Shown here: in pieces, positions 1-64,000 of the stretch
How the letters are laid out: each line of letters opens with the position of its first letter
How positions within the stretch are numbered: the stretch's first letter is position 1
Assembly: GCF_030408555.1 (NCBI RefSeq)
Contig: NZ_CP047048.1
Span: 1,240,001 to 1,304,000, forward strand
DNA from: Corynebacterium aurimucosum
GTDB taxonomy: Bacteria > Actinomycetota > Actinomycetes > Mycobacteriales > Mycobacteriaceae
Reading direction: 5' to 3'
Length of the DNA: 64,000 nucleotides
The notes under the pieces: model-generated
What the model was told of the DNA's origin: nothing
What the model saw: the letters and a program-made list of their open reading frames with translations, nothing else
Databases searched by the model: none
Made by a program: the position numbers and the translations under genes

Positions 1-1
1 A

Positions 2-679
2 CATGCGGACCATATATTGACGACCTTGGATATCGTGGGTCGTGACCAGGGGATTCGAATTGTTCCGCTGCTGAAGATGGGCTGCTTCCCAGGCGGTGAG
101 CCTAAGCGCTCCGACGGACACGACTACCCGGAGTGCGCCGCCTGGACCGAGGCTGCTTTGGAATACATGGAGGCCAATCCAGCTACGGAAGGCACCTTTC
201 TCATTTCTACCCAGCCAGCGCCAGGAACCATGGGGCCCGAGCAGACTCCCGAGGGACTCCGCACGGTGGTCGAACGCCTCAACAGTGCGGGCATGCGAGT
301 GTGGGGTTTGCGCGACACGCCCTGGCCGCACACCTCGGCAGGCCCCTTAGATGTGCGTGACTGCGTGGCTGCGGGTGGATACGTTGCAGGCGATCCCCTG
401 CTTGATTGCGGCGTGGAGCGAGACGACTCACTGTTGGCTGAGAACCCTGCCGTGAGCGCACTGGCTGGGTTGGATGTCACTCACCTTGACCTGACAAACG
501 CCATGTGTGGTCCAGAGCGTTGCCCTGGCGTGATCGGCAACGTGATGGTTTACCGCGATTCTTCGCATCTCACCAACACGTTCGCCGCCATGTTGAGTGA
601 CGGGCTAGAGCGCCAAATGTACGGTGGTACGCTACCTAGCGATGAACTTGTTGAAGAACCTACTTCCCCCGGCCTCTGA
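2..679 (+). CDS. SGNH-domain acyltransferase, C-terminal part (5' truncated by window)
   Basis: The reading frame is open to the window edge and begins with HADHILTTLDIVG, which matches the first block of an SGNH hydrolase domain (usual form GDSHADHW), so the start lies outside the window and the TTG at 17 is not a real start. Near the end DSSHLT supplies the catalytic Asp-His block of SGNH folds. This is the periplasmic C-terminal domain found after the ten-helix acyltransferase-3 (OafA/YrhL) membrane part, which O-acylates cell-surface polysaccharides. Substrate unknown. The 3' end overlaps the start of the following membrane glycosyltransferase, consistent with one envelope-building transcription unit. 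Family confidence is good; the missing N-terminal half cannot be checked. Confidence 0.8.
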   Translation, partial: HADHILTTLDIVGRDQGIRIVPLLKMGCFPGGEPKRSDGHDYPECAAWTEAALEYMEANPATEGTFLISTQPAPGTMGPEQTPEGLRTVVERLNSAGMRVWGLRDTPWPHTSAGPLDVRDCVAAGGYVAGDPLLDCGVERDDSLLAENPAVSALAGLDVTHLDLTNAMCGPERCPGVIGNVMVYRDSSHLTNTFAAMLSDGLERQMYGGTLPSDELVEEPTSPGL

Positions 680-1889
680 CCCTGATTGGCGTGTTCCGGC
701 CGTCCGGGTGCTCTATTTCGTTGCTGGCGTTATGGTATTTGCTGCCGTAGTGTGGTCCCCAGCCGGGACCACGGGATCTGATTTTGATCCCATTTGGAAC
801 GCCGTTGACAAGTATGTCCATGGTCAGCCGGTCTACGATGAGGACTACTCCACGCTCGATCCCCACTACCTGTACTCACCGGGGGCAACTTTTCTTCTCG
901 GACCAATCGGCTGGCTGCCCGGCCGGGACATCGCACGTACTATCATGATGTGGCTAGGCGCGGTGTCCATCTTCACTGCGCTGTGGCTGCTGGCTGCCTC
1001 GGTTGCGGCGCGCTATCGGGGCCCTGTCTTCGCTGTGCTAGTCATCGTGGCCTGCGCCTTTAACGAGCCGGTGAAAAGCACGCTGAGCCTTACCAATATC
1101 AACGGCTTCCTCTTCCTGCTACAGGTTCTTTTTGCGCTGTTGACTATCAAGCTGCTGGCAAGCGGCTGGCGTGCGGCCCTGAAGTCTCGGGAGGCCGTCG
1201 CAGCGGGCATTATTCTTGGCGTGGCCATGACCATCAAGCCACAGTTTCTAGCTCTGGGCGTGGTATCACTGTTGTCCGGCCATATCGCCGTGCTCGTCGT
1301 GGCTGCGGTATTCATGGTCGTGGTTTTTGCCGCTGGGTGGTTCACAATGTCCCAACCACAGAATTACGTCGACCGTTTGCTGCCTTACCTGGGGCAGGCC
1401 CGCGACTATAACAATGGTTCCATCGAAGGCGTGGGCCGGCAGCTCGACTGGTCGGAGGGAGCCATCACGGGCGCAACCGTGGCTTTCCTCGTAGTGGTGG
1501 GGCTAGCGTTGGTAGCACTGTGGCGCTACAAGCGCGAGCAACCGGTGGTGTGGGTGTACTGCTCACTCGGTGTTCTTTTTGCCGGAGTGCTAATGACTAC
1601 TGGTCTCATGCAGGGCTACTACTGCATCTGGCTGCTACCAGTGATTGCGACGGTGGTGATCCCCGGCAGTCCCGCGCGAACCTTACTCATCGTAGTGGTC
1701 TGGTGGTGCCTAGTTTCCAGCGCTGCGCCGCCCGAGGGCCTGTGGGCACCAGCGGAAGCTATTATCCGCTGGCGCTCGTCCTTGGCCTGGGTGGCACTGC
1801 CGCTCATTATGGCCGGGATGGCCTACTGGACGTGGCCATCCACCACGCGCACCGCACCACGGTCAGCGGACGTGGCCATGTTGGCGTAG
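642..1889 (+). CDS. GT87-family membrane glycosyltransferase (AftC-like)
   Basis: About 415 residues with roughly ten hydrophobic helices and an acidic motif GSDFDPIW in the first external loop (residues about 45-52), followed by [18 protein letters not shown]. This is the DUF2029/GT87 pattern of polyprenyl-phosphate-dependent arabinofuranosyl- or mannosyltransferases; in Corynebacteriales the named member is AftC, which branches arabinan in the cell wall. Assignment to AftC itself is inference. ATG 642 is preferred; a GTG at 624 is an in-frame alternative, and neither has a clear ribosome site. Both starts lie inside the 3' end of the acyltransferase gene. The 3' end overlaps the convergent ilvD by 67 bp. 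Confidence 0.7.
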
Positions 1890-3676
1890 GCGCGCAGGGC
1901 CTTGGTGACCGGGCGGTTGCGGTGCTTCGGGGTCCAGGGCTTCTCGCGCTGCTCCTCAGTGGCGCGGCGGCGTTCGAGAACGTCCTCGTCGACGTCGAGG
2001 GAGAGCTGGCGCTCGCGGATGTTGATGGTGATGGGGTCACCGTTTTCCACTAGGCCGATGAGGCCGCCGTGGGCTGCCTCGGGAGAGATGTGGCCGATGG
2101 AAAGGCCGGAAGTGCCGCCGGAGAAACGGCCATCTGTAATCAAAGCGCAGGCCTTGCCCAAACCGGAACCCTTGAGGAAGGAAGTCGGGTGCAGCATCTC
2201 CTGCATGCCGGGACCACCTGCGGGCCCCTCGTAGCGAATGACGATGACATCGCCCGGCTGGACCTCTTTCTTGAGGATGATGGACACGGCCTCCTCCTGG
2301 GACTCCACCACGCGGGCCGGGCCAGTGAAGGTCCACAGCTCTTCCTCCATGCCGGCGGCCTTGACGATGGCCCCGTTGGGGGCGAGGTTGCCGCGCAGGA
2401 CGACCAGGCCACCGTCCGAGGAAAAAGCGTGCTCGGCGTCGTGGATACAGCCATTGGCAGCGTCAGTATCCAGCTCATCCCAACGGTTGGACTGGCTAAA
2501 TGGCTCGGTGGTGCGTACACCGCCGGGTGCGGCGTGGAAAAGCTCGAGAGCGGCTTCCGTGGCCTTGCCGCCGCGGATATCCCAATCGTCGAGCCACTCC
2601 TCGGCGTTGTCGTAAAGCGCGGTGTGGACCTTGAGGTTCAAGTGGCCGCCGCGGCGCAGCTCGCCCAAGATGGCGGGGATGCCGCCGGCGCGGTGCACGT
2701 CTTCGATGTGGTAAGTGCCGTTGGGGGCCACCTTGGACAGGCACGGTACGCGGTAGGAGATCTCGTTGATGTCCTCGAGGGTGAAGTCCACCTCGCCCTC
2801 CTGTGCGGCGGCTAGCGTGTGGAGGATGGTGTTGGTGGAACCACCCATAGCCATGTCCAGAGCCATGGCATTGCTGAAGGCTTCCTTGGTGGCGATGGAG
2901 CGCGGGAGAACGGCGTCGTCTTCTTCGCCGTAGTAGCGTCGGCACATCTCCACGATGGTGCGGCCAGCTTGCTCGAAGAGATCTCGGCGGGCGCTGTGGG
3001 TAGCCAGCGTGGTGCCATTGCCCGGCAGGGCCAAGCCGAGCGCCTCGGTGAGGCAGTTCATGGAGTTGGCGGTGAACATGCCGGAGCAGGAACCACAGGT
3101 AGGGCAGGCGGATTCCTCCACGCGGGTCAAGCCCTCGTCGGAGACGGCATCGCTGGCCGAGGCCGTGATCGCCGTAATCAGATCCGTCGGTGCATGCGCC
3201 ACGCCGTCAACGACGACGGCCTTGCCGGCTTCCATCGGGCCGCCGGAGACGAAGATGGTGGGAATGTTGAGGCGCAGTGCAGCATTCAACATACCCGGGG
3301 TGATCTTGTCGCAGTTCGAGATGCACACCAGGGCGTCGGCAGTGTGCGCGTTGACCATGTACTCGATGGAATCGGAGATAATCTCTCGCGAAGGCAGAGA
3401 GTAGAGCATGCCGCTGTGGCCCATGGCGATGCCATCGTCAACAGCAATGGTGTTGAACTCCTTCGGCACGCCGCCGGCTTCGCGGACGGCATCGGCCACG
3501 ATGTCACCGACGTTTTTGAGGTGGACGTGACCGGGTACGAACTGGGTAAAGGAATTGGCGATGGCGACGATCGGCTTGCCAAAGTCACTCTCCTTGGAGC
3601 CGGTAGCGCGCCACAGTGCGCGGGCACCGGATGCCTGGCGGCCAACGGTGGTGACTTTAGAGCGGAGAGGGTACAT
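1823..3676 (-). CDS. ilvD: Dihydroxy-acid dehydratase
   Basis: 617 residues, full family length. Converts 2,3-dihydroxy-isovalerate and dihydroxy-methylvalerate to the 2-keto acids in valine and isoleucine synthesis. Iron-sulphur and active-site motifs are present: NCDKITPGM (Cys122), [10 protein letters not shown] (residues 191-200), and C-terminal GRFSGGTSG. It follows the PH-domain gene by 2 bp, so the two are almost certainly cotranscribed, probably from the promoter at about 4221. It sits back to back with ilvBNC, completing the pathway locally. Oddity: the last 67 bp overlap the convergent GT87 gene, so the C-terminal codons are coding on both strands. Confidence 0.97.
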
Positions 3677-3678
3677 GG

Positions 3679-4212
3679 TTAATCCTTCAGTTCGGGGTGT
3701 TTCTTGAGGTACTCGGCGTATTCCTCCTTGGTGAGGAGGATCTGTTGGCCATCGCGGTGGACGATGACCACCTTGTCATCGGCGGCGTCACGGCCAGCGC
3801 TCAGGGCGTCGGGGATGCGCCCATTGGAAGCGGCAGCGAGACGGGGGAGGGAGTTGAAAGTCACTCCCGGCAGGTTGAGGTTGTTGCCACTGCTGGTGCG
3901 AGCGTAGGCCTTCGAGCGTTGGAAACCGATGCCTTTAAAGTCCTTCCACGCGATGTCCTTGGGTCCGCGGAAGCCATAGGTGATGTGGATGCCCGTGCTG
4001 TCCACGGTGGTGCGGGCCCGCAGGACCCACCAGATGGCCAGCACGGGGAAGATGAGAATCCAGAAGAGGTACTTCGGGGCCCAGCCAATGCTGAGGAAAG
4101 CGATGGCGGCGAGGATGCCGATGCCGAGGAGGTGTTCGCGAGTGGGCTTGAACGTTTCGGCCGTGGGGTGTTCGGCGCGAGAAGATGCGTTCTGCGGGTG
4201 TGAGGACGTCAT
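3679..4212 (-). CDS. Membrane protein with bacterial PH domain
   Basis: 177 residues. An N-terminal cytosolic stretch is followed by two adjacent membrane helices (about residues 28-68) and then a small beta-rich domain starting [24 protein letters not shown], typical of the bacterial PH domain family (bPH_6 type) seen beside ilvD in corynebacteria. Function unknown. A TACGAT -10 box lies 8 nt before the ATG (4221-4226), suggesting a leaderless mRNA that reads on into ilvD two bases after this gene's stop. The strict association with ilvD is positional only; nothing in the sequence links it to amino acid synthesis. Confidence 0.75.
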
Positions 4213-4334
4213 AGTGGGTCATCGTAATTGACAATATGGCGCGGTGGCGAACCGCCCCACCTGTGGAATCTCGCTAAATGAGAAATAGATCCCAAAAATG
4301 GGGGTAAAGGCCTGCGGTGGCGTTTCTATCAGTG

Positions 4335-4340
4335 TACAGT
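4335..4340 (+). promoter_or_regulatory. -10 box of the ilvBNC promoter
   Basis: TACAGT fits TANNNT and lies exactly 7 nt before the ATG of the leader peptide, so transcription would begin at or next to that ATG and the leader peptide would be translated from a leaderless mRNA. No strong -35 is visible, as is usual in this genus. Confidence 0.6.
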
Positions 4341-4347
4341 TTATCCC

Positions 4348-4401
4348 ATGATCATTATTCGACTTCACCTCGTAGTAGTACCCGGGCGGCGCGAGCCGTA
4401 G
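4348..4401 (+). CDS. ilvL: ilvBNC operon leader peptide
   Basis: A 17-codon ORF too short for ordinary gene finding: MIIIRLHLVVVPGRREP. It contains three Ile, two Leu and three Val in its first eleven residues, which are exactly the end products of the pathway. C. glutamicum ilvBNC is controlled by attenuation through a similar short peptide, so ribosome stalling at these codons under Ile/Leu/Val shortage should favour an antiterminator over the GC-rich terminator that begins 30 nt downstream of the stop. Leaderless start likely. Confidence 0.85.
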   Translation: MIIIRLHLVVVPGRREP

Positions 4402-4430
4402 CGAGTCCGCTAGTGACGTCGACCAGCATG

Positions 4431-4480
4431 CGCCCCCGTTACCTTCACACCCAGGAAGGAAAGACGGGGGCGTTATTCGT
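4431..4480 (+). terminator. ilvBNC transcription attenuator
   Basis: A perfect 9-bp stem, CGCCCCCGT (4431-4439) pairing with ACGGGGGCG (4464-4472), followed by TTATTCGTT. It lies between the leader peptide and ilvB. The upstream stretch 4384-4425 is GC-rich and could form the competing structure; I did not fold it. Confidence 0.75.
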
Positions 4481-4527
4481 TGGATGATCTCTCCGATATC
4501 CACCCCCACTAAAGGAGCACACCAACC

Positions 4528-6348
4528 GTGACAGCTTCCACACCGCCACAGCGGGCGCCCGAGCGCATCACGGGCGCACACGCCATTGTCCGTACCCTCG
4601 AAGATTTGGGCACCGAGCTGGTCTTCGGCATTCCGGGCGGCGCCGTGCTTCCGCTGTACGACGCCCTGTTTGAATCCACGAAGCTGCGCCACGTGCTCAC
4701 CCGCCACGAGCAGGGAGCTGGCCATGCAGCAGAAGGCTATGCGCAGGCATCCGGAAAGGTCGGCGTCATGATTGCTACCTCCGGTCCAGGTGCCACCAAC
4801 CTGGTGACCCCGCTGGCGGATGCAAACCTGGACTCCGTGCCCGTCGTGGCTATTACCGGACAGGTCGGCAGTTCGTTGTTGGGCACCGACGCCTTCCAAG
4901 AGGCTGATATCCGCGGCGTGACGATGCCGATTACAAAGCATAACTTCATCGTCACCAAGGCCGAAGATATCCCTGGTGCCATTGCAGCAGCTTTCCATTT
5001 GGCTTCCAGTGGCCGTCCAGGACCTGTCCTCGTGGATATTCCGAAGGACGTGCAGAACGCGCTTATGGAGTACTCGGGTCCGGTCATGCCGGATTTGCCC
5101 GGCTACAAGCCCACTACGACCCCGCATCCGCGCCAAATTACCCAGGCTGTCCAACGCATTGCTCGCGCCGAGCGTCCGGTGCTCTACGTTGGCGGCGGTG
5201 TCATCAAGGCAGGTGCCTCCCGCGAGCTGCGCGAGTTTGCTGAGCTGACCGGCATCCCGGTGGTGACCACCCTCATGGCGCTCGGTGCTTTCCCGGATAC
5301 CCACCCACAACACATGGGGATGCCCGGCATGCACGGCACGGTACCGGCGGTAGCCGCGCTCCAGCGCGCTGATCTCATCATCGCCGTGGGCGCGCGCTTC
5401 GATGACCGCGTGACCGGTGATACCGACACCTTCGCTCCCCATGCCGAGGTTATTCACGCAGATATCGACCCGGCTGAGATTGGCAAGATCCGTGAGGTAG
5501 CTGTCCCCATCGTGGGTGATGCGCGCGAGGTGCTTCTGCGCCTGACAAAGGCTTATGCCAATGATGCGGAACTGGATGCCCCGCGAATTGGCCCGTGGAT
5601 GGAGTATTTGGGAGACCTGCAGAGCCGCTTCCCGCGCGGTTTCGAGCCGACAGGAGACGGCCTGCTCAATCCGCAAGAGGTTATTCAGCAACTCAGCGCA
5701 ATCGTGGGCCCGGAGGCGATCTACTGCGCGGGCGTGGGCCAGCACCAGATGTGGTCGGCCCAGTTTCTTGATTTCGAGCACCCACGAAGCTGGATCAACT
5801 CCGGTGGCGCCGGCACGATGGGCTACGCAGTGCCCGCAGCGCTCGGCGCCAAAGCTGCCTGCCCGGAGCGTGAAGTCTGGGCAATCGACGGTGATGGCTG
5901 CTTCCAGATGACCAACCAGGAGCTCACCACCGCTGCGGTGGAAGGGTTCCCCATCAAGGTGGCTGTCATTAATAACGGAAACTTGGGCATGGTGCGCCAG
6001 TGGCAGACGCTCTTCTATGAGAACAAGTACTCCCATACCAAGCTGCGTGAGCACGATGAGTACGTCCCGGACTTCGTCAAGCTCAGCGAGGCCCTGGGCT
6101 GCGAATCCATTCGCGTCACCAGCGTGGAAGAGATTGGCCCGGCGATTGAACGAGCGCGCTCAATCACTGACCGCCCAGTGGTCATCGACTTCATTGTGGG
6201 CCAAGACGCCCAGGTGTGGCCGATGATTGGCGGCGGCGCCTCCAACGAGGAGATCCAGTACGCCCTGGGCCTGCGCCCGCTGTTTGATGAAAATGAGTCC
6301 GCGGCCGAGGAACCGGCCGACATCCACGAATCCCTCGAGGAGGCCTAA
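4528..6348 (+). CDS. ilvB: Acetolactate synthase, large catalytic subunit
   Basis: 606 residues. Thiamine-diphosphate enzyme that condenses two pyruvates, or pyruvate with 2-oxobutyrate, as the first common step of valine, leucine and isoleucine synthesis. The catalytic glutamate is in [15 protein letters not shown] (Glu61), and the ThDP-binding [12 protein letters not shown] motif starts at about residue 453. The GTG start at 4528 is set by a good AAAGGAG at 4511-4517. First structural gene of ilvBNC; its last codons (GAGGAGG) contain the ribosome site for ilvN five bases further on, so subunit synthesis is coupled. Confidence 0.97.
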
Positions 6349-6353
6349 GAGCA

Positions 6354-6869
6354 ATGGCTAAAGACGATATCACTCGCCACATCCTGTCCGTGCGCGTCCA
6401 GGATATTGAGGGCATCATTTCCCGTGTGACCGGTATGTTCACCCGCCGTGGTTATAACCTCATCTCGCTGGTCTCCGCGCGGACTGAAACCGAGGGAATC
6501 AACCGCCTGACCATCGTTGTGGACGCCTCCGAGGTTGTCATCGAGCAGGTGACGAAGCAGCTCAACAAGATTGTTCCGGTGCTCAAGGTGGTGGAGCTGG
6601 AAGAGGAAAACACCATTGCCCGCGCCATCATGCTGGTCAAGGTGGCTGCGGATAATTCGAACCGCCCCCAGGTGGTCGATGCGGTGAACATCTTCCGTGC
6701 CCGCATCGTGGATGTATCGCCGGAGTCCGTGGTGGTGGAGGCCACCGGAACGCCCGGCAAGCTGCAGGCGCTTCTCGATGTCCTCGAGCCCTTCGGCATC
6801 CGCGAACTGGTGCAGTCCGGAAATGTCGCGCTGGGGCGTGGCCCGAAGGCGATGGCACCGAGCAAATAA
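6354..6869 (+). CDS. ilvN: Acetolactate synthase, small regulatory subunit
   Basis: 171 residues, usual length. The N-terminal ACT domain (LSVRVQDIEGIISRVTGMF, residues about 8-26, and RGYNLISLVSA) binds valine and confers feedback inhibition on IlvB; a second regulatory domain follows from about residue 80. Starts 5 bp after ilvB and is separated from ilvC by 111 bp that probably hold an extra ilvC promoter. Confidence 0.96.
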   Translation: MAKDDITRHILSVRVQDIEGIISRVTGMFTRRGYNLISLVSARTETEGINRLTIVVDASEVVIEQVTKQLNKIVPVLKVVELEEENTIARAIMLVKVAADNSNRPQVVDAVNIFRARIVDVSPESVVVEATGTPGKLQALLDVLEPFGIRELVQSGNVALGRGPKAMAPSK

Positions 6870-7994
<1,125 letters not shown>

Positions 7995-8010
7995 ACCGCG
8001 TTTTATCTGA

Positions 8011-8056
8011 AGATTCCCGTTGGCCTGTGTGCAGTGGTCAACGGGAATCTTTTGTT
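8011..8056 (+). terminator. Rho-independent terminator after ilvC
   Basis: 12-bp stem AGATTCCCGTTG (8011-8022) pairing with CAACGGGAATCT (8039-8050), then TTTGTTTT. It ends ilvBNC and separates it from the DUF262 gene. Confidence 0.85.
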
Positions 8057-8113
8057 TTGTGATGTTCTCGCACAAACGGGCACATTCCCACATCCGAGAG
8101 TAGGGTTGAGGCC

Positions 8114-9907
8114 ATGGGTTTCTCTACGCCAAGCTATGACCTTAATGACCTCTTCGCCCGCATCGATCGCGGTGATATTCAGCTTCCCGATTTTCAGCGC
8201 TCCTATTCCTGGGACGAGGACCGCATCCGATCGTTGATCGTCACTGTCCTGCGCGGCTACCCGCTCGGCGCATTTATGGCCTTGGATACCCGCAACGAGG
8301 CTATGCGCTTTCGGCCGCGGCCGCTCGCAGGTGCGCCCAATACCGGGGTAAACCCCGGCCTGCTTCTGCTCGATGGTCAGCAGAGGTTGACCACTCTGTA
8401 CCACTGCTTCCGTGGCGAGGGTTTTGTCGATACCACTGATTTTCGTTCCAAGAAGGTTTCCCGCAAGTACTTTGTAGACTTGCATAAGGCGACCTCCGAG
8501 GACATCATGCCGGATGAGGCCGTCTTCGCTATCAACCAACACGGCGAGCTGCGCTCCCACTTCGCGCCAGAGCTCGAGTCTTTTTTGAACAGCCGTGAGG
8601 CCGCCGTGGAAGCATGCTGCATTCCCGTCTCCGCGCTCCTGAGCGAGGAGGGCACTAGCATGCTCTTCGAGCTCGCGGCAGCTAATGACGGCGCCAATCG
8701 CGATGTTGTTGCTGCCTTCAACAACCGGATTCTGCGCCCCCTGTCCGGATACACTGTGCCGATGATCCGTCTTTCTCGTGAGACTGCGAGCGCTGGCATT
8801 GGCTCCATCTTCGCGCAGGTGAACTCGGCTGGTTTGCAGATGGATGTCTTCGATCTCCTCACAGCAGTCTTTGCATCTGAAGACCCGGACTTTCACTTGG
8901 CGGAGGATTGGGCGGACGTCGAGAGGCAGCTGCGTGCCTTCCGGGCGCTCGACGGAATTGGCCGTAATGAGTTCTTGTCGGCGGTGTCTTTGCTGGTGTC
9001 GGGGGAGAAGGGCAACGCTGGCGGCCAGCGCGAGGATATCCTGCAGCTCTCGTTGTCGGAGTACCGCAAGGCTTCGCAAACCCTAGTGATTACTTTCCGT
9101 GAGGTGGCTGAATTCTTAGCTGAGCGCTGCATCCTATCTTTGGAGCAGGTGCCCTATTCCGAGCAGATCATTCCGCTGGCGGTGATCTTGGCACGTCTGG
9201 CGGAGAAGAAGGGCGTGCTGTCGAGCCAGGAATCCTGGGACCGCCTCAACCAGTGGTTCTGGAGCGGCGTCTTTGGTGAGCTCTACGGCTCGTCGGCCGT
9301 GAAGCTACGTGCCGCACGCGATGTCGACGAGGTCACCGCATGGGTTGCAGGCGACACCGAGGATATTCCGAAGACCGTCCGTGATGCCTCCTTCCGCGAG
9401 TCCCGCCTGTTGTCGGTAGGAGAGCACGACGGAGTGTGGCACGGCCTGTACGCCCTGCTCATGGCTCGTGGCGCAAAGGACTGGCGTACGGGCCGTCCGT
9501 TTAGTCGCCATAGCTTTGAGGAACTGCAGCCGGGCTTCTTTCCCGTCTTCCCACTTCGCTGGTGCGAGCGCCACGGCGTCAGCGGCGTGCTGGCAAACTC
9601 CGTGCTGAACCGCACTCCGATGGGCAAACGCACCGAGGTTGTCATCGATGGGCATTCGCCCGAGCGCTACCTGCCGCGCGTGCAGTCGAAATCGATCATG
9701 GAGGATGCTGAGTTCGATAGCGTGCTGGCCTCCCACGAACTGGAACCAGAGCTGCTGACCGCAAAGACTGTGCACCAGTTCTTTGCTGACCGCCGCGAGC
9801 GCTTCGTTGGCATCGTTGAATACGCGCTGAACAAAAAGGTAGTGTCTGACGTGGACGAGGCGAATCTCTCTGGTGGCGAGGAGGGGCCGCAGGCCTTTGC
9901 TCGTTAA
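8114..9907 (+). CDS. DUF262 (GmrSD-like) protein with degenerate DUF1524 region
   Basis: 597 residues. The N-terminal DUF262 domain has both diagnostic motifs: LPDFQRSYSWDEDRIRSLI (residues about 24-42) and LLLDGQQRLTTLYH (about 84-97), the ParB/sulfiredoxin-like NTP-binding signature of GmrS, the partner of the GmrD nuclease in type IV restriction of modified DNA. The C-terminal part resembles DUF1524 (VLNRTPMGKRTEVVIDGHSPERYL, given here as separate runs VLNRTPM and HSPERYL), but where the HNH-type core HHIFP is expected I read FFPVFP, so the nuclease histidines seem lost. Leaderless start likely: TAGGGT 7 nt before ATG 8114. Isolated between ilvC and serA. A role in phage restriction is plausible but unproven. 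Confidence 0.75.
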   Translation: MGFSTPSYDLNDLFARIDRGDIQLPDFQRSYSWDEDRIRSLIVTVLRGYPLGAFMALDTRNEAMRFRPRPLAGAPNTGVNPGLLLLDGQQRLTTLYHCFRGEGFVDTTDFRSKKVSRKYFVDLHKATSEDIMPDEAVFAINQHGELRSHFAPELESFLNSREAAVEACCIPVSALLSEEGTSMLFELAAANDGANRDVVAAFNNRILRPLSGYTVPMIRLSRETASAGIGSIFAQVNSAGLQMDVFDLLTAVFASEDPDFHLAEDWADVERQLRAFRALDGIGRNEFLSAVSLLVSGEKGNAGGQREDILQLSLSEYRKASQTLVITFREVAEFLAERCILSLEQVPYSEQIIPLAVILARLAEKKGVLSSQESWDRLNQWFWSGVFGELYGSSAVKLRAARDVDEVTAWVAGDTEDIPKTVRDASFRESRLLSVGEHDGVWHGLYALLMARGAKDWRTGRPFSRHSFEELQPGFFPVFPLRWCERHGVSGVLANSVLNRTPMGKRTEVVIDGHSPERYLPRVQSKSIMEDAEFDSVLASHELEPELLTAKTVHQFFADRRERFVGIVEYALNKKVVSDVDEANLSGGEEGPQAFAR

Positions 9908-10820
9908 GGTTCCATTTCTACGTGGGCTAAAGGCCGTCTCCGCGGCGCTACTGCTGGGCATGACCGCTCTGGGAGCCGTAGGGTGCTCATCGCTGGGACG
10001 CGGTGAGCCCCTCTTGACTCAAGACATCACCGCTCTCCCTGAGTCTGAGATTGATCTGGCTCGCGCGAGCGAGGAAAACCGCCTGCGGCTCATTGATCCG
10101 CAATTCGCCGATGAAGTCACCGTTGTTGGGGACCGTTGGGGAATCGATTCGGCACGTTTATTTTTCAAGGAGAGCAATTCGCTGATCCTCGCCGAGGAGA
10201 CGGATGCTGCGGCCTTGCGCGCAGCGACGTTGAGCGTGTCGCAGCGCGTTCCCATGGTGACCTACGACGATTCGATTCGCCCGCAGATTTCACAACTGCT
10301 CAATGACCTTGATGTTGACCGAATCCTGGTTATCGGCAACGTCCCGTGGGCTAGCCAGAGCGGGCAACTCGAGGTCATCCACGACCCAGGAAACACCAAG
10401 GCGTTGGGGGAGTACACCGCTTTTCGTTTTGATTCCAAAGTAGTGATGAACCGTGAGCGCATGGTTGATAACATCGCGCGCTTGGATTCCTCTACGAAAA
10501 CGGAGCTCAAGGCCGCGTGGGAGCCGCTGCCGCAGCAGCTTACCAAGGAGAAGATGCCGGCGATTCCCGCGCAAGCGCGCCGTGATGCGCAGATGGCACC
10601 GGTAATAGTGGCGACGAAAGATAGCCCCTTAGCCAATGTGGTGAATGCCACCGCATATGGCGGTACGGTGTTCGTGATGGAGGACCCGGATCCGACGGCG
10701 ACGAAGGCCGGCGCGGCGATTACAGCTGGACTATCAGACGGGCCGATCGTGGCCCTTGGTCCGGAATTCGGTTCAGTGACAGAATTCACGCATAAAATCA
10801 CTCAGGGCTGGAAAGAATAA
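9897..10820 (+). CDS. Putative secreted lipoprotein, unknown function
   Basis: About 307 residues from TTG 9897, chosen because AGGAGG at 9879-9884 lies 12 nt before it; GTG 9873 would place the ribosome site inside the gene. A hydrophobic signal segment ends in a lipobox GAVGC (Cys30), so a membrane-anchored lipoprotein is predicted. The middle region (RVPMVTYDDSIRPQISQLL...VDRILVIG) resembles the alternating strand-helix pattern of cell-wall-binding repeat 2 proteins, but weakly. The start overlaps the end of the DUF262 gene and serA follows 44 bp after, with no terminator seen between. I do not recognise a specific function. Confidence 0.6.
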   Translation: MLVKVPFLRGLKAVSAALLLGMTALGAVGCSSLGRGEPLLTQDITALPESEIDLARASEENRLRLIDPQFADEVTVVGDRWGIDSARLFFKESNSLILAEETDAAALRAATLSVSQRVPMVTYDDSIRPQISQLLNDLDVDRILVIGNVPWASQSGQLEVIHDPGNTKALGEYTAFRFDSKVVMNRERMVDNIARLDSSTKTELKAAWEPLPQQLTKEKMPAIPAQARRDAQMAPVIVATKDSPLANVVNATAYGGTVFVMEDPDPTATKAGAAITAGLSDGPIVALGPEFGSVTEFTHKITQGWKE

Positions 10821-10864
10821 ACTACACTTCTCGGCATCTCCAATTCTGACTAGTAAAGGAAGTT

Positions 10865-12451
10865 ATGTCGAAGCCGGTCGTTCTTATCGCCGATAAGCTT
10901 GCAGAATCCACCGTCGATGCTCTCGGGGACACCGTCGAGGTCCGCTGGGTAGATGGTCCAAATCGTGCGGAGCTGCTCGCCGCGGTGCCGGAGGCTGACG
11001 CCCTCCTCGTCCGCTCTGCCACGACCGTGGATGCGGAGGTGCTCGCCGCTGCGGAGAACCTCAAGATTGTGGGTCGCGCTGGTGTCGGTTTGGACAATGT
11101 TGATATCCCCGCTGCCACCGAGCGCGGCGTCATGGTTGTCAACGCGCCGACCTCCAACATTCACTCCGCGTGTGAGCAGGCCATCGCGCTGCTTCTGGCC
11201 ACCGCCCGCCAGGTGCCGGCAGCGGATCAGTCTCTGCGTCAGGGGGAGTGGAAGCGTTCCTCCTTCAAGGGCGTCGAGATCTATGGCAAGACCATCGGCA
11301 TCGTCGGCTTCGGCCACATCGGCCAGCTCTTCGCGCAGCGCCTCCTGGCTTTTGAAACCACCGTCATCGCCTACGATCCTTATGCCAATCCGGCTCGCGC
11401 AGCAGCGCTGGGTGTAGATCTGGTGAGCCTTGAAGAGCTCATGTCCCGCTCTGATTTCGTGACCATTCACCTGCCTAAGACGCCGGAGACCGCCGGCATG
11501 TTTGATGCTGAGCTCTTGGCTAAGGCCAAGAAGGGTCAGATTATTATCAACGCCGCCCGCGGTGGCTTGGTTGATGAGGCAGCGCTGGCAGAGTCCATCA
11601 AGTCGGGCCACCACCGCGGCGCGGGCTTCGACGTGTATGCTTCCGAGCCCTGCACCGACTCCCCGCTCTTCGAGCTGCCGCAGGTAACCGTGTCGCCGCA
11701 CCTTGGTGCTTCCACGGTAGAGGCGCAGGACCGTGCGGGTACCGACGTCGCCGCATCCGTGTTGAAGGCTCTGGCCGGTGAGTTCGTGGCCGACGCCGTC
11801 AATGTTGAGGGCGGCAAGGTCGGCGAAGAGGTATCCGGCTGGCTTGACCTGACGCGCAAGCTTGGTCTCGTTGCCGGCAACCTGTTGGGTGCAGCGCCCG
11901 TCGCCATCGAGGTGGAGGCGTGTGGTGAGCTGGCCAATGAAGAAGTCTCAGCGCTTGGTTTGTCTGCCGTTCGCGGCGTGTTCTCCGGCGTGGTTTCGGA
12001 AACCGTTACTTTTGTCAACGCCATGAAGATCGCCGAAAGCCGCGGCGTGACCGTGGACGTTAAGACCAACGTGGAGTCGAAGGGCCACCGCTCTTCGGTG
12101 CGCGTGAAGGTCATCGGCCCGAACGGTCTGGTTTCCCAGCTCACCGGTGCCTTGACTGGTATCGATGGTGTGGAGAAGATTGTCCGCATCAACGGCCGTG
12201 GCGTCGACATGCGCGCTACCGGCCGCAACCTCTTCTTCTCCTACAAGGATGCCCCGGGTGCCCTGGGAACCGTGGGCACCAAGCTGGGCGCTGCTGGAAT
12301 CAACATCGTGGCTGCCGCCCTGACCCAGGGCAAGGAAGCCTCCGATGCTGTGCTCATCCTGCGCGTCGAACGTGAGGTGCCGGAGGAGCTGGTCGAGGAC
12401 ATCAACGCGGCGCTGGGTGCTACCTGCCGCCAGCTCGACTTGGACGCATAG
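10865..12451 (+). CDS. serA: D-3-phosphoglycerate dehydrogenase
   Basis: 528 residues, the long actinobacterial form. First enzyme of serine synthesis, oxidising 3-phosphoglycerate with NAD+. Substrate-binding lobe, then Rossmann motif GFGHIGQLFA (residues about 150-159), catalytic His in SPHLGAST (about 277-284), an intervening ASB domain (about 315-450) and a C-terminal ACT domain (from about 455) expected to bind serine. AAAGGAAG precedes ATG 10865. A strong terminator follows. Confidence 0.97.
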   Translation: MSKPVVLIADKLAESTVDALGDTVEVRWVDGPNRAELLAAVPEADALLVRSATTVDAEVLAAAENLKIVGRAGVGLDNVDIPAATERGVMVVNAPTSNIHSACEQAIALLLATARQVPAADQSLRQGEWKRSSFKGVEIYGKTIGIVGFGHIGQLFAQRLLAFETTVIAYDPYANPARAAALGVDLVSLEELMSRSDFVTIHLPKTPETAGMFDAELLAKAKKGQIIINAARGGLVDEAALAESIKSGHHRGAGFDVYASEPCTDSPLFELPQVTVSPHLGASTVEAQDRAGTDVAASVLKALAGEFVADAVNVEGGKVGEEVSGWLDLTRKLGLVAGNLLGAAPVAIEVEACGELANEEVSALGLSAVRGVFSGVVSETVTFVNAMKIAESRGVTVDVKTNVESKGHRSSVRVKVIGPNGLVSQLTGALTGIDGVEKIVRINGRGVDMRATGRNLFFSYKDAPGALGTVGTKLGAAGINIVAAALTQGKEASDAVLILRVEREVPEELVEDINAALGATCRQLDLDA

Positions 12452-12476
12452 CGCACAGGCTAAGCTTTTCGCAACA

Positions 12477-12516
12477 GCCCCGTGAAGGAACCAACGTGGT
12501 TCTTCACGGGGGTTTC
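12477..12516 (+). terminator. Terminator after serA
   Basis: Hairpin with CCCGTGAAGGAACCA (12478-12492) against TGGTTCTTCACGGG (12497-12510), one bulged base, followed by GGTTTCTCC. Confidence 0.75.
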
Positions 12517-12545
12517 TCCGTCGCCGAAGTGTGGAGAGTGGTACG

Positions 12546-12568
12546 CTCACATGTATCCAATATGTGAG
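12546..12568. promoter_or_regulatory. Operator-like inverted repeat before leuB
   Basis: CTCACAT (12546-12552) and ATGTGAG (12562-12568) form a perfect 7-bp dyad with a 9-bp spacer, overlapping the expected promoter/leader of leuB. In C. glutamicum leuB is repressed by the IclR-type regulator LtbR, whose gene is at 46773-47486 here. Binding by LtbR is inference from that precedent. Confidence 0.5.
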
Positions 12569-12584
12569 AAAGGAATCCCACAAA

Positions 12585-13604
12585 ATGAAACTAGCAGTGA
12601 TTGGTGGCGACGGCATTGGTCCTGAGGTAACCGCGGAGGCATTGAAGGTCCTGCGCGCGGTTCGCCAGGATATCGAGGTCACTGACTATGACCTCGGTGC
12701 TAGGCGCTACCTGCGCAACGGGGAGCTGCTTACCGACGCCGACCTGGCATCCCTGCGCGAGCACGACGCCATCCTGCTCGGTGCGATTGGCGCACCCGGT
12801 GAGGTTCCGCCTGGTGTCTTGGAGCGCGGCCTGCTGCTGAAGATGCGTTTCGCCCTCGACCATCACGTTAACCTGCGCCCCTCCAAGCTGTACCCAACGT
12901 CCACCTCGCCGCTGGCGAACCCGGGTGATATTGATTTCGTCGTCGTGCGCGAAGGCACCGAAGGTCTGTACTGCGGTAACGGCGGCACGCTGCGCGAGGG
13001 AACCGAACACGAGGTGGCCTCAGAGGTTTCGCAGAACACGCGCTTCGGCGTTGAACGCGTGGTGCGTGATGCCTTCCAGCGCGCAATGGGCCGCCGCAAG
13101 CACGTGACTTTGGTGCACAAGACCAATGTCCTTGTTAATGCCGGCGGACTCTGGCAGCGTACGGTGGACGAGGTGGCGCAGGAATTCCCTGAGGTTAGCG
13201 TGGACTACAACCACATCGATGCCGCAACCATCTACATGGTCACCGACCCTGCGCGCTATGACGTCATCGTTACTGACAACCTCTTTGGTGACATCCTGAC
13301 TGACTTGGCGGGCGCGGTCACCGGAGGTATCGGCTTGGCCGCCTCCGGAAATATTGATGCCTCCGGGGCTAATCCCTCCATGTTTGAGCCGGTCCACGGT
13401 TCTGCACCGGACATTGCGGGCAAGGGGATTGCGGATCCCACCGCGGCGATCTTGTCCGCGGCGATGCTGCTGCGCCACCTCGGAGACGAGGACAACGCCG
13501 TGCGCATCGAAGAGGCCGTGGCGGCCGATGTTTCCGCCCGCGGAGGAGCACAGGCGCATACCCCTGAAATTGGTGATCGAATCGCCGCCGCGCTCAGTGC
13601 CTAG
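12585..13604 (+). CDS. leuB: 3-isopropylmalate dehydrogenase
   Basis: 339 residues. Oxidative decarboxylation of 3-isopropylmalate in leucine synthesis, NAD+-dependent. Begins [15 protein letters not shown]; the isopropylmalate loop [21 protein letters not shown] and the metal-binding [10 protein letters not shown] are present (shown as short family signatures). ATG 12585 is preceded by AGAAAGG at 12567-12573; the upstream in-frame extension to 12531 covers the promoter dyad and is rejected. Together with leuCD at 47.5-49.6 kb the pathway is split but probably coregulated. Confidence 0.96.
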
Positions 13605-13621
13605 CGCTGTATGGTTGGCGC

Positions 13622-15490
13622 ATGAGCGTCGAAATAGACGAGGTCACTAGCTTCCTCGCCCAGCATGAGCCTTTCTCCCGTCTGCCGGAGGAAGAGCTCA
13701 CCGCCCTGTCCTCACAGCTGAGCATGATCTACCTGCGCCGCGGGGATATTCCCATAAAGATGGGGGAAGAGAATGCTCATCTCCACATCATCCGCACCGG
13801 TGCGATTGATGTGGTGGGAGAGGAAGGCGTGTTACTGGACCGCCGCGAATCTGGCCTTACCTTTGGCTACTCCACACTGCAGGGAGAGCCGGTCTCTGCC
13901 TATGAGATGGTCGCGGTGGAAGACAGCCTTGTCTTCACCCTCCCGCAGGAGGCCTTTAGCCAACTCGCGGAGCGCAACCCTGACATCGCGCGTTTCTTTT
14001 CAGCGCAGTCCCGCCAGATCCGAGCAGCAGCGCGGGAGCTCACCGAATCCGCACCAACAGACGTGCTCCGCACGCCGCTGAGGGAGCTCATTCGGACTGA
14101 CGTGTTGACGACGCCAGCCGCAACTACCATCCGCGAAGCTGCTCTGCTGATGACAGAGCATGGCGTTTCTTCGTTACTCGTCGTGAAAGCGGGCCCGGAG
14201 TCAGACAAGCGTCTCACCGGAATCCTTACCGACCGCGATTTGCGAACCCGGGTGCTCGCCGCCCAGCGCGACCCTGCCGAGCCGGTAGGGGAGATCATGA
14301 CGCCGCAGCCCCTCACAGTATCGGCAGATGCCCCGGCCATGGAAGCCCTGCTGCACATGGCCGAGCGCCGAATCCACCATTTGCCGGTGGTCAAAGAAGG
14401 CACCCTGCAGGGGATAGTGACACAGTCGGACGTTACCCGGCTGCTGCACAATGATCCGGTCTACCTCGCTGCGGATCTTTCACGGCGCTCCAGTGTTGCA
14501 GAGCTGAATGGTGCCTTCAATGAGGCCACGCGCCTAGCCGGGCTCTTCGTGGAACGCGGCTCCACACCGGCGGAAGCCTCGAGCCTGGTCACGCTTGCCG
14601 CCGATGCTATGGCACGACGCTTGTGCACGCTGGCGGAGGAGGAGCTCGGTCCTCCGCCTGTGGAGTATGCCTTCGTGGCCGTGGGCTCGCAGGGAAGGCG
14701 AGAGATGGCGCTGGCCTCGGACCAGGATAATGCGCTTGTCCTCGCGGATGATTTCGATGCCGCTGCGCATGGGGAGTACTTTGCGCGGCTTAGTTCCTTT
14801 GTGTGCCAGGGCTTAGCCGACGCCGGGCAGATCCTGTGCCCTGGGGACATGATGGCCATGACCAATCAGTGGCGGATGACGCGCTCCCAATGGATCGATA
14901 CCTTCCGTCGGTGGATTCGAGACCCTCAACCGGAGGCGCTGCTCAACGCGCAAATCTTCTTCGACTTCCGGGTTCTCTATGGAAGCGAGGCGCTGGGCCG
15001 GGAAGTTCACACTGCGGCCGTGGAAATGGGACAAGGGGCAACGCGCTTGCACGCCCACCTAGCTAGCTTGGCCGCGCGCCGTGAGCCACCGCTGACCTTC
15101 TTCCGGGGGCTTGTGGTGGAGCGCGATGGCGACTACGCAAACACCCTCGATATCAAAAAGGGCGGAACAGCGGGCATCGTGCAGATGGCCCGTCTCTTCG
15201 CCCTGGCCTCCGGTTCCACCGTGGTGGACACGCGCCAACGGCTCAGGGAAGCAGCGGGTAGTACGGTGAGCCGACAGGGCGCACAGGAGCTTCTCGACGC
15301 CTTCGACTACCTGCGTTCCCTGTCCTTCCAGCATCAAGCCCGCCAGCTGCGGGAGGGCCAGCAGCCGGATTATCACATCGACCCCAAGGGCCTCGGCCGC
15401 ATGGAGCGAGAGCACCTGCGCGATGCTTTCCGTGCCATCAAGTCGATGCAGAATGCGTTGGCCACGAAGTATCCGGTGAGGAATATCTAG
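13622..15490 (+). CDS. cNMP-binding / CBS / DUF294 nucleotidyltransferase-like protein
   Basis: 622 residues with four parts: a cyclic-nucleotide-binding-like domain (about 10-125), two CBS domains (about 155-215 with ILTDRDLRTRV, and 225-280 with VVKEGTLQGIVTQSD), a DUF294 nucleotidyltransferase-like domain with GSQGRREMALASDQDNAL (about 354-371; the G-S...D-x-D catalytic pattern), and a C-terminal DUF294 helical domain. Family role: signalling or nucleotide transfer, substrate unknown. TATGGT lies 6 nt before ATG 13622 (leaderless). The next gene, a DEDDh exonuclease, starts on the base after this stop codon, a pairing seen in other bacteria. Confidence 0.85.
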   Translation: MSVEIDEVTSFLAQHEPFSRLPEEELTALSSQLSMIYLRRGDIPIKMGEENAHLHIIRTGAIDVVGEEGVLLDRRESGLTFGYSTLQGEPVSAYEMVAVEDSLVFTLPQEAFSQLAERNPDIARFFSAQSRQIRAAARELTESAPTDVLRTPLRELIRTDVLTTPAATTIREAALLMTEHGVSSLLVVKAGPESDKRLTGILTDRDLRTRVLAAQRDPAEPVGEIMTPQPLTVSADAPAMEALLHMAERRIHHLPVVKEGTLQGIVTQSDVTRLLHNDPVYLAADLSRRSSVAELNGAFNEATRLAGLFVERGSTPAEASSLVTLAADAMARRLCTLAEEELGPPPVEYAFVAVGSQGRREMALASDQDNALVLADDFDAAAHGEYFARLSSFVCQGLADAGQILCPGDMMAMTNQWRMTRSQWIDTFRRWIRDPQPEALLNAQIFFDFRVLYGSEALGREVHTAAVEMGQGATRLHAHLASLAARREPPLTFFRGLVVERDGDYANTLDIKKGGTAGIVQMARLFALASGSTVVDTRQRLREAAGSTVSRQGAQELLDAFDYLRSLSFQHQARQLREGQQPDYHIDPKGLGRMEREHLRDAFRAIKSMQNALATKYPVRNI

Positions 15491-16108
15491 ATGTGGAGCC
15501 CCTGGAGACGGCGTGCGGATTGGGGCGCGCCAGGACGAGGCACCCCGCTCGATGAACTGGATTTGCTTGCCGTAGACATGGAGACCACGAGCCTAGACCC
15601 GCGAAAAGGAAAGATTGTCTCCATTGGCTGGGTGCCGGTTAACGGGGGAGTCATCGACTTATCTGGTGCCGGCTATACCGTGGTGCGCGGCGCGCAGGTG
15701 GCCGAGGATGCACATGTCCACCTGCTGACGCAGGAGGTCATTGATGCCGGCGAGGAGCTAAGTATCGCGGTGACGCAATTGCGCCAAGCTCTGCAGGGAC
15801 GCGCACTACTCGCGCATTTCGCGGCCTTGGAGGTGGGGTTTATTGAAGCTGCCTCCCGTGAGGTCTTTGGGGAGCGCCCGCGACTGAGCGTGGTTGATAC
15901 CTTTGCGCTCGAGCGGCGCCACATGGAGCGCATGGGAACCTACCCGCGCGGAGAAGATTTGCGCCTGCCCCGCGTGCGCGCGCGTTATGGTCTACCGCGT
16001 TATGGAAGCCACAATGCGCTCAGTGATGCCTTGGCCTGTGCTGAGTTATACCTTGCGCAGCGGGGACACACACGAGCGGTGACCTTAGGGGACGTCGCCC
16101 AGCGCTAG
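15491..16108 (+). CDS. DEDDh-family 3'-5' exonuclease (DnaQ-like)
   Basis: 205 residues. ExoI motif LLAVDMETTSLDP (Asp/Glu, about residues 21-33), a modified ExoII region AHFAALEVGFI (the usual Asp replaced in an ALE context), and ExoIII GSHNALSDALACAELYL with the DEDDh histidine. Likely degrades RNA or DNA 3' ends. Zero-spaced after the DUF294 gene, so the two are translated together and may form a functional pair. The substrate cannot be read from sequence. Confidence 0.85.
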   Translation: MWSPWRRRADWGAPGRGTPLDELDLLAVDMETTSLDPRKGKIVSIGWVPVNGGVIDLSGAGYTVVRGAQVAEDAHVHLLTQEVIDAGEELSIAVTQLRQALQGRALLAHFAALEVGFIEAASREVFGERPRLSVVDTFALERRHMERMGTYPRGEDLRLPRVRARYGLPRYGSHNALSDALACAELYLAQRGHTRAVTLGDVAQR

Positions 16109-16226
16109 GCCTGTGCGAAGGTGCTCGCCGCGGAACTTGATGCCAGTAGAAGCATTGCAATCTTTGCAACCTTTACTCAAGACCCCTGATCGCGAGTTAA
16201 AAATCCTTGCGAGTAGTATGGCCGTT

Positions 16227-17036
16227 ATGCGTTTAGGACGAATTGCTCACACCGAAGGTATCTGTTTCGCCATCATTGATGGCCCCGCCGACGCCCCGCT
16301 TGACCAGCTGGTGGCGAAGGAAATTTCCGGCACACCGTTTACCCCACCGGAGCCGACTGGCCGTGAGTGGCCGCTGAGTGAAGTACGCCTGCTGGCGCCG
16401 ACCCTGCCCACCAAGGTCGTAGCTCTGGGCCGCAACTACGCCGACCACGTGGCGGAAGTCTTCAAGGAATCCGCGGAGCACCTGCCGCCGACGATCTTTA
16501 TCAAGCCCTCCACCTCGGTCATCGGCCCCGGTGCACCCATCAAGATTCCGGAGTTCGCTACCAACGTTGAGTTCGAGGGCGAGCTCGCCGTGGTGATCTC
16601 CAAGGTGTCAAAGAATATTGATCCAGCGAAGTGGCGCGATCACGTCGTCGGCTACACGATCTGTAACGATGTTTCTTCGCGTGACCTGCAGTTCCAGGAT
16701 GGCCAGTGGGCACGTGCGAAGGGCATCGATACCTTCTGCCCGCTGGGCCCGTGGATTGAGACGGACTTGGACTGCATCAATCTCGATAATCAGAAGATTA
16801 ACGCCTACCTCACCCACGAGGGCAAGCGAGAGCAGAAGCAGGATTCCAATACGGATCAGATGATTGTGAAGATGGGTGACATCATCGCTGAGATCTCGCA
16901 GTCCTACACGCTGCTGCCGGGTGATGTCATCACGACGGGTTCCCCGGCTGGCACGGCGCCGATGGTGCCGGGCGATACCATCGAAGTTGAGATCCCCGGC
17001 GTGGGTAGCCTGAAGAACCCGATCGAGCGAGCCTAA
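16227..17036 (+). CDS. FAH-superfamily protein, oxaloacetate decarboxylase candidate (Cg1458-like)
   Basis: 269 residues from ATG 16227; TAGTAT at 16214-16219 lies 7 nt before it, arguing for a leaderless start there rather than at ATG 16218 or further upstream. The fumarylacetoacetase C-terminal fold is evident: LGRNYADHVAEVF, EFEGELAVVI (metal Glu residues), NDVSSRDLQFQDGQWARAKG and GDVITTGSPAGTAP. In C. glutamicum the gene in this position before gltX, cg1458, encodes a soluble oxaloacetate decarboxylase; transfer of that activity is by similarity and synteny. Confidence 0.8.
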   Translation: MRLGRIAHTEGICFAIIDGPADAPLDQLVAKEISGTPFTPPEPTGREWPLSEVRLLAPTLPTKVVALGRNYADHVAEVFKESAEHLPPTIFIKPSTSVIGPGAPIKIPEFATNVEFEGELAVVISKVSKNIDPAKWRDHVVGYTICNDVSSRDLQFQDGQWARAKGIDTFCPLGPWIETDLDCINLDNQKINAYLTHEGKREQKQDSNTDQMIVKMGDIIAEISQSYTLLPGDVITTGSPAGTAPMVPGDTIEVEIPGVGSLKNPIERA

Positions 17037-17044
17037 AAGCTGCT

Positions 17045-18148
17045 TTAGAGGTTGAGCGCGCGCAAAATGGTGCGCAGCTTAGCCGTGGTTTCCTGAAGCT
17101 CGGCCGTCGGGTCGGAATCCACGACGATTCCTCCGCCAGCCCACGCGCGGGCGGAGAGGCCATCGCCGGCCACCTCGGCGCAGCGGATGGCTACCATGTA
17201 TTCGCCGTCGCCGGAATCATCGCACCAGCCGACCGCGCCGGCGTAGAAGCCGCGGTCGGTTTCAGCGGTTTCGATCAGCGCTTGTGCGGCCTCAGTGGGG
17301 GTGCCACAAATAGCAGGGGTGGGGTAGACCAGCTCGGCCAACTCGAGGGCAGTAATGCTCGAATCCTTAAGGGTTCCCGCGATCGGCGTTCCCAGATGCC
17401 ACATCTCATTGGTGGAGGTCAGCTGCGGAGACGTGGGGGCATCGAGAGTCTCGCACAGAGGCTGCAGAATCCGGCGGATATGGTCCACCACGAAGGCGTG
17501 TTCGCGCAGGTCCTTTGCCGAGTTGTGGAGGTCTTGGCCCGCTTTGATATCGCGTGCCTTATCAGCCTGGCGGGGTGCGGATCCGGCTAGGGGGAAAGCT
17601 GTAACCGTTGATCCCTGCTTCTTGACCAGTACTTCTGGGGAGGATCCGACGAACATTGCGCCAGGGCGTCCAGCCGGAGTGAGGTCGGCGATAAAGCCAT
17701 CGCGGTGGGAAGATAAATCAATGAGCCGCGCGGCGACGAGGAGCGGATCCACAGGGGCATTGAACTCGATGTCGACGGCGCGTGCAAGCACCACCTTATC
17801 CAGTTTGGAGGCCTCGATCGTGGCAATGGCCGCCTCGATGCGGCGCAGGTGCTCCTCCGGCTCTGGGTCAAACCCAGTCACGCGCGCGTTGAGCGTACCG
17901 CTGCGGTAATAGGCGTGTGGTTCGAGTGGCCCGTCCTCGCGGATGATGCTGCGCGGCACGGTCAGTGCCGCTGGGTCACCCTTGTGGAAGGGCAGCGCGC
18001 CGACAACCATGGGTGCCGTGCCGGCACGCAGAGCAGCTACGGCAGCGTCAACATCGCTGAAGGTGGCCACTGATCCTTGGGTACGCACAGACCCCGTCGC
18101 GCGGGACAGGAGGAAGTCAGGGGCGGTAGAGGGTCTGTTTTCACACAT
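17045..18148 (-). CDS. Isochorismate synthase / chorismate-binding enzyme
   Basis: 367 residues, single chorismate-binding domain of the MenF/EntC/DhbC type. Signature segments: GSSPEVLVKK, FPLAGSAPR, EHAFVVDHIR, TSTNEMWHLGTPIAGTL, YPTPAICGTPTEAA and GFYAGAVGWCD. Converts chorismate to isochorismate for menaquinone or a siderophore; no neighbouring men or ent genes are in this window, so the pathway stays open (menaquinone is likelier in this genus). TAGAGT lies 8 nt upstream of ATG 18148 (leaderless). Convergent with the FAH gene, only 8 bp apart. Confidence 0.85.
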   Translation of the reverse strand: MCENRPSTAPDFLLSRATGSVRTQGSVATFSDVDAAVAALRAGTAPMVVGALPFHKGDPAALTVPRSIIREDGPLEPHAYYRSGTLNARVTGFDPEPEEHLRRIEAAIATIEASKLDKVVLARAVDIEFNAPVDPLLVAARLIDLSSHRDGFIADLTPAGRPGAMFVGSSPEVLVKKQGSTVTAFPLAGSAPRQADKARDIKAGQDLHNSAKDLREHAFVVDHIRRILQPLCETLDAPTSPQLTSTNEMWHLGTPIAGTLKDSSITALELAELVYPTPAICGTPTEAAQALIETAETDRGFYAGAVGWCDDSGDGEYMVAIRCAEVAGDGLSARAWAGGGIVVDSDPTAELQETTAKLRTILRALNL

Positions 18149-18228
18149 AAGGAATAACTCTAGTTGTTTGCTGCGCTAGTGCCGAAACCAGATCCCCCTC
18201 CTTACAGGCTGTGCGCATGGCGGTAGTG

Positions 18229-19572
18229 CTAGTCGCGCTTGCGCGGGCGGAAGAATTGCACGGCAATGAAAAGCCCAATTCCTAGCAGCAGGGCCAGCGA
18301 ACCCATGCCCGCCAGAAAGCCCGCCCAGAAGCCCACCATCGGGGCTCCATAGCTCGTAGCCTGGATGTTTCCGCCGTCAGCATACTGTTCTGGCGCGTCA
18401 GATGCCGGGCGTTGTGCCGCTGCTTCTTTCCTGGCATTCCTTTCGCGGTTGGACGCGGCGCTGCGCGTCGAGTCCTTGGCGTCGGCGGACGACGTGCTGC
18501 GCGAGGACCCACGCTGTGCCGAATCTCTCGGTTCTTGTGCAGTGTGGGCTGTAGCGTTGGGGGCCGGGTTGCGGCCTTGCGCGGTCGCAGAGCTGGGAGC
18601 GCTTGGCTCTTTCGACCCTGTTTCTTTCTGTGGTTTCGTGTCCTTCCGCGCGCTGGCCCGTGTGGAGCGCTCTGAGTTCTTTTCCTCCTTCGCATTCTTC
18701 GCATCGGAGGGTTTCCCGCCGTTGAAGAAGGTATCGGCCTCTTTGAAGGTCTTGTCCATCGTCTTATCTAACTGCGCAATGGACTTGGAAGTGTCATTAA
18801 TGTCCTTGGCCAGCTGCTGAGGGCGGTTTTTCGGGCTTCCCGAGCCACCGCTGCCACCTTCGCCCGAGCCCCACTCCAGCTGGCAAAGCTCAGAGGTGTC
18901 CGCGCCACCTACCAAGAAAGGCACATCAATAGAGTGCTCGGAGCCATCGTTGAGGGTGAAGGTAAAAGTGGCAGCATAGGCGCCCGGCTCGCTAAAGATG
19001 ATCCCGGTGTGACTGTGGAAATGATCAGGATAGTCCCACGTGATATCCGGGTTCTCGGAGTCAAAAAGCACGGTCGGGTCAGCACCCACGGAGTTCTGGA
19101 AGCCCACCATACGTCCGCCTTCCGGGCCGCTGTGTAGCGTTAAGGATAAAGTGGCATCGGCCGCAGTGGCCTCGTCGAGGGAGCTGGTGTTGAACCCCAC
19201 CCAGGGGATATTCGGATCTTGGGTTTGGGGGATTTGCCAACCACTCGATGGAATATCGCTGCCCGCTGATTCATCGAAAGCGGCGTTGCTGCCTACTTCT
19301 ACGTAGAACTCCCCAGAGGCATAGTCCTCACCGGATTCATCATCGCGGGCTATAAAGGACAGGTCCCCGGAGTCACCGACCAAAGCGAGGTCTTGGTGTC
19401 CGCGGCTGAAGGCGTGGAGGGAGTCAGCATCACAGGAAGTGTCGCTCGCTTGCTCGGCCGCGAGGGCGGGCGGTGCAGCGTGAACGAGCATCGGGGAGCT
19501 CAGCGCTAGAGCAGCGGTTGCGGTCAAGGCGAGGGGACGGTAGATCATGCGTGTCATTGGGAGAATGTTCAT
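18229..19572 (-). CDS. Surface-anchored choice-of-anchor M protein, last gene of ABC operon
   Basis: 447 residues from ATG 19572, which overlaps the permease stop in an ATGA. Signal peptide (about 1-37), then one actinobacterial choice-of-anchor M domain with the recurrent elements HQDLALVGDSGDLSFIARD, IPQTQDPNIPWVGFNT and HFHSHTGIIFSEPGAY. A long Ser/Ala/Arg/Lys-rich, low-complexity region (about 255-400) leads to a C-terminal membrane helix and RPRKRD tail; no LPXTG is present, so anchoring is by the membrane helix. The histidine cluster could bind metal. Role in handing substrate to the transporter is inferred from the operon. Confidence 0.75.
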   Translation of the reverse strand: MNILPMTRMIYRPLALTATAALALSSPMLVHAAPPALAAEQASDTSCDADSLHAFSRGHQDLALVGDSGDLSFIARDDESGEDYASGEFYVEVGSNAAFDESAGSDIPSSGWQIPQTQDPNIPWVGFNTSSLDEATAADATLSLTLHSGPEGGRMVGFQNSVGADPTVLFDSENPDITWDYPDHFHSHTGIIFSEPGAYAATFTFTLNDGSEHSIDVPFLVGGADTSELCQLEWGSGEGGSGGSGSPKNRPQQLAKDINDTSKSIAQLDKTMDKTFKEADTFFNGGKPSDAKNAKEEKNSERSTRASARKDTKPQKETGSKEPSAPSSATAQGRNPAPNATAHTAQEPRDSAQRGSSRSTSSADAKDSTRSAASNRERNARKEAAAQRPASDAPEQYADGGNIQATSYGAPMVGFWAGFLAGMGSLALLLGIGLFIAVQFFRPRKRD

Positions 19573-20465
19573 GCGGACAAGGTCTCCTTTGGGGTGTGTG
19601 ATGTCGAGGCGGATGCGGAAGCGCGGCGGGAGTGCATGAGAGGGGAGAGCACCCATGCCACGAGGAAACAGGCGGTAAGGAGTAGAACGATGGTGGCACC
19701 GGCGGGAAGGTCAATGGCCCATGCCAGGTAGATTCCGAAGAAGCTACCCAAGGAGCCGATCGCCGCGGCTGCGAACATCATCGAGCCCAGCGAGTCACAG
19801 AGCAGGCGGGCGGTCGCGGCTGGGGTGATAAGCAGCGCGAGGACGAGGACGTTGCCGATGGTGCCTACGGAGATAACCACTGCGCCCGTAACACAGAGGT
19901 AGAGCACGATGTCCAGAGCAAAGACAGGAAGACCCATTGCGCGGGCGGTTTCCTTGTCCAAGCAGGTGGCGGTGAGCTGGGGGCCAAGGAGAAGAACCGT
20001 GGCCACGATGAGCACCGTGACGGTGAACGCGGTGTAGAGGTCCGCGCGGGAGACACCCGTGAGCGAGCCAAAGAGAAAGCTGGTGAGCGAGGCTGTATAG
20101 CCGTCTACTCGGGAGATGATCACCATGCCGAGGGCGAAGGCGGCGGCAAAGAAGATTCCGATGACGGAATCCTCGCGCACGGTGCGCCGCTGGGAGAAGC
20201 ATGCGATGAGCACCGCGACGGTGCAGCCCGCCACGGCGCCGCCCAGCAAGACTGAGCCTTGGAGCACGAAGGCAATGGCCAGCCCCGGGAAGACCGCGTG
20301 GGAAACAGCATCACCGATGAAAGACATGCCGCGCAGCACGACATAGCATCCCACCACGCCGCACACGATGGCAGCGAGGATAGAAATTCCCACCGCACGC
20401 GCCAGGAAGTCCAAGTGTGGGTTGGTGAGATCCTGGAAGAATTCGATGAGTGAAATGTCGATCAT
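19569..20465 (-). CDS. Anchored-repeat ABC transporter, permease
   Basis: 298 residues with about eight membrane helices; belongs to the ZnuB/MntB (ABC-3) permease type: MSFIGDAVSHAVFPGLAIAF is the typical early segment and the family's GTIGNVLVLALLITPAATARLL region follows. Forms the membrane channel for the metal-type binding protein encoded upstream. Overlaps the ATPase gene by an ATGA (20465-20462) and the next surface protein gene likewise, so the subunits are translationally coupled. Substrate most likely Zn2+ or Mn2+ by family; not shown by sequence. Confidence 0.85.
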   Translation of the reverse strand: MIDISLIEFFQDLTNPHLDFLARAVGISILAAIVCGVVGCYVVLRGMSFIGDAVSHAVFPGLAIAFVLQGSVLLGGAVAGCTVAVLIACFSQRRTVREDSVIGIFFAAAFALGMVIISRVDGYTASLTSFLFGSLTGVSRADLYTAFTVTVLIVATVLLLGPQLTATCLDKETARAMGLPVFALDIVLYLCVTGAVVISVGTIGNVLVLALLITPAATARLLCDSLGSMMFAAAAIGSLGSFFGIYLAWAIDLPAGATIVLLLTACFLVAWVLSPLMHSRRASASASTSHTPKETLSA

Positions 20466-21190
20466 GCTGCCACCCCAATCGCAGAAAGCAGCGGAGAAGA
20501 AGCTGCGACCCCGAACGTGTCGCTCCAGGGCTGCGAGGTCATGCGCAGCGTTTCCGCTGGACCATCCGCGATGATTCCCCGGTTAAACAGCACGAGCCGC
20601 GAGCAAGAATGCGCGGCCTCCGAGAGGTTGTGCGTGGACATGACAACGCTGGTGCCATCGGCGGTGAGTTTGTCAAAGAGAAGTAGGAGCTCTTCAGTGT
20701 TGGGGGCGTCGAGGCCGGTAAATGGTTCGTCGAGAAGCAGTACCTCAGGCTCGCAGGCTAAGGCCCGGGCGATGAGTACACGCTGACGTTGGCCACCGGA
20801 CAACTGCGCGATGGGGCGTCGTGCGAATTCCTCCAAGTTGGTGAGCTCGATGGCCCGGCGGGCGGCCTGTTTATCAGCACGTCCCGGACGACGGAACCAA
20901 CCCACAAGTCCGGTGCGTCCGCTCAGCACAGCGTTGGACACGCTGATGGGGAAGTCCCATTCCACGTCGTGGCGCTGCGGGACATACCCCAGCGAGGTGC
21001 CCACGTCGATGGTCCCAGTGAAGGGGACGAGACCCAAGATGGCGCGCATCAGCGTGGTTTTGCCCGCGCCGTTGGGGCCGAGGAGCCCGATGAACTCGCC
21101 GGGGTGAACGGACAGGTTAGCGGCGTCGATGACCCTGCGGCCGGAGAGCGAAACGGACAGGTCCTTGGCTGCAATGAGGGGGCTAGTCAC
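20462..21190 (-). CDS. Anchored-repeat ABC transporter, ATP-binding protein
   Basis: 242 residues from GTG 21190, which overlaps the preceding gene by 8 bp; the frame is open further upstream (to 21370) but that extension is inside the surface-protein gene and does not resemble an ATPase. Walker A GPNGAGKTT, ABC signature LSGGQRQRV, Walker B EVLLLDEP and the His switch MSTHN are intact. Energises the ABC-3 permease. Confidence 0.88.
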   Translation of the reverse strand: MTSPLIAAKDLSVSLSGRRVIDAANLSVHPGEFIGLLGPNGAGKTTLMRAILGLVPFTGTIDVGTSLGYVPQRHDVEWDFPISVSNAVLSGRTGLVGWFRRPGRADKQAARRAIELTNLEEFARRPIAQLSGGQRQRVLIARALACEPEVLLLDEPFTGLDAPNTEELLLLFDKLTADGTSVVMSTHNLSEAAHSCSRLVLFNRGIIADGPAETLRMTSQPWSDTFGVAASSPLLSAIGVAA

Positions 21191-22082
21191 GCTGGCCGCC
21201 CTTCGCACGCACGACGGCGATAATGGCACCGATAAGAACGAGGACGCCCACGCCGGCCAGCGCCCAGATCCATACCGGCACGGATGCCGAGGGAGAACTT
21301 GGATCGGTAGAGGATTCAGCGTTCGGATCCCATTCTGTTGCCTGAGCTTGTGCGACATCCGTTTCATCACCTACAGCAAAGGTCAACGTAGCCTCGGCGG
21401 CTACCTCGCTGCCGGCGCTTTCGCCCGCGCCTTCGCCGCTCATGCGGACCCGCACCTGGTGGATGCCGGGCTCAGTGAACACCCAATTGGCGTGGGTATG
21501 CGTGCCCAAGTCGACCCAGAAGCCTTCTGAGTCCCCGGTGGCGGTGGACCATAGCAACTGTGGTTCCTCGAAGCCGCCGTTCTGCAAGAAGAGGGAGAAT
21601 TCACCTGGTCCTTGGTGCCCGAGGAACTCCATAGTGACTCCTCTCTCAACGTTCGCTTCTAGAGAGGGGGCCTGGGTATTCCAACCTAGCCACGGCACAT
21701 CAGCCTGCTCCGTTTGTGGAACGACCCAAACCTGCGAACCAGGCTCGGCGCCGACGAAGGAGAAAGCCTTGTCCTCAGGCAGGGTTAGCAGGGCGTTGTC
21801 GCCCACCTGGAAGACCACATCGTCGGGTTGACGCCACACGGGTGTTTCGGCCGAATCATCACGGGCGAGGAACTCTGCGTGGCCTTCATTAAGCAGCAAG
21901 CCCAAGTCGACGTGGCCGTGATCGATGGCGGCAGCAGTTCCTGGTGACGCGACCTCTTCGTCGGAGCTGACAACTTGAGCCAGATCCCCGGCCCAGGCGG
22001 CGGAGGGCGCGAAGGCCAGCGCTGCGGCGCTCAGTGCTGCCGCAAGCGGCATAGTGAAAGTTCGGATGGTGCGATTAGACAT
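21183..22082 (-). CDS. Membrane-anchored choice-of-anchor M protein
   Basis: 299 residues from ATG 22082 with AAAGGAA just upstream; overlaps the binding-protein gene by 8 bp. Signal peptide ending near AWAGD, one choice-of-anchor M domain containing DHGHVDLGLLL, VPQTEQADVPWLGWNTQ and HTHANWVFTEPGIH, a short Ser/Pro linker, and a C-terminal helix with a basic tail (KGGQRD). Same histidine-rich HxHxxWxFxxPG element as its neighbours. Confidence 0.78.
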   Translation of the reverse strand: MSNRTIRTFTMPLAAALSAAALAFAPSAAWAGDLAQVVSSDEEVASPGTAAAIDHGHVDLGLLLNEGHAEFLARDDSAETPVWRQPDDVVFQVGDNALLTLPEDKAFSFVGAEPGSQVWVVPQTEQADVPWLGWNTQAPSLEANVERGVTMEFLGHQGPGEFSLFLQNGGFEEPQLLWSTATGDSEGFWVDLGTHTHANWVFTEPGIHQVRVRMSGEGAGESAGSEVAAEATLTFAVGDETDVAQAQATEWDPNAESSTDPSSPSASVPVWIWALAGVGVLVLIGAIIAVVRAKGGQRD

Positions 22083-23574
22083 GAGATTCCTTTGTTGTGC
22101 TGCCAAGGCAGCGGTTGAGTGAGTGTGCATTGAAACGCATTAGATCGAGATACGTCGGTACGGCGTCATCGAGGGTGTCACCGTAAATGGGGCACACCGC
22201 CACCCCGAGGGAATCGGCGGCCTCCCTAATGACGTCTGCACTGGCTTGTTGGGTCGGTTCCACGAACACCGCGGGAAGCTGGAGGTTTTCCAAGGTGCGG
22301 CGCAGCGCGATGACATCGCGCGGCGAGGGTTCGATGGCCGGGTTGGGGCTAACGAAACCCGCGATATCAATGCCGTAGCCTTGCTCCAGGTAGGCGTATC
22401 CGTGGTGGGGTGTGACGAGGTGGCGGTTGTGCTCAGGAATGGCAGAGATGAGCTGACGAACCTCTGCATCGACGGCTCGCAGTTGTGCGATGTAGTCCTG
22501 TGCGCGGGCACGGTAGTCCGTGCCGTGCGAGGGATCCGTTTGCGCAAGTTGCTCAGCGATAACCTCGGTAAAGCTGATGACATTGGCGGCGTTATGCCAC
22601 AGATGTGGGTCTACTTCGCCGTGAATGTGCTTGCCCAAGACAGCTTGGGGCAGGAGATAGGTCTCATCCCCGGGCCGGCCCAAGAAACGGTAGGAGGGAT
22701 CCGGCGGTATCTGTTGGAGAGCGGAATTCGGGATGCTGAGCACCGTGGTGTTCGGATCAAAACGCTCGCCTTGATCCTCCAAGTCGAGTTTTCCTGTAGC
22801 CATGTCCGCGGTGATATCGACGTGACCTGCATCGAGCGCGTGCATCCCCTCAGGTGCGCTTACGCCCACCGCCACTGTGAACTCCTGTGGCGAACTATCT
22901 GTTGCACCGAAGCTCAGCCGGTAAATTCCGGGCTTGTTGAAAGCCCAGGAGACGTGCGTGTGAGCATTAGCCGGCAGCGTCGTGGAATCGTTGTGCTGGT
23001 CAATCCCGTCAGCGCTGTTAAAGAGCGGCTCAGGTGTACCGAATGTAGAGACTACGTAGGCCGCGACATCGCCGGGGCCTTCCACATCGAGCAGACGCAT
23101 GTCGACGCTCGTGGTACCTGGGGCTGCGTTGCGCACACGCAATCCCAGCCATACCGCATCGAGGGCAACGTTTTCTACCAAGGGGACGAGCTTCGCGCCG
23201 TGGGTGGATGCTTGGTCCGCCACTTCAGTGACGGGCACATCCGATGACTCCCGCAAGGACTTCAGCAGGTTTTGCGGCTCGAGGAGAAAACCATTGGACA
23301 GCAATACGTCGGCGTTAGCGATATCGCGCACCGAGCGCAGGCTCGGCTCAAAGGTATGTGGATCCTTTCCCGCAGGAATCAGCGTGGTCACTGTGGCATC
23401 CTCACCTGCTACGTGCTTGGCGACGTCCCCCAGTATCGGCGTCGTCGCCACCACCTTCACCTTCCCATCGTCTCCGCTGGCGGAGCTCGCGCAGCCACTC
23501 ACCATGGACGCGCCGAGAAAGATGGCGGAAAGAAGCACGGTGTACTGCGTCCGAGTGCGAACCTTCCGTGGCAT
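22075..23574 (-). CDS. Anchored-repeat ABC transporter, metal-type substrate-binding lipoprotein with inserted domain
   Basis: 499 residues from ATG 23574 (TAATG overlap with the upstream gene). A lipobox SGC near residue 27 is followed by a ZnuA/TroA-like N-lobe with VVATTPILGDVAKHVAG and KDPHTFEPS. About 180 residues of choice-of-anchor M domain (DAGHVDITADM, HTHVSWAFNKPGIY) are then inserted before the fold resumes at HGEVDPHLWHNAANV, TPHHGYAYLEQGYGIDI and VEPTQQAS. Conserved His in HTFEPS and DPHLWH suit Zn2+/Mn2+ binding. This split architecture defines the anchored-repeat transporter family. Its partners lie directly downstream. Confidence 0.85.
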   Translation of the reverse strand: MPRKVRTRTQYTVLLSAIFLGASMVSGCASSASGDDGKVKVVATTPILGDVAKHVAGEDATVTTLIPAGKDPHTFEPSLRSVRDIANADVLLSNGFLLEPQNLLKSLRESSDVPVTEVADQASTHGAKLVPLVENVALDAVWLGLRVRNAAPGTTSVDMRLLDVEGPGDVAAYVVSTFGTPEPLFNSADGIDQHNDSTTLPANAHTHVSWAFNKPGIYRLSFGATDSSPQEFTVAVGVSAPEGMHALDAGHVDITADMATGKLDLEDQGERFDPNTTVLSIPNSALQQIPPDPSYRFLGRPGDETYLLPQAVLGKHIHGEVDPHLWHNAANVISFTEVIAEQLAQTDPSHGTDYRARAQDYIAQLRAVDAEVRQLISAIPEHNRHLVTPHHGYAYLEQGYGIDIAGFVSPNPAIEPSPRDVIALRRTLENLQLPAVFVEPTQQASADVIREAADSLGVAVCPIYGDTLDDAVPTYLDLMRFNAHSLNRCLGSTTKESHV

Positions 23575-24692
23575 TAGTCGCGGCCCTTCATGAGCGCGAG
23601 GCGCGCCAGCGCCAACCCCAGCACAAGCATGCCCAGGCCGAGGATTCCGATGCCCCACGGCAGCAGGTTTTGCCCGCTGTCGTAGTAGCCGGCCGCAGCT
23701 ACGGTGTCCACATTCTCCCCGTCCGCGGCTTCGGCGGATCGGTGAGAAGGCTTGCGCTCCTTCCTATCTCCGCGCTCTTTACGCTCCTTGCTGCTTGCCT
23801 GTTGCTTCGCGTTCCTGGTTCCGCCTGCGGATGCCGCACGGCGGGTACCGCCTCCAGCGTTTCCACCTCCCGGGTGTGTTCCGGAGGAAGAGGATGCCGG
23901 TTGCTCAGGGGAGGCGTCGCTCAGCTCTGCCTCGTGGTTGTCTTCGGTACCGTCATCCCCATGATCGGTGCTGGTTTCCCCGTCCCCGGACTCCTGGGGT
24001 GCTGAGTCACCATCACCGACATCCCAGGTATAGGTGACCTGATTACTCGTATCGCCGTTGGATTCCGCTTGGACAGTCATGGTGTAGATACCAGGTTCAC
24101 TAAAAGCCCAGTTAACGTGGCGATGCGCCGGGTACGCCTGGTTGATGACGTCACCAGAAACGAGATCGAGCTCACCGGCATCGGTGACCGGTTGGATATC
24201 GCCGAAGCCAGCCGTTTCGAAGATAAAGATGTCACCAGGCCCAGTGACCTCGACGAATTCGAAGTTAACGTCTTTGTAGCCAGCAGATTGTGCCGCTTGG
24301 GTATCCCAACCCGGCCAGAGCAGCGAGCTGTCTTGGGTTTGGGGGAGGTAATACGTGGGTATACCAATGCCGTCGATGCGCTCGGTCGCCTCGCTCCATG
24401 CTTCTTCTGCGACTTTGAGGATGACATCGTTGCCGGGCCGGAGAACACCACTGCCGGTGACATCCTCCTTCATCGACAAGGTCAGTTCACCGCCCGGCGC
24501 GGAGACATAAAAGGCATCGACATGTCCGGAATCGATGAGCTCGCTGTCGGCGCGGGCTGGCGCAGGATAGCCAAGGACGGCCACAAGCATCGCCACGGCA
24601 ACGGTGAACGTGAACACGGCGGCGCTGGTTTTCTGCAGTGCACTGCTCTGGCGCAAGTTCAAGCGCTGAGCAGCGGGTGGTGTGGAGTGCAA
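23574..24692 (-). CDS. Membrane-anchored choice-of-anchor M protein
   Basis: 372 residues. N-terminal signal sequence (about 20-48, ending PARAD), one choice-of-anchor M domain (DSGHVDAFYVS, YYLPQTQDSSLLWPGWDTQ, HRHVNWAFSEPGIY), a Glu/Asp then Lys/Arg-rich linker (about 225-320), and a C-terminal helix GIGILGLGMLVLGLALA with basic tail. Alternative downstream starts exist. It lies 15 bp after the large surface-protein gene and its stop shares one base with the binding protein's ATG. Confidence 0.75.
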   Translation of the reverse strand: MHSTPPAAQRLNLRQSSALQKTSAAVFTFTVAVAMLVAVLGYPAPARADSELIDSGHVDAFYVSAPGGELTLSMKEDVTGSGVLRPGNDVILKVAEEAWSEATERIDGIGIPTYYLPQTQDSSLLWPGWDTQAAQSAGYKDVNFEFVEVTGPGDIFIFETAGFGDIQPVTDAGELDLVSGDVINQAYPAHRHVNWAFSEPGIYTMTVQAESNGDTSNQVTYTWDVGDGDSAPQESGDGETSTDHGDDGTEDNHEAELSDASPEQPASSSSGTHPGGGNAGGGTRRAASAGGTRNAKQQASSKERKERGDRKERKPSHRSAEAADGENVDTVAAAGYYDSGQNLLPWGIGILGLGMLVLGLALARLALMKGRD

Positions 24693-24707
24693 TCCAGTGT
24701 GTCCTTT

Positions 24708-27077
24708 CTAGCGGGGAAGAAGGCCATTGAACCGCGCCGCAATCTGGTCACGGTGATCGTTGTAGAAGTTGAGGAAGCCTTGGAAGATGATGGCCAAGAC
24801 AACTGGGAGTACCAGGCCCCACAGACCCTCGAGCTTGGGCATAGAGGATGTCTTGTCTTTCTGGCCACCAGGCTGGTTAGCGTCTGGCTTCTTATCGCCT
24901 GGTTTATCTCCGGGCTTCTCGTCACCTGGATTCGGGGTGTCTTCGCCTTCGTTTCCGTCCTTCGAGTTCGCACAGTCTTTGATTGCGGCATCGCCCGCTG
25001 CGACGGTGAGCGTTTGGGGAGCAGAGGAGATGCCCTTGCCCTCTGTGGTGGTGGCCGAATAGGTGACCTCAAGCTTGTACGTGCCTGGCTTGGTAAACGC
25101 CCAATTGGTGTGGGTGTGCGAAGCAAAAGTGGTCTCGATGGAGTAGTCACCCTCGGCGGAATTGATCAGCGGGGTGAAAACCTTGCCCAAGCCTTCGGCA
25201 GTGAAAAGGCCTACCTGCGCACCCTCTGGCATCTCCACGGGCTTGATGTTGAGCGTGACTTTGCCGTCTTTATAGTCCTTGTAGTTGAGGGCCTGGGTGT
25301 TATATCCCGGCCAGATGATGCTCTGCTCCTGGGTCTGTGGGAGGAGGAAGAACTTTTCCGTGCCTAGGTAATCGAAGTCCTTGCCCTTCAGCGCGGCGGG
25401 GCGGGAGCGCAGGGCGTTGTCGTGCACCGCGAGGACCACGTCATCGAGCGGACGCTCGACGGCCTTCTTGTCCACGAGGGCCGTTTCATCCTTCAAGCGG
25501 GTGAGGAACTCATCACCCTCACGGGTGACCGCAATGTCGACGTGGCCGCGGTCAAGTACCACCTTGTCAGCACAGGTACCAGTGTGTTCTCCTGCGTCCG
25601 GTTTCGGGCTGTTATCCGGGGCTGGCGCAGGAGCCTGAGCCCCAGCGCCGAGTTTGCCCGCTCCCTCGTACTTTTGCCCGAAGGCGAAATTGTCGGTCAG
25701 CGTGATGCTGCCGGACTCTTGCGTGATGCTCGGGTGCGGAAGGATATCGAGGCGCACGGTATTGCCGTTGAAGTTTGCATCGGCGGCGACGACAAATTCC
25801 GCGCGGCCGCGGGTGATCGTGCCGTCGAAATCGATGTCGGGAAGCGAACTTCCCTTGCTAAAGAAGCCGCCGTGCACGTAGCCTTCCAGGTTCTTATCGG
25901 CTGCCTCCAGGATGATGCGGGTGGCGTCTTCGCCCTCCGGAACAGCGCGCGCGGACAGCCCCGTGTCAGATAGCGAAACCTCTTCTCCGGAGAAGAGCTG
26001 GCGGGGGTTAGTGGTTTCGGTCCAGGAGTCCGCAGACGTCTTCGAGGTGGTGGAAAGCTCTGCGTTTGCAGAGTAGGCGAGCTCCTCGCTCACCCAGCGC
26101 GGGCTGCCGTCCTCCGGGGTGTACACAGCTTGGATTGTTGAAGCCTCAGGCCCTAAGAATTCATCGAAGTGTGCCTTGCCATCTTTCACGGCTAGATCGG
26201 TGAGGAAGTAGCCGTCGATCAGCAGTGTCAGAGTGCCGTCGCTGCCGCCAGCGAAATCGATGGAGGAAAGGCGCTCATCCCCATCCTTGTCCCCGGATTT
26301 CTTGGGCGTGATGCTCAGGTGGTAGTTCTTCTGGCTGGCATCGCCGGAGGAGGCCTGGTCAAAGCGCTCTTTGAGGGAAGGCGTTTTTTCATCAACGGGC
26401 CGCTGTCCGCCGACTTGGATCGACGTGGTCGTGGGCTGGGAGGTAATCAATGAACCATCCTTGCCCCGCGCGCTCGTTTGATAGGTGAGCTCATAGCGTC
26501 CAGGTTTAGAAAATACGGTGTAGTTGTGGGTATGCGTGCCGCTGGTCAGCCATGCGGAATGTGGAGCGCCATCGGTGGTTCCAAAGAAACGCTGCAGTCC
26601 GCCGGGTCCGGGGTAGTAGCCAAACATCTCGACATCGCCGGGTCCGTCAACGCTTAAGAGGTCCAGGGAAGCAATGTTGTCGCGGAAGTCGTCAACAGGC
26701 AGCTCTGTGTCGGCGCCGAAGCCCATCCACACCGGGTCCAGGCTGCCTTGGACACTGGCAGGCGCCATGTAATACGTTTCACCCGGCTTTCCCACAAAAG
26801 CGAGCGCAGGGTCCTGAGGCACGGTGAACTGGTATTGGTTGGTGCCGTTCTGGTTCCAGCCTTTGCCTACCCAGGTGACGGTATCGGCTAGGTCGTGGTT
26901 GGACTGTGCAGAATGGCTCTTGAGGTTGAGAGCATTGCCCTCCCAGAAAGCCTTGGGAGAATCAATATGTGTCTGAGTGGCTACGTGTTTGCCGTCGTCG
27001 GGACCAGCGACGGCGGTAGCGGGGGAGAAGAGAAGCGTGGCGCAGGTTAAAAGCGCCACATAGCGAGTTCGAGCCAC
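24708..27077 (-). CDS. Large transporter-associated surface protein with two choice-of-anchor M domains
   Basis: 789 residues, first gene of the transporter operon. Signal peptide (residues 1-25, AVAGPDD), an N-terminal choice-of-anchor M domain (VTWVGKGWNQNG, YYMAPASVQGSLDPVWMGFG, HTHNYTVFSKPGRY), a central beta-rich region (about 220-480) of the transporter-associated repeat type, a Pro-rich hinge, a second choice-of-anchor M domain (DRGHVDIAVTR, FFLLPQTQEQSIIWPGYNTQ, HTHTNWAFTKPGTY), a Pro/Lys/Asp-rich spacer and a C-terminal membrane helix. GTG 27077 has AAAGG 9 nt upstream. Probably captures or stores the transported ligand at the cell surface; ligand unknown. Confidence 0.78.
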   Translation of the reverse strand: MARTRYVALLTCATLLFSPATAVAGPDDGKHVATQTHIDSPKAFWEGNALNLKSHSAQSNHDLADTVTWVGKGWNQNGTNQYQFTVPQDPALAFVGKPGETYYMAPASVQGSLDPVWMGFGADTELPVDDFRDNIASLDLLSVDGPGDVEMFGYYPGPGGLQRFFGTTDGAPHSAWLTSGTHTHNYTVFSKPGRYELTYQTSARGKDGSLITSQPTTTSIQVGGQRPVDEKTPSLKERFDQASSGDASQKNYHLSITPKKSGDKDGDERLSSIDFAGGSDGTLTLLIDGYFLTDLAVKDGKAHFDEFLGPEASTIQAVYTPEDGSPRWVSEELAYSANAELSTTSKTSADSWTETTNPRQLFSGEEVSLSDTGLSARAVPEGEDATRIILEAADKNLEGYVHGGFFSKGSSLPDIDFDGTITRGRAEFVVAADANFNGNTVRLDILPHPSITQESGSITLTDNFAFGQKYEGAGKLGAGAQAPAPAPDNSPKPDAGEHTGTCADKVVLDRGHVDIAVTREGDEFLTRLKDETALVDKKAVERPLDDVVLAVHDNALRSRPAALKGKDFDYLGTEKFFLLPQTQEQSIIWPGYNTQALNYKDYKDGKVTLNIKPVEMPEGAQVGLFTAEGLGKVFTPLINSAEGDYSIETTFASHTHTNWAFTKPGTYKLEVTYSATTTEGKGISSAPQTLTVAAGDAAIKDCANSKDGNEGEDTPNPGDEKPGDKPGDKKPDANQPGGQKDKTSSMPKLEGLWGLVLPVVLAIIFQGFLNFYNDHRDQIAARFNGLLPR

Positions 27078-27115
27078 AGTCTGGGACCTTTCTTCAGTTC
27101 TTTGGCGAGAATTTC

Positions 27116-27121
27116 ACTATA
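27116..27121 (-). promoter_or_regulatory. Candidate -10 box of the anchored-repeat transporter operon
   Basis: Reading on the minus strand, TATAGT lies about 39 nt before GTG 27077, and TTAACG 18 bp further upstream could act as -35. The surrounding sequence is AT-rich. I could not identify a clear Zur, MntR or DtxR box by eye. Confidence 0.4.
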
Positions 27122-27248
27122 GGTAATGGAATTCAGTCCCGTTAAGCTTGCGCAGAAAGCCCAGTTCACGCTTAGTGGAAAAGGGGTTCAATTACCCCCA
27201 AGTGGGGCGGCCAGTGCAGTGGGGAGGCGCTGAACTACGATGGGGGAC

Positions 27249-28739
27249 ATGACTAAACCGACATCCGACGTCCGCGTCCGTTTCTGCCCTTCGCCTACCG
27301 GCACGCCCCACGTGGGCATGGTCCGCACGGCTCTGTTCAACTGGGCCTATGCCCGTCACACTGGCGGTACGCTCATCTTCCGCATCGAGGACACCGATGC
27401 TGCCCGTGACTCTGAGGAGTCCTACCAGGCCATCATCGACTCCCTGAACTGGCTCGGGTTGGGCTGGGATGAAGGTGTTAACGTCGGTGGCCCGGATGAG
27501 CCTTACCGTCAGTCGCAGCGCATGGATATCTACGCAGATGTCCTGCAGAAGCTCAAGGATGGCGGCTATGTCTATCCGGCCTATTCCACCAACGAAGAGG
27601 TTCAGGAGCGCCATAAGGCGGCCGGCCGCGACCCGCAGCTGGGCTACGACAATTTCGACCGCGACCTCACTCAAGAGCAGATCGATGCCTTTGAGGCAGA
27701 GGGGCGCAAGCCGGTCTGGCGCCTGCGCATGCCGGATAAGGATTGGTCGTGGACCGACTTGGTACGCGGCGAGATGACCTTCAAATCGGAGACCCAGCCG
27801 GATTACGTCGTGGCGCGCTCGAACGGTGCGCCGCTCTACACGCTGGTTAACCCGGTTGACGATGCCCTCATGGGAGTTACCCACGTCCTGCGCGGTGAAG
27901 ACCTACTGTCCTCCACGCCGCGTCAGCTCGCCCTCTATGAGGCGCTCGTGGAGCTTGGTATTGCCAAGCAGACTCCCGAGTTTGGGCACCTGCCCTTCGT
28001 GATGGGTGAAGGCAATAAGAAACTGTCCAAGCGTGACCCACAGTCCAACCTGTTCAACCACCGCGACAACGGCATTATCCCGGAGGGCATGCTCAACTAC
28101 CTGTCGCTTTTGGGTTGGTCCCTGTCTGCCGACCAGGACATCTTCTCCGTTGACGAGCTCATCGCCAACTTCGACGTTCACGACGTGTTGGGTAACCCAG
28201 CTCGCTTCGACCAGAAGAAGCTCGAGGCCATTAATGCCGACCACATCCGTCTGCTGGAGCCAGCAGACTTTGCGCAGCGCCTGCGCGACTACCTGACTGA
28301 GTACACCGACTTCCCGGCCGACTATCCGGAAGAGAAGTTCGCTTTCGCTGCAGATCTGGTGCAGACCCGCATCAAGACGCTGTCTGACGCCTATGGGCTC
28401 ATGTCCTTCCTCACCACGCCGGATGCCGAACTGGAACTGGATGAGAAGGCAGCACGCAAGAACCTCAAGGAAGAAGCAGTGCAGCCGCTGGAGGTTTCCA
28501 TCGCCAAGCTGGAGGAGCTCGGGGAGTGGAAGGCGGAGGAGATTGAGAAGGTTCTCTCCGCCGCGCTTATCGACGACCTCGGCCTCAAACCACGCAAGGC
28601 TTACGGCGCCCTGCGTGTAGCAATCTCAGGTCAGCAGGTCTCCCCGCCGCTGTTTGAGTCCATGGAGCTGCTGGGCAAGGAGTCCACGGTGGCTCGCCTT
28701 AAGGCTGCGCGTGCTCTCACACCGTGGAGCGCTGAGTAG
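27249..28739 (+). CDS. gltX: Glutamyl-tRNA synthetase
   Basis: 496 residues from ATG 27249. Charges tRNA-Glu, and very likely tRNA-Gln as the substrate of GatCAB. Class I motifs: [11 protein letters not shown] (HIGH) near residue 16 and KKLSKRD (KMSKS) near 257. TACGAT at 27236-27241 lies exactly 7 nt before ATG 27249, so a leaderless start is preferred over ATG 27240. Followed by a strong terminator and then tRNA-Gln and tRNA-Glu, the products related to its own substrates. Confidence 0.95.
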
Positions 28740-28768
28740 ATCCATTAAGTAGTCTCACATGGCTGTCA

Positions 28769-28809
28769 TTTCGGGGCGTTAGGGTTCATTCCTAACGCCC
28801 CGAAAAAAT
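28769..28809 (+). terminator. Terminator after gltX
   Basis: A 15-bp stem (28769-28783 with 28791-28805), centred on TCGGGGCGTTAGG, followed by an A/T tail. The symmetry would work in either direction. Confidence 0.85.
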
Positions 28810-28913
28810 ATCTTGACCTGGCGATTTGTGTGTATCGGTAGTGCTGGATATAGTAATAAACCGTTGCAGCGAGCAGCGAGGGGTTAAAGCCCCGAGCTAG
28901 TTCATAGCAATAA

Positions 28914-28985
28914 TGGCCTATGGTGTAATTGGCAACACAACGGTTTCTGGTACCGTCATTCTAGGTTCGAGTCCTGGTAGGCCAG
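28914..28985 (+). tRNA. tRNA-Gln (CTG)
   Basis: Acceptor TGGCCTA pairs with TAGGCCA (28978-28984); the anticodon stem ACGGT/ACCGT encloses the loop TTCTGGT with anticodon CTG; T-arm contains GGTTCGAGTCC. Discriminator G. Confidence 0.93.
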
Positions 28986-29041
28986 CAGTGATAGCGATGT
29001 AACGTGGCACTGCACGTTACAGTACGTCGTCACAGTTCTAA

Positions 29042-29117
29042 GCCCCGTTCGTCTAGCGGCCTAGGACGCCGGCCTCTCACGCCGGTAACACGGGTTCAAA
29101 TCCCGTACGGGGTACCA
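29042..29117 (+). tRNA. tRNA-Glu (CTC), left copy
   Basis: Acceptor GCCCCGT/ACGGGGT, anticodon arm CCGGC-CTCTCAC-GCCGG with anticodon CTC, T-loop GGTTCAAATCC. CCA is encoded (29115-29117). An identical tRNA body recurs at 44470, at the other end of the accessory island, where CCA is not encoded. Confidence 0.95.
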
Positions 29118-29157
29118 TTGTGTTCTTACACATACGAGTTAGTGACTTAATAGAGGT

Positions 29158-29186
29158 AGCCAGGTCTTCGGGCCTGGCTTTTCTGT
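29158..29186 (+). terminator. Terminator after tRNA-Glu (left copy)
   Basis: AGCCAGG (29158-29164) pairs with CCTGGCT (29073-29079 + 100, i.e. 29173-29179) around TCTTCGGG, then TTTTCTGTTT. Confidence 0.7.
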
Positions 29187-29219
29187 TTCTGGGGGTAAGT
29201 CCACTCCTGTGACCAGGTT

Positions 29220-29639
29220 GGCTTAAGGGACATTTCGTGTGGATTTAGGAGCGTCCGGCCCAGCCTTTTCTTATGCCTAAGCTGGGGTTCCATTCGTTGT
29301 CGATGTGCGTGTCGTATGTGGCAGGTCGCCCGTCTGGGCGGCCGCGTCGTGTGAGCTCTTCTTTCGTCCAGGCCGCGTATGCCGCTTTCCCCATCGCGTC
29401 CGAAGTCTTGATGCCTGGCTAGCTCCAGTGTATGTACAGGGGCTTTGCTGCGGACGCCGCCATAGGAATTGACCTAACCGCACCAGCAGCAGCAGTCCCC
29501 CTATCACAGACCTAGGACTATCCAGTGTTGATTTCATCGATCGGGCTGTTGGAACCGATCCAAAATCAAGATCACCGCATTATCCCAGGCTGCCCCGGGA
29601 ATCCGTATCGGTTTATCCACACGAAATGTCCCTTAAGCC
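29220..29639. mobile_element. Internally deleted IS1249-like element with perfect terminal repeats
   Basis: A 23-bp segment starting GGCTTAAGGGACATTTCG at 29220-29242 recurs as its exact reverse complement at 29617-29639, giving a 420-bp element with perfect ends. Inside, 29273-29450 (minus strand) is a diverged copy of the transposase 3' end also found at 29649 onward. No complete transposase is encoded, so it could move only with help from a full element elsewhere. No target-site duplication is visible. Confidence 0.65.
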
Positions 29640-30410
29640 GCCTTTTCTTATGCCTAAGCTGGGGTTCCATTCGTTGTCGATGTGGGTATCGAATGTGGCA
29701 GGTCGCCCGTCTGGGTGGCCGCGTCGTTTACGTTCTTCTTGTGCCCAGGCTGCGCGTGCGGCTTTTTCTCCTTGGCGTCCGAAGTCTTGTTGCTTGGCTA
29801 ACTCCAGTGGCGCTACCGGGTCTTCGGTGTGGGTGAAAAGCCACCAGTCCATGGTGATGCGCTGATGCTCATCGAACATGCCACGATGATTGCCCGCTAA
29901 GTCTTTGAGCTGTTTGTTGATGCCGCCTTCCAGCAGGTTTGTGGTGGCTTTTAAGTCCTGGGTGAAACCTTCAGGCGGGTCAAGGAAGGTAAATAGTTGT
30001 CCTGTGTGGATGAGTTTTCTAGCCGCTTTAATGCTCGGCGGGCGTTGCGGTGGGTGTACCACCATTTCTGGTTGTCCGAAATCAGTAGTGGACCTTAGAC
30101 CGCTGTCGCCGATAGATGGCCCCTGCGCCCGTTCGAGATGGTAGCTCGCGAGCCCCTTCTGCCGAGGCAATATCATCCACCAGCGTTCCCCACTTGAGAA
30201 CATCAACAACCCAGTCCACGTAACCATCCATGTCCGAGGTGTTATTAATTGCGTGCATGCAGTGGAATATATCCGTGACCCCATGTGGGCGAGCAGAATC
30301 TGCGTCTATCGGAGTAGGTAGGCCATGCGGCTGTCGCGGGAGGTGCGAACATTTGAGCGAGCGGCAGATGAAATGGCCAGCATGAGCTGGAGTGCTGCAA
30401 GGTTTCACAA
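29640..30410 (-). pseudogene. Degenerate IS1249-type transposase
   Basis: The minus-strand frame ending at 29613 encodes the conserved end of IS1249-family transposases (KAARKLIHTGQLFTFLDPP, ATTNLLEGGINKQLKDLAG, HRGMFDEHQR, WWLFTHTEDPVAP). Upstream sequence similar to the middle of the enzyme (MDGYVDWVVDVLKWGTLVDDI) lies in another frame near 30180-30250, and the N-terminal zinc ribbon is missing. Several frameshifts and truncation make it inactive. Its 3' end abuts the right terminal repeat of the 420-bp element. Confidence 0.7.
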
Positions 30411-30590
30411 AACTGCTGGTCAGGGTATAATTGCACCATTAGCATTTGCCCGCTCCCTGTTTCGCGAACTTGTCGAGAAGTATGAGCGGAATGGTTAACG
30501 GGTACTGCTCGACATTAATGTCTGGCGCGGTCAGTAATGTCGGTATCATCTAGAAGATAAGCCACGCTCTGTGGAGGAGACGAACAGTAT

Positions 30591-30653
30591 ATGATTTTAA
30601 GAGCCCAAAGTAAGAAGTTAGCAGTCAAGCTGCCGAAGGTGGTGGCGTGGTAG
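30591..30653 (+). CDS. 20-aa leader peptide before hsdM
   Basis: A 21-codon ORF (MILRAQSKKLAVKLPK...) has the best ribosome site of the region, GTGGAGGAG at 30571-30579, while hsdM has none. Its TAG stop (30651-30653) overlaps the GTG 30653 that begins the conserved HsdM sequence, in a TAGTG junction. Translational coupling of hsdM to this peptide is the simplest reading. Basic composition; no known family. Confidence 0.5.
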   Translation: MILRAQSKKLAVKLPKVVAW

Positions 30654-33102
30654 TGGCTCTTAAGAAATCCGATCTTTATAGCTCCCTCTGGAAGAGTGCC
30701 GATGAGCTGCGTGGCGGCATGGATGCCAGTCAGTACAAGGATTACGTCCTGACACTGCTGTTCGTGAAGTATGTCTCGGATAAGGCGAAGAGCGATCCTT
30801 ACAGCCTCATTGAAGTTCCGGAAGGCGGATCATTTGATGACCTGGTTGCGCTAAAGGGCGCGACGGACATCGGTGAGAAGATGAACATCGCCATCCGTCG
30901 ACTGGCTGAAGCCAATGATCTTCAGGGCGTTATCAACAACGCCGACTTCGATGACCCGAACAAGCTGGGCGAAGGTAAGGCGATGCAGGATCGCCTGACG
31001 AACCTTGTCAGTATTTTTCAGGACGTCGATTTCACCGGTTCTCGTGCCGAGGGCGACGACCTGCTCGGTGATGCCTACGAATATCTGATGCGCCACTTCG
31101 CCACTGAGTCTGGCAAGAGCAAGGGTCAATTCTACACTCCGGCGGAGGTTTCTCGCATCATGGCTCAGGTGCTGGAGATCCCAAAAGATGCCCCTCGCTC
31201 GACGACTGTCTATGACCCGACGTGTGGGTCTGGATCGCTTTTGATTAAGGTGGCTGACGCCGCGCCTAATGGCCTGTCGATTTACGGACAGGAGAAAGAC
31301 AACGCCACCTGGGCACTGTCGCGGATGAACATGATCTTGCACGGCAACGAGACGCATGACATCCGTCAGGGTGACACACTCTCGGATCCGAAATTCCTCA
31401 AGGGCGAACAGCTACAGACCTTTGACTACTTCGTAGCCAACCCGCCGTTCTCAGTGAAGACCTGGAAGAACGGTTTCGACAAGGAATACGATCGGTTCGA
31501 GGGCTTCTCCGAGCCACCAGAGAAGAACGGTGACTATGCCTTCTTGCTTCATATGGTGAAATCCCTGAAGTCTGATGGTCGGGGAGCGGTTATTCTTCCC
31601 CACGGCGTGCTTTTTCGTGGCAACACCGAGGCGCAGATCCGTGAGGAGCTGATCAGGCGTGGTCTAATTAAGGCGATTATTGGGCTGCCGGCCAACCTGT
31701 TTTATGGAACCGGCATCCCGGCCTGCATCATTGTCATCGACAAGAAGAGAGCCACCAACCGGACGGGCATCTTCATGATCGATGCCTCCAAGGGCTTCGA
31801 GAAAGACGGGCCGAAGAACCGTCTGCGTCCTCGGGATATGCGAAAGATCATCGACACCTATCTTGCCGGCAACGACGTCGAGCGCTTTGCCCGGATGGTG
31901 TCGTTGTCGGAAATCTCTGACGCTAAGAACAACTATAACCTCAACATCCCCCGCTACATTGACACGTCTGAACCTGAAGACATTCAGGACCTGGAGGCTC
32001 ACCTTAAGGGCGGGATTCCGAACCGAGATCTGGATGCTCTGGGTGAATACTGGGATGCTTTCCCGAACCTACGTGACGAGCTATTCCGACCTCTCCGCGA
32101 GGGATATTCAGAGCTCACAGTGCAGCCTGATCAGGTCGCCAAGGTGATTGAGGAATCAGAGGATGTTAAGGCTTTTACCTCGACTGTTTCCAAGGCTGTT
32201 GAGGATTGGTGGGGTTCTCACGGATCTCAACTGGAAACGATTGACTCGCAGACCAGGCCGCAACAGCTGATTGAGGATCTTGGTGATGACTTGCTGGAGA
32301 AGTTCCGGGGCCGTCCGCTGATCAGCGAGTACAGCATGTACGAGCAGCTGATGAGCTACTGGAATGACACCATGCACGATGACGTCACACTCATCGTCGG
32401 GTCCGGCTGGGTTGATGCTGCTCAACCGCGTGAAGCTCGGATCACTGGCTATGACAACAAGAAGAAGCCGAAGTACGAGGCTGCTGACCTGGTCTTCGGC
32501 ACGGGTGTCAAGGCCCAGCGTTGGGTAACTGACCTGATTTCACGGCACTGATCATCGATCGATATTTCGCCGAAGAGAAGGCCGAGCTTGATCGTCTTAC
32601 TGCAGAGCAAGAGCGCAGCAGTCTGGAGTTACAGGAGTACATCGACGAGCACGCGGTCGAGGAAGGTCTGCTTTGGGAGGCTGTCAACGACGATGGCGGA
32701 GTGAAGTTGGGCGACGCGAGGAAGCGCCTCAGGGAAGCTAAAGCTGAGGGCGCAGAGGCTGAGAAGGTCTCCGCGCTCAATCATGCCGTGAAACTGTTTG
32801 CTGCTGAGACAGTGGCAAAGAAGGCCGCGAAAAACGCCGCCTTTGAAATCGATCAGCAGAGCTTTCAGGCCTACGAAGGTCTTCGAGATACGGATATACG
32901 GGTGCTAGTCATCGAGGATAAATGGGGTGATTCAATCCGGGAATCGTCAGATGTTGAAGTCGTAAAGACCATTCGGTCTCTCGCATTAAGGCTCAATACA
33001 CTTGGTGAACGTTACTCCGAAACCCTTGAACAAATTATCGGCAAAACTGAAGAAGCTGATCGACGAGTTTGCGTTCATTTGCGGAACATGGGGGTCTTGT
33101 AA
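30653..33102 (+). pseudogene. hsdM: Type I restriction-modification methyltransferase subunit, frameshifted
   Basis: N6-adenine methyltransferase subunit of a type I system. From GTG 30653 the protein begins with the family start (VALKKSDLYSSLWKSADELRGG in part); HsdM N-terminal helical domain, SAM motif DPTCGSGSLL (about 188-197) and catalytic NPPF (about 263) are intact. The frame stops at 32551 after TDLISRH, while the expected continuation LIIDRYFAEEKAELDRL runs in the -1 frame from 32548 to the stop at 33102. One missing base, or -1 slippage near 32545-32550, separates them. Without the roughly 184-residue C-terminal part, contact with HsdS is probably lost. No classical slippery heptamer is seen. 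GTG 30647 is an alternative start. Confidence 0.85.
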
Positions 33103-34349
33103 TGGTTTCTTGTCATGAAGTTCAGAGGATTTCGGATTTTGCAGAAGTTAAGACTGGGCCCTTTGGCTCTGCTCTTCATCAGAAAGACTATAAAGCTACA
33201 GGGACCCCGATAGTCACAGTGGAACACCTCGGAGATAGAGGCATTATTCACCAAAATCTTCCTCTTGTGGGAACAGAAGACTTGAAGCGTCTTTCGACTT
33301 ATAAGTGCCGTGAAGGAGACATCCTTTTCAGCAGGGTCGGGTCAATAGATAGAAACGCGATCGTCAAGGGAGAAGAAGATGGCTGGTTGTTTTCTGGGCG
33401 TCTTTTACGTGTGAGAGTGGACCAGGCAAAAGTAAACTCTGGATATCTCAGTCAAGTTTTTCATACTGAAAATTTCAAAGATAAGGTGCGGTCCGTAGCA
33501 GTAGGCCAAACCATGCCTTCTCTAAATACGCAGATTCTCGGCAGTTTGACTGTCGATTTGCCATCGCTTGATGAACAGAAGATTGTCGCAGGTAGGTTGA
33601 GTTCGGCTGATCAACTCATTGAAACTCTTGAACGCCTCATCTCAAAGAAGCAGGCAATCAAGCAGGGCATGATGCAGGAGCTGCTGACTGGTCGCAAACG
33701 CTTGCCGGGATTTACCAAACCTTGGAAGAATATATCAATTGCGAGACACTCCCATTTGAAGGCAAGAATTGGCTGGCACGGGCTCACGACCGGTGAATAT
33801 CTCCAGTCGGGCAGCTATAAACTAGTCGGTGGCACTGATTTTAAGAATGCTAAAATAGACTGGAATTCAGCCGCTTTTGTGAGTAAATGGCGATTCGATC
33901 AAGATCGCAATATTCAACTTCAACCTGACGATGTCCTTATAACTAAGGACGGAACTATTGGTAAAGTTGCAATTGTTGATAATCTTCCTTTTCCGGCCAC
34001 ATTGAATAGTGGAGTTTTTGTAGTGCGACCGATCCGGGGAACCTACGAATCGAGGTTCTTGTATTGGCTGTTGCGTTCTTCAGTGTTCGAGAACTTCATT
34101 TCATCCCTAAGTGCGGGGTCAACCATTAATCATCTTTACCAAAAGGATCTAAATACTCTTACTTTAGATTTTCCAGAGGACTTTTCTGAACAGCGAGAGA
34201 TTGCGAGTGTACTGGATGACGCTGACTCAGAGATCAGAGCCTTGGAGTCTCGCCTCGAATCAGCTCGCAATATAAAGCAGGGTATGATGCAGGAGCTACT
34301 CACTGGGAGAATCCGCCTTCCCGTAGGGGGCAAGCAAGATGAATATTGA
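33102..34349 (+). CDS. hsdS: Type I restriction-modification specificity subunit
   Basis: 415 residues from ATG 33102, which shares a base with the hsdM stop (TAATG). Two target-recognition domains (about 1-180 and 205-390), each followed by a conserved helix ending in the same core, IKQGMMQELLTGR, at about 188-200 and 396-408. This is the classic two-half HsdS architecture recognising a bipartite DNA site. Notably more AT-rich than hsdM and hsdR, as expected for a module exchanged between strains. The recognition sequence cannot be predicted by eye. Confidence 0.9.
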   Translation: MVSCHEVQRISDFAEVKTGPFGSALHQKDYKATGTPIVTVEHLGDRGIIHQNLPLVGTEDLKRLSTYKCREGDILFSRVGSIDRNAIVKGEEDGWLFSGRLLRVRVDQAKVNSGYLSQVFHTENFKDKVRSVAVGQTMPSLNTQILGSLTVDLPSLDEQKIVAGRLSSADQLIETLERLISKKQAIKQGMMQELLTGRKRLPGFTKPWKNISIARHSHLKARIGWHGLTTGEYLQSGSYKLVGGTDFKNAKIDWNSAAFVSKWRFDQDRNIQLQPDDVLITKDGTIGKVAIVDNLPFPATLNSGVFVVRPIRGTYESRFLYWLLRSSVFENFISSLSAGSTINHLYQKDLNTLTLDFPEDFSEQREIASVLDDADSEIRALESRLESARNIKQGMMQELLTGRIRLPVGGKQDEY

Positions 34350-35052
34350 TTGGGCGCTAAAAGAGCTGCACACCTTCATCTATCTGACTGAGCGTGTTCC
34401 TCACCCAAGTCCTAGCGTCATAGGTAGCTTTCCGCGGGGGTCTAAAGCCGATATTGCTTCTCAGGCGCAAGTAGCCGAGAAGATTATGGATCGGGCTACT
34501 CCTGGTTGGCGCTCTGAGTTGACTGGGATTAAGCCGGGCACTTGGGATCGCCATTACGAGGCTGCAATCAGAGCTCAAGCACAGCTCCAACGGGCTGAAG
34601 AAGTCGCTCAGAATCTGGGAGAAAATGCTCCAGAGCTTTCTGCTGCGGAGCTGCACCCTTGGATCTGGGACGGAGCACAGTCGCTCTGGCAGTCAGGTCA
34701 TTACCGTGAAGCCATCGGTGGTGCGATTCGCAAGCTGAATGCTGAGACGCAGAACAAGATCGGTCGTCGGGATGTTAGCGAAACAAATCTTTTCAAGCAG
34801 GCTTTCTCCACCGATCAGGCAAAGAAAGGAGCGTCTCGGCTACGACGAATGAAAGATGACGGCAGTGACACCTATAACTCGGTTCAGCGTGGCGCTATGA
34901 CATTTGCTGAAGGGGTCTTTGCTGGTATTCGAAACCCTCTTAGCCATGAAGCTGATCAAGAACTTACGGAGCAAGAAGCTCTAGAGTATCTCGCCGCCCT
35001 TAGCGTTTTGGCACGCTGGGTGGACGAATCCACCGTGGAGGCATCATCATGA
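34339..35052 (+). CDS. TIGR02391-family protein inside the hsd operon
   Basis: 237 residues. The C-terminal half carries the TIGR02391 (Hypoth_Ymh) pattern: TNLFKQAFSTDQAKKGASRL, then GAMTFAEGVFAGIRNPLSHE with the conserved RNP..H, and EALEYLAALSVLARWVDE. Such proteins are frequent in defence loci; the RNP-H core is reminiscent of HEPN-like helical RNases, but no activity is established. Start overlaps hsdS by 11 bp and stop overlaps hsdR in an ATGA, so it is an integral part of the operon and may modulate HsdR. Confidence 0.75.
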   Translation: MNIDWALKELHTFIYLTERVPHPSPSVIGSFPRGSKADIASQAQVAEKIMDRATPGWRSELTGIKPGTWDRHYEAAIRAQAQLQRAEEVAQNLGENAPELSAAELHPWIWDGAQSLWQSGHYREAIGGAIRKLNAETQNKIGRRDVSETNLFKQAFSTDQAKKGASRLRRMKDDGSDTYNSVQRGAMTFAEGVFAGIRNPLSHEADQELTEQEALEYLAALSVLARWVDESTVEASS

Positions 35053-38039
35053 GTCTGGTCGGGCAGCGTGAGCGTGTCACGCAGAATCGCGTCGTGGACA
35101 TCCTGTCGAGTCAGCTCGGGTATGAGTATGCCGGGGATTGGAAGGATCGGGCCAACTCCAACGTTGAAGAAGAGCTGTTGCGCCAGAATCTGCTGGCACG
35201 TGGCTACGAGGAGGACTTGGTTCGACGTGCCATCGAGCAGCTTCGCAAGGCTGCTTCGCTGCCGACTGGTGGATCGCTATACGACGTCAACCGCAAGGTC
35301 TACAGCTTGCTGCGCTACGGCGTGAAGGTAAAGCGCAGCGCTTCTGAAAACTTCGAGACCATCTGGATTATCGACTGGGACAACCCGGAGGCTAACCACT
35401 TCGTGGTGGCTGAAGAGGTTTCGATCAAGGGCAGAAACACCAAGCGTCCAGATGTCGTGCTCTACGTCAACGGCATCGCTCTCGGCGTCATCGAACTCAA
35501 GCGTTCCAAGGTCAGCATCGGTGACGGCATCCGACAGCACCTCGGCAACCAGAAGGCAGATTTCGTTCGCCCCTTCTTTACCACTGTTCAACTGCTTTTT
35601 GCCGGTAGTGATGTTGAGGGCCTACGTTACGGCGTGATTGAGACTCCGGAGAAGTACTGGCTGGAGTGGAAAGAGCCAAGCGTGGTTGAGAACCATCTCG
35701 ACTGTGGATTGCTCCAGATGGCGAACAAACAGCGCTTCTTGGAGCTGATTCATGACTTCATCGTCTTCGACTCGGGTGTGAAGAAGACGGCCCGACATAA
35801 CCAGTACTTCGGTGTTAAGGCTGCTCAGGAGCGTATTGCTCGTCGCGAGGGTGGCATTATTTGGCACACTCAGGGGTCAGGCAAGAGCTTGACGATGGTG
35901 TGGCTGGCGAAGTGGATCCGGGAGAACCAGCGCGAAGCGCGTGTCTTGGTGATCACCGACCGGACTGAGCTCGATGAGCAGATCGAGAAGGTCTTTGCCG
36001 GTGTTGACGAGACCATCGAGCGATCGACGTCTGGCGCCGGCATGATCGGCATGCTGGGCCGGAACCAGCCATGGCTGATGTGCTCACTGGTGCACAAGTT
36101 CCGGGGCGATGACGAGAAGGATCAGGGCGACACCGAGGATTTCGTGCGTCAGCTCAAGAAACCTCTCCTTGAAGGGTTCAGCCCCAAGGGCAATCTCTTC
36201 GTCTTTGTCGATGAAGCTCACCGCACCCAGAGTGGCAAACTCCATAAGGCGATGAAGGAGCTGTTGCCGAACGCGATGTTCATCGGCTTTACCGGCACTC
36301 CGCTTCTCAAGAAGGACAAGGCCAAAAGTATCGAGACCTTCGGGTCGTACATCCACACCTACAAGTTCGATGAGGCCGTTGATGACGGCGTGGTGCTGGA
36401 TCTGCGTTATGAGGCTCGGGATATTGACCAGCGGCTTATGAGCCCGGAGCGGGTCGATGAGTGGTTCAAGATCCACACCCAGGGCATGACCGACCTAACG
36501 AAGCACCAGCTGAAGAAGCGCTGGGCGACGATCAAGGAAGTTGAGTCGGCTGAGCCGCGAGCTCGGCAGATCGCCGCTGACATCCTGATGGATATGGCTA
36601 GAATGCCTCGCCTGATGGATGGTCGAGGTAATGCCATGTTGGTGTGTTCGAGTGTCTACCAGGCCTGCAAGTTCTATGACATCTTCAGCCGTAGTGAATT
36701 GGCCGGTAAGGTCGCGATCATCACGATCTATGAGCCGAACGCATCCCAGATCTCGAAGGAAGACTCTGGGGCTGGCAAGAACGAGGAGATCGTCAAGTAC
36801 GACGTCTACCGTCGGATGCTCGCTGACTACTTCCAGACCAATGCTGATGATGCCGTTAAGCGGATTGACGAGTTCGAGAAGGACGTCAAGGAGAAGTTCA
36901 TCAATCATCCGGGTCAGATGAGGCTGATGATCGTGGTCGACAAACTGCTGACCGGCTTTGATGCTCCGAGTGCGACTTATCTTTACATCGATAAGAACAT
37001 GCAAGATCATGGTCTTTTCCAGGCTATTTGTCGCGTGAACCGGCTTGACGGTGATGACAAGAAATACGGCTACATCGTCGACTACCGCGACCTGTTCAAA
37101 TCTCTGGAGGATGCGGTTTCTGACTACACCTCCGAAGCTTTCGCCGACTACGACGAGGAAGATGTGGAAGGCCTACTCAAGGATCGTATTGAGCAGGAGC
37201 GTCAAGACCTGGACGAGGCTCTTGAAATGGTGCGTGCTCTGTGTGAGCCGGTGGCTCCCCCTAAGGGCACGTTGCAGTACCAGCACTATTTCTGCGCGAT
37301 GGAAAGCGGCAGCGCAGAGCAACTCAAGGCTAACGAACCTAAGAGAGGGGATCTGTACAAGGGCGTGACAAGTCTGGTACACGCCTATGCCAACTTGGCC
37401 AACCGTATGAGTGAGGCTGGATACTCGGAAAGTGAAGCTGCATCAATCAAGTCTCAAGTGAAACACTTTGTTGATGTGCGCGACGAGGTGAAGCTTGGAG
37501 CCGGTGAGAATGTTGACCTCAAGCAGTTTGAGGCCGGCATGCGTTCTCTACTGGATACTTATATCCAGGCAGACGCATCGCGAAACCTTGCGACTTTTGA
37601 CCAAGGGCTCGTGCAGCTCATTGTCGAACATGGAGTTGGGGCTTTAGAGAAACTTCCGGAGAACATCCGAAAGACCCCGGAGGCTGCGGCTGAAACCATC
37701 GTCAATAACGTCCGTAAGACAATCGTTGACGAGCAGGCCATGAACCCGAAGTATTACGAAACTATGTCTACTTTGCTCGATGCACTGATTGAGCAGCGTC
37801 GTGAGGCTGTGATCGACTACGAGGAGTATCTGCTTAAGCTGGTTGAGTTAACCCAGCGTCTCGCCAAGGGCGAATCTGATAGGAAATTCCCTGACTGGGC
37901 CAAGACGCCTGCTCGACGGGCCCTGATCGACTTCGCGTGGCCGAAGAATATCGAGGTCGACGTCGAGCGGATTTACGCCACGATTCAGCGCAACAAGGAG
38001 CATGGCTGGTCTGGAGACAAGAAAAGCAGAAGTCTTTGA
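35049..38039 (+). CDS. hsdR: Type I restriction-modification endonuclease/translocase subunit
   Basis: 996 residues, full length. N-terminal PD-(D/E)xK nuclease core RPDVVLYVNG...GVIELKRS (about 133-154), superfamily 2 motor with Walker A TQGSGKSLTMVW (about 273-284), VDEAHRTQSGKL (about 386), TGTPLL (about 415), and a late motif LLTGFDAPSATYLYID followed by QAICRVNR, then a long helical C-terminus. Translocates and cuts DNA when bound to an M2S complex; given the hsdM frameshift the complex may not assemble. ATG 35049 overlaps the TIGR02391 stop. Confidence 0.93.
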   Translation: MSLVGQRERVTQNRVVDILSSQLGYEYAGDWKDRANSNVEEELLRQNLLARGYEEDLVRRAIEQLRKAASLPTGGSLYDVNRKVYSLLRYGVKVKRSASENFETIWIIDWDNPEANHFVVAEEVSIKGRNTKRPDVVLYVNGIALGVIELKRSKVSIGDGIRQHLGNQKADFVRPFFTTVQLLFAGSDVEGLRYGVIETPEKYWLEWKEPSVVENHLDCGLLQMANKQRFLELIHDFIVFDSGVKKTARHNQYFGVKAAQERIARREGGIIWHTQGSGKSLTMVWLAKWIRENQREARVLVITDRTELDEQIEKVFAGVDETIERSTSGAGMIGMLGRNQPWLMCSLVHKFRGDDEKDQGDTEDFVRQLKKPLLEGFSPKGNLFVFVDEAHRTQSGKLHKAMKELLPNAMFIGFTGTPLLKKDKAKSIETFGSYIHTYKFDEAVDDGVVLDLRYEARDIDQRLMSPERVDEWFKIHTQGMTDLTKHQLKKRWATIKEVESAEPRARQIAADILMDMARMPRLMDGRGNAMLVCSSVYQACKFYDIFSRSELAGKVAIITIYEPNASQISKEDSGAGKNEEIVKYDVYRRMLADYFQTNADDAVKRIDEFEKDVKEKFINHPGQMRLMIVVDKLLTGFDAPSATYLYIDKNMQDHGLFQAICRVNRLDGDDKKYGYIVDYRDLFKSLEDAVSDYTSEAFADYDEEDVEGLLKDRIEQERQDLDEALEMVRALCEPVAPPKGTLQYQHYFCAMESGSAEQLKANEPKRGDLYKGVTSLVHAYANLANRMSEAGYSESEAASIKSQVKHFVDVRDEVKLGAGENVDLKQFEAGMRSLLDTYIQADASRNLATFDQGLVQLIVEHGVGALEKLPENIRKTPEAAAETIVNNVRKTIVDEQAMNPKYYETMSTLLDALIEQRREAVIDYEEYLLKLVELTQRLAKGESDRKFPDWAKTPARRALIDFAWPKNIEVDVERIYATIQRNKEHGWSGDKKSRSL

Positions 38040-38134
38040 TGCGTACTCTTGCACTCAACTTCCCTGGGCTCTTAGATAAAACGCAGATGGAAAGTCTGCT
38101 CGATCAACTGAAAAAGCATGATGAATTCCGCTAG
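38039..38134 (+). CDS. 31-aa ORF between hsdR and the peptidase gene
   Basis: MRTLALNFPGLLDKTQMESL then a short charged tail. Its ATG overlaps the hsdR stop (TGATG) and its end overlaps the start of the YgjP gene, so it could be translated by coupling and relay ribosomes. No homology recognised; it may be only a bridge. Confidence 0.3.
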   Translation: MRTLALNFPGLLDKTQMESLLDQLKKHDEFR

Positions 38135-38845
38135 TTCTTACCTCACTGTTTCCGGCTTTGATGTTGAGCTGGTCTACAAAGACATCAAGAACATGCATTT
38201 GTCGGTGTATCCGCCGATGGGTCGTGTTCGGGTAGCTGCGCCCGCTCGGTTAGATGAGGACACCATTCGTCGGGCTATCATACAACGCCTGCCATGGATT
38301 CGGCGGGAACGAAATCGTCTCCAGAACGCTAACCGGCAATCCAAGCGACAGATGGTCTCCGGGGAGAGCCACTATGTCTGGGGTAAGCGATATCGTCTGG
38401 ATGTTTCGAGGCACAGCGGGAACCCAAAGGTTGTTCTCTCAGGAGATATTCTCTGGCTCTATTCCCCGGAAGGGTCGACGCCAGAGGATAGGTTTGGCAT
38501 TCTTGATCGCTGGTACCGCCGGGAACTTAAGGCAGTACTGCCGGCTCTGGTCGAGAAGTGGGAGTCTGTCATGGGTGTGAAAGCTAATCGGGTCACAGTT
38601 AAGCGGATGAAGACTAAGTGGGGTTCATGTAACCCTGATAGCCGGAACATCTGGATCAACCCGGAGCTAGCAAAAAAAATCCTCGGAGTCTGGAGTACTT
38701 AGTGGTTCATGAGCTGGCGCACCTGGTAGAGCGGAGTCACAACTCGAGATTTGTGGGGGTGATGGATCGACACCTCCCGGACTGGCCTACGCGGCGAGAC
38801 GAACTCAATGGGGCACCCCTAGCCGCAGAAGAATGGTCGGAATGA
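38118..38845 (+). pseudogene. YgjP-like (DUF45/M48) zinc metallopeptidase with frameshift in an A8 tract
   Basis: The first frame gives 194 residues (from ATG 38118 or 38121) with the YgjP-type N-terminal beta domain and VKRMKTKWGSCNPDSRNIWIN, then stops at 38702. The missing end lies in the -1 frame directly after a run of eight A (38672-38679): PRSLEYLVVHELAHLVERSH and further WPTRRDELN, to TGA 38845. The HELAH zinc motif is thus only made if one A is regained or the ribosome/polymerase slips. YgjP-type peptidases often accompany hsdR. Could be decay, a sequencing error, phase variation or slippage-controlled expression. Confidence 0.8.
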
Positions 38846-38885
38846 ACCCTCGTCAATTTCGACAAATCAAGAGAGGAGAAAGCAA

Positions 38886-39857
38886 ATGAGGGGCGATGCC
38901 ATCTTGAATGTTATAGGTCCAACATTAAAACAGAACACTAGGTTTTCCGACCTCTTTTATGATTCGGTCGACATCGATATCAACCCTAGAACTGAATGCA
39001 AACTATCCGTTTTACGGATAGAAAGTGGCGAATTTATCCTAGACGAAATGTTCGACTATCTGTCGAAGGCTAGCATTGGCTACGTCCTATCAAGGAGAGA
39101 ATACGAAAGGTATCTTGCTGATTTGGCCATCGATCCGAATAACGCCATGGCCTGGGCGGAGGATATTAAAGCAAAGTTTCAAGAGCCGAACGCTACAAAT
39201 GGCGAAGGCGGCGAAATGATCCTGTATGCACTACTTGAAGAGGTTGTCGGTGCTCCAAAGATTCTAAGTAAAATGGAAATCAAAACCAATAACAAAATGC
39301 CAGTATTTGGCGCGGATGGATTACACCTACTCAGAGTGAGAGATGATGAATACCAACTAGTGTTTGGCGAGTCAAAAATGCATGGAGATCTTGGTGGTGC
39401 AATTTCGAAAGCCTTTGAATCAATGAGTAGTGTGAAGGATACTTCATTTAGAGACGATACGTCACTGGTATCCAGTCAACTAATGAAAGAGGCTGTTAAT
39501 GATGAACAGCTCAAAGCGCTAGAAGCTATTCTTATTCCAGAACCGGGTGCGACTCAGCGTATTAAGCTCGTCAATTCTTTTGGTGTTCTAGTGACCTTTG
39601 ATCTTGACGTCGACGACTTCGATCTTTCTCTACATGACGATGACCAAATCGAGACCGAATTTAGAATCCGGGCGCAAAATGCGGTACAGGCAAAAACCAA
39701 TGATATTCAGAAGCAGATTCGGAAGTATCAGCTTGGTGCAACAAATTTCCATATATTTGCTATGCCCTTCTTGAAAAGAACAGTCGGAGCAGAGACGCAC
39801 GGTGTCGACAAGGTGCGTAAAGATCTTCAGCAACGACTTCGGTGGGGGAAGGGATGA
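38886..39857 (+). CDS. hamA: Hachiman anti-phage defence nuclease HamA (DUF1837)
   Basis: 323 residues. The DUF1837 family, defined as HamA of the Hachiman system. A PD-(D/E)xK-type active site is visible: Glu110 in GEGGEMILYALLEE, Asp144 in FGADGLHLL and the E162-S-K164 strand LVFGESKMH. Known role: nuclease held inactive by HamB and released when HamB senses damaged or abnormal DNA, degrading DNA in the infected cell. AGAGGAGAAAG at 38871-38881 sets ATG 38886. It lies 40 bp after the peptidase gene and overlaps hamB. More AT-rich than the backbone, indicating acquisition. Confidence 0.88.
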   Translation: MRGDAILNVIGPTLKQNTRFSDLFYDSVDIDINPRTECKLSVLRIESGEFILDEMFDYLSKASIGYVLSRREYERYLADLAIDPNNAMAWAEDIKAKFQEPNATNGEGGEMILYALLEEVVGAPKILSKMEIKTNNKMPVFGADGLHLLRVRDDEYQLVFGESKMHGDLGGAISKAFESMSSVKDTSFRDDTSLVSSQLMKEAVNDEQLKALEAILIPEPGATQRIKLVNSFGVLVTFDLDVDDFDLSLHDDDQIETEFRIRAQNAVQAKTNDIQKQIRKYQLGATNFHIFAMPFLKRTVGAETHGVDKVRKDLQQRLRWGKG

Positions 39858-42514
39858 TGTCGAAAGATACTGAAACTGTCGCTACGAGACTTGGTAGAAT
39901 CATTCTTGCGAGGCCCGACTACGTTGACTTGGTTCAACGAGCAGAAGCCATCGTTGCGGAGTATTTTCTTACTCATAAAATCACTGATGAGCCTTTGCAT
40001 CGCCTCATTGCACCTGGTCTACGGTTCGCGGATATCCTCTCGCATTCAGACAAGGCCGAGCATCGTGAACGTGCATACGCCTTAATTGCAATGTTTCAAG
40101 AACTTAAAGAACAGCAACAACTAGATGCTGAATCACTCCAACGGCTAGAAGCATTTTCCATTGCTGTGTTCTCGGTTCTGGGAAATTTTCCAGGACTTCG
40201 CAAGCTAGAGGAGTCTGATGAGAGCGACGGTTACCAAGTTCCAGCTGAGCGGCTATTTGCTCGAGGCTTCAAAGAATTTCACCAAAGAACTTCTGACAGG
40301 TCGAGCGTACTAACGGATGCTCAATACGAAATTGCAACCGCTATGGAGTGTGTGGATTTCTACAGTTTCTCTGGGCCAACGTCGCTTGGAAAATCATTTG
40401 TAATCAAGAATTTCTTGAAAGTAGAGGTGCAAAAACCACAGCTCGCAGATGCTTGTGTGATCTTCTTGGTCCCCACAAATGCGCTTGTCGCCCAAACGGC
40501 AAACGACTTGAGAAAACTACTGGAGGCTCTTCCTACGGTAAACGTAGCCATATATCCAGATCAGCCAGAGATAATGAAAAGGCTTTTTGCGACCACCGTA
40601 TTTGTGTTTACTCCAGAACGGCTGATTCGCTTCCTCAATGCGCCGAATCGCTCCATCAAGCTACTTATTGTTGACGAGGCCCATAAAATCGTAGCGGAGA
40701 ATGACTCGCGCAGCCCCCTCTTCTACTATGCAATCGATGAAACCGTTCGAAGCTTTGCGACTAAACTAATCTTCTCTTCGCCGAGCTTGAGCAACCCAGA
40801 GCTCTTTCTTGAGCTTTTCGGAAAATCTACTGGCGGAAGCATGGTTGTGCGAGAGCGGACAGTCACCCAGCAAAGATTCTATGTAGATTTCATTGATAGA
40901 GAGGCGTCGTATTTCTCGTCGGACTTAGAATCTGAACGGATACTCGTTGAGTCAGTAGATCAAATGTCTTGGGCTCCTGACGAGGCAGTAAAGTTTTGGG
41001 CGAATGGGGCTAAGTCACTCGTTTACGCAAATACTCCCTCTAAAGTGGTCAATCATGCCCTCTCATTCGCTGGGGAAGAGAATGTAGAAATCTCTCAACA
41101 GGTCCATCGACTTATTGAACGGATTGGTAGAGAGATTCATCCACAATACTACCTCATTGATGTACTTAAGCGAGGCGTTGCTTTTCATCATGGGAAAATG
41201 CCGGTTGCGATCCGAGAGGACATTGAAAGCGTATTTAAGAGTGAAACATCTGGGATCGACTTTCTATTCTGCACGTCGACGCTCCTTGAAGGAGTGAACC
41301 TTCCTGCAAAGAACATATTTATCCTCACTGATAAATACGGGGGAGGTCGTAGTTCTTTCGGAAAGCTAGACTTCGAGAACTTGGCAGGCCGTGCAGGTAG
41401 GTTAACTGAAGACTTTCAAGGCAATGTCATTTGCATCAGGGCAGATGACGCGACATGGAAGGATCCCGACCTGCAGATTCCGATAACATCCCCGATCGAG
41501 GTAACGAGCTTTATGGTACCTCCCCCGGAGTCGAAGGGAAGAAAAAATTATACCGATATCGCTAAAGTCCTTCAGGGGAGATCGGTCAGTGGGACCAGGA
41601 GCGATCGGCAATCCGCCGAGAAATATGCAACGATTTTACTGGCTCAAACTCAAAAGAGTCATGCCTCGCTTCTTTCGCAGAACTTCAATGAAAAGGTGAA
41701 AGATGGGTCTAAACTTCTCAAAGAGGTCAACGATTCACTTGAAGTGAGTGTAGATACTGTACGACGTTCTCCCGAAATTGAACCTCTAACTCAGGACCGC
41801 GTATATCGACTTTTAAAGAATTCTGGGGATCCGTACGTTATAAGTTCTGTTGAGGAAATATCTTTTGATAGCATCTTAAGGATGCTTGACACTCTGAATA
41901 GAGTGTACGACTGGAAAGACAAAGAGTCTTCAGGTAGTCGCGACCTATTTCGGAAGAATGCAGATGACGCAGAACGTGTCAGGCGGCTTAAGTACTGGGC
42001 AAGCTTAACTCACCATTGGATAAAAGGTCTTCCGGTAAGCGCATTGATTTCTCGGTCAATTGCTTACGCAGAGAAGTCAGGCGTAATTTATGGCGCGGGA
42101 GGTGGGAATCCCTACCAAAGATCTGTTTTTGATCCGAATTCTAAAATTCATATCAATCACATTATTGACGAAACCCTCAGCAATCTTGAGTATGGTGTAG
42201 GATTTCGAATTCCTATATATTTGAAGAATTACTACGACATTTGTGTCAGTCTATTGGGCGAGGAGAATGCCGGACTTGATCTTTCTGTCTTGATTGAGTT
42301 TGGCACCACTAGCCCGGTAGGGATAGAGCTTCAGCAAATCGGATACACGAGAGACTCTGCATCTGAACTTTGGAGGAAAGGACCTCAACACCTTCAGTTG
42401 TCTGTAGAGGGAAAAATTGCGCATCTAAATGTGGAGGCGATCACTCTCGATCAGAATCTAAGTGACGAGCTCCGAGAGGAGACGATTCACTTACTGGGGA
42501 CAAGGGTGTCTTAG
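39854..42514 (+). CDS. hamB: Hachiman defence helicase HamB
   Basis: About 886 residues from ATG 39854 (ATG 39857 also possible), overlapping the hamA stop. Superfamily 2 DEAD/DEAH helicase: Walker A SGPTSLGKSFVIK (about 172-184), LIVDEAHKIV (about 270), a Ski2-like LLEGVNLPAKNIFI (about 477-490) and motif VI ENLAGRAGRL (about 507-516). In Hachiman, HamB binds and translocates on DNA and controls HamA. Pairing, order and overlap match the known two-gene system, and both partners look complete, unlike hsdM and the peptidase upstream. Confidence 0.88.
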   Translation: MMSKDTETVATRLGRIILARPDYVDLVQRAEAIVAEYFLTHKITDEPLHRLIAPGLRFADILSHSDKAEHRERAYALIAMFQELKEQQQLDAESLQRLEAFSIAVFSVLGNFPGLRKLEESDESDGYQVPAERLFARGFKEFHQRTSDRSSVLTDAQYEIATAMECVDFYSFSGPTSLGKSFVIKNFLKVEVQKPQLADACVIFLVPTNALVAQTANDLRKLLEALPTVNVAIYPDQPEIMKRLFATTVFVFTPERLIRFLNAPNRSIKLLIVDEAHKIVAENDSRSPLFYYAIDETVRSFATKLIFSSPSLSNPELFLELFGKSTGGSMVVRERTVTQQRFYVDFIDREASYFSSDLESERILVESVDQMSWAPDEAVKFWANGAKSLVYANTPSKVVNHALSFAGEENVEISQQVHRLIERIGREIHPQYYLIDVLKRGVAFHHGKMPVAIREDIESVFKSETSGIDFLFCTSTLLEGVNLPAKNIFILTDKYGGGRSSFGKLDFENLAGRAGRLTEDFQGNVICIRADDATWKDPDLQIPITSPIEVTSFMVPPPESKGRKNYTDIAKVLQGRSVSGTRSDRQSAEKYATILLAQTQKSHASLLSQNFNEKVKDGSKLLKEVNDSLEVSVDTVRRSPEIEPLTQDRVYRLLKNSGDPYVISSVEEISFDSILRMLDTLNRVYDWKDKESSGSRDLFRKNADDAERVRRLKYWASLTHHWIKGLPVSALISRSIAYAEKSGVIYGAGGGNPYQRSVFDPNSKIHINHIIDETLSNLEYGVGFRIPIYLKNYYDICVSLLGEENAGLDLSVLIEFGTTSPVGIELQQIGYTRDSASELWRKGPQHLQLSVEGKIAHLNVEAITLDQNLSDELREETIHLLGTRVS

Positions 42515-42781
42515 GACTGGTCTCTTCCGGATTGATAGCGATTCTGTCGAACTATAGTGATCGGGTCCGGAGCCTCTCCCTCGCTTGTTCCAGCACGCGA
42601 CTCGATCGACCAACTGCTAAAGTCCCATCTGAGACCTGTGCGACCCGTCTCGTCGTGTAAATAGCGCCCGCTTTGCTCGCTTCACGATGGAGCTGTCTCC
42701 AAAGTGGAGTAATCTCCCCTCGGACACCGCCTGGATTTTCGACTTAGATTTTATCTCATTAACCCTGGTAGATTAGTAGTT
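42515..42781. other. Non-coding gap after hamB
   Basis: About 270 bp with no convincing gene, tRNA or terminator on either strand. It contains the transition from the AT-rich defence operon to sequence of backbone character and is the likeliest place for the right junction of the defence module. Confidence 0.4.
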
Positions 42782-43111
42782 TTGAAGTGTTCGACGGCGC
42801 TTGGCAGTACCTCGTATATGTTGCGTGATGATTGGTGTCATATGCGAGTTTTGGTACCGGTGTTCTGGGAACTCGGTACTGTCGTGTTCCGGGTAGTTGG
42901 ACCTGCTGTCAAACCCCACATCGCTCACGCAGAGGTCTTCGTGTCCACTAATGATGTCCTGGTGGACCCTTCCCTCACGCAGCAGCTTGCCGACGCCCTC
43001 TCGGCCGCGCCCATCACCATCCACGGCGCTGGACATTTCCTTGAGAGTGACGGCTATACCGAGTTTCCACAGCTGGGGGATCGCATAGCGCAATGGCTGC
43101 GCAGCCTATAG
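42782..43111 (+). pseudogene. Truncated RBBP9/YdeN-family serine hydrolase (C-terminal fragment)
   Basis: From about 42920 the frame encodes the end of a small alpha/beta hydrolase: AEVFVSTNDVLVDPSLTQQL, ITIHGAGHFLESDGYTEFPQL (His of the catalytic triad in GAGHFL). The nucleophile elbow and the whole N-terminal half are absent, and the residues before 42920 do not resemble the family. The 5' part was probably removed when the defence module arrived. Confidence 0.7.
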
Positions 43112-43435
43112 GCCCTCAGTCATGGCTTTGAGCGCCTTCACGTGCTGCACGTAAGCTTGTGCGCCTGCCTCAGTAAGCGTGACCCACACGGTGTCCTTGG
43201 CGCGGGTAGAACCGTACTCTCGGGCGCGGCTAATATAGCCGCAGCCTTCGAGGTGCTTTAGCTGCTTGGAAAGCGTATCGGCGGGGAGCTCGGTCAACTC
43301 GGCGAGCGTACTGTACTTCATTTGCCGGTCTCCGGTGGCGCCAGCGGAGTAGAGTGTAGCGCAGATCTTGAGTCGTTTAATCGGGTGGATAACTGGATCC
43401 AGCTCAGGGGATTGGTTGGGTGCGTCCTTAGGCAT
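43106..43435 (-). CDS. Winged-helix transcriptional regulator (MarR/ArsR-like)
   Basis: 109 residues. A single winged-helix DNA-binding domain: IKRLKICATLYSAGA, then MKYSTLAELTELPADTLSKQLKHLEGCGYISR (recognition helix in TLSKQLKHLE) and a wing rich in Arg/Thr. Overlaps the membrane-protein gene by 8 bp, so the pair forms one operon read from the promoter at about 43865. The tandem palindromes at that promoter are a natural autoregulatory operator. Signal unknown. Its stop lies 6 bp inside the hydrolase remnant's end. Confidence 0.8.
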   Translation of the reverse strand: MPKDAPNQSPELDPVIHPIKRLKICATLYSAGATGDRQMKYSTLAELTELPADTLSKQLKHLEGCGYISRAREYGSTRAKDTVWVTLTEAGAQAYVQHVKALKAMTEGL

Positions 43436-43832
43436 TTGATCCCTTTATGGCCGCGTTGCGGTTCTCGTAGAGCATCCAAGCCATCGCTGCGGAAACGACG
43501 ACCCCGCTGGTGATCATCCATGGCCATGTATCAGGTGTCGGCGTGGTGGAGAAAATCATTGCGGCGGGAAGCAGTACGCGTGACCACGTGGCGCGATCGT
43601 TCCTTGGCCCCATGTTGGGATTGGGGCGAACAAAAGGGTTCGCGAGTTTGTCCTTGAGGAGGTAGCCGAGAATGAAGGTCGGTAGGAGGATTGCGAGGGT
43701 GTACCACCACGACAGCTTAGAGAATGCGAGGCTACTGCCGATGCCGAGCGCTACAAGTGCTACCGCCCACCCGCTCTGCTTCCAAGCTGTGCGCTGTTGA
43801 ACCTCTCCAATGACTTTAAGGTCGCTGTTCAT
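43428..43832 (-). CDS. Small four-helix membrane protein
   Basis: 134 residues with four predicted membrane helices in two pairs (about 22-60 and 85-120) and short charged ends. Not recognised as a named family. ATG 43832 is preceded by AAAGGAGG (minus strand, 43841-43848). First gene of a two-gene operon with the winged-helix regulator; such pairs often respond to membrane or drug stress, but that is a guess. Confidence 0.7.
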   Translation of the reverse strand: MNSDLKVIGEVQQRTAWKQSGWAVALVALGIGSSLAFSKLSWWYTLAILLPTFILGYLLKDKLANPFVRPNPNMGPRNDRATWSRVLLPAAMIFSTTPTPDTWPWMITSGVVVSAAMAWMLYENRNAAIKGSNA

Positions 43833-43841
43833 GATGTGCCT

Positions 43842-43894
43842 CCTTTACTTGCATCTAGTGCAAGTGTAACGCTTGCACTAGATGCAAGTAAAGG
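43842..43894. promoter_or_regulatory. Tandem palindromic operator / 23-bp inverted repeat
   Basis: A perfect 23-bp inverted repeat (43842-43864 with 43872-43894) around the 7-base loop TGTAACG. Each arm is itself a dyad: CTTGCATCTAGTGCAAG (43848-43864) and CTTGCACTAGATGCAAG (43872-43888), so two near-identical operator sites stand 24 bp apart centre to centre. A TACACT -10 for the minus-strand operon lies between them, and the operon's ribosome site overlaps the left arm. Confidence 0.75.
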
Positions 43895-44469
43895 GGCGTG
43901 GCTTCTCGTGACATCTGAGTGGTCTGGTTTTACCCCATACCGGTGTGCATCTTCGGCGAGGTGGACGGGAGGGGCGGTGGAGTACCAGGGGGTGGACCAG
44001 TGGCCAATTGGTCTAAGTCCTACCGGTATGCCTTTTCTGGCCATACACTGCAGGTACAACGCATTCCCGACAGAAAGGAGAGCGGATGGCGGAAGTTGAA
44101 AATCATCACTATCGCCGACGCGACTCTAGCAGATAATACAAGGCGGCATCGCCATAATCCACAACTTCTTAAAGCCAACACTCGAGCGAAGTAGGAGCCT
44201 TGCATCGCATGCTGTTAGCGCACGTGTCCTCCCGAACCTCCAGCGATGACTAACTAGTGCTCCGGCCCCAGCAGCCAACGGCACGCCAGCGGAATAACCA
44301 CTGATTCGATCCGCACCTAGGCCTTGAGAGTCGAAGTTTACATCGCAGCCATAAGTGGCAACGAGGTTCGGGATTTTATCTGTGTAAAAAGGGTCCGTTA
44401 CCTGCCGATTTGTGCAATCTTTCGGGGATCCTATAGTGTTTAGCAAGTCCGAAACGGACAGCTAAGCGA
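43895..44469. other. Non-coding stretch before the second tRNA-Glu
   Basis: About 575 bp without a supportable gene. Short frames exist on both strands (for example 44126-44446 minus) but lack ribosome sites and recognisable similarity. Probably island debris. Confidence 0.4.
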
Positions 44470-44542
44470 GCCCCGTTCGTCTAGCGGCCTAGGACGCCGG
44501 CCTCTCACGCCGGTAACACGGGTTCAAATCCCGTACGGGGTA
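44470..44542 (+). tRNA. tRNA-Glu (CTC), right copy
   Basis: Identical in its 73-nt body to the copy at 29042, with anticodon CTC. After the discriminator A the sequence reads CAA, so CCA is not encoded here, unlike the left copy. A terminator follows within 6 nt. Confidence 0.95.
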
Positions 44543-44547
44543 CAAAT

Positions 44548-44588
44548 AAAGAGGGCGACAAGCTATATAGCTGTCGCCCTCTTTCCTG
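44548..44588. terminator. Bidirectional terminator after tRNA-Glu (right copy)
   Basis: A 13-bp stem, AAAGAGGGCGACA (44548-44560) pairing with TGTCGCCCTCTTT (44572-44584). A-tract on one side and T-tract on the other suit both the tRNA and the converging lipoprotein gene. Confidence 0.85.
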
Positions 44589-44616
44589 ATCGGGTTATGG
44601 GTTAGCGGTCTGGAGT

Positions 44617-45324
44617 CTAGACAATGAGGACTTCAGCGCTATTACCGCCCGTGCAGCGAATCACCTCGTGCTCATCAATGTTGCACGTCAATGAGTAGTT
44701 CTGCTGTGTGACCGAGCTGTTGACGGTTACCTGTGCGGGGATATAGGCGCGGAGGTCATCCTGGGAGCTTGGGGCTAAGGTCATCAAGCGGCCGGCTGTG
44801 GAGCGCGCAAAATCGCAACTAGTGTTTGCGCCGGCCATGACGAAGGCGATGTTATAGCCATCGCCCATCTGGCACACCGTGGCGGGTGTGCCGTGAACGT
44901 TGACTGCTGCGCCGTTGGCTTCGCCTTGGGGAAGCTGTCCGGAGAGGCTATTGTAGGTGGACATCTTTGCAGCCTGAGCGGTCTGGTGCTGGCCTGCGCC
45001 TGGTTGGGCCCCTTGCACACTCTGCGCTTGAGTATCCGGCTGTTGAGGCTGGCCCCCAGGCTGATCGGCTGCGGTGCCGGGCAATGTCGGTTCGGGGCCG
45101 GATGGGGCTCCTTCGTCGGCGGAGTTGGGAACGTGAAGTTCAGCGTCATCATTGAGCGGCTGAAAGGCTGGGTATGTGTTCTCGAAAGTTGGCTCACCCG
45201 ATACTTCGCCCGGGCCTGACGATGCTGCCATGTCGGATGACGTGGAGCATCCAACCGTTAAAACACCGGCGGTGGCTATGGCTGCAAAAGCTGCGACGGG
45301 TCGGAGGGTGCGCGTGGAAGTCAT
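44617..45324 (-). CDS. Putative lipoprotein, unknown function
   Basis: 235 residues from ATG 45324; TAGGGT (45332-45337, minus strand) is 7 nt upstream, a leaderless start. Lipobox VLTVGC (Cys26). A disordered Pro/Gln/Gly/Ala-rich segment (about 75-125) precedes a compact C-terminal domain with three conserved-looking Cys residues (VCQMGDGYN, TSCDFARS, LTCNIDEHEVIRC). Resembles small secreted corynebacterial and mycobacterial lipoproteins of unknown role. The further upstream frame to 45393 overlaps a hairpin and is rejected. Confidence 0.7.
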   Translation of the reverse strand: MTSTRTLRPVAAFAAIATAGVLTVGCSTSSDMAASSGPGEVSGEPTFENTYPAFQPLNDDAELHVPNSADEGAPSGPEPTLPGTAADQPGGQPQQPDTQAQSVQGAQPGAGQHQTAQAAKMSTYNSLSGQLPQGEANGAAVNVHGTPATVCQMGDGYNIAFVMAGANTSCDFARSTAGRLMTLAPSSQDDLRAYIPAQVTVNSSVTQQNYSLTCNIDEHEVIRCTGGNSAEVLIV

Positions 45325-45373
45325 AAGTTCCACCCTAACGGGATGTGCCGAGATGCGCTGGAGAAAACGGGGA

Positions 45374-45416
45374 GAGCTGCCCAAGCCCGGCATCGTGGGC
45401 GCGGGCTAGGCAGCTC
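45374..45416 (-). terminator. Possible terminator of the histidine-rich gene
   Basis: GAGCTGCC (45374-45381) pairs with GGCAGCTC (45409-45416), with inner GC-rich pairing possible. On the minus strand it is followed by CCCCGTTTTC, only a weak T-tract. Confidence 0.4.
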
Positions 45417-45440
45417 AGAAAAACGGAATCCGGAGTGCTC

Positions 45441-45731
45441 TTAGTGGCAATCCCAGTGGCCATCATGCGCTGCGTGGCGGTGGCCATCGTGCAGGTAGTC
45501 CACGTGATCGCCGTGCGGGACGGCTACGTGGCCGCAGCCTTCGCCGTGCTCGTGGTCGTGGCCCTCGTGAACGGTGTGCTCGGATGTCTCGCACTCGTCC
45601 CAGTGGCCTTCATGCTCGCGGTGGATGTGGCCATCGTGGACGTAGTCAGTGTGATCGCCGTGCGGGAATGCGACGTGGCCACAGCCTTCGCCGTGGGTGT
45701 GCGTGTGCTCGTCGTGAATGGTGTGGGTCAT
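45441..45731 (-). CDS. Histidine-rich tandem-repeat metal-binding protein
   Basis: 96 residues, about 27 of them His. Two copies of one unit (about residues 14-44 and 62-92) share GEGCGHVA-PHGDH and HDGH motifs with one Cys each; two more Cys (DECE near 47 and the penultimate DCH) fall in the linker and end. No signal peptide, so cytosolic. Composition suits Zn2+ or Ni2+ buffering or storage; related small proteins occur across Actinobacteria. Strong ribosome site AAGGAGGAG before ATG 45731. Divergent from the secreted protease. Confidence 0.75.
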   Translation of the reverse strand: MTHTIHDEHTHTHGEGCGHVAFPHGDHTDYVHDGHIHREHEGHWDECETSEHTVHEGHDHEHGEGCGHVAVPHGDHVDYLHDGHRHAAHDGHWDCH

Positions 45732-45898
45732 GACTCCTCCTTGAAAGGCTGGGGATTTTCAATCAGTTTTCAGTAGCTGTCACTGTCAGTAAAGCGTGTT
45801 TTCAACTCAGTTTCAATAGTGGGGGTGCTAGGGGGTGTTAGTAGAGTGACGTGCGGGGCGTGAGGTGTATGTGGGGTGAAACAGGCTAGAGTGAAAGT

Positions 45899-46720
45899 AT
45901 GATGAATAAGTCTCCTCAGCGTCGCCTTTCGCTTTTTGCTTCCGGCCTTGGTTCTGTGGTTGGTGCATGCTCGCTAGCCATTGCTCTTGCTACCCCCGCA
46001 ACGGCTGCCGAGGGTGTGCCGGTGAGGCAGGGGCAAAAGGTTGCTGCTGCTGATGGCACCTTGTGCAGTGTCGGTTATGTTGAGGCTAGCCGGGCGTGGA
46101 CCTCGGCCCACTGCGGTCTCAACGGGGAGCAGATGTATAACGGGGAGCAGATGTATAACGAAGCGGGCCAGCACGTAGGAACCTTGCGTTGGTTCAAGCC
46201 TTCTGGGGCGGCAGGGCATGACTTGGCCTATATTCAGTTCGCCGGCGGAACGTACTCGGCCGGAAACCCCCTGACAGGGGATGGCATGGCGCCGGTCCCA
46301 GGCGAAGGAGCAACTGTGTGCTTCGACGGGCAGGCCACGTCGCGTCAATGCGGTACTGCGGTGCGGGGGCCAGGCCTCTTTCCTGGAATGAACTATGCGG
46401 TCGACGTGTCGCTGGTGCCAGGGGATAGCGGTGGAGCAGTCTCCGTTCCTGGGCAGCCAGGTGTGGTGGGTATTTACCAGGGGATTACCCAGACCAATCG
46501 AGAAGGCCGGACGGTAATTTTCTCAAACTATGCACGGATGCCACACGCGGATGAACTGGCGCGCCTGCCGCACCAAGGTTGGGTGCCGCGACGTCCCAAC
46601 CGGGAACCGGGAAATCCAATCCGGGTGGCGCAGGAAAAGGGTGAGGCGTTGTCCTCGACAAGCAGCGCGGGCCCAGAAGGACTGCGTGGCCTCGCGATGT
46701 ATTTTGGTTTGAGTATTTAG
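45899..46720 (+). CDS. Secreted trypsin-like serine protease
   Basis: 273 residues. Signal peptide ending ATPATAAEG (about residue 37). Chymotrypsin-fold triad: His in WTSAHC (about 71), Asp in GHDLAYIQF (about 105) and Ser in VPGDSGGAV (about 179); Cys pairs fit extracellular disulfides. A tandem 18-bp duplication (46121-46156) repeats NGEQMY directly after the catalytic His. TAGAGT lies 6 nt before ATG 45899. The C-terminal tail is Pro/Arg then Ser-rich. Target protein unknown; could process surface proteins. Confidence 0.82.
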   Translation: MMNKSPQRRLSLFASGLGSVVGACSLAIALATPATAAEGVPVRQGQKVAAADGTLCSVGYVEASRAWTSAHCGLNGEQMYNGEQMYNEAGQHVGTLRWFKPSGAAGHDLAYIQFAGGTYSAGNPLTGDGMAPVPGEGATVCFDGQATSRQCGTAVRGPGLFPGMNYAVDVSLVPGDSGGAVSVPGQPGVVGIYQGITQTNREGRTVIFSNYARMPHADELARLPHQGWVPRRPNREPGNPIRVAQEKGEALSSTSSAGPEGLRGLAMYFGLSI

Positions 46721-46772
46721 AGGTATCTGGGGTGTCTGGGGCCGGAGTTTGCAGGCCTAGCCGTCGGCGTTC

Positions 46773-47486
46773 TTAGCGGTTGCCATTGTTCGGTGCGCTG
46801 TTGGAAAGGGCTGCACTCAAGCGGTTAGAAGCGCTAACTAGTACGTCAGCAAATTTCTCCGCTGGGGAGGGGCGGAAGCGCTCGGCCGAACCGGAAATGG
46901 AGAGCGCGGCGATGAAGTTTCCGGCGCCGTCGAAAACTGGTGCGGAGATGGAGGCGAGGTTGGACTCGCGTTCCTCGATGGATTCGGAATAACCGTTGGT
47001 GCGTGCGAGCTCGACATCGTGCTCGCTGAAAATGGCATCTTCAACGTGTACATCGGCAAAAGCTGCGAAGATTCTAGCGGCGGAGCCGGAGGTGAGCGGG
47101 AGCTGGCGGCCTACAGGGACCACGTTGTGTAGTCCAATTTCTGGCTCGCGTGTGGCAATGCAGGTGCGGGTGGTTCCCGAGAGTTCGTATAGCTGGACGG
47201 ATTCGCCTGTGGCGTCGAGAAGCTCCTCCATGATGGGGCCGGCGGTCTCGATGATTCGATCCCGGTTGCCGGGAAGGGCGGGACCCGCACCCCACTTACC
47301 GTCGGGCGTGCGGGTAAGGATCCGGTGTGCCTCGAGCGCTGTGGCGAGACGGTGTGCGGTTGCCCGGGGTAGGCCGGTGGTCTCACACAGCTCATTGAGC
47401 GTGGAGGGGCGGTTGGTCGCGGCCATCATGATGGCTACTGCGCGATCCAATACCTTAATTCCTGATACTGCGCTATACTCTCCCAT
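46773..47486 (-). CDS. ltbR: IclR-family regulator of leucine biosynthesis
   Basis: 237 residues from ATG 47486. N-terminal winged helix (SGIKVLDRAVAIMMAA, LNELCETTGLPRATAHRLATALEA) and C-terminal IclR effector domain. Divergent to leuCD, the position of C. glutamicum ltbR, whose product represses leuB and leuCD. The -10 TAGATT (47494-47499, minus strand) is 7 nt before the ATG, so the mRNA is leaderless and its promoter overlaps that of leuC and the dyad, which implies autoregulation. The frame open further upstream to 47732 lies inside leuC and is rejected. Confidence 0.9.
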   Translation of the reverse strand: MGEYSAVSGIKVLDRAVAIMMAATNRPSTLNELCETTGLPRATAHRLATALEAHRILTRTPDGKWGAGPALPGNRDRIIETAGPIMEELLDATGESVQLYELSGTTRTCIATREPEIGLHNVVPVGRQLPLTSGSAARIFAAFADVHVEDAIFSEHDVELARTNGYSESIEERESNLASISAPVFDGAGNFIAALSISGSAERFRPSPAEKFADVLVSASNRLSAALSNSAPNNGNR

Positions 47487-47521
47487 ATAATGAAATCTAC
47501 GTCCCATTAATTGAGATTTCA
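47486..47521. promoter_or_regulatory. Divergent leuC/ltbR promoters and shared operator
   Basis: For leuC, a consensus TATAAT at 47486-47491; for ltbR, TAGATT at 47494-47499 on the minus strand. An 8-bp dyad TGAAATCT (47491-47498) / AGATTTCA (47514-47521) with a 15-bp spacer begins on the last base of the leuC -10 and covers the start region, an ideal repressor site. Confidence 0.65.
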
Positions 47522-47534
47522 AGTGGAGAGATAC

Positions 47535-48977
47535 ATGACTGAGAAACTGACACTCGCAGAGAAGGTATGGCGCGACCACGTTGTGCGCAAGGGCGAGGGC
47601 GGCGAGCCCGATCTTATCTATATTGACTTTCAGCTCCTGCACGAAGTTACCAGCCCCCAGGCTTTCGACGGTCTTCGCTTGGCCGGTCGCACTATGCGTC
47701 ACCCTGAGCTGCACCTGGCCACTGAAGACCATAACGTGCCCACCGTCGGAATTAAGACCGGCAACCTTTTAGAAATTAAAGATGAGGTCTCCCGCACGCA
47801 GGTATCTACCCTGCGCAAGAACTGTGAAGAGTTCGGTGTGCGCTTGCATTCGATGGGTGATGCTAAGCAAGGCATCGTTCACACCGTAGGCCCCCAGCTG
47901 GGAATTACCCAGCCCGGCATGACCATTGTGTGTGGTGACTCGCACACCTCGACGCATGGCGCCTTCGGCTCCATTGCCATGGGCATCGGTACCTCCGAGG
48001 TTGAGCACGTCATGGCCACCCAGACGCTTTCGCTCAAGCCTTTCAAGACGATGGCTATCGAGGTTAGCGGAGAGCTGGCGGAAGGCGTTTCGGCCAAGGA
48101 CTTGATTCTGGCTATCATCGCCAAGATTGGCACCGGCGGCGGCCAGGGCCACATTATCGAGTACCGCGGCGAGGCCATTCGCAAAATGTCGATGGAAGCG
48201 CGCATGACGATCTGTAACATGTCCATCGAGGCTGGTGCCCGCGCTGGCATGGTGGCTCCGGATGAAACCACCTTTGAGTACGTCAAGGGCCGCGAGTTCG
48301 CCCCGCAGGGCGAAGACTGGGACGCAGCGGTTGACTACTGGAAGACGCTGCCGACTGACGAAGGCGCCGAGTTTGATACCGTCGTGGAGATCGACGGCTC
48401 CGCCCTCACCCCGTTTGTCACTTGGGGCACGAACCCGGGACAGGGCTTGCCGCTGAGCGCTGTGGTGCCCGACCCGGAGGAGTGCGGTGACGACGGTGAG
48501 AAGGCTGCAGTCGAGAAGGCCTTGGCGTACATGGACCTGGAGCCTGGCACGCCGCTTCGCGATATCCAGATCGACACTGTCTTCCTGGGTTCCTGCACGA
48601 ACGCTCGCATCGAAGACCTGCGCGCAGCCGCTGAGGTAGTCAAAGGGCGCAGTATCGCGGCTGATACCCGCATGATGGTGGTTCCGTCATCGGCCGTGGT
48701 CAAGGCACAAGCGGAGGAAGAAGGCTTGGATAAGATTTTCACCGATTTTGGTGCTGAATGGCGAACCGCTGGTTGCTCGATGTGCCTGGGCATGAACCCG
48801 GACCAGTTGAAGCCGGGGGAGAGGTCGGCGTCGACAAGCAACCGGAACTTTGAGGGCCGCCAAGGGCCAGGCGGCCGCACCCACCTGGTGTCCCCGGCCG
48901 TTGCCGCGGCGACAGCAGTCCTGGGCCACCTGGCCGCACCAGCAGATATCGTCGATGCCGCCGTGGCCGGCGCTTAA
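47535..48977 (+). CDS. leuC: 3-isopropylmalate dehydratase, large subunit
   Basis: 480 residues. Aconitase-family [4Fe-4S] enzyme isomerising 2- to 3-isopropylmalate with LeuD. Cluster ligands lie in [13 protein letters not shown] and [12 protein letters not shown]; substrate segments [14 protein letters not shown] and TEDHNVPT are intact. ATG 47535 follows GTGGAGAG; earlier in-frame TTG 47511 lies in the operator. Translation of leuD follows 16 bp after. Confidence 0.97.
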
Positions 48978-48993
48978 GGAAAGGGAGAAGACA

Positions 48994-49584
48994 ATGGAGA
49001 AGTTCGTAACTCATACTGGCATCGGCGTTCCGCTGCGAGTATCCAATGTGGATACTGACCAGATTATTCCGGCGCGCTACCTCAAGTCCGTTAAACGCAC
49101 CGGCTTTGCCGACGGTCTGTTTTCTAACTGGCGCAGCGATCACAACTTTATTCTCAATCAGGAACCGTTCAGGGAAGGCTCTGTGCTTTTCGCGGGGCCG
49201 GACTTTGGTACCGGGTCCTCTCGTGAGCACGCAGTATGGGCGCTTGCCGAGTATGGATTCAAGGCGGTGTTTTCTTCACGCTTCGCCGATATTTTTCGCG
49301 GCAATTCCGGAAAGGCTGGCCTGCTGACGGGGCTCATGGAACAAGAAGACATCGAGCTCATCTGGAAACAGTTGGAGGCCGGCGAGACCGAAACCACCGT
49401 CGATTTGGAATCGCGGACGGTTACCGTCGGCGGCAATAGCTACACCTTTGAGATCGATGATTACACTCGCTGGCGCCTTATGGAGGGGCTCGATGATATC
49501 GGTCTGACCCTGCGCAATGAGGCCGATATCGAGGCTTTCGAATCCACGCGCCCCGCGTTCAAGCCCCGCGTCGTAGCATCTTAA
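48994..49584 (+). CDS. leuD: 3-isopropylmalate dehydratase, small subunit
   Basis: 196 residues. Swivel-domain partner of Leu[36 protein letters not shown] and [15 protein letters not shown] are the family signatures. ATG 48994 is preceded by AAAGGGAG at 48980-48987. Confidence 0.97.
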
Positions 49585-49659
49585 CGTGAGCAATAAAGGT
49601 GTGGGAGCATTCCCCGCCTCCTGTGGCGCGGTGCACATAGCGCCGTTAACATCCTCGGC

Positions 49660-50544
49660 ATGAGCAATCCTTATCAAAGCTTTAGCGGAGACAGAGGCAA
49701 TCAGTTCGGCGGCGCAGGCGGGTATGGCGGGTATGGCTATCACAACACTTCGGGGTATGGCTATCAACAGCCAGGGAACTACGGTTATCAGCAGTCCAGC
49801 AGCTACGGTGAGCGCCAGCCTGGCGCCTGGGCTGGAAATCCACCAGGCGGGGCGCCCGCCCAACCCATCGACGCCATGGATATTGTGGGCCAATCATTCA
49901 AGGGCTACCTGAAGCAGCCTGTGCCAGGGATGTTGGCCATGCTGGTGCATTTCATCATCACTTTTGCTCTTCTTCTTGTTCCGAGTACCGCTGTAGGCGG
50001 CATCTTCGCAGTAATGGAAGAAAACGGCACGGACATTGAGCCTTTGGTGCCTACCGTCGGGATCCCTCTCATGGTTGTCATGGGGCTAGTCGCCTTCGCT
50101 TATCTTTTCTGGCTAATGGCGAACCTCTTTAATGGTTCCCGGAAGATCGCTGATGGGGAGCAGGTCACCTTCCGCGACTACTTTAGGTTTGCCCAGCTGA
50201 GTGGTTGCGCCGGCGTCTATGCCTGCTTCTTTACTTTGGTAATGCTCGGATCTATTGCGGGCGGCTTCCCTGGTCTGATTCTCTTTGCGCTCCTGTGGCC
50301 AGCGCCCGTGATTAAGGCGGATAACCCTGATAAGCCTCTCATGGACTGCTTCCGAGAGGCCCTCAACCTGGTCATGGAGAATCTAGGGCAGTCGCTGCTC
50401 TTTATCTTGGTCTGCTCCCTCATCGCGAGCTTGCTTGTCTTTATTCCCATAGTCGGCTTCCTTGCCGCCTATCCGATCTGGGCGCTCGGGATGGTCCTTT
50501 TCACTCGCGCTATGCAGCGCCGCCCTGCAGCGCGGTGGGAATAA
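49660..50544 (+). CDS. Membrane protein with Gly/Tyr/Gln-rich N-terminus
   Basis: 294 residues. The first 65 are a low-complexity, disordered Gly/Tyr/Gln/Ser tail with repeated GYGYQQ and YGYQQ units, followed by about six membrane helices in a DUF975-like arrangement with GSRKIADGEQVTFRDYFRF between helices. Function unknown; such tails in corynebacteria often precede envelope membrane proteins. TAACAT lies 7 nt before ATG 49660 (leaderless). Stands alone between leuD and the convergent mutT1-like gene. Confidence 0.7.
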   Translation: MSNPYQSFSGDRGNQFGGAGGYGGYGYHNTSGYGYQQPGNYGYQQSSSYGERQPGAWAGNPPGGAPAQPIDAMDIVGQSFKGYLKQPVPGMLAMLVHFIITFALLLVPSTAVGGIFAVMEENGTDIEPLVPTVGIPLMVVMGLVAFAYLFWLMANLFNGSRKIADGEQVTFRDYFRFAQLSGCAGVYACFFTLVMLGSIAGGFPGLILFALLWPAPVIKADNPDKPLMDCFREALNLVMENLGQSLLFILVCSLIASLLVFIPIVGFLAAYPIWALGMVLFTRAMQRRPAARWE

Positions 50545-50593
50545 GACAGCAGGGCAGCACTGAAGTTCCTGAGAGACGGCGGCGATGCCGTAC

Positions 50594-51592
50594 TTAGCGC
50601 ACAGGAAGCGGGCTAGCCAAGTAGTCCGCCCCGGTAAGCTCACCGTCGTTGAAGGAAAGAACCCATACCGAAGCCTTCTTGAACTTGAGCTCATCGATCG
50701 ACTTTTTAAGGAACTTCGGCGCGTAGGACTCGATGATGCCGGGGATGGTCAGCCCTTGGCTGACGATAACCGGAACACCGCCGCCGTCGACCACGCGCTG
50801 GAAGGCGGCGCGTGCGTCGTCGGGCGATTCAGCAAAGACATCATCGCCGAATGCTTTATTCACGGCGATGTCCATGCCGAGTTCATCGGCCAGCCGGGCA
50901 GCGGTGTGCTGGCAACGCTGCGGCGGAGCGCTATAAATGGCGGTCGGATGAAATGGCGTGAGCATCGGCACGAGCATCTCCGCTTGGCGGCGCCCCTTTT
51001 TATCCAGCGGGCGCAGGTCATCATCGCCTTCCCACGAGCGGCGCTGGTGTGCGCGTGCATGGCGCACATAAAGAACGCGGGTCGTAGGCGCAAGGCGCAG
51101 ACGCTTGTGTGCCTTGCCTAGCACCTGGGCATCAACGTCGTAGGAGAGTAATGAGCTGGCCTCGGCGATCTTCATCCAACGCAGCTCATCGGTCTCTTCA
51201 TTCGGGGTGTACTCACCGTCGAGTACACGGGCCAGCCAGTAGTAGACCACCTTCGTGCGGCCTTGCACCGGGTAGGCCACCTTGCCGATGAGCTTGCCTA
51301 GGCGCACGGAGTAACCGGTTTCCTCGAAGATCTCGCGCGCGGCGGTCGCGGGGAGCGATTCGCCCGGATCGACCTTGCCCTTGGGCAGCGACCAATCGTC
51401 ATAGTGGGGGCGGTGGATAAGTGCAACCTCCGGATCGTGCGGGTCGCCACGCCAGAGAACCGCGCCGGCGGCAAGCGTCGTGCGCTTGAATTCTTCTGCC
51501 GGATCGACGGGGATCTCCTGGTGGCGTCCGGAAATGAAGACTTCCGAGCGAATGTCTTTGTCCGTCTCGTGCATGTTCTTTGCCTTGGGCAT
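50594..51592 (-). CDS. mutT1: Nudix hydrolase fused to histidine phosphatase (MutT1-like)
   Basis: 332 residues from ATG 51592 with AAAGGAG just upstream. N-terminal Nudix domain with the box GX5EX7REUXEEXGU (starts GKVDPGES, about residue 69) and a C-terminal histidine-phosphatase domain beginning LYVRHARAHQR (about 174; RHA instead of the usual RHG) with the second His in VIVSQGLTI... not obvious. Mycobacterial MutT1 with this layout hydrolyses 8-oxo-dGTP and diadenosine polyphosphates. The altered RHG and missing late His suggest a weakened phosphatase half. Divergent from gpsA, as in related genomes. Confidence 0.8.
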   Translation of the reverse strand: MPKAKNMHETDKDIRSEVFISGRHQEIPVDPAEEFKRTTLAAGAVLWRGDPHDPEVALIHRPHYDDWSLPKGKVDPGESLPATAAREIFEETGYSVRLGKLIGKVAYPVQGRTKVVYYWLARVLDGEYTPNEETDELRWMKIAEASSLLSYDVDAQVLGKAHKRLRLAPTTRVLYVRHARAHQRRSWEGDDDLRPLDKKGRRQAEMLVPMLTPFHPTAIYSAPPQRCQHTAARLADELGMDIAVNKAFGDDVFAESPDDARAAFQRVVDGGGVPVIVSQGLTIPGIIESYAPKFLKKSIDELKFKKASVWVLSFNDGELTGADYLASPLPVR

Positions 51593-51740
51593 GCTGCTCC
51601 TTTTGCGCCGGTAGCTTTCAACCTTCTCTATCTTCCTCCACTCGCCGTCGCGATGCAGCCTTACGCGCCGAGCGTGCAGGAATGCCAGGCGTGCTTTAAT
51701 GGGAAAAGCCAATGCAGAGGAATCTAGAGTGAGGTGGCAC

Positions 51741-52739
51741 ATGGCAAACGTGGCAGTAATGGGGGCAGGCTCGTGGGGAACCACGCTGGCAAAAGTCTTT
51801 GCTGACGCCGGCAACGACGTCCGCTTGTGGGCGCGCCGCGAGGAATTGGCGAATGCCATCAACACGCGCCACGAGAATCCGGATTACCTCCCAGAACTCC
51901 CGCTTCCTGAGTCGATTAAGGCCTCCACAGAGCCGGCAACAACGCTGCAGGCCGCGGATATTGTGATCTTCGGCGTTCCCTCCCAGACGCTGCGCGGAAA
52001 CCTGGAAAAGTGGGCGCCGCTCTTGCCTGAGGACGCGACCTTGGTGTCGATCTCTAAAGGCGTGGAGAAGGCCACACTCAACCTAATGAGCGAAGTTATC
52101 GCAGACGCCGCCGGTGTCTCCTCCGACCGTATCGCGGTCCTCTCTGGGCCCAACCTAGCCAAGGAGGTGGCCCAGGAGCAACCAGCAGCCACGGTGATTG
52201 CCTGCAGCGATGCTGCCCGTGCCGAGGCCGTGCAACATGCCGCCGCAGCACCGTATTTTCGGCCCTATACCAACACCGATGTCATCGGCGCGGAGATCGG
52301 CGGCGCCTGCAAAAACGTGATTGCACTTGCCTGCGGCATGGCGGCGGGTAAGGGGTTAGGAAACAACACCATGGCCACCATCATCACGCGCGGGCTCGCG
52401 GAGATTACTCGCCTAGGAGTGAAGCTGGGAGCGGACCCGTTCACCTTCTCTGGTCTAGCAGGCATGGGAGACCTCGTGGCGACGTGCAGTTCGACGTTGT
52501 CGCGTAACCGCACCTTTGGGTATCGCCTCGGCCAGGGTGGCACGCTGGAGGAAGCAACTGCCGCCACCAACGGGCAGGTTGCGGAAGGTGTTATCTCATC
52601 TGATTCCATCTTTAGGTTGGCGCAGCGCGCAGACGTAGAGATGCCGATTACCCAAGCGGTCTACGGTGTGTGCCACCGCGGGGTGACTGTCGACGACATG
52701 ATTGTTGCTCTGATGGGTCGCACCAAGAAAGCTGAGTAA
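51741..52739 (+). CDS. gpsA: Glycerol-3-phosphate dehydrogenase [NAD(P)+]
   Basis: 332 residues. Reduces dihydroxyacetone phosphate to glycerol-3-phosphate for phospholipids. N-terminal [17 protein letters not shown] binds NAD(P); SGPNLAKEV and the catalytic Lys in [17 protein letters not shown] are present. ATG 51741 with GAGGTGG upstream; the in-frame extension to 51699 is unlikely. Followed closely by ddl. Confidence 0.96.
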
Positions 52740-52760
52740 AGCCGAGTAAAGTTGCTCGGT

Positions 52761-53831
52761 ATGACTGAAGCGAAACCTGTGCGCGTTGCCGTTGTGTACG
52801 GCGGTCGCAGCTCCGAGCATTCGGTGTCGTGCATTTCCGCCGGCGCAATCATGGAGCACCTTGATCCGGAAAAGTATGAAGTCGTGCCCATTGGCATCAC
52901 GCGGGAAGGCACCTGGACGCAGGGCAACCGCGCGGGACTCGACATTGTCGACGGGCGGCTGCCCGAAGTAGAACTGCACGATGAGCTGGCGTTATCCCTC
53001 AACCCTGCCACGCGTGGGCGCATCCACAATGTCACCCGCCACGAGCACTACACAGAGGTCGATGTCATTGTCCCAGTTCTGCACGGCCCCTATGGGGAAG
53101 ACGGCACAGTGCAGGGCCTCTTTGAACTTTCCGGGATTCCCTACGTCGGCGCAGGCGTATTGGCTTCGGCTGTCGGAATGGACAAGGAGTTCACCAAGAA
53201 GCTTCTGGTCGCGGAAGGCCTTCCGGTAGCGCCGCAAGAAGTACTCACAGGGGAAGCCACGCTTAATGACGCCCAAAAGGAACGCCTTGGCCTGCCCGTC
53301 TTTGTGAAGCCGGCGCGGGGTGGATCCTCCATCGGTGTGTCCAAGGTCTCCGCGTGGGAAGACCTTGAAGCAGCACTAACCCTGGCCTATGAATCCGATG
53401 ACAAGGTTCTCATCGAACCAGAAATCAGCGGCGCCGAGGTGGAGGTGGGAGTTCTTGAACGCCCCGACGGCAGCCTCCAGGCCTCTGTCCCCGCCAAGCT
53501 CTTGGGCACCACGGAGTCTGAGGAAGGCTTTTATGATTTCGATGCCAAGTACATCGACGAGGGCGTCTCGGCAGCAATTCCTGCTCCGTTGAGTGAGGAG
53601 CTGACCGCCGAACTTCGACAGCGCGCTATTGAGGCTTTCCGGGCGCTGGGTGCCTCGGGCCTATCGCGCGTGGATTTCTTCGTCAGTGATGATTCCTACT
53701 GCATCAACGAAGTGAATACCTTCCCCGGCTTCACCCCGATTTCTATGTACCCGCAGGTCTTTGCTGCGGAAGGGGTAGGTTATGCCGAGCTGCTCGACAC
53801 CCTTATTCAGACGGCCCTCGCGCGTTCCTAG
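52761..53831 (+). CDS. ddl: D-alanine--D-alanine ligase
   Basis: 356 residues. ATP-grasp enzyme making the peptidoglycan dipeptide. VYGGRSSEHSVSCISA at the start, VLHGPYGEDGTVQG, KPARGGSSIGVSKV and the Mg-binding FFVSDDSYCINEVNTFPGFTP near the end (in shorter segments). TAAAGT lies 8 nt before ATG 52761, so a promoter of its own is possible besides read-through from gpsA. Confidence 0.96.
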   Translation: MTEAKPVRVAVVYGGRSSEHSVSCISAGAIMEHLDPEKYEVVPIGITREGTWTQGNRAGLDIVDGRLPEVELHDELALSLNPATRGRIHNVTRHEHYTEVDVIVPVLHGPYGEDGTVQGLFELSGIPYVGAGVLASAVGMDKEFTKKLLVAEGLPVAPQEVLTGEATLNDAQKERLGLPVFVKPARGGSSIGVSKVSAWEDLEAALTLAYESDDKVLIEPEISGAEVEVGVLERPDGSLQASVPAKLLGTTESEEGFYDFDAKYIDEGVSAAIPAPLSEELTAELRQRAIEAFRALGASGLSRVDFFVSDDSYCINEVNTFPGFTPISMYPQVFAAEGVGYAELLDTLIQTALARS

Positions 53832-53860
53832 GGTGACGATGTAGGCCGCGCCTCTCACAC

Positions 53861-54775
53861 CTACTGGGAGGGAGTGGCTGCCACGAGGGCGTCGCTAAGC
53901 CGCACCAGCGCGGAATTCGCAGCATCCTGTGGGGCAGACAACGCGAGGTCCTCCGCCCGGCCGAGCGCGAACCATGTGCCGGCCGTGGTGCCCTCCGCCA
54001 GCGTGGTGTCTTCGAACCACGGGACGTCGTTGACCTGCTGGAGCTGAACACCTGCTCGGTAGTTCTCCGGAGAGGCCACGCCGCAGCGCACGACAATCTC
54101 TTCCTGACCCGGTGCGCTATAAACCCAGGTGTTCTTATCTCCCACATCCGCGCGGCGCGTATAGCCCTCTGCAAGTGTTTCCGGCAGGGCCTCTTCTAGA
54201 GCGGGACACATGGAATCCGGTCCAGCCTTGAGCTGCGATAGCGGCGCTGGGTTGGCCTTCTGTGCCTTCTTTTCTAGTTGCTGGAAGGCTGCTTCTAGCC
54301 CCTCTGGAGCGTCATCGTGGGCCTCCTCCGAGGAGGTTGTCACCGCGATGGCGGGGGTGTGCTTGGTGCTGTACCACGTCGTGAGGGTGGAGCCGGGGGT
54401 GGCGTCGAGGACCTGTAGCCACGATTCGCCGTCGGACTCGACGGTGTGGGAGTAGTCGGTAAACTGCTGCGGCAGGTCAACACCACAGCGCAGCGTTACT
54501 TTGTCCTCCGAGTTCTTTGCCCACGCGGCGGCGCCCGCCGGGGCAGGATCGACCAAGTCGACGCGCGGGTAACCCATGAGCTTGTCCGGCAGCGCATCGA
54601 CGACAGCGGCACACTCGGGGGAGTCCGCTGCCTCAGAGGGAGTGGGAGGCAGCGCCACTGGCTGTTGCGCGGCGCTGGTGAATACGTATTTGGCACCAAA
54701 AATCACCGCGAAGACCATCGCGATGGAGATCCCGAGTGAGATGTAAATAGCGGTGCGGTTAAATTGGGTATCCAT
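53861..54775 (-). CDS. Membrane-anchored protein with two DUF3515 domains
   Basis: 304 residues. One N-terminal membrane helix (about 9-33), then two copies of the same domain: residues about 52-150 (ECAAVVDALPDKLMGYPR, VTLRCGVDLPQQF, TTWYSTK) and about 190-300 (MCPALEEALPETLAEGYTRR, IVVRCGVASPENY, GTWFALGRAEDLALS). Each copy keeps the paired Cys of DUF3515. Function unknown; in C. glutamicum a DUF3515 gene also sits after ddl. TAGGAT lies 8 nt before ATG 54775. Convergent with ddl. Confidence 0.8.
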   Translation of the reverse strand: MDTQFNRTAIYISLGISIAMVFAVIFGAKYVFTSAAQQPVALPPTPSEAADSPECAAVVDALPDKLMGYPRVDLVDPAPAGAAAWAKNSEDKVTLRCGVDLPQQFTDYSHTVESDGESWLQVLDATPGSTLTTWYSTKHTPAIAVTTSSEEAHDDAPEGLEAAFQQLEKKAQKANPAPLSQLKAGPDSMCPALEEALPETLAEGYTRRADVGDKNTWVYSAPGQEEIVVRCGVASPENYRAGVQLQQVNDVPWFEDTTLAEGTTAGTWFALGRAEDLALSAPQDAANSALVRLSDALVAATPSQ

Positions 54776-54871
54776 AGGGGCTTATCCTATCGCTGATAGC
54801 CCGAGAAGAACGAACGCGGACGGCGCGCACGAGTGGCGTGTAGCCCGCGCAAGGAAAAGGAGTCCGTGACG

Positions 54872-55831
54872 GTGGGTTTGTCCCATACCCTCGATCAAGC
54901 CGGTGAACGGCACGTTATCCATGAGATTGTCACTGCAGCCCCGAGCGCGCTCAACGGCGACGATGCGGCAGTGCTGTACCCGGCAGCACCCAATTCGCGC
55001 ACGGTGGCCGCGACAGACATGATGGTGGAAGGTCGGCACTTCCGGCGGGACTGGTCCACCGCCGCGGAGATCGGACAGAAAGCTATTGTGCGCAACTTCG
55101 CGGATATTGAGGCGATGGGGGCGCGCCCCACAGCGGCATTGCTGGCGATTGCCGCCCCGGGAGATACCTCGGTGGACTTCGTGCGGGGGATTGCGCAGGG
55201 TATCGCTGAGCGCTGCGCGGTATATAACGCGGAGCTCGTAGGCGGAGATCTGACCCGCAGTGAGAGCTTGGTCATCAACGTCACGGCGTTAGGCTCCCTG
55301 GGTGGAAGTGGTGCAGCGCTGACTCTGGATGGTGCCCGGGCGGGCCAGAAGTTGGTAGCACACGGCAAGATTGGGTATTCCGGGGCGGGCCTGGCGCTGT
55401 TGCAACGCTATGGCCGCGCATTGCCGCCGGAGTTAGAAGAATTCTGGCCTTTGGTCGACGCCCACTGCGCTCCCTCCCTCACCCCGGGGCGTGGTGTCAT
55501 CGCGCGGGCAACCGGTTCGACCTCGATGACGGATAACTCGGATGGCCTCGTGCGCGATATAGGACACTTAGCTGGACGTTCCGGGGTGCACATCGACCTT
55601 GACCGTGGAGCGATTGCCCCTGACCCGCTGCTGGCTGGCGCCGGCGCGGTGCTCGATATCGATCCTTGGGAATGGGTCTTAACCGGCGGCGAGGACCACA
55701 CGCTGTTGGCTACCACGTACAAGGCCCCTCCCTCCGGTTTCCGGGAAATTGGTCGGGTGATGCGCGGTAGCGGCGTGACCATTGACGGAGAGGAGCCGCG
55801 CTATAGCGAGGGCTGGGAGGGATTCGCGTGA
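54872..55831 (+). CDS. thiL: Thiamine-monophosphate kinase
   Basis: 319 residues from GTG 54872, chosen because AAAAGGAG ends 9 nt upstream; GTG 54866 is only 3 nt from it. Makes thiamine diphosphate. [53 protein letters not shown] and [10 protein letters not shown] are the AIR-synthase-type ATP and metal motifs. Overlaps ung by 4 bp. Supplies the cofactor used by IlvB in the same window. Confidence 0.93.
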
Positions 55832-56475
55832 GCCACATTGATACCTCTCACATTCACTACTCGTGGATGCCTTACATCCGGCAGGCACTGGAGGAAAACC
55901 TTCCACGCATTGAGCGCGAGATTGGCGCAGAGTTCCTGCCGCCCGCCGAGAATGTATTCGCCGCCCTGTCTATGCCGCTCGAGGACGTGCGGGTGCTCAT
56001 CGTGGGCCAGGACCCCTATCCCACGCCGGGGCATGCCATGGGTTTGTCCTTCTCCACGCGATCGGGCGTGCCGGCCCCGCGTTCGTTGAAGAATATCTAC
56101 GCCGAGCTTGGCGACGACCTCGGCATCCCCGGCCGCGCTGATGGTGATCTACGGGCCTGGTTTGAGCAAGGAGTGCTGCTGCTCAACCGAGTGCTTACCG
56201 TGGCCCCGGGCCAGGCCGGTTCACACCGCAGGCTCGGGTGGGAAGCGATTACCGAGGCCGCCATCAGGGCACTGGCGGGGCGCGATATCGTGGCCATTCT
56301 ATGGGGCCGCGATGCCCAAGCCTGCCAAGCTTTCCTGCCCGGTACAGAGTGCATTACCTCCCCGCATCCTTCGCCGCTGTCAGCGCGGCGTGGATTCTTT
56401 GGATCGCGTCCTTTTTCCCGGGCCAATGCGGCTTTAGAGGCCCGTGGCGTCCCCGCAGTGGACTGGCGCTTGTAG
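55828..56475 (+). CDS. ung: Uracil-DNA glycosylase
   Basis: 215 residues. Family 1 UDG removing uracil from DNA: catalytic [15 protein letters not shown] (Asp in GQDPY), LLNRVLTV and the Leu-intercalation loop [15 protein letters not shown]. The GTG start overlaps the thiL stop (GTGA) with GGAGGG upstream. Confidence 0.95.
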
Positions 56476-56485
56476 ACTAGCCAGC

Positions 56486-57904
56486 ATGTCATATCCCGCT
56501 GAGTTGGATGCTCGTGGCCTCCACGAGTGGGCCTCCCGAACCGTGGAGGAGCTGCAGCGCCGCCGCGCCGAGATCAATGCCCTCAACGTTTTCCCAGTGC
56601 CCGATTCCGACACGGGATCCAACATGGCGCACACCATGGAGTCCGCGTTGGCGGAGGCCAATAAGGGCGAGGTGGACGTGGCCGAAGCCCTGGCCATCGG
56701 CTCAGTGCGCGGCGCCCGCGGCAATTCGGGGATGGTGCTCTCCCAAGTGCTGCGGGGGGTTGCCGATGCCACGACGGATTCGCGCGTGGACGGTGCGGTA
56801 CTCGCCGATGCTTTGACCTTGGCTGTCACTTTGGTGGACCGCGCGCTTGCCGCACCGGTGGAAGGAACGATTATTACCGTGCTGCGAGCCGCGGCGATCG
56901 CCGCCAATCAGGCTGCCGAGCAGCCTGGGGCCGAGCTTCACGGCATCTTGCTCGCAGCGGTCGAGGCCGCACGGAAGGCCCTTGCTGAGACCCCCTCGCA
57001 GCTATCGGCCCTGCGCGAAGCCGGCGTTGTGGATGCCGGTGGAACCGGCTTCGTAATTTTGCTCGAGTGCTTGCTCACTCAGGTCACAGGGCCCGACCCT
57101 GCCAGCCAACCCCTGACGGAGTCGGTGCCACTTTACTCCGCGGAGCCTGCCGTGCGGGAGCCACAGGCAGGAGAAGAGCTCGCAGAGATCGAAGCCATCT
57201 TCTTCTTTGAGGGCAACCTGGGCGACATCGAAGAGACCTTGGCTCCGCTGGGCAATAGTCTCGTCATTGCACGGGCGACGGAAACCTCCGCCAGCGTGCA
57301 CATCCATAGCGCTGAGGCGGGGGCCGTGATCGAAAAGGCCTATTCCCTGGGAAAGGTCAGCAACCTGCGGCTCGAAGCGCTACCGCAGACGGGTCAGGCG
57401 GCCAGCTGCCAAGATTCTGGTGGTGGCGGGGGAGCACAGCGGCGTATCTTTGCCGCGGTGCCTGAAGAGGCAGCGCGGGAGCTTTTTGAGAAGGCGGGGG
57501 CGGACGTCGTCAAGCCCGGCGAAGAACTGCAAAGCGCCGGGGAGGGAGATCTTTTCTTGCCCAATGGCTGCGGTGGTGACCCGGGCAAGGCTACTGTCAT
57601 TCCGACCGATTCCCTGGTAGTCGGGCTGGCGGCGCTCTCGGTTTATGCGCCGAGTTCCGCGCACACCGACGACGTGCTCGCCGCGATGAAGGACGCTGCC
57701 CGCTCCATGCGGGTAGCCTACCCAGATAGAGAAAACGTGGCTGGGATTCTAGCGGCATGTCGTACTCAGCTGGGCTATGGCGGCGAGCAGATCACGGTGC
57801 TGACTGGCCTTGAGCTAGAGGAAGACGAGTTAGCCCGAGAGTTGGGGGTTGATGTCGTGGTTCTGCACGTGCCTGGACTGCGCACTGAGATTGGGGTGGA
57901 GTAG
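56486..57904 (+). CDS. DAK2/DegV-type kinase-like protein (FakA/YloV family)
   Basis: 472 residues from ATG 56486; TAGACT lies 7 nt upstream (leaderless), and the earlier in-frame GTG is inside ung. N-terminal DAK2 domain with NVFPVPDSDTGSNMAHTM (Mg-ATP Asp residues, about 34-52) and GARGNSGMVLSQ; C-terminal FakA-like region. In Firmicutes FakA phosphorylates fatty acids bound to FakB; here the partner is not in the window. Shorter than the usual 550 residues, as in other actinobacteria. Precedes recG by 3 bp. Confidence 0.82.
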   Translation: MSYPAELDARGLHEWASRTVEELQRRRAEINALNVFPVPDSDTGSNMAHTMESALAEANKGEVDVAEALAIGSVRGARGNSGMVLSQVLRGVADATTDSRVDGAVLADALTLAVTLVDRALAAPVEGTIITVLRAAAIAANQAAEQPGAELHGILLAAVEAARKALAETPSQLSALREAGVVDAGGTGFVILLECLLTQVTGPDPASQPLTESVPLYSAEPAVREPQAGEELAEIEAIFFFEGNLGDIEETLAPLGNSLVIARATETSASVHIHSAEAGAVIEKAYSLGKVSNLRLEALPQTGQAASCQDSGGGGGAQRRIFAAVPEEAARELFEKAGADVVKPGEELQSAGEGDLFLPNGCGGDPGKATVIPTDSLVVGLAALSVYAPSSAHTDDVLAAMKDAARSMRVAYPDRENVAGILAACRTQLGYGGEQITVLTGLELEEDELARELGVDVVVLHVPGLRTEIGVE

Positions 57905-57907
57905 ACC

Positions 57908-60004
57908 ATGCTGGGCTGGCAGGATGACCGCGCACTGACGGATATCTTGGCAAAGAAGGATGCCGCGGCTTTCAAGCGCGCCTTCGGATACACCACGTGC
58001 GGGGAGCTGCTCAGCCACTATCCGCGCGACTACATCCGCCACAATAAGGACGTGGGCCTCGGCGGTGCTGAGGATGGTGATCACGTCACCATCACTGGCG
58101 TTATCGAAGAACTCCGCGTTAAACACACATCTAAAGCCGTGGTGTTTATCCTCTACATGGATAGCGGAGTCCAGGCCTCCTTTTTCAATGCGCACTACGT
58201 GCAGCGCGTGCTGGGGCGCGGCATGCGCGTCATGCTCTCCGGCAAGCTGAAATACTTCCGGGGATACCCCAGCTTGCAGCACCCCGATTTTCTCATCCTC
58301 GACCCCGGCCGCTATCAGGAGTCCCTGCTGGATAGCACTACTGGGCAGGGGACAGGTTCGCTGAAGAAGCTCTCCCAGTTCGGCTCGCTGGAGACCTTCC
58401 TGCAGCGCGAATGGATTCCCGTGTACCCGGCTAGCGGAAAGGTGACGTCGTGGTACATCATGGGCGCTATCCATAAAGTGCTCGAGCACACCCCACCGAT
58501 CCCGGAGCCGCTGGACTATCGGATGATGGTGACGCTGGATCAAGCCGTGCGCGAGATCCACGAACCGGGTGATAATGGCCCGGAGCGCGCTATCCAGCGC
58601 CTCAAGTACAACGAGGCCCTATCGGTGGGCCTAGTTATGGCCTTGCGTCAGCGCGATGTCAAGGCGCGCACGGCAACCCCGATGCCGGCAATTCTGGAAG
58701 GTTACCGCGATGAGCTGCTCAGCGAGCTACCCTTCGCGCTGACTGACGGTCAACGACGTGTCATCGGCGAGATCGACGCAGATCTGTGTGGCACCGCGCC
58801 CATGATGCGGCTGTTGCAAGGTGAGGTCGGTTCAGGCAAAACGCTCGTTGCCACCTGTGCCATGCTGCAGGCGGTTGATGCTGGAAAACAAGCTGCACTG
58901 CTTGCCCCGACGGAGGTACTGGCGGCGCAGCATGGGGCGTCGATTAGCGCCAGCGTTCCCGAAGGTGTCACCGTCACGGTCCTAACGGGTTCGATGAAGA
59001 CGGCGCAGAAACGCAAAGCTTTGTTGGAGATTGTCTCTGGCGAGGCCGATATCGTGATTGGCACCCACGCCATCATCCAGGACAGCGTTGAATTCTTCGA
59101 TTTGGGCCTCGTCATCGTGGATGAGCAGCACCGCTTTGGCGTCGAACAGCGCGATAGCCTGCGCACCAAAACTCGGGAGGGAACCAGCCCGCACCTGTTG
59201 GTGATGACTGCGACACCTATCCCGCGCACGATTGCCATGACGGTGTTCGGTGATCTAGCGGTATCGACGCTCAAGGAGCTACCCGGTGGACGCAAACCTA
59301 TCTTGTCCGCGGTGGTTCCCGAATGGAAGCCGGAGTGGGTACGCCGCGCCATCGAGCGCATCCGTGAAGAGGTAGGCAAGGGTCACCAGGCTTATATCGT
59401 TTGCCCGCGGATTGAAGGAGAGGGCGGTGTGGAAACCATGTCGGTTCAACTGCGCAACCTTCCCTTGCGCGGACTGCGGGTGGAGATGCTCCACGGCAAA
59501 ATGCCCGATAAGGACCAAGTAATGGAGAGCTTCGCGCGCGGGGAGATTGATGTCCTCGTGGCCACCACGGTCATTGAAGTCGGCGTCGATGTTCCCAATG
59601 CCACCGTCATGCTGATCCGGGAATCGGAGAACTTTGGAGTCTCGCAGCTGCACCAGTTGCGCGGGCGCGTGGGACGCGGCGGCAATGAATCGGTGTGCCT
59701 GCTGCACACGACGGCTGAGCCTAATAGCAAGTCTTTCCGGCGTATCAAAGCTATCGCGGATACGCCATCTGGTTTTGACCTAGCTGAGCTCGACCTACAG
59801 CAACGCCACGAAGGCGATATCTTAGGAACACTGCAATCCGGTACGAAGCGCACGCTGAAGTTGCTGAACCTCATCAATGACCGGGACATCGTCGAGCGCA
59901 CGCATGCTGATGCCGCCGCGTTGGTCGAGCGTAACCCTGAATTAGCGGAGGAACTGACGCACAACCTAAGCGCAGATGAACAGGGATTTTTGGAGAAAAA
60001 CTAG
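57908..60004 (+). CDS. recG: ATP-dependent DNA helicase RecG
   Basis: 698 residues. Rescues stalled forks and processes Holliday junctions. N-terminal OB wedge domain (GDHVTITGVIEEL, about 58-150), Walker A GEVGSGKTLVA (about 305-315), DEQHRFGVEQR (about 406), TATPIPRT, ATTVIEVGVDVPNATVMLI and QLRGRVGRG. Starts 3 bp after the kinase-like gene, without a terminator between. Confidence 0.96.
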   Translation: MLGWQDDRALTDILAKKDAAAFKRAFGYTTCGELLSHYPRDYIRHNKDVGLGGAEDGDHVTITGVIEELRVKHTSKAVVFILYMDSGVQASFFNAHYVQRVLGRGMRVMLSGKLKYFRGYPSLQHPDFLILDPGRYQESLLDSTTGQGTGSLKKLSQFGSLETFLQREWIPVYPASGKVTSWYIMGAIHKVLEHTPPIPEPLDYRMMVTLDQAVREIHEPGDNGPERAIQRLKYNEALSVGLVMALRQRDVKARTATPMPAILEGYRDELLSELPFALTDGQRRVIGEIDADLCGTAPMMRLLQGEVGSGKTLVATCAMLQAVDAGKQAALLAPTEVLAAQHGASISASVPEGVTVTVLTGSMKTAQKRKALLEIVSGEADIVIGTHAIIQDSVEFFDLGLVIVDEQHRFGVEQRDSLRTKTREGTSPHLLVMTATPIPRTIAMTVFGDLAVSTLKELPGGRKPILSAVVPEWKPEWVRRAIERIREEVGKGHQAYIVCPRIEGEGGVETMSVQLRNLPLRGLRVEMLHGKMPDKDQVMESFARGEIDVLVATTVIEVGVDVPNATVMLIRESENFGVSQLHQLRGRVGRGGNESVCLLHTTAEPNSKSFRRIKAIADTPSGFDLAELDLQQRHEGDILGTLQSGTKRTLKLLNLINDRDIVERTHADAAALVERNPELAEELTHNLSADEQGFLEKN

Positions 60005-60046
60005 GCTTGTCACCGCGGGAAACTGAGGGGAGATAGGGTAGAAGCC

Positions 60047-60649
60047 ATGACCAGAATCATCGCCGGAGAAGCCCGCGGGCGCACCATCAAGGTGCCCGAA
60101 GCTGGGACGAGGCCCACGTCCGACCGTGCCCGCGAGGGCCTTTTCTCATCGTTGAATGTGCGCTGGGGGTTCATTGATTCCCGCGTGTTGGATCTCTTTG
60201 CTGGTTCCGGCGCCTTAGGCCTTGAGGCAGCTAGCCGTGGCGCTGAGGAAGTCGTCCTCGTGGAGAATAATGCCGCGGCCGTGAAGGTCATTCGCCACAA
60301 TATTGGGGTGGTGAAGCACCCGCGCGTGGAGGTACGAGAAATGAAAGCCTCGTCATACCTTGCCACCGCACCGCGCGGCTACTTCGACATGGTGCTCGCG
60401 GATCCGCCCTATGACTTCGATGATGTTGATGGTCTTCTCGCCGCCATCGAGCCGGTGCTGGATGATGCCGCGATAGTTGTCATCGAGCGCCACGTGGACT
60501 CGCCGCACACACAGTGGCCAGATGGCTTTGAGCCCACCGGTCAGAAGCTTAAGAAGCGGACCTTTGGCATCGCGCGTTTTGATATGGCGATCTATCACCG
60601 CAGTGCGGATAGCTCGAAGATCGATACCACCGGAACCCAGGAGGACTAG
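60047..60649 (+). CDS. rsmD: 16S rRNA (guanine(966)-N2)-methyltransferase
   Basis: 200 residues. TRPTSDRAREGLFSSL, SAM motif VLDLFAGSGALGLEAASRG and catalytic LADPPYDF are diagnostic. TAGGGT lies 7 nt before ATG 60047, so a leaderless start with its own promoter after recG. coaD follows with 2 bp spacing, the usual rsmD-coaD pairing. Confidence 0.95.
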   Translation: MTRIIAGEARGRTIKVPEAGTRPTSDRAREGLFSSLNVRWGFIDSRVLDLFAGSGALGLEAASRGAEEVVLVENNAAAVKVIRHNIGVVKHPRVEVREMKASSYLATAPRGYFDMVLADPPYDFDDVDGLLAAIEPVLDDAAIVVIERHVDSPHTQWPDGFEPTGQKLKKRTFGIARFDMAIYHRSADSSKIDTTGTQED

Positions 60650-60651
60650 CC

Positions 60652-61128
60652 ATGCCGACTCACGCCGTATGCCCCGGTTCTTTCGATCCCATCACGCTGG
60701 GGCACGTCGACGTTTTTAATCGTGCCAGCGAGCTTTTTGACAAGGTCACGGTGCTGGTGACGGGAAACCCCGACAAGCCTTCTGGGCTGTTTAGCGTGGA
60801 GGAGCGCGTGGACCTTATTCGCCGTACCGTTTCCCCGGAGATCGAGGTGGACTGGTGGGGCGGATTGTTGGTGGATTACACCAGCGCCCATGGCATAGAC
60901 ACGATTGTGAAGGGCTTGCGCTCCTCCTTGGATTATGAGTATGAGCTGCCGATGGCGCAGATGAACCGGCGCCTTTCCGGAATCGATACCGTCTTTTTGC
61001 TCACGGATGAGAAATACGGATATATCTCTTCTTCGCTGTGCAAGCAGGTGGCGCAGTACGGCGGTGATGTTACGGGTATGTTCCCGGATCATGTGGCTGC
61101 CGCAGTGATGGAACGCTACCGAGGCTAA
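60652..61128 (+). CDS. coaD: Phosphopantetheine adenylyltransferase
   Basis: 158 residues. Penultimate step of coenzyme A synthesis. CPGSFDPITLGHVDV (nucleotidyltransferase HxGH), KGLRSSLDYEYELPMAQMN and YGYISSSLCKQVA (ISSS) are intact. GGAGG inside the rsmD end serves as ribosome site. Confidence 0.97.
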   Translation: MPTHAVCPGSFDPITLGHVDVFNRASELFDKVTVLVTGNPDKPSGLFSVEERVDLIRRTVSPEIEVDWWGGLLVDYTSAHGIDTIVKGLRSSLDYEYELPMAQMNRRLSGIDTVFLLTDEKYGYISSSLCKQVAQYGGDVTGMFPDHVAAAVMERYRG

Positions 61129-61134
61129 AGGGAT

Positions 61135-61890
61135 ATGTCTGTACTGGCAATACCCCTCGTTGTCCTACTTACCGTCATCGCTGGCTCGTGCTTGCAGCGA
61201 GTCTCCGGCATGGGCCTGGGCCTCATTGGTGGGCCCATCCTGACGCTTTTCCTCGGCCCCGTCGAAGGCATCATGGTCATCAACGTCTTGGCCTGCCTCA
61301 ATGCCATCCTCACGACCTATTCGATGCGTGAGAATGTGGACTGGGGAAAGTGGCTGCGCATCGGTCCTTTCATGGTCCTCGGCTCAATTCCGGCGGCGCT
61401 GCTCATCGCCCGTATTGATACTGCGGCGTTGTTGGTTCTGGTTGGTGCCGCCTTATTGATTGCGCTGGCCGTGGTGGTCTTTGGGCGCAAGTTCGTCCCG
61501 GAGATGAGTGGCACGGGCCCGGCCATCTCCGCGGGTATTTTGGGCGGGTTCACCAATACCCTGGCCGGCGTGGCTGGCCCGGTCATCACGGTCTATGCCC
61601 AGGCCGCGCGGTGGCCCAAGGAGGTTCTCGCGCCGACCCTGCAGCCCTGCTTTGTCATCGGCGGATTGTCCTCTGTTCTGACGAAGTACTTCTTGGGCTC
61701 CGGCGGCTTTGACGGTTTGCACTGGCTGGTGTGGCCCTGCGGGGTAATTGGAATGTGCGTTGGCATTCTCTTAGGAAAGAAGATTGCTGGGCGCGTCTCT
61801 CGGGACAAGGCCCATAAGCTATCACTGTGGCTGGCCAGCCTAGGAGCGCTCAGCGCATTGCTGCGAGGCCTTTTTACTCTGGGTGCTTAA
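61135..61890 (+). CDS. TSUP (TauE/SafE) family membrane permease
   Basis: 251 residues with about eight membrane helices in two repeats; first-repeat motif RVSGMGLGLIGGPILTLFLGP and second-repeat GILGGFTNTLAGVAGPVITVYAQA (only parts shown in family alignments) match sulfite/organosulfur exporters. Substrate unknown. Starts 6 bp after coaD. Confidence 0.82.
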   Translation: MSVLAIPLVVLLTVIAGSCLQRVSGMGLGLIGGPILTLFLGPVEGIMVINVLACLNAILTTYSMRENVDWGKWLRIGPFMVLGSIPAALLIARIDTAALLVLVGAALLIALAVVVFGRKFVPEMSGTGPAISAGILGGFTNTLAGVAGPVITVYAQAARWPKEVLAPTLQPCFVIGGLSSVLTKYFLGSGGFDGLHWLVWPCGVIGMCVGILLGKKIAGRVSRDKAHKLSLWLASLGALSALLRGLFTLGA

Positions 61891-61915
61891 ACAGCGTCTC
61901 GGTATGGTGGAGTCC

Positions 61916-62770
61916 ATGGCGAAATTCAAGATTGAGGACGCGCTCGCCCTGCGAGCTGGCAAAAATTTTCAGATTGACTCGGTTGATGCCTCGGCAACGC
62001 CTGGCTTCGACGGCGATAAAGCGGCGCTCGACGCCCGCTTCTCCAAGTATGACGATGAGCTCTATGAGCTGCAGGAGCGGCTTTTTGCCAACGGCCGCAG
62101 CTACGGTGAGGACGCCCCGGCGGTGCTCATCGTCCTGCAGGGCATGGATACCTCGGGCAAGGGCGGTGCTATCCGCCACGTGTTGAGCACCTTCGACCCG
62201 CAAGGAACCACGACCGTCGGCTTCGGTAAACCCACCGAAGAGGAGCTAGAGCATGACTTCCTGTGGCGCATCCGCAAACACGACCCGCAGCCGGGACAAA
62301 TCGTGGCCTTCGACCGCTCCCACTACGAGGATGTCCTCATTCAGCGCGTGCACGAGTGGGTGGATGAAGAAGAGGTGGATCGGCGCATCGAGGCCATCCG
62401 TGACTATGAGCTGGAATTAACGGCCAGGGGAGTCAAGGTCATCAAAATCTTCCTTCACTTGTCCAAGGAAGCCCAGAAGGAGAATCTGCTGGAGCGCACG
62501 GAGCGGGAAGACAAGTTCTGGAAATACGACCCGGCTGATGTTGAGGAGCGCGCCTATTGGGATGAGTACATGTCGGCCTACGAGGATGCTATTCAGCGCA
62601 CGGATGAAAACTACGCGCCCTGGTACGTCATTCCTACCGATAACAAGAAGTATGCCCGGATGGCGCTGAAGTTTCTCATCGTGGATCTCCTGCGCCACCT
62701 AGATCTGGAATGGCCGGCGCCCGACTTTGATCCGGAAGTCGAGCGCCAGCGTATTAAGGACGCTGACTAA
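61916..62770 (+). CDS. ppk2: Polyphosphate kinase 2 family protein
   Basis: 284 residues from ATG 61916; TATGGT 7 nt upstream supports this over the open frame to 61883. P-loop LQGMDTSGKGGAIRHV (about 79-94), FDRSHYEDVLIQRVH and the lid Arg-rich segment LLERTEREDKFWKYDP define PPK2. Transfers phosphate between polyphosphate and AMP/ADP or GDP. The subclass (AMP versus ADP preference) is not decided here. Confidence 0.9.
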   Translation: MAKFKIEDALALRAGKNFQIDSVDASATPGFDGDKAALDARFSKYDDELYELQERLFANGRSYGEDAPAVLIVLQGMDTSGKGGAIRHVLSTFDPQGTTTVGFGKPTEEELEHDFLWRIRKHDPQPGQIVAFDRSHYEDVLIQRVHEWVDEEEVDRRIEAIRDYELELTARGVKVIKIFLHLSKEAQKENLLERTEREDKFWKYDPADVEERAYWDEYMSAYEDAIQRTDENYAPWYVIPTDNKKYARMALKFLIVDLLRHLDLEWPAPDFDPEVERQRIKDAD

Positions 62771-62773
62771 GAG

Positions 62774-63304
62774 CTAGTCGCTTTCTGTGCCATCGACGTC
62801 GCTGGCCAGCTCGCGGGCGGCGGCGTTAAACGCATCCAGAACAGACAGCAGCGCTTCTTGCGCATTGATGATGCCGAGGTTGAGCGCGTGAAAGAGCTGG
62901 TCCTCGTTCAGACCAGCGGTGGTGACGAAGCACGCATCACCGCGCAGCTCAACCTCATCCTCAGCTAAACCAACGAGCGCGCGCCCATCGAAAGCACCGG
63001 AATTGAACTCGTTGCAGAGCACATGGAAGATGGGGAGCATCTCCGCATTGAGCTGTGTGGACAGCACGCTCTCGATGCGCACGAGGCCCTCTTCCACGGT
63101 GATGACCCAGTCAAGGTCGTTGAGGCGGGCAACTGCGGTTGTCGCATCTTCAGGGTGCGCGGTGGCTGCCATATCCAGCTCGGCGCCGTTGAGCACGCTC
63201 AACACGCGGTCCCGGCCGACGGCGGCCAGCGGTGATCCGGAGAGAATGTCGAAAGGATCGGAACTGCCGGATGCATTCTGGTTCTGATGTGGGTCCTGGC
63301 TCAT
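62774..63304 (-). CDS. YbjN-domain protein, third of a tandem set
   Basis: 176 residues; a Gln/Asn-rich N-terminus (1-25), then a YbjN-like alpha/beta domain resembling type III secretion chaperones (DWVITVEEGLVRIESVLS, LPIFHVLCNEFNSG, DEVELRGDACFVTTAGLNEDQL). Ends in an Ala/Asp-rich helix shared with the gene at 63822. Starts in an ATGA overlap with the preceding gene. Cytosolic; role unknown. Confidence 0.7.
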   Translation of the reverse strand: MSQDPHQNQNASGSSDPFDILSGSPLAAVGRDRVLSVLNGAELDMAATAHPEDATTAVARLNDLDWVITVEEGLVRIESVLSTQLNAEMLPIFHVLCNEFNSGAFDGRALVGLAEDEVELRGDACFVTTAGLNEDQLFHALNLGIINAQEALLSVLDAFNAAARELASDVDGTESD

Positions 63305-63825
63305 GCTTGCTCCTCCTTATCCCAGGTGACAGCCTGCGGGAAGCGCTGTGCCACGACGTCGAAGATCTCAGCGAAGCTGGCCAGTGAACTCAGCAGGAAA
63401 TGGCCGAGCTGAGCCAAGGAGAGGCCTTCGCCCACGCCCATGGCGCGGTTGGCGCCTAGGTGGATCTCCGCGTTACCCTTCGCATCCTCTTCTACGAGGA
63501 AGTTCAGGGTGGGCGCAACGCTGGCCCAGTTCAGCTCCGCCACCACGGCGGCTACCTCCGGTTCGAGGTGTGCTGGAAGAGTGCCCTCCCACGAGGCGAA
63601 GGCACTGAGTACCTCGCCTTCAGCGTCGAGCTCACAGTGCACTGCGATATGGGGGACACCGGTCTGCAGCACGCGGCGCGCGGAATCGGCACTGTCGGCG
63701 CCAGTGTCAGCGTCGTCTTCTGGCTCTGGGGTTGCCTCGATGAGTGCATAGTCGGCGGCGATAAGCTCGCACAACTGCGCCAACCGGTCGATGGTGACCG
63801 GCTCAACCACGTGGAGATCGGTCAC
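63301..63825 (-). CDS. YbjN-domain protein, second of a tandem set
   Basis: 174 residues with the same fold: VTIDRLAQLCELIAADYALIEA, a polar insert with DDADTGADSADSA, HIAVHCELDAEG, ALVAELNWASVAPT-like core and LGANRAMGVGEGLSLAQLGHF. Overlaps both neighbours by ATGA junctions, so the three products are probably made in fixed ratio. Confidence 0.7.
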   Translation of the reverse strand: MTDLHVVEPVTIDRLAQLCELIAADYALIEATPEPEDDADTGADSADSARRVLQTGVPHIAVHCELDAEGEVLSAFASWEGTLPAHLEPEVAAVVAELNWASVAPTLNFLVEEDAKGNAEIHLGANRAMGVGEGLSLAQLGHFLLSSLASFAEIFDVVAQRFPQAVTWDKEEQA

Positions 63826-64000
63826 TGCTGCTCACCCTGAGCACCCTCGGCCCCCTCGCCCGCCTGCGCGGCTGACTCGGAACCGAGCTTGGCCATTTCT
63901 TCGGCAGCGGCGACCATGGCGTTCTGGGCGTTGATGACGCCGTCCACAGAGGCGCGCAGTGCGGCCGCGAGTTGTTCATCGGTCATTCCGGCCGCGCAAG
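63822..64000 (-). CDS. YbjN-domain protein, first of a tandem set (5' part outside window)
   Basis: The C-terminal 58 codons only. AGMTDEQLAAALRASVDGVI is closely parallel to AGLNEDQLFHALNLGIINAQ of the gene at 62774, so the family assignment is by internal comparison. Ends in a Gly/Glu/Gln-rich tail. The start lies beyond 64000. Confidence 0.65.
   Translation of the reverse strand, partial: CAAGMTDEQLAAALRASVDGVINAQNAMVAAAEEMAKLGSESAAQAGEGAEGAQGEQQ

Follow-up and report, generated by a model that had tools for sequence, protein, structure and literature searches.

When a Hachiman gene pair lies directly behind a type I restriction-modification (RM) operon, do the two form one layered defense operon, as an initial annotation of this DNA proposed, or does Hachiman occupy a place that other immune systems can also fill? 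We addressed this for a 64,000-nucleotide stretch of Corynebacterium aurimucosum (the window; features in Table 1). Given sharp edges in common with related loci, a canonical hamAB pair, and a decayed RM operon, we consider it probable that Hachiman is exchangeable cargo in a slot behind ygjP, a gene for a YgjP-type metallopeptidase.

Table 1. Features of the locus, in window positions
Feature	Position	Strand	Description
tRNA-Glu	29042..29117	+	left of the variable region
hsdM	30647..33102	+	frame broken: ORF 30647-32551, remainder in another frame to 33102
hsdS	33069..34349	+	type I specificity subunit; PF01420 4.5e-28, PADLOC Specificity_I 1.3e-87
Hypoth_Ymh (TIGR02391-like) gene	34339..35052	+	between hsdS and hsdR; PF09509 7.4e-33
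hsdR	35049..38039	+	type I restriction subunit of 996 aa (1028 aa in relatives), its frame broken at the 3′ end
ygjP	38118..38845	+	gene for a YgjP-type metallopeptidase in a broken frame: ORF 38118-38702, rest in another frame
hamA	38886..39857	+	predicted HamA (DUF1837) nuclease, 323 aa; from PF08878 and PADLOC profiles and residues
hamB	39842..42514	+	Ski2-like helicase HamB1, 890 aa from first GTG; overlaps hamA
Right end of unit	42763..42838	+	non-coding, conserved; similarity to all five comparison loci ends at 42838
tRNA-Glu	44470..44543	+	right of the variable region, identical second copy

A probable slot behind ygjP

Six Corynebacterium loci carry the same RM-ygjP genes, and DNA similarity among them ends at the final Trp codon of ygjP. 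All six then have a defense module: Hachiman twice, CBASS, and three Gabija types. The sample comprises close loci, one genome per species, and because two have common cargo it amounts to five independent cargoes. Among more distant relatives, 8 of 22 loci have no recognized defense gene behind ygjP, and defense neighbors are not confined to that side: on a Pseudomonas plasmid, genes annotated as an AAA ATPase-UvrD pair lie upstream of hsdM. Of nine control loci, one contains a complete system of two genes (Dodola) and another a single match (7.5e-18).

The right edge is formed by a conserved non-coding sequence; of 242 genomes of the genus, 12 have it, each in a single copy. It lies beside recognized defense genes in nine of the 12, and occurs also where an RM operon of this type is absent (G121 and G033). 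We ruled out a coding remnant, given that variable columns fall evenly over the codon positions (25, 25, and 26), and an Rfam family, as only three tRNAs reach gathering scores in 28800-44700. A comparison of the left part with the right end for terminal repeats gave none (one 9-base inverted match only), and no 10-mers are common to the port and the right part.

The hamAB pair is thus flanked by the 3′ end of ygjP on one side and by the non-coding right end on the other, behind hsdM-hsdS-[insert]-hsdR-ygjP, with CBASS or Gabija in the equivalent place in relatives. We propose that cargo is swapped, most simply by homologous recombination in the common flanks, and that in this genome the RM operon has decayed and Hachiman has stayed whole. 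A bolder version, which we offer only tentatively, is that such loci belong to a family of mobile Corynebacterium defense units with a cargo port. The left edge would be fixed in the last ygjP codons, the non-coding right end of about 75 bp would act as a recombination site, whole systems (Hachiman, CBASS, and several Gabija types; elsewhere Wadjet or Dodola by the same right end) would be swapped like cassettes, and cargo could outlive a decayed RM chassis.

The initial annotation placed the genes in a Corynebacterium island, and this is borne out: they have 44-55% G+C, compared with 60-61% in the flanks, and lie between two tRNA-Glu genes. Of 41 genomes sampled from the genus, 37 have a tRNA-Gln/tRNA-Glu place with a further tRNA-Glu match on the same contig (pairs assigned by hand from the list of matches), at distances of 0.2-24.5 kb. 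Because the pair is so common in the genus, we rejected the idea that the two copies are duplicates arising from island insertion. The region also contains IS remnants. Both the variable interval and these remnants would suit an ordinary defense island, in which chance insertions piled up between two tRNA-Glu genes with no special slot, as would the general clustering of defense systems described in passages of PMC10121019. We consider this explanation unlikely, however, because the cargo edges agree to within bases across loci with different cargo, and because three or more of these six loci have no neighboring tRNA-Glu (G051 and G026 in the stretches examined; G199 as judged by no match to tRNA-Glu).

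Although Hachiman itself is known, the slot would matter as a defined place with sharp common edges, where unrelated immune systems appear to take each other's place behind a single RM operon. With such a slot, changes in what defense islands contain can be tested at base resolution, and its right-end sequence provides a search handle for further defense cargo in Corynebacterium. The hsdS-hsdR slot is already published; in word searches of the open-licence literature, we found no recognized account of a defense slot behind an RM metallopeptidase and, by title, nothing on Hachiman in Corynebacterium, and TIGR02391 appeared in no paper.

The RM operon and its relation to hamAB

Within the RM operon, hsdS is a single unbroken ORF (426 aa). 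PADLOC MTase_I matches hsdM in two pieces, and the hsdM of Corynebacterium sp. J010B-136 matches it in two frames. The first piece of ygjP is recognizable (PF01863, 3e-39), but its ORF stops ahead of the zinc-binding motif, and the HELAH stretch lies in the second frame. Whole copies of the RM genes and ygjP are present in four relatives, and the Hypoth_Ymh gene is missing from the hsdS-hsdR junction in J010B-136 and G026. This genome does not have the whole set of hsdM, hsdS, and hsdR by which a functional type I RM system is recognized. Because the frames of hsdM, the hsdR 3′ end, and ygjP are broken while hamA, hamB, and the flank ORFs are whole, the operon is best read from its sequence as decayed, with Hachiman left intact. 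The breaks were judged from the assembly alone and one adjoins a run of A, so that sequencing or assembly errors might be suspected and the RM operon might work in this strain. We think this improbable, given that three genes are broken within 7.5 kb, yet all 71 matching flank ORFs and both ham genes are unbroken.

The RM genes and hamAB also differ in their relationship to J010B-136. DNA identity is 98-99% for hamAB and 84-86% for the RM genes, and dS is 0.04-0.05 for hamAB compared with 0.72-1.04 for ygjP, hsdM, and hsdR. Because identity and dS differ in this way, with the identity step falling inside ygjP (after 38699), hamAB and the RM genes have, on sequence divergence, two histories at one locus.

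These results tell against the proposal that RM genes, peptidase, and Hachiman constitute one co-regulated layered operon (in which, for example, restriction cuts would feed Hachiman activation). The genes do share a strand and are closely spaced, although the 40 bp given as the distance from the peptidase gene to hamA is correct only if counted from the second-frame stop at 38845, the peptidase ORF proper ending at 38702. A simple consensus scan of the ygjP-hamA gap detected no promoter-like site, and the arrangement is retained, with whole frames, in J010B-136. Read-through transcription from ygjP into hamA is possible because of the common direction, the close spacing, and the lack of a promoter site in that scan. 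Nevertheless, with three of the upstream genes broken here, differing histories, HamA beside an RM operon of this type in only two of 11 HamA-bearing genomes, and relatives that carry different systems at this position, we regard a single layered operon as quite improbable. Neighboring defense genes need not constitute one layered operon, and the first layer here looks broken.

Identity and probable action of the hamAB pair

By its sequence, hamA-hamB is a complete pair of canonical Hachiman type, as first annotated. PF08878 is the sole domain in HamA (6.3e-48; 164 bits, the cut-off being 25), with no fused nuclease or protease domain, and the protein matches PADLOC HamA1 at 2.7e-69. HamB matches PADLOC HamB1 at 2e-208 (residues 27-875), whereas the best NCBIfam model, of Hel308 type, gives 1.9e-12, far under that model's cut-off; an unrelated Ski2-like family is therefore not indicated. 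Against PDB sequences, HamB matches 9wh1_B best (1.9e-88), and the best match to HamA alone (0.0067) is not a HamA. The D-GExK nuclease motif comprises D144, G161, E162, and K164, and the four residues originally singled out (E110, D144, E162, and K164) are at the positions claimed and invariant in all 30 aligned HamA sequences. The assertion that HamB has all helicase motifs is partly upheld: among those examined, pattern searches located GPTSLGKS as motif I, beginning at residue 178, and DEAH as motif II, beginning at 278. The motif VI pattern had no match, but G516-R520 (GRAGR) is invariant in a 28-sequence HamB alignment. Both reading frames are whole and, as annotated, they overlap (39842-39857); hamB has in-frame ATG codons at 39854 and 39857, and the hamA stop is 39855-39857. 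A search of genome contigs with HamA gave one locus, J010B-136, and a plasmid search with the island gave eight records, none with 80% coverage.

Phage defense by DNA degradation after DNA damage is known for the Hachiman of E. coli ECOR31 (PMC12278908). By analogy with characterized Hachiman systems, HamB would survey DNA and keep the HamA nuclease in check, and either DNA damage or replicating phage DNA would lead it to activate HamA, so that phage and host DNA would be degraded. The two proteins would be expected to form the complex typical of Hachiman, with HamA bound by way of the helical bundle at the HamB N-terminus.

Comparison with known systems

ECOR31 HamAB (PMC12278908; PDB 8VX9) has the same hamA-hamB order, a HamA domain with D-E(x)K, and a Ski2-like HamB. 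The sequences are distant, however: HamB of the window matches the ECOR31 chain at only 1.2e-7, and the HamA-family profile from the window, searched with an E-value limit of 1, does not match the HamA of ECOR31. AbpAB and HamMAB, as treated in passages of PMC10732053 and PMC12799240, also combine a HamA domain with a Ski2-like helicase, but AbpA has an N-terminal Cap4 nuclease and HamMAB a trypsin-like protease fused to HamA, whereas the peptidase here is a separate, broken YgjP-type gene. HamB's best PDB match is partnered by a longer protein with a C-terminal HamA domain, but an AbpAB-like or protease-fused variant is extremely improbable and is ruled out by the profile and residue results, because HamA here is unfused and keeps D-GExK, which protease-HamA fusions have lost in virtually all cases (passages of PMC12799240).

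The gene order hsdM-hsdS-[insert]-hsdR-metallopeptidase, present in the window and its relatives, is also that of the RRDM island of E. coli (RptR-RMS-DarTG2-M48), as portions of PMC12255303 describe it; that island has a gene for the RptR repressor upstream. The insert there is DarTG2 rather than Hypoth_Ymh, and the further, separate slot behind the peptidase (Hachiman, CBASS, or Gabija) has no counterpart in those portions; the main text mentions neither Hachiman nor Corynebacterium. E. coli defense hotspots, according to passages of PMC10121019, likewise have fixed places and varying cargo; one of them is a type I RM locus that occasionally holds further systems. Core genes and mobile elements delimit those hotspots, whereas here one edge lies within the final codons of a gene of the RM operon.

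The Hachiman pair and the restriction-modification operon ahead of it

The initial annotation had recognized hamA and hamB as a complete Hachiman system, and profile searches bear this out for both proteins. HamA matched PF08878 (6.3e-48) in a Pfam profile search and HamA1 (2.7e-69) in PADLOC, and HamB matched PADLOC HamB1 at 2e-208 over residues 27-875. The genes overlap as described (see the table), and the four HamA residues that had been singled out, E110, D144, E162, and K164, are in place and invariant across an alignment of 30 sequences (the one from the window plus 29 chosen among 120 matches listed of 235 found). In NCBIfam, no model matched HamA, and HamB reached models only far under their own cut-offs (best 1.9e-12). 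The pair is thus Hachiman, and it is ordinary as a system. The Pfam search of HamA gave no domain besides PF08878; therefore, it is neither AbpA-like nor of the protease-fused form described in the available part of PMC12799240.

Among PDB sequences, HamB is matched best by 9wh1_B (1.9e-88). Chain B of 9wh1, 9whk, and 9whu is labeled as a DNA polymerase theta helicase domain yet matches HamB at this value, and chain A, its partner, carries the name of a HamA C-terminal-domain protein; the polymerase label looks wrong. The ECOR31 proteins are more distant: the HamB structure matches ours only at 1.2e-7, and the HamA profile failed to reach ECOR31 HamA at E up to 1.

According to the available part of PMC12278908, HamB surveys intact DNA while constraining the nuclease HamA and, on meeting damage, activates HamA through its helicase activity, so that phage and host DNA are degraded. 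Going by family membership throughout, HamB of the window would keep HamA in check during survey of intact DNA, and at DNA damage its helicase activity would make HamA active, with degradation of phage and host DNA as the outcome.

The initial annotation further placed the pair 40 bp after the peptidase gene, in one layered defense operon. We matched the operon proteins of Corynebacterium sp. J010B-136 (locus L005) against the window. HamA (98%) and HamB (97%) matched in single pieces; hsdM, hsdR, and ygjP each gave two pieces in different frames, with the change near 32.54 kb in hsdM, near 38.67 kb in ygjP, and near 38.03 kb at the 3′ end of hsdR. The ygjP ORF stops ahead of the HELAH motif, the latter being encoded in a different frame, so the 40-bp gap is right for a second-frame stop at 38845 and wrong for the ygjP ORF proper. 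All three genes are whole in J010B-136 and in three further Corynebacterium genomes, G146, G051, and G026 (hsdM 818-819 aa, hsdR 1028 aa, ygjP 242-248 aa). Local sequencing error may lie behind the breaks. General sequencing error is an unlikely cause, because all 71 matching ORFs of the near relative G015 (at least 150 aa, >60% identity, overlapping shadow ORFs counted) run in one frame in the window over 98%-100% of their length. With these frames broken and hamAB having a separate history (see below), a single layered operon is not supported in this genome.

Features of the window and of related loci (L005, L048, and L101 are fetched loci)
Feature	Location	Strand	Remarks
tRNA-Gln and tRNA-Glu, then second identical tRNA-Glu	window 28914-44543		15.4 kb further
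Degenerate transposase-like ORFs	window 29220-30408	-	left of hsdM; with 25-bp perfect inverted repeat
Hypoth_Ymh gene (PF09509)	window 34339-35052		between hsdS and hsdR
hamA	window 38886-39857	+	open, overlaps hamB
hamB	window 39842-42514	+	open, overlaps hamA
Right end	window 42763-42838		non-coding, conserved
Two small genes	window 43106-43435, 43428-43832	-	adjoining the next feature
26-bp near-perfect inverted repeat	window 43842-43894		1-nt loop
Secreted trypsin-like serine protease (by eye)	window 45899-46720		signal-like start, GDSGG; flank gene also in G015
Intact 407-aa relative of the transposase-like ORFs (by eye)	L005 (J010B-136) 567-1790	-	left of hsdM
Recombinase-like ORF (by eye)	L048 (G146) 17982-19331		between tRNA-Glu and RM operon; no PADLOC match
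Wadjet operon JetABCD	L101 (G121) 9535-17530		between two tRNA-Gln/tRNA-Glu pairs; ends ~130 bp before right end

Two histories at one locus

Compared with J010B-136, DNA identity is 98.6% for hamA (dS 0.04) and 97.9% for hamB (dS 0.05), and in ungapped parts it is 83.7% for hsdR (dS 1.04), 85.1% for ygjP (dS 0.72), and 85.6% for hsdM (dS 0.99); the gltX-tRNA stretch adjoining the island is at ~75%. Mismatches are dense up to 38699, a position within ygjP, and become more frequent again from ~42.6 kb onward. The hamAB blocks of the two genomes thus go back to a shared source that is more recent than that of their RM parts.

HamA is seldom linked to these RM genes. PF08878 is present in four of 242 genus genomes and in eight of 394 evenly drawn class genomes (the source genome counted; seven above the cut-off), and the two sets together give 11 HamA-bearing genomes. 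HSDR_N was matched anywhere in six of the 11 and YgjP in 10, and the window and J010B-136 are the only two in which HamA adjoins hsdR and ygjP (distances were taken from listed coordinates, and some assemblies are fragmented). On one G242 contig, which lacks hsdR, a YgjP match and a HamA match below the cut-off are ~11 kb apart.

The place behind ygjP

What should interest a specialist is a slot with common edges behind ygjP, rather than Hachiman itself. With the J010B-136 copy as reference, YgjP was matched at E ≤ 1e-30 in nine of 242 genus genomes. In six (the window, J010B-136, G146, G051, G026, and G199, the last with hsdM past the contig end), ygjP is 88%-100% identical and follows hsdR, and same-strand cargo lies beside it: Hachiman in the first two, a CD-NTase with a Cap15-type 2TM effector in G146 (1.3e-135, 4.8e-87), and Gabija of three different PADLOC types in G051 (1.1e-134, 1.1e-84), G026 (3.8e-164, 3.1e-130), and G199 (7.9e-234, 4.1e-189). 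As for the other three, G166 (67% identity, one internal stop) had no defense match in the single ORF scanned, G140 lacks an hsdR match and has only part of ygjP, and the G066 copy is 36% identical. In the six-locus alignment, similarity spans ygjP through its last Trp codon; beyond that point, only the two Hachiman loci remain alike. At the right edge, aligning the five other loci locally to the window gave best alignments of 41-339 bp, and every one stops at window position 42838. The case for such a slot comes from these six close loci.

An order-wide search (12 of 397 genomes) and actinobacterial plasmids gave a wider set of 23 loci, 22 with hsdR-ygjP. Among the first downstream ORFs, 13 of the 22 (the six slot loci included) have a same-strand PADLOC match at E ≤ 1e-15; the remaining seven are IetA-like (G826), PDC-M54A (G906), Ppl (at a distance of 0.9 kb in G752), pPIWI-RE (G749), Gabija (in G700, at 1.4 kb and past an ORF on the opposite strand), SIR2-HerA (on a Mycolicibacterium poriferae plasmid), and a TIR/ThsB protein (on pDF03 of Rhodococcus p52). 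A further locus, on an R. aetherivorans plasmid, carries an OLD/AriA-like gene in the opposite orientation, and eight loci gave no defense match (six with one or two ORFs scanned, two by annotation only). By annotation only, four plasmid loci (two from Pseudomonas, two from E. coli) have no annotated defense pair directly after the peptidase; in the one from P. juntendi, an AAA ATPase-UvrD pair lies ahead of hsdM, on its upstream side.

Two controls were used. Upstream of hsdM (10 ORFs, eight loci), the sole match was a weak OLD-like one in G811 (6e-15). The second control took the region that follows hsdR in other type I RM operons of the genus; nine of 12 loci were scanned (10 ORFs, one 0.95 kb away; three loci were left out because their ORFs apparently repeat others), yielding a complete two-gene system in G043 (Dodola), a lone match at 7.5e-18, and two weaker ones. 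A full two-gene system therefore occurs in 6/6 slot loci versus 1/9 control loci (post hoc Fisher p 0.0014; p 0.003 for five independent cargoes), the control loci being drawn from genomes selected for carrying Ymh.

A 31-base pattern from the right end (up to three mismatches) occurs once each in 12 of the 242 genus genomes, and its reverse in none. PADLOC-supported defense genes lie upstream in nine of the 12 (ORFs of G056, G140, and G184 were outside the scan): the six slot loci, G121 with Wadjet, G033 with another type I RM, Gabija, and Dodola, and G080, whose Gabija lies next to an interrupted version of this hsdM. The right end has no coding-like pattern, and in several loci a terminator-like inverted repeat and T run (by eye) lie 3′ of it; it may act as a recombination site or encode a small RNA followed by a terminator. 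At a larger scale, the tRNA-Glu interval, 0.2-24.5 kb long in 37 of the 41 genus genomes compared, is likely an integration hotspot, for which the recombinase-like ORF of G146 is a candidate mobility gene.

The place between hsdS and hsdR, and known systems

The Hypoth_Ymh protein of the window has an RNPLSH stretch, which fits R-x4-H, the pattern of a HEPN ribonuclease motif. Ymh relatives occupy this place in eight other loci (G146, G051, G730, G826, G868, G752, G749, and pDF03), a DUF4357 or GIY-YIG-type gene does so in further loci, and J010B-136 and G026 have no gene there. Within the genus, Ymh occurs in 32 of 242 genomes and directly precedes an HSDR_N gene in three of the 32. E. coli prrC sits in a like place, and an E. 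coli plasmid has a DUF4433-macro pair between hsdS and hsdR. The available part of PMC12255303 describes DarTG2 between hsdS and hsdR in E. coli and already proposes this place as a recombination hotspot; where E. coli carries DarTG2, the window has Hypoth_Ymh in a like place.
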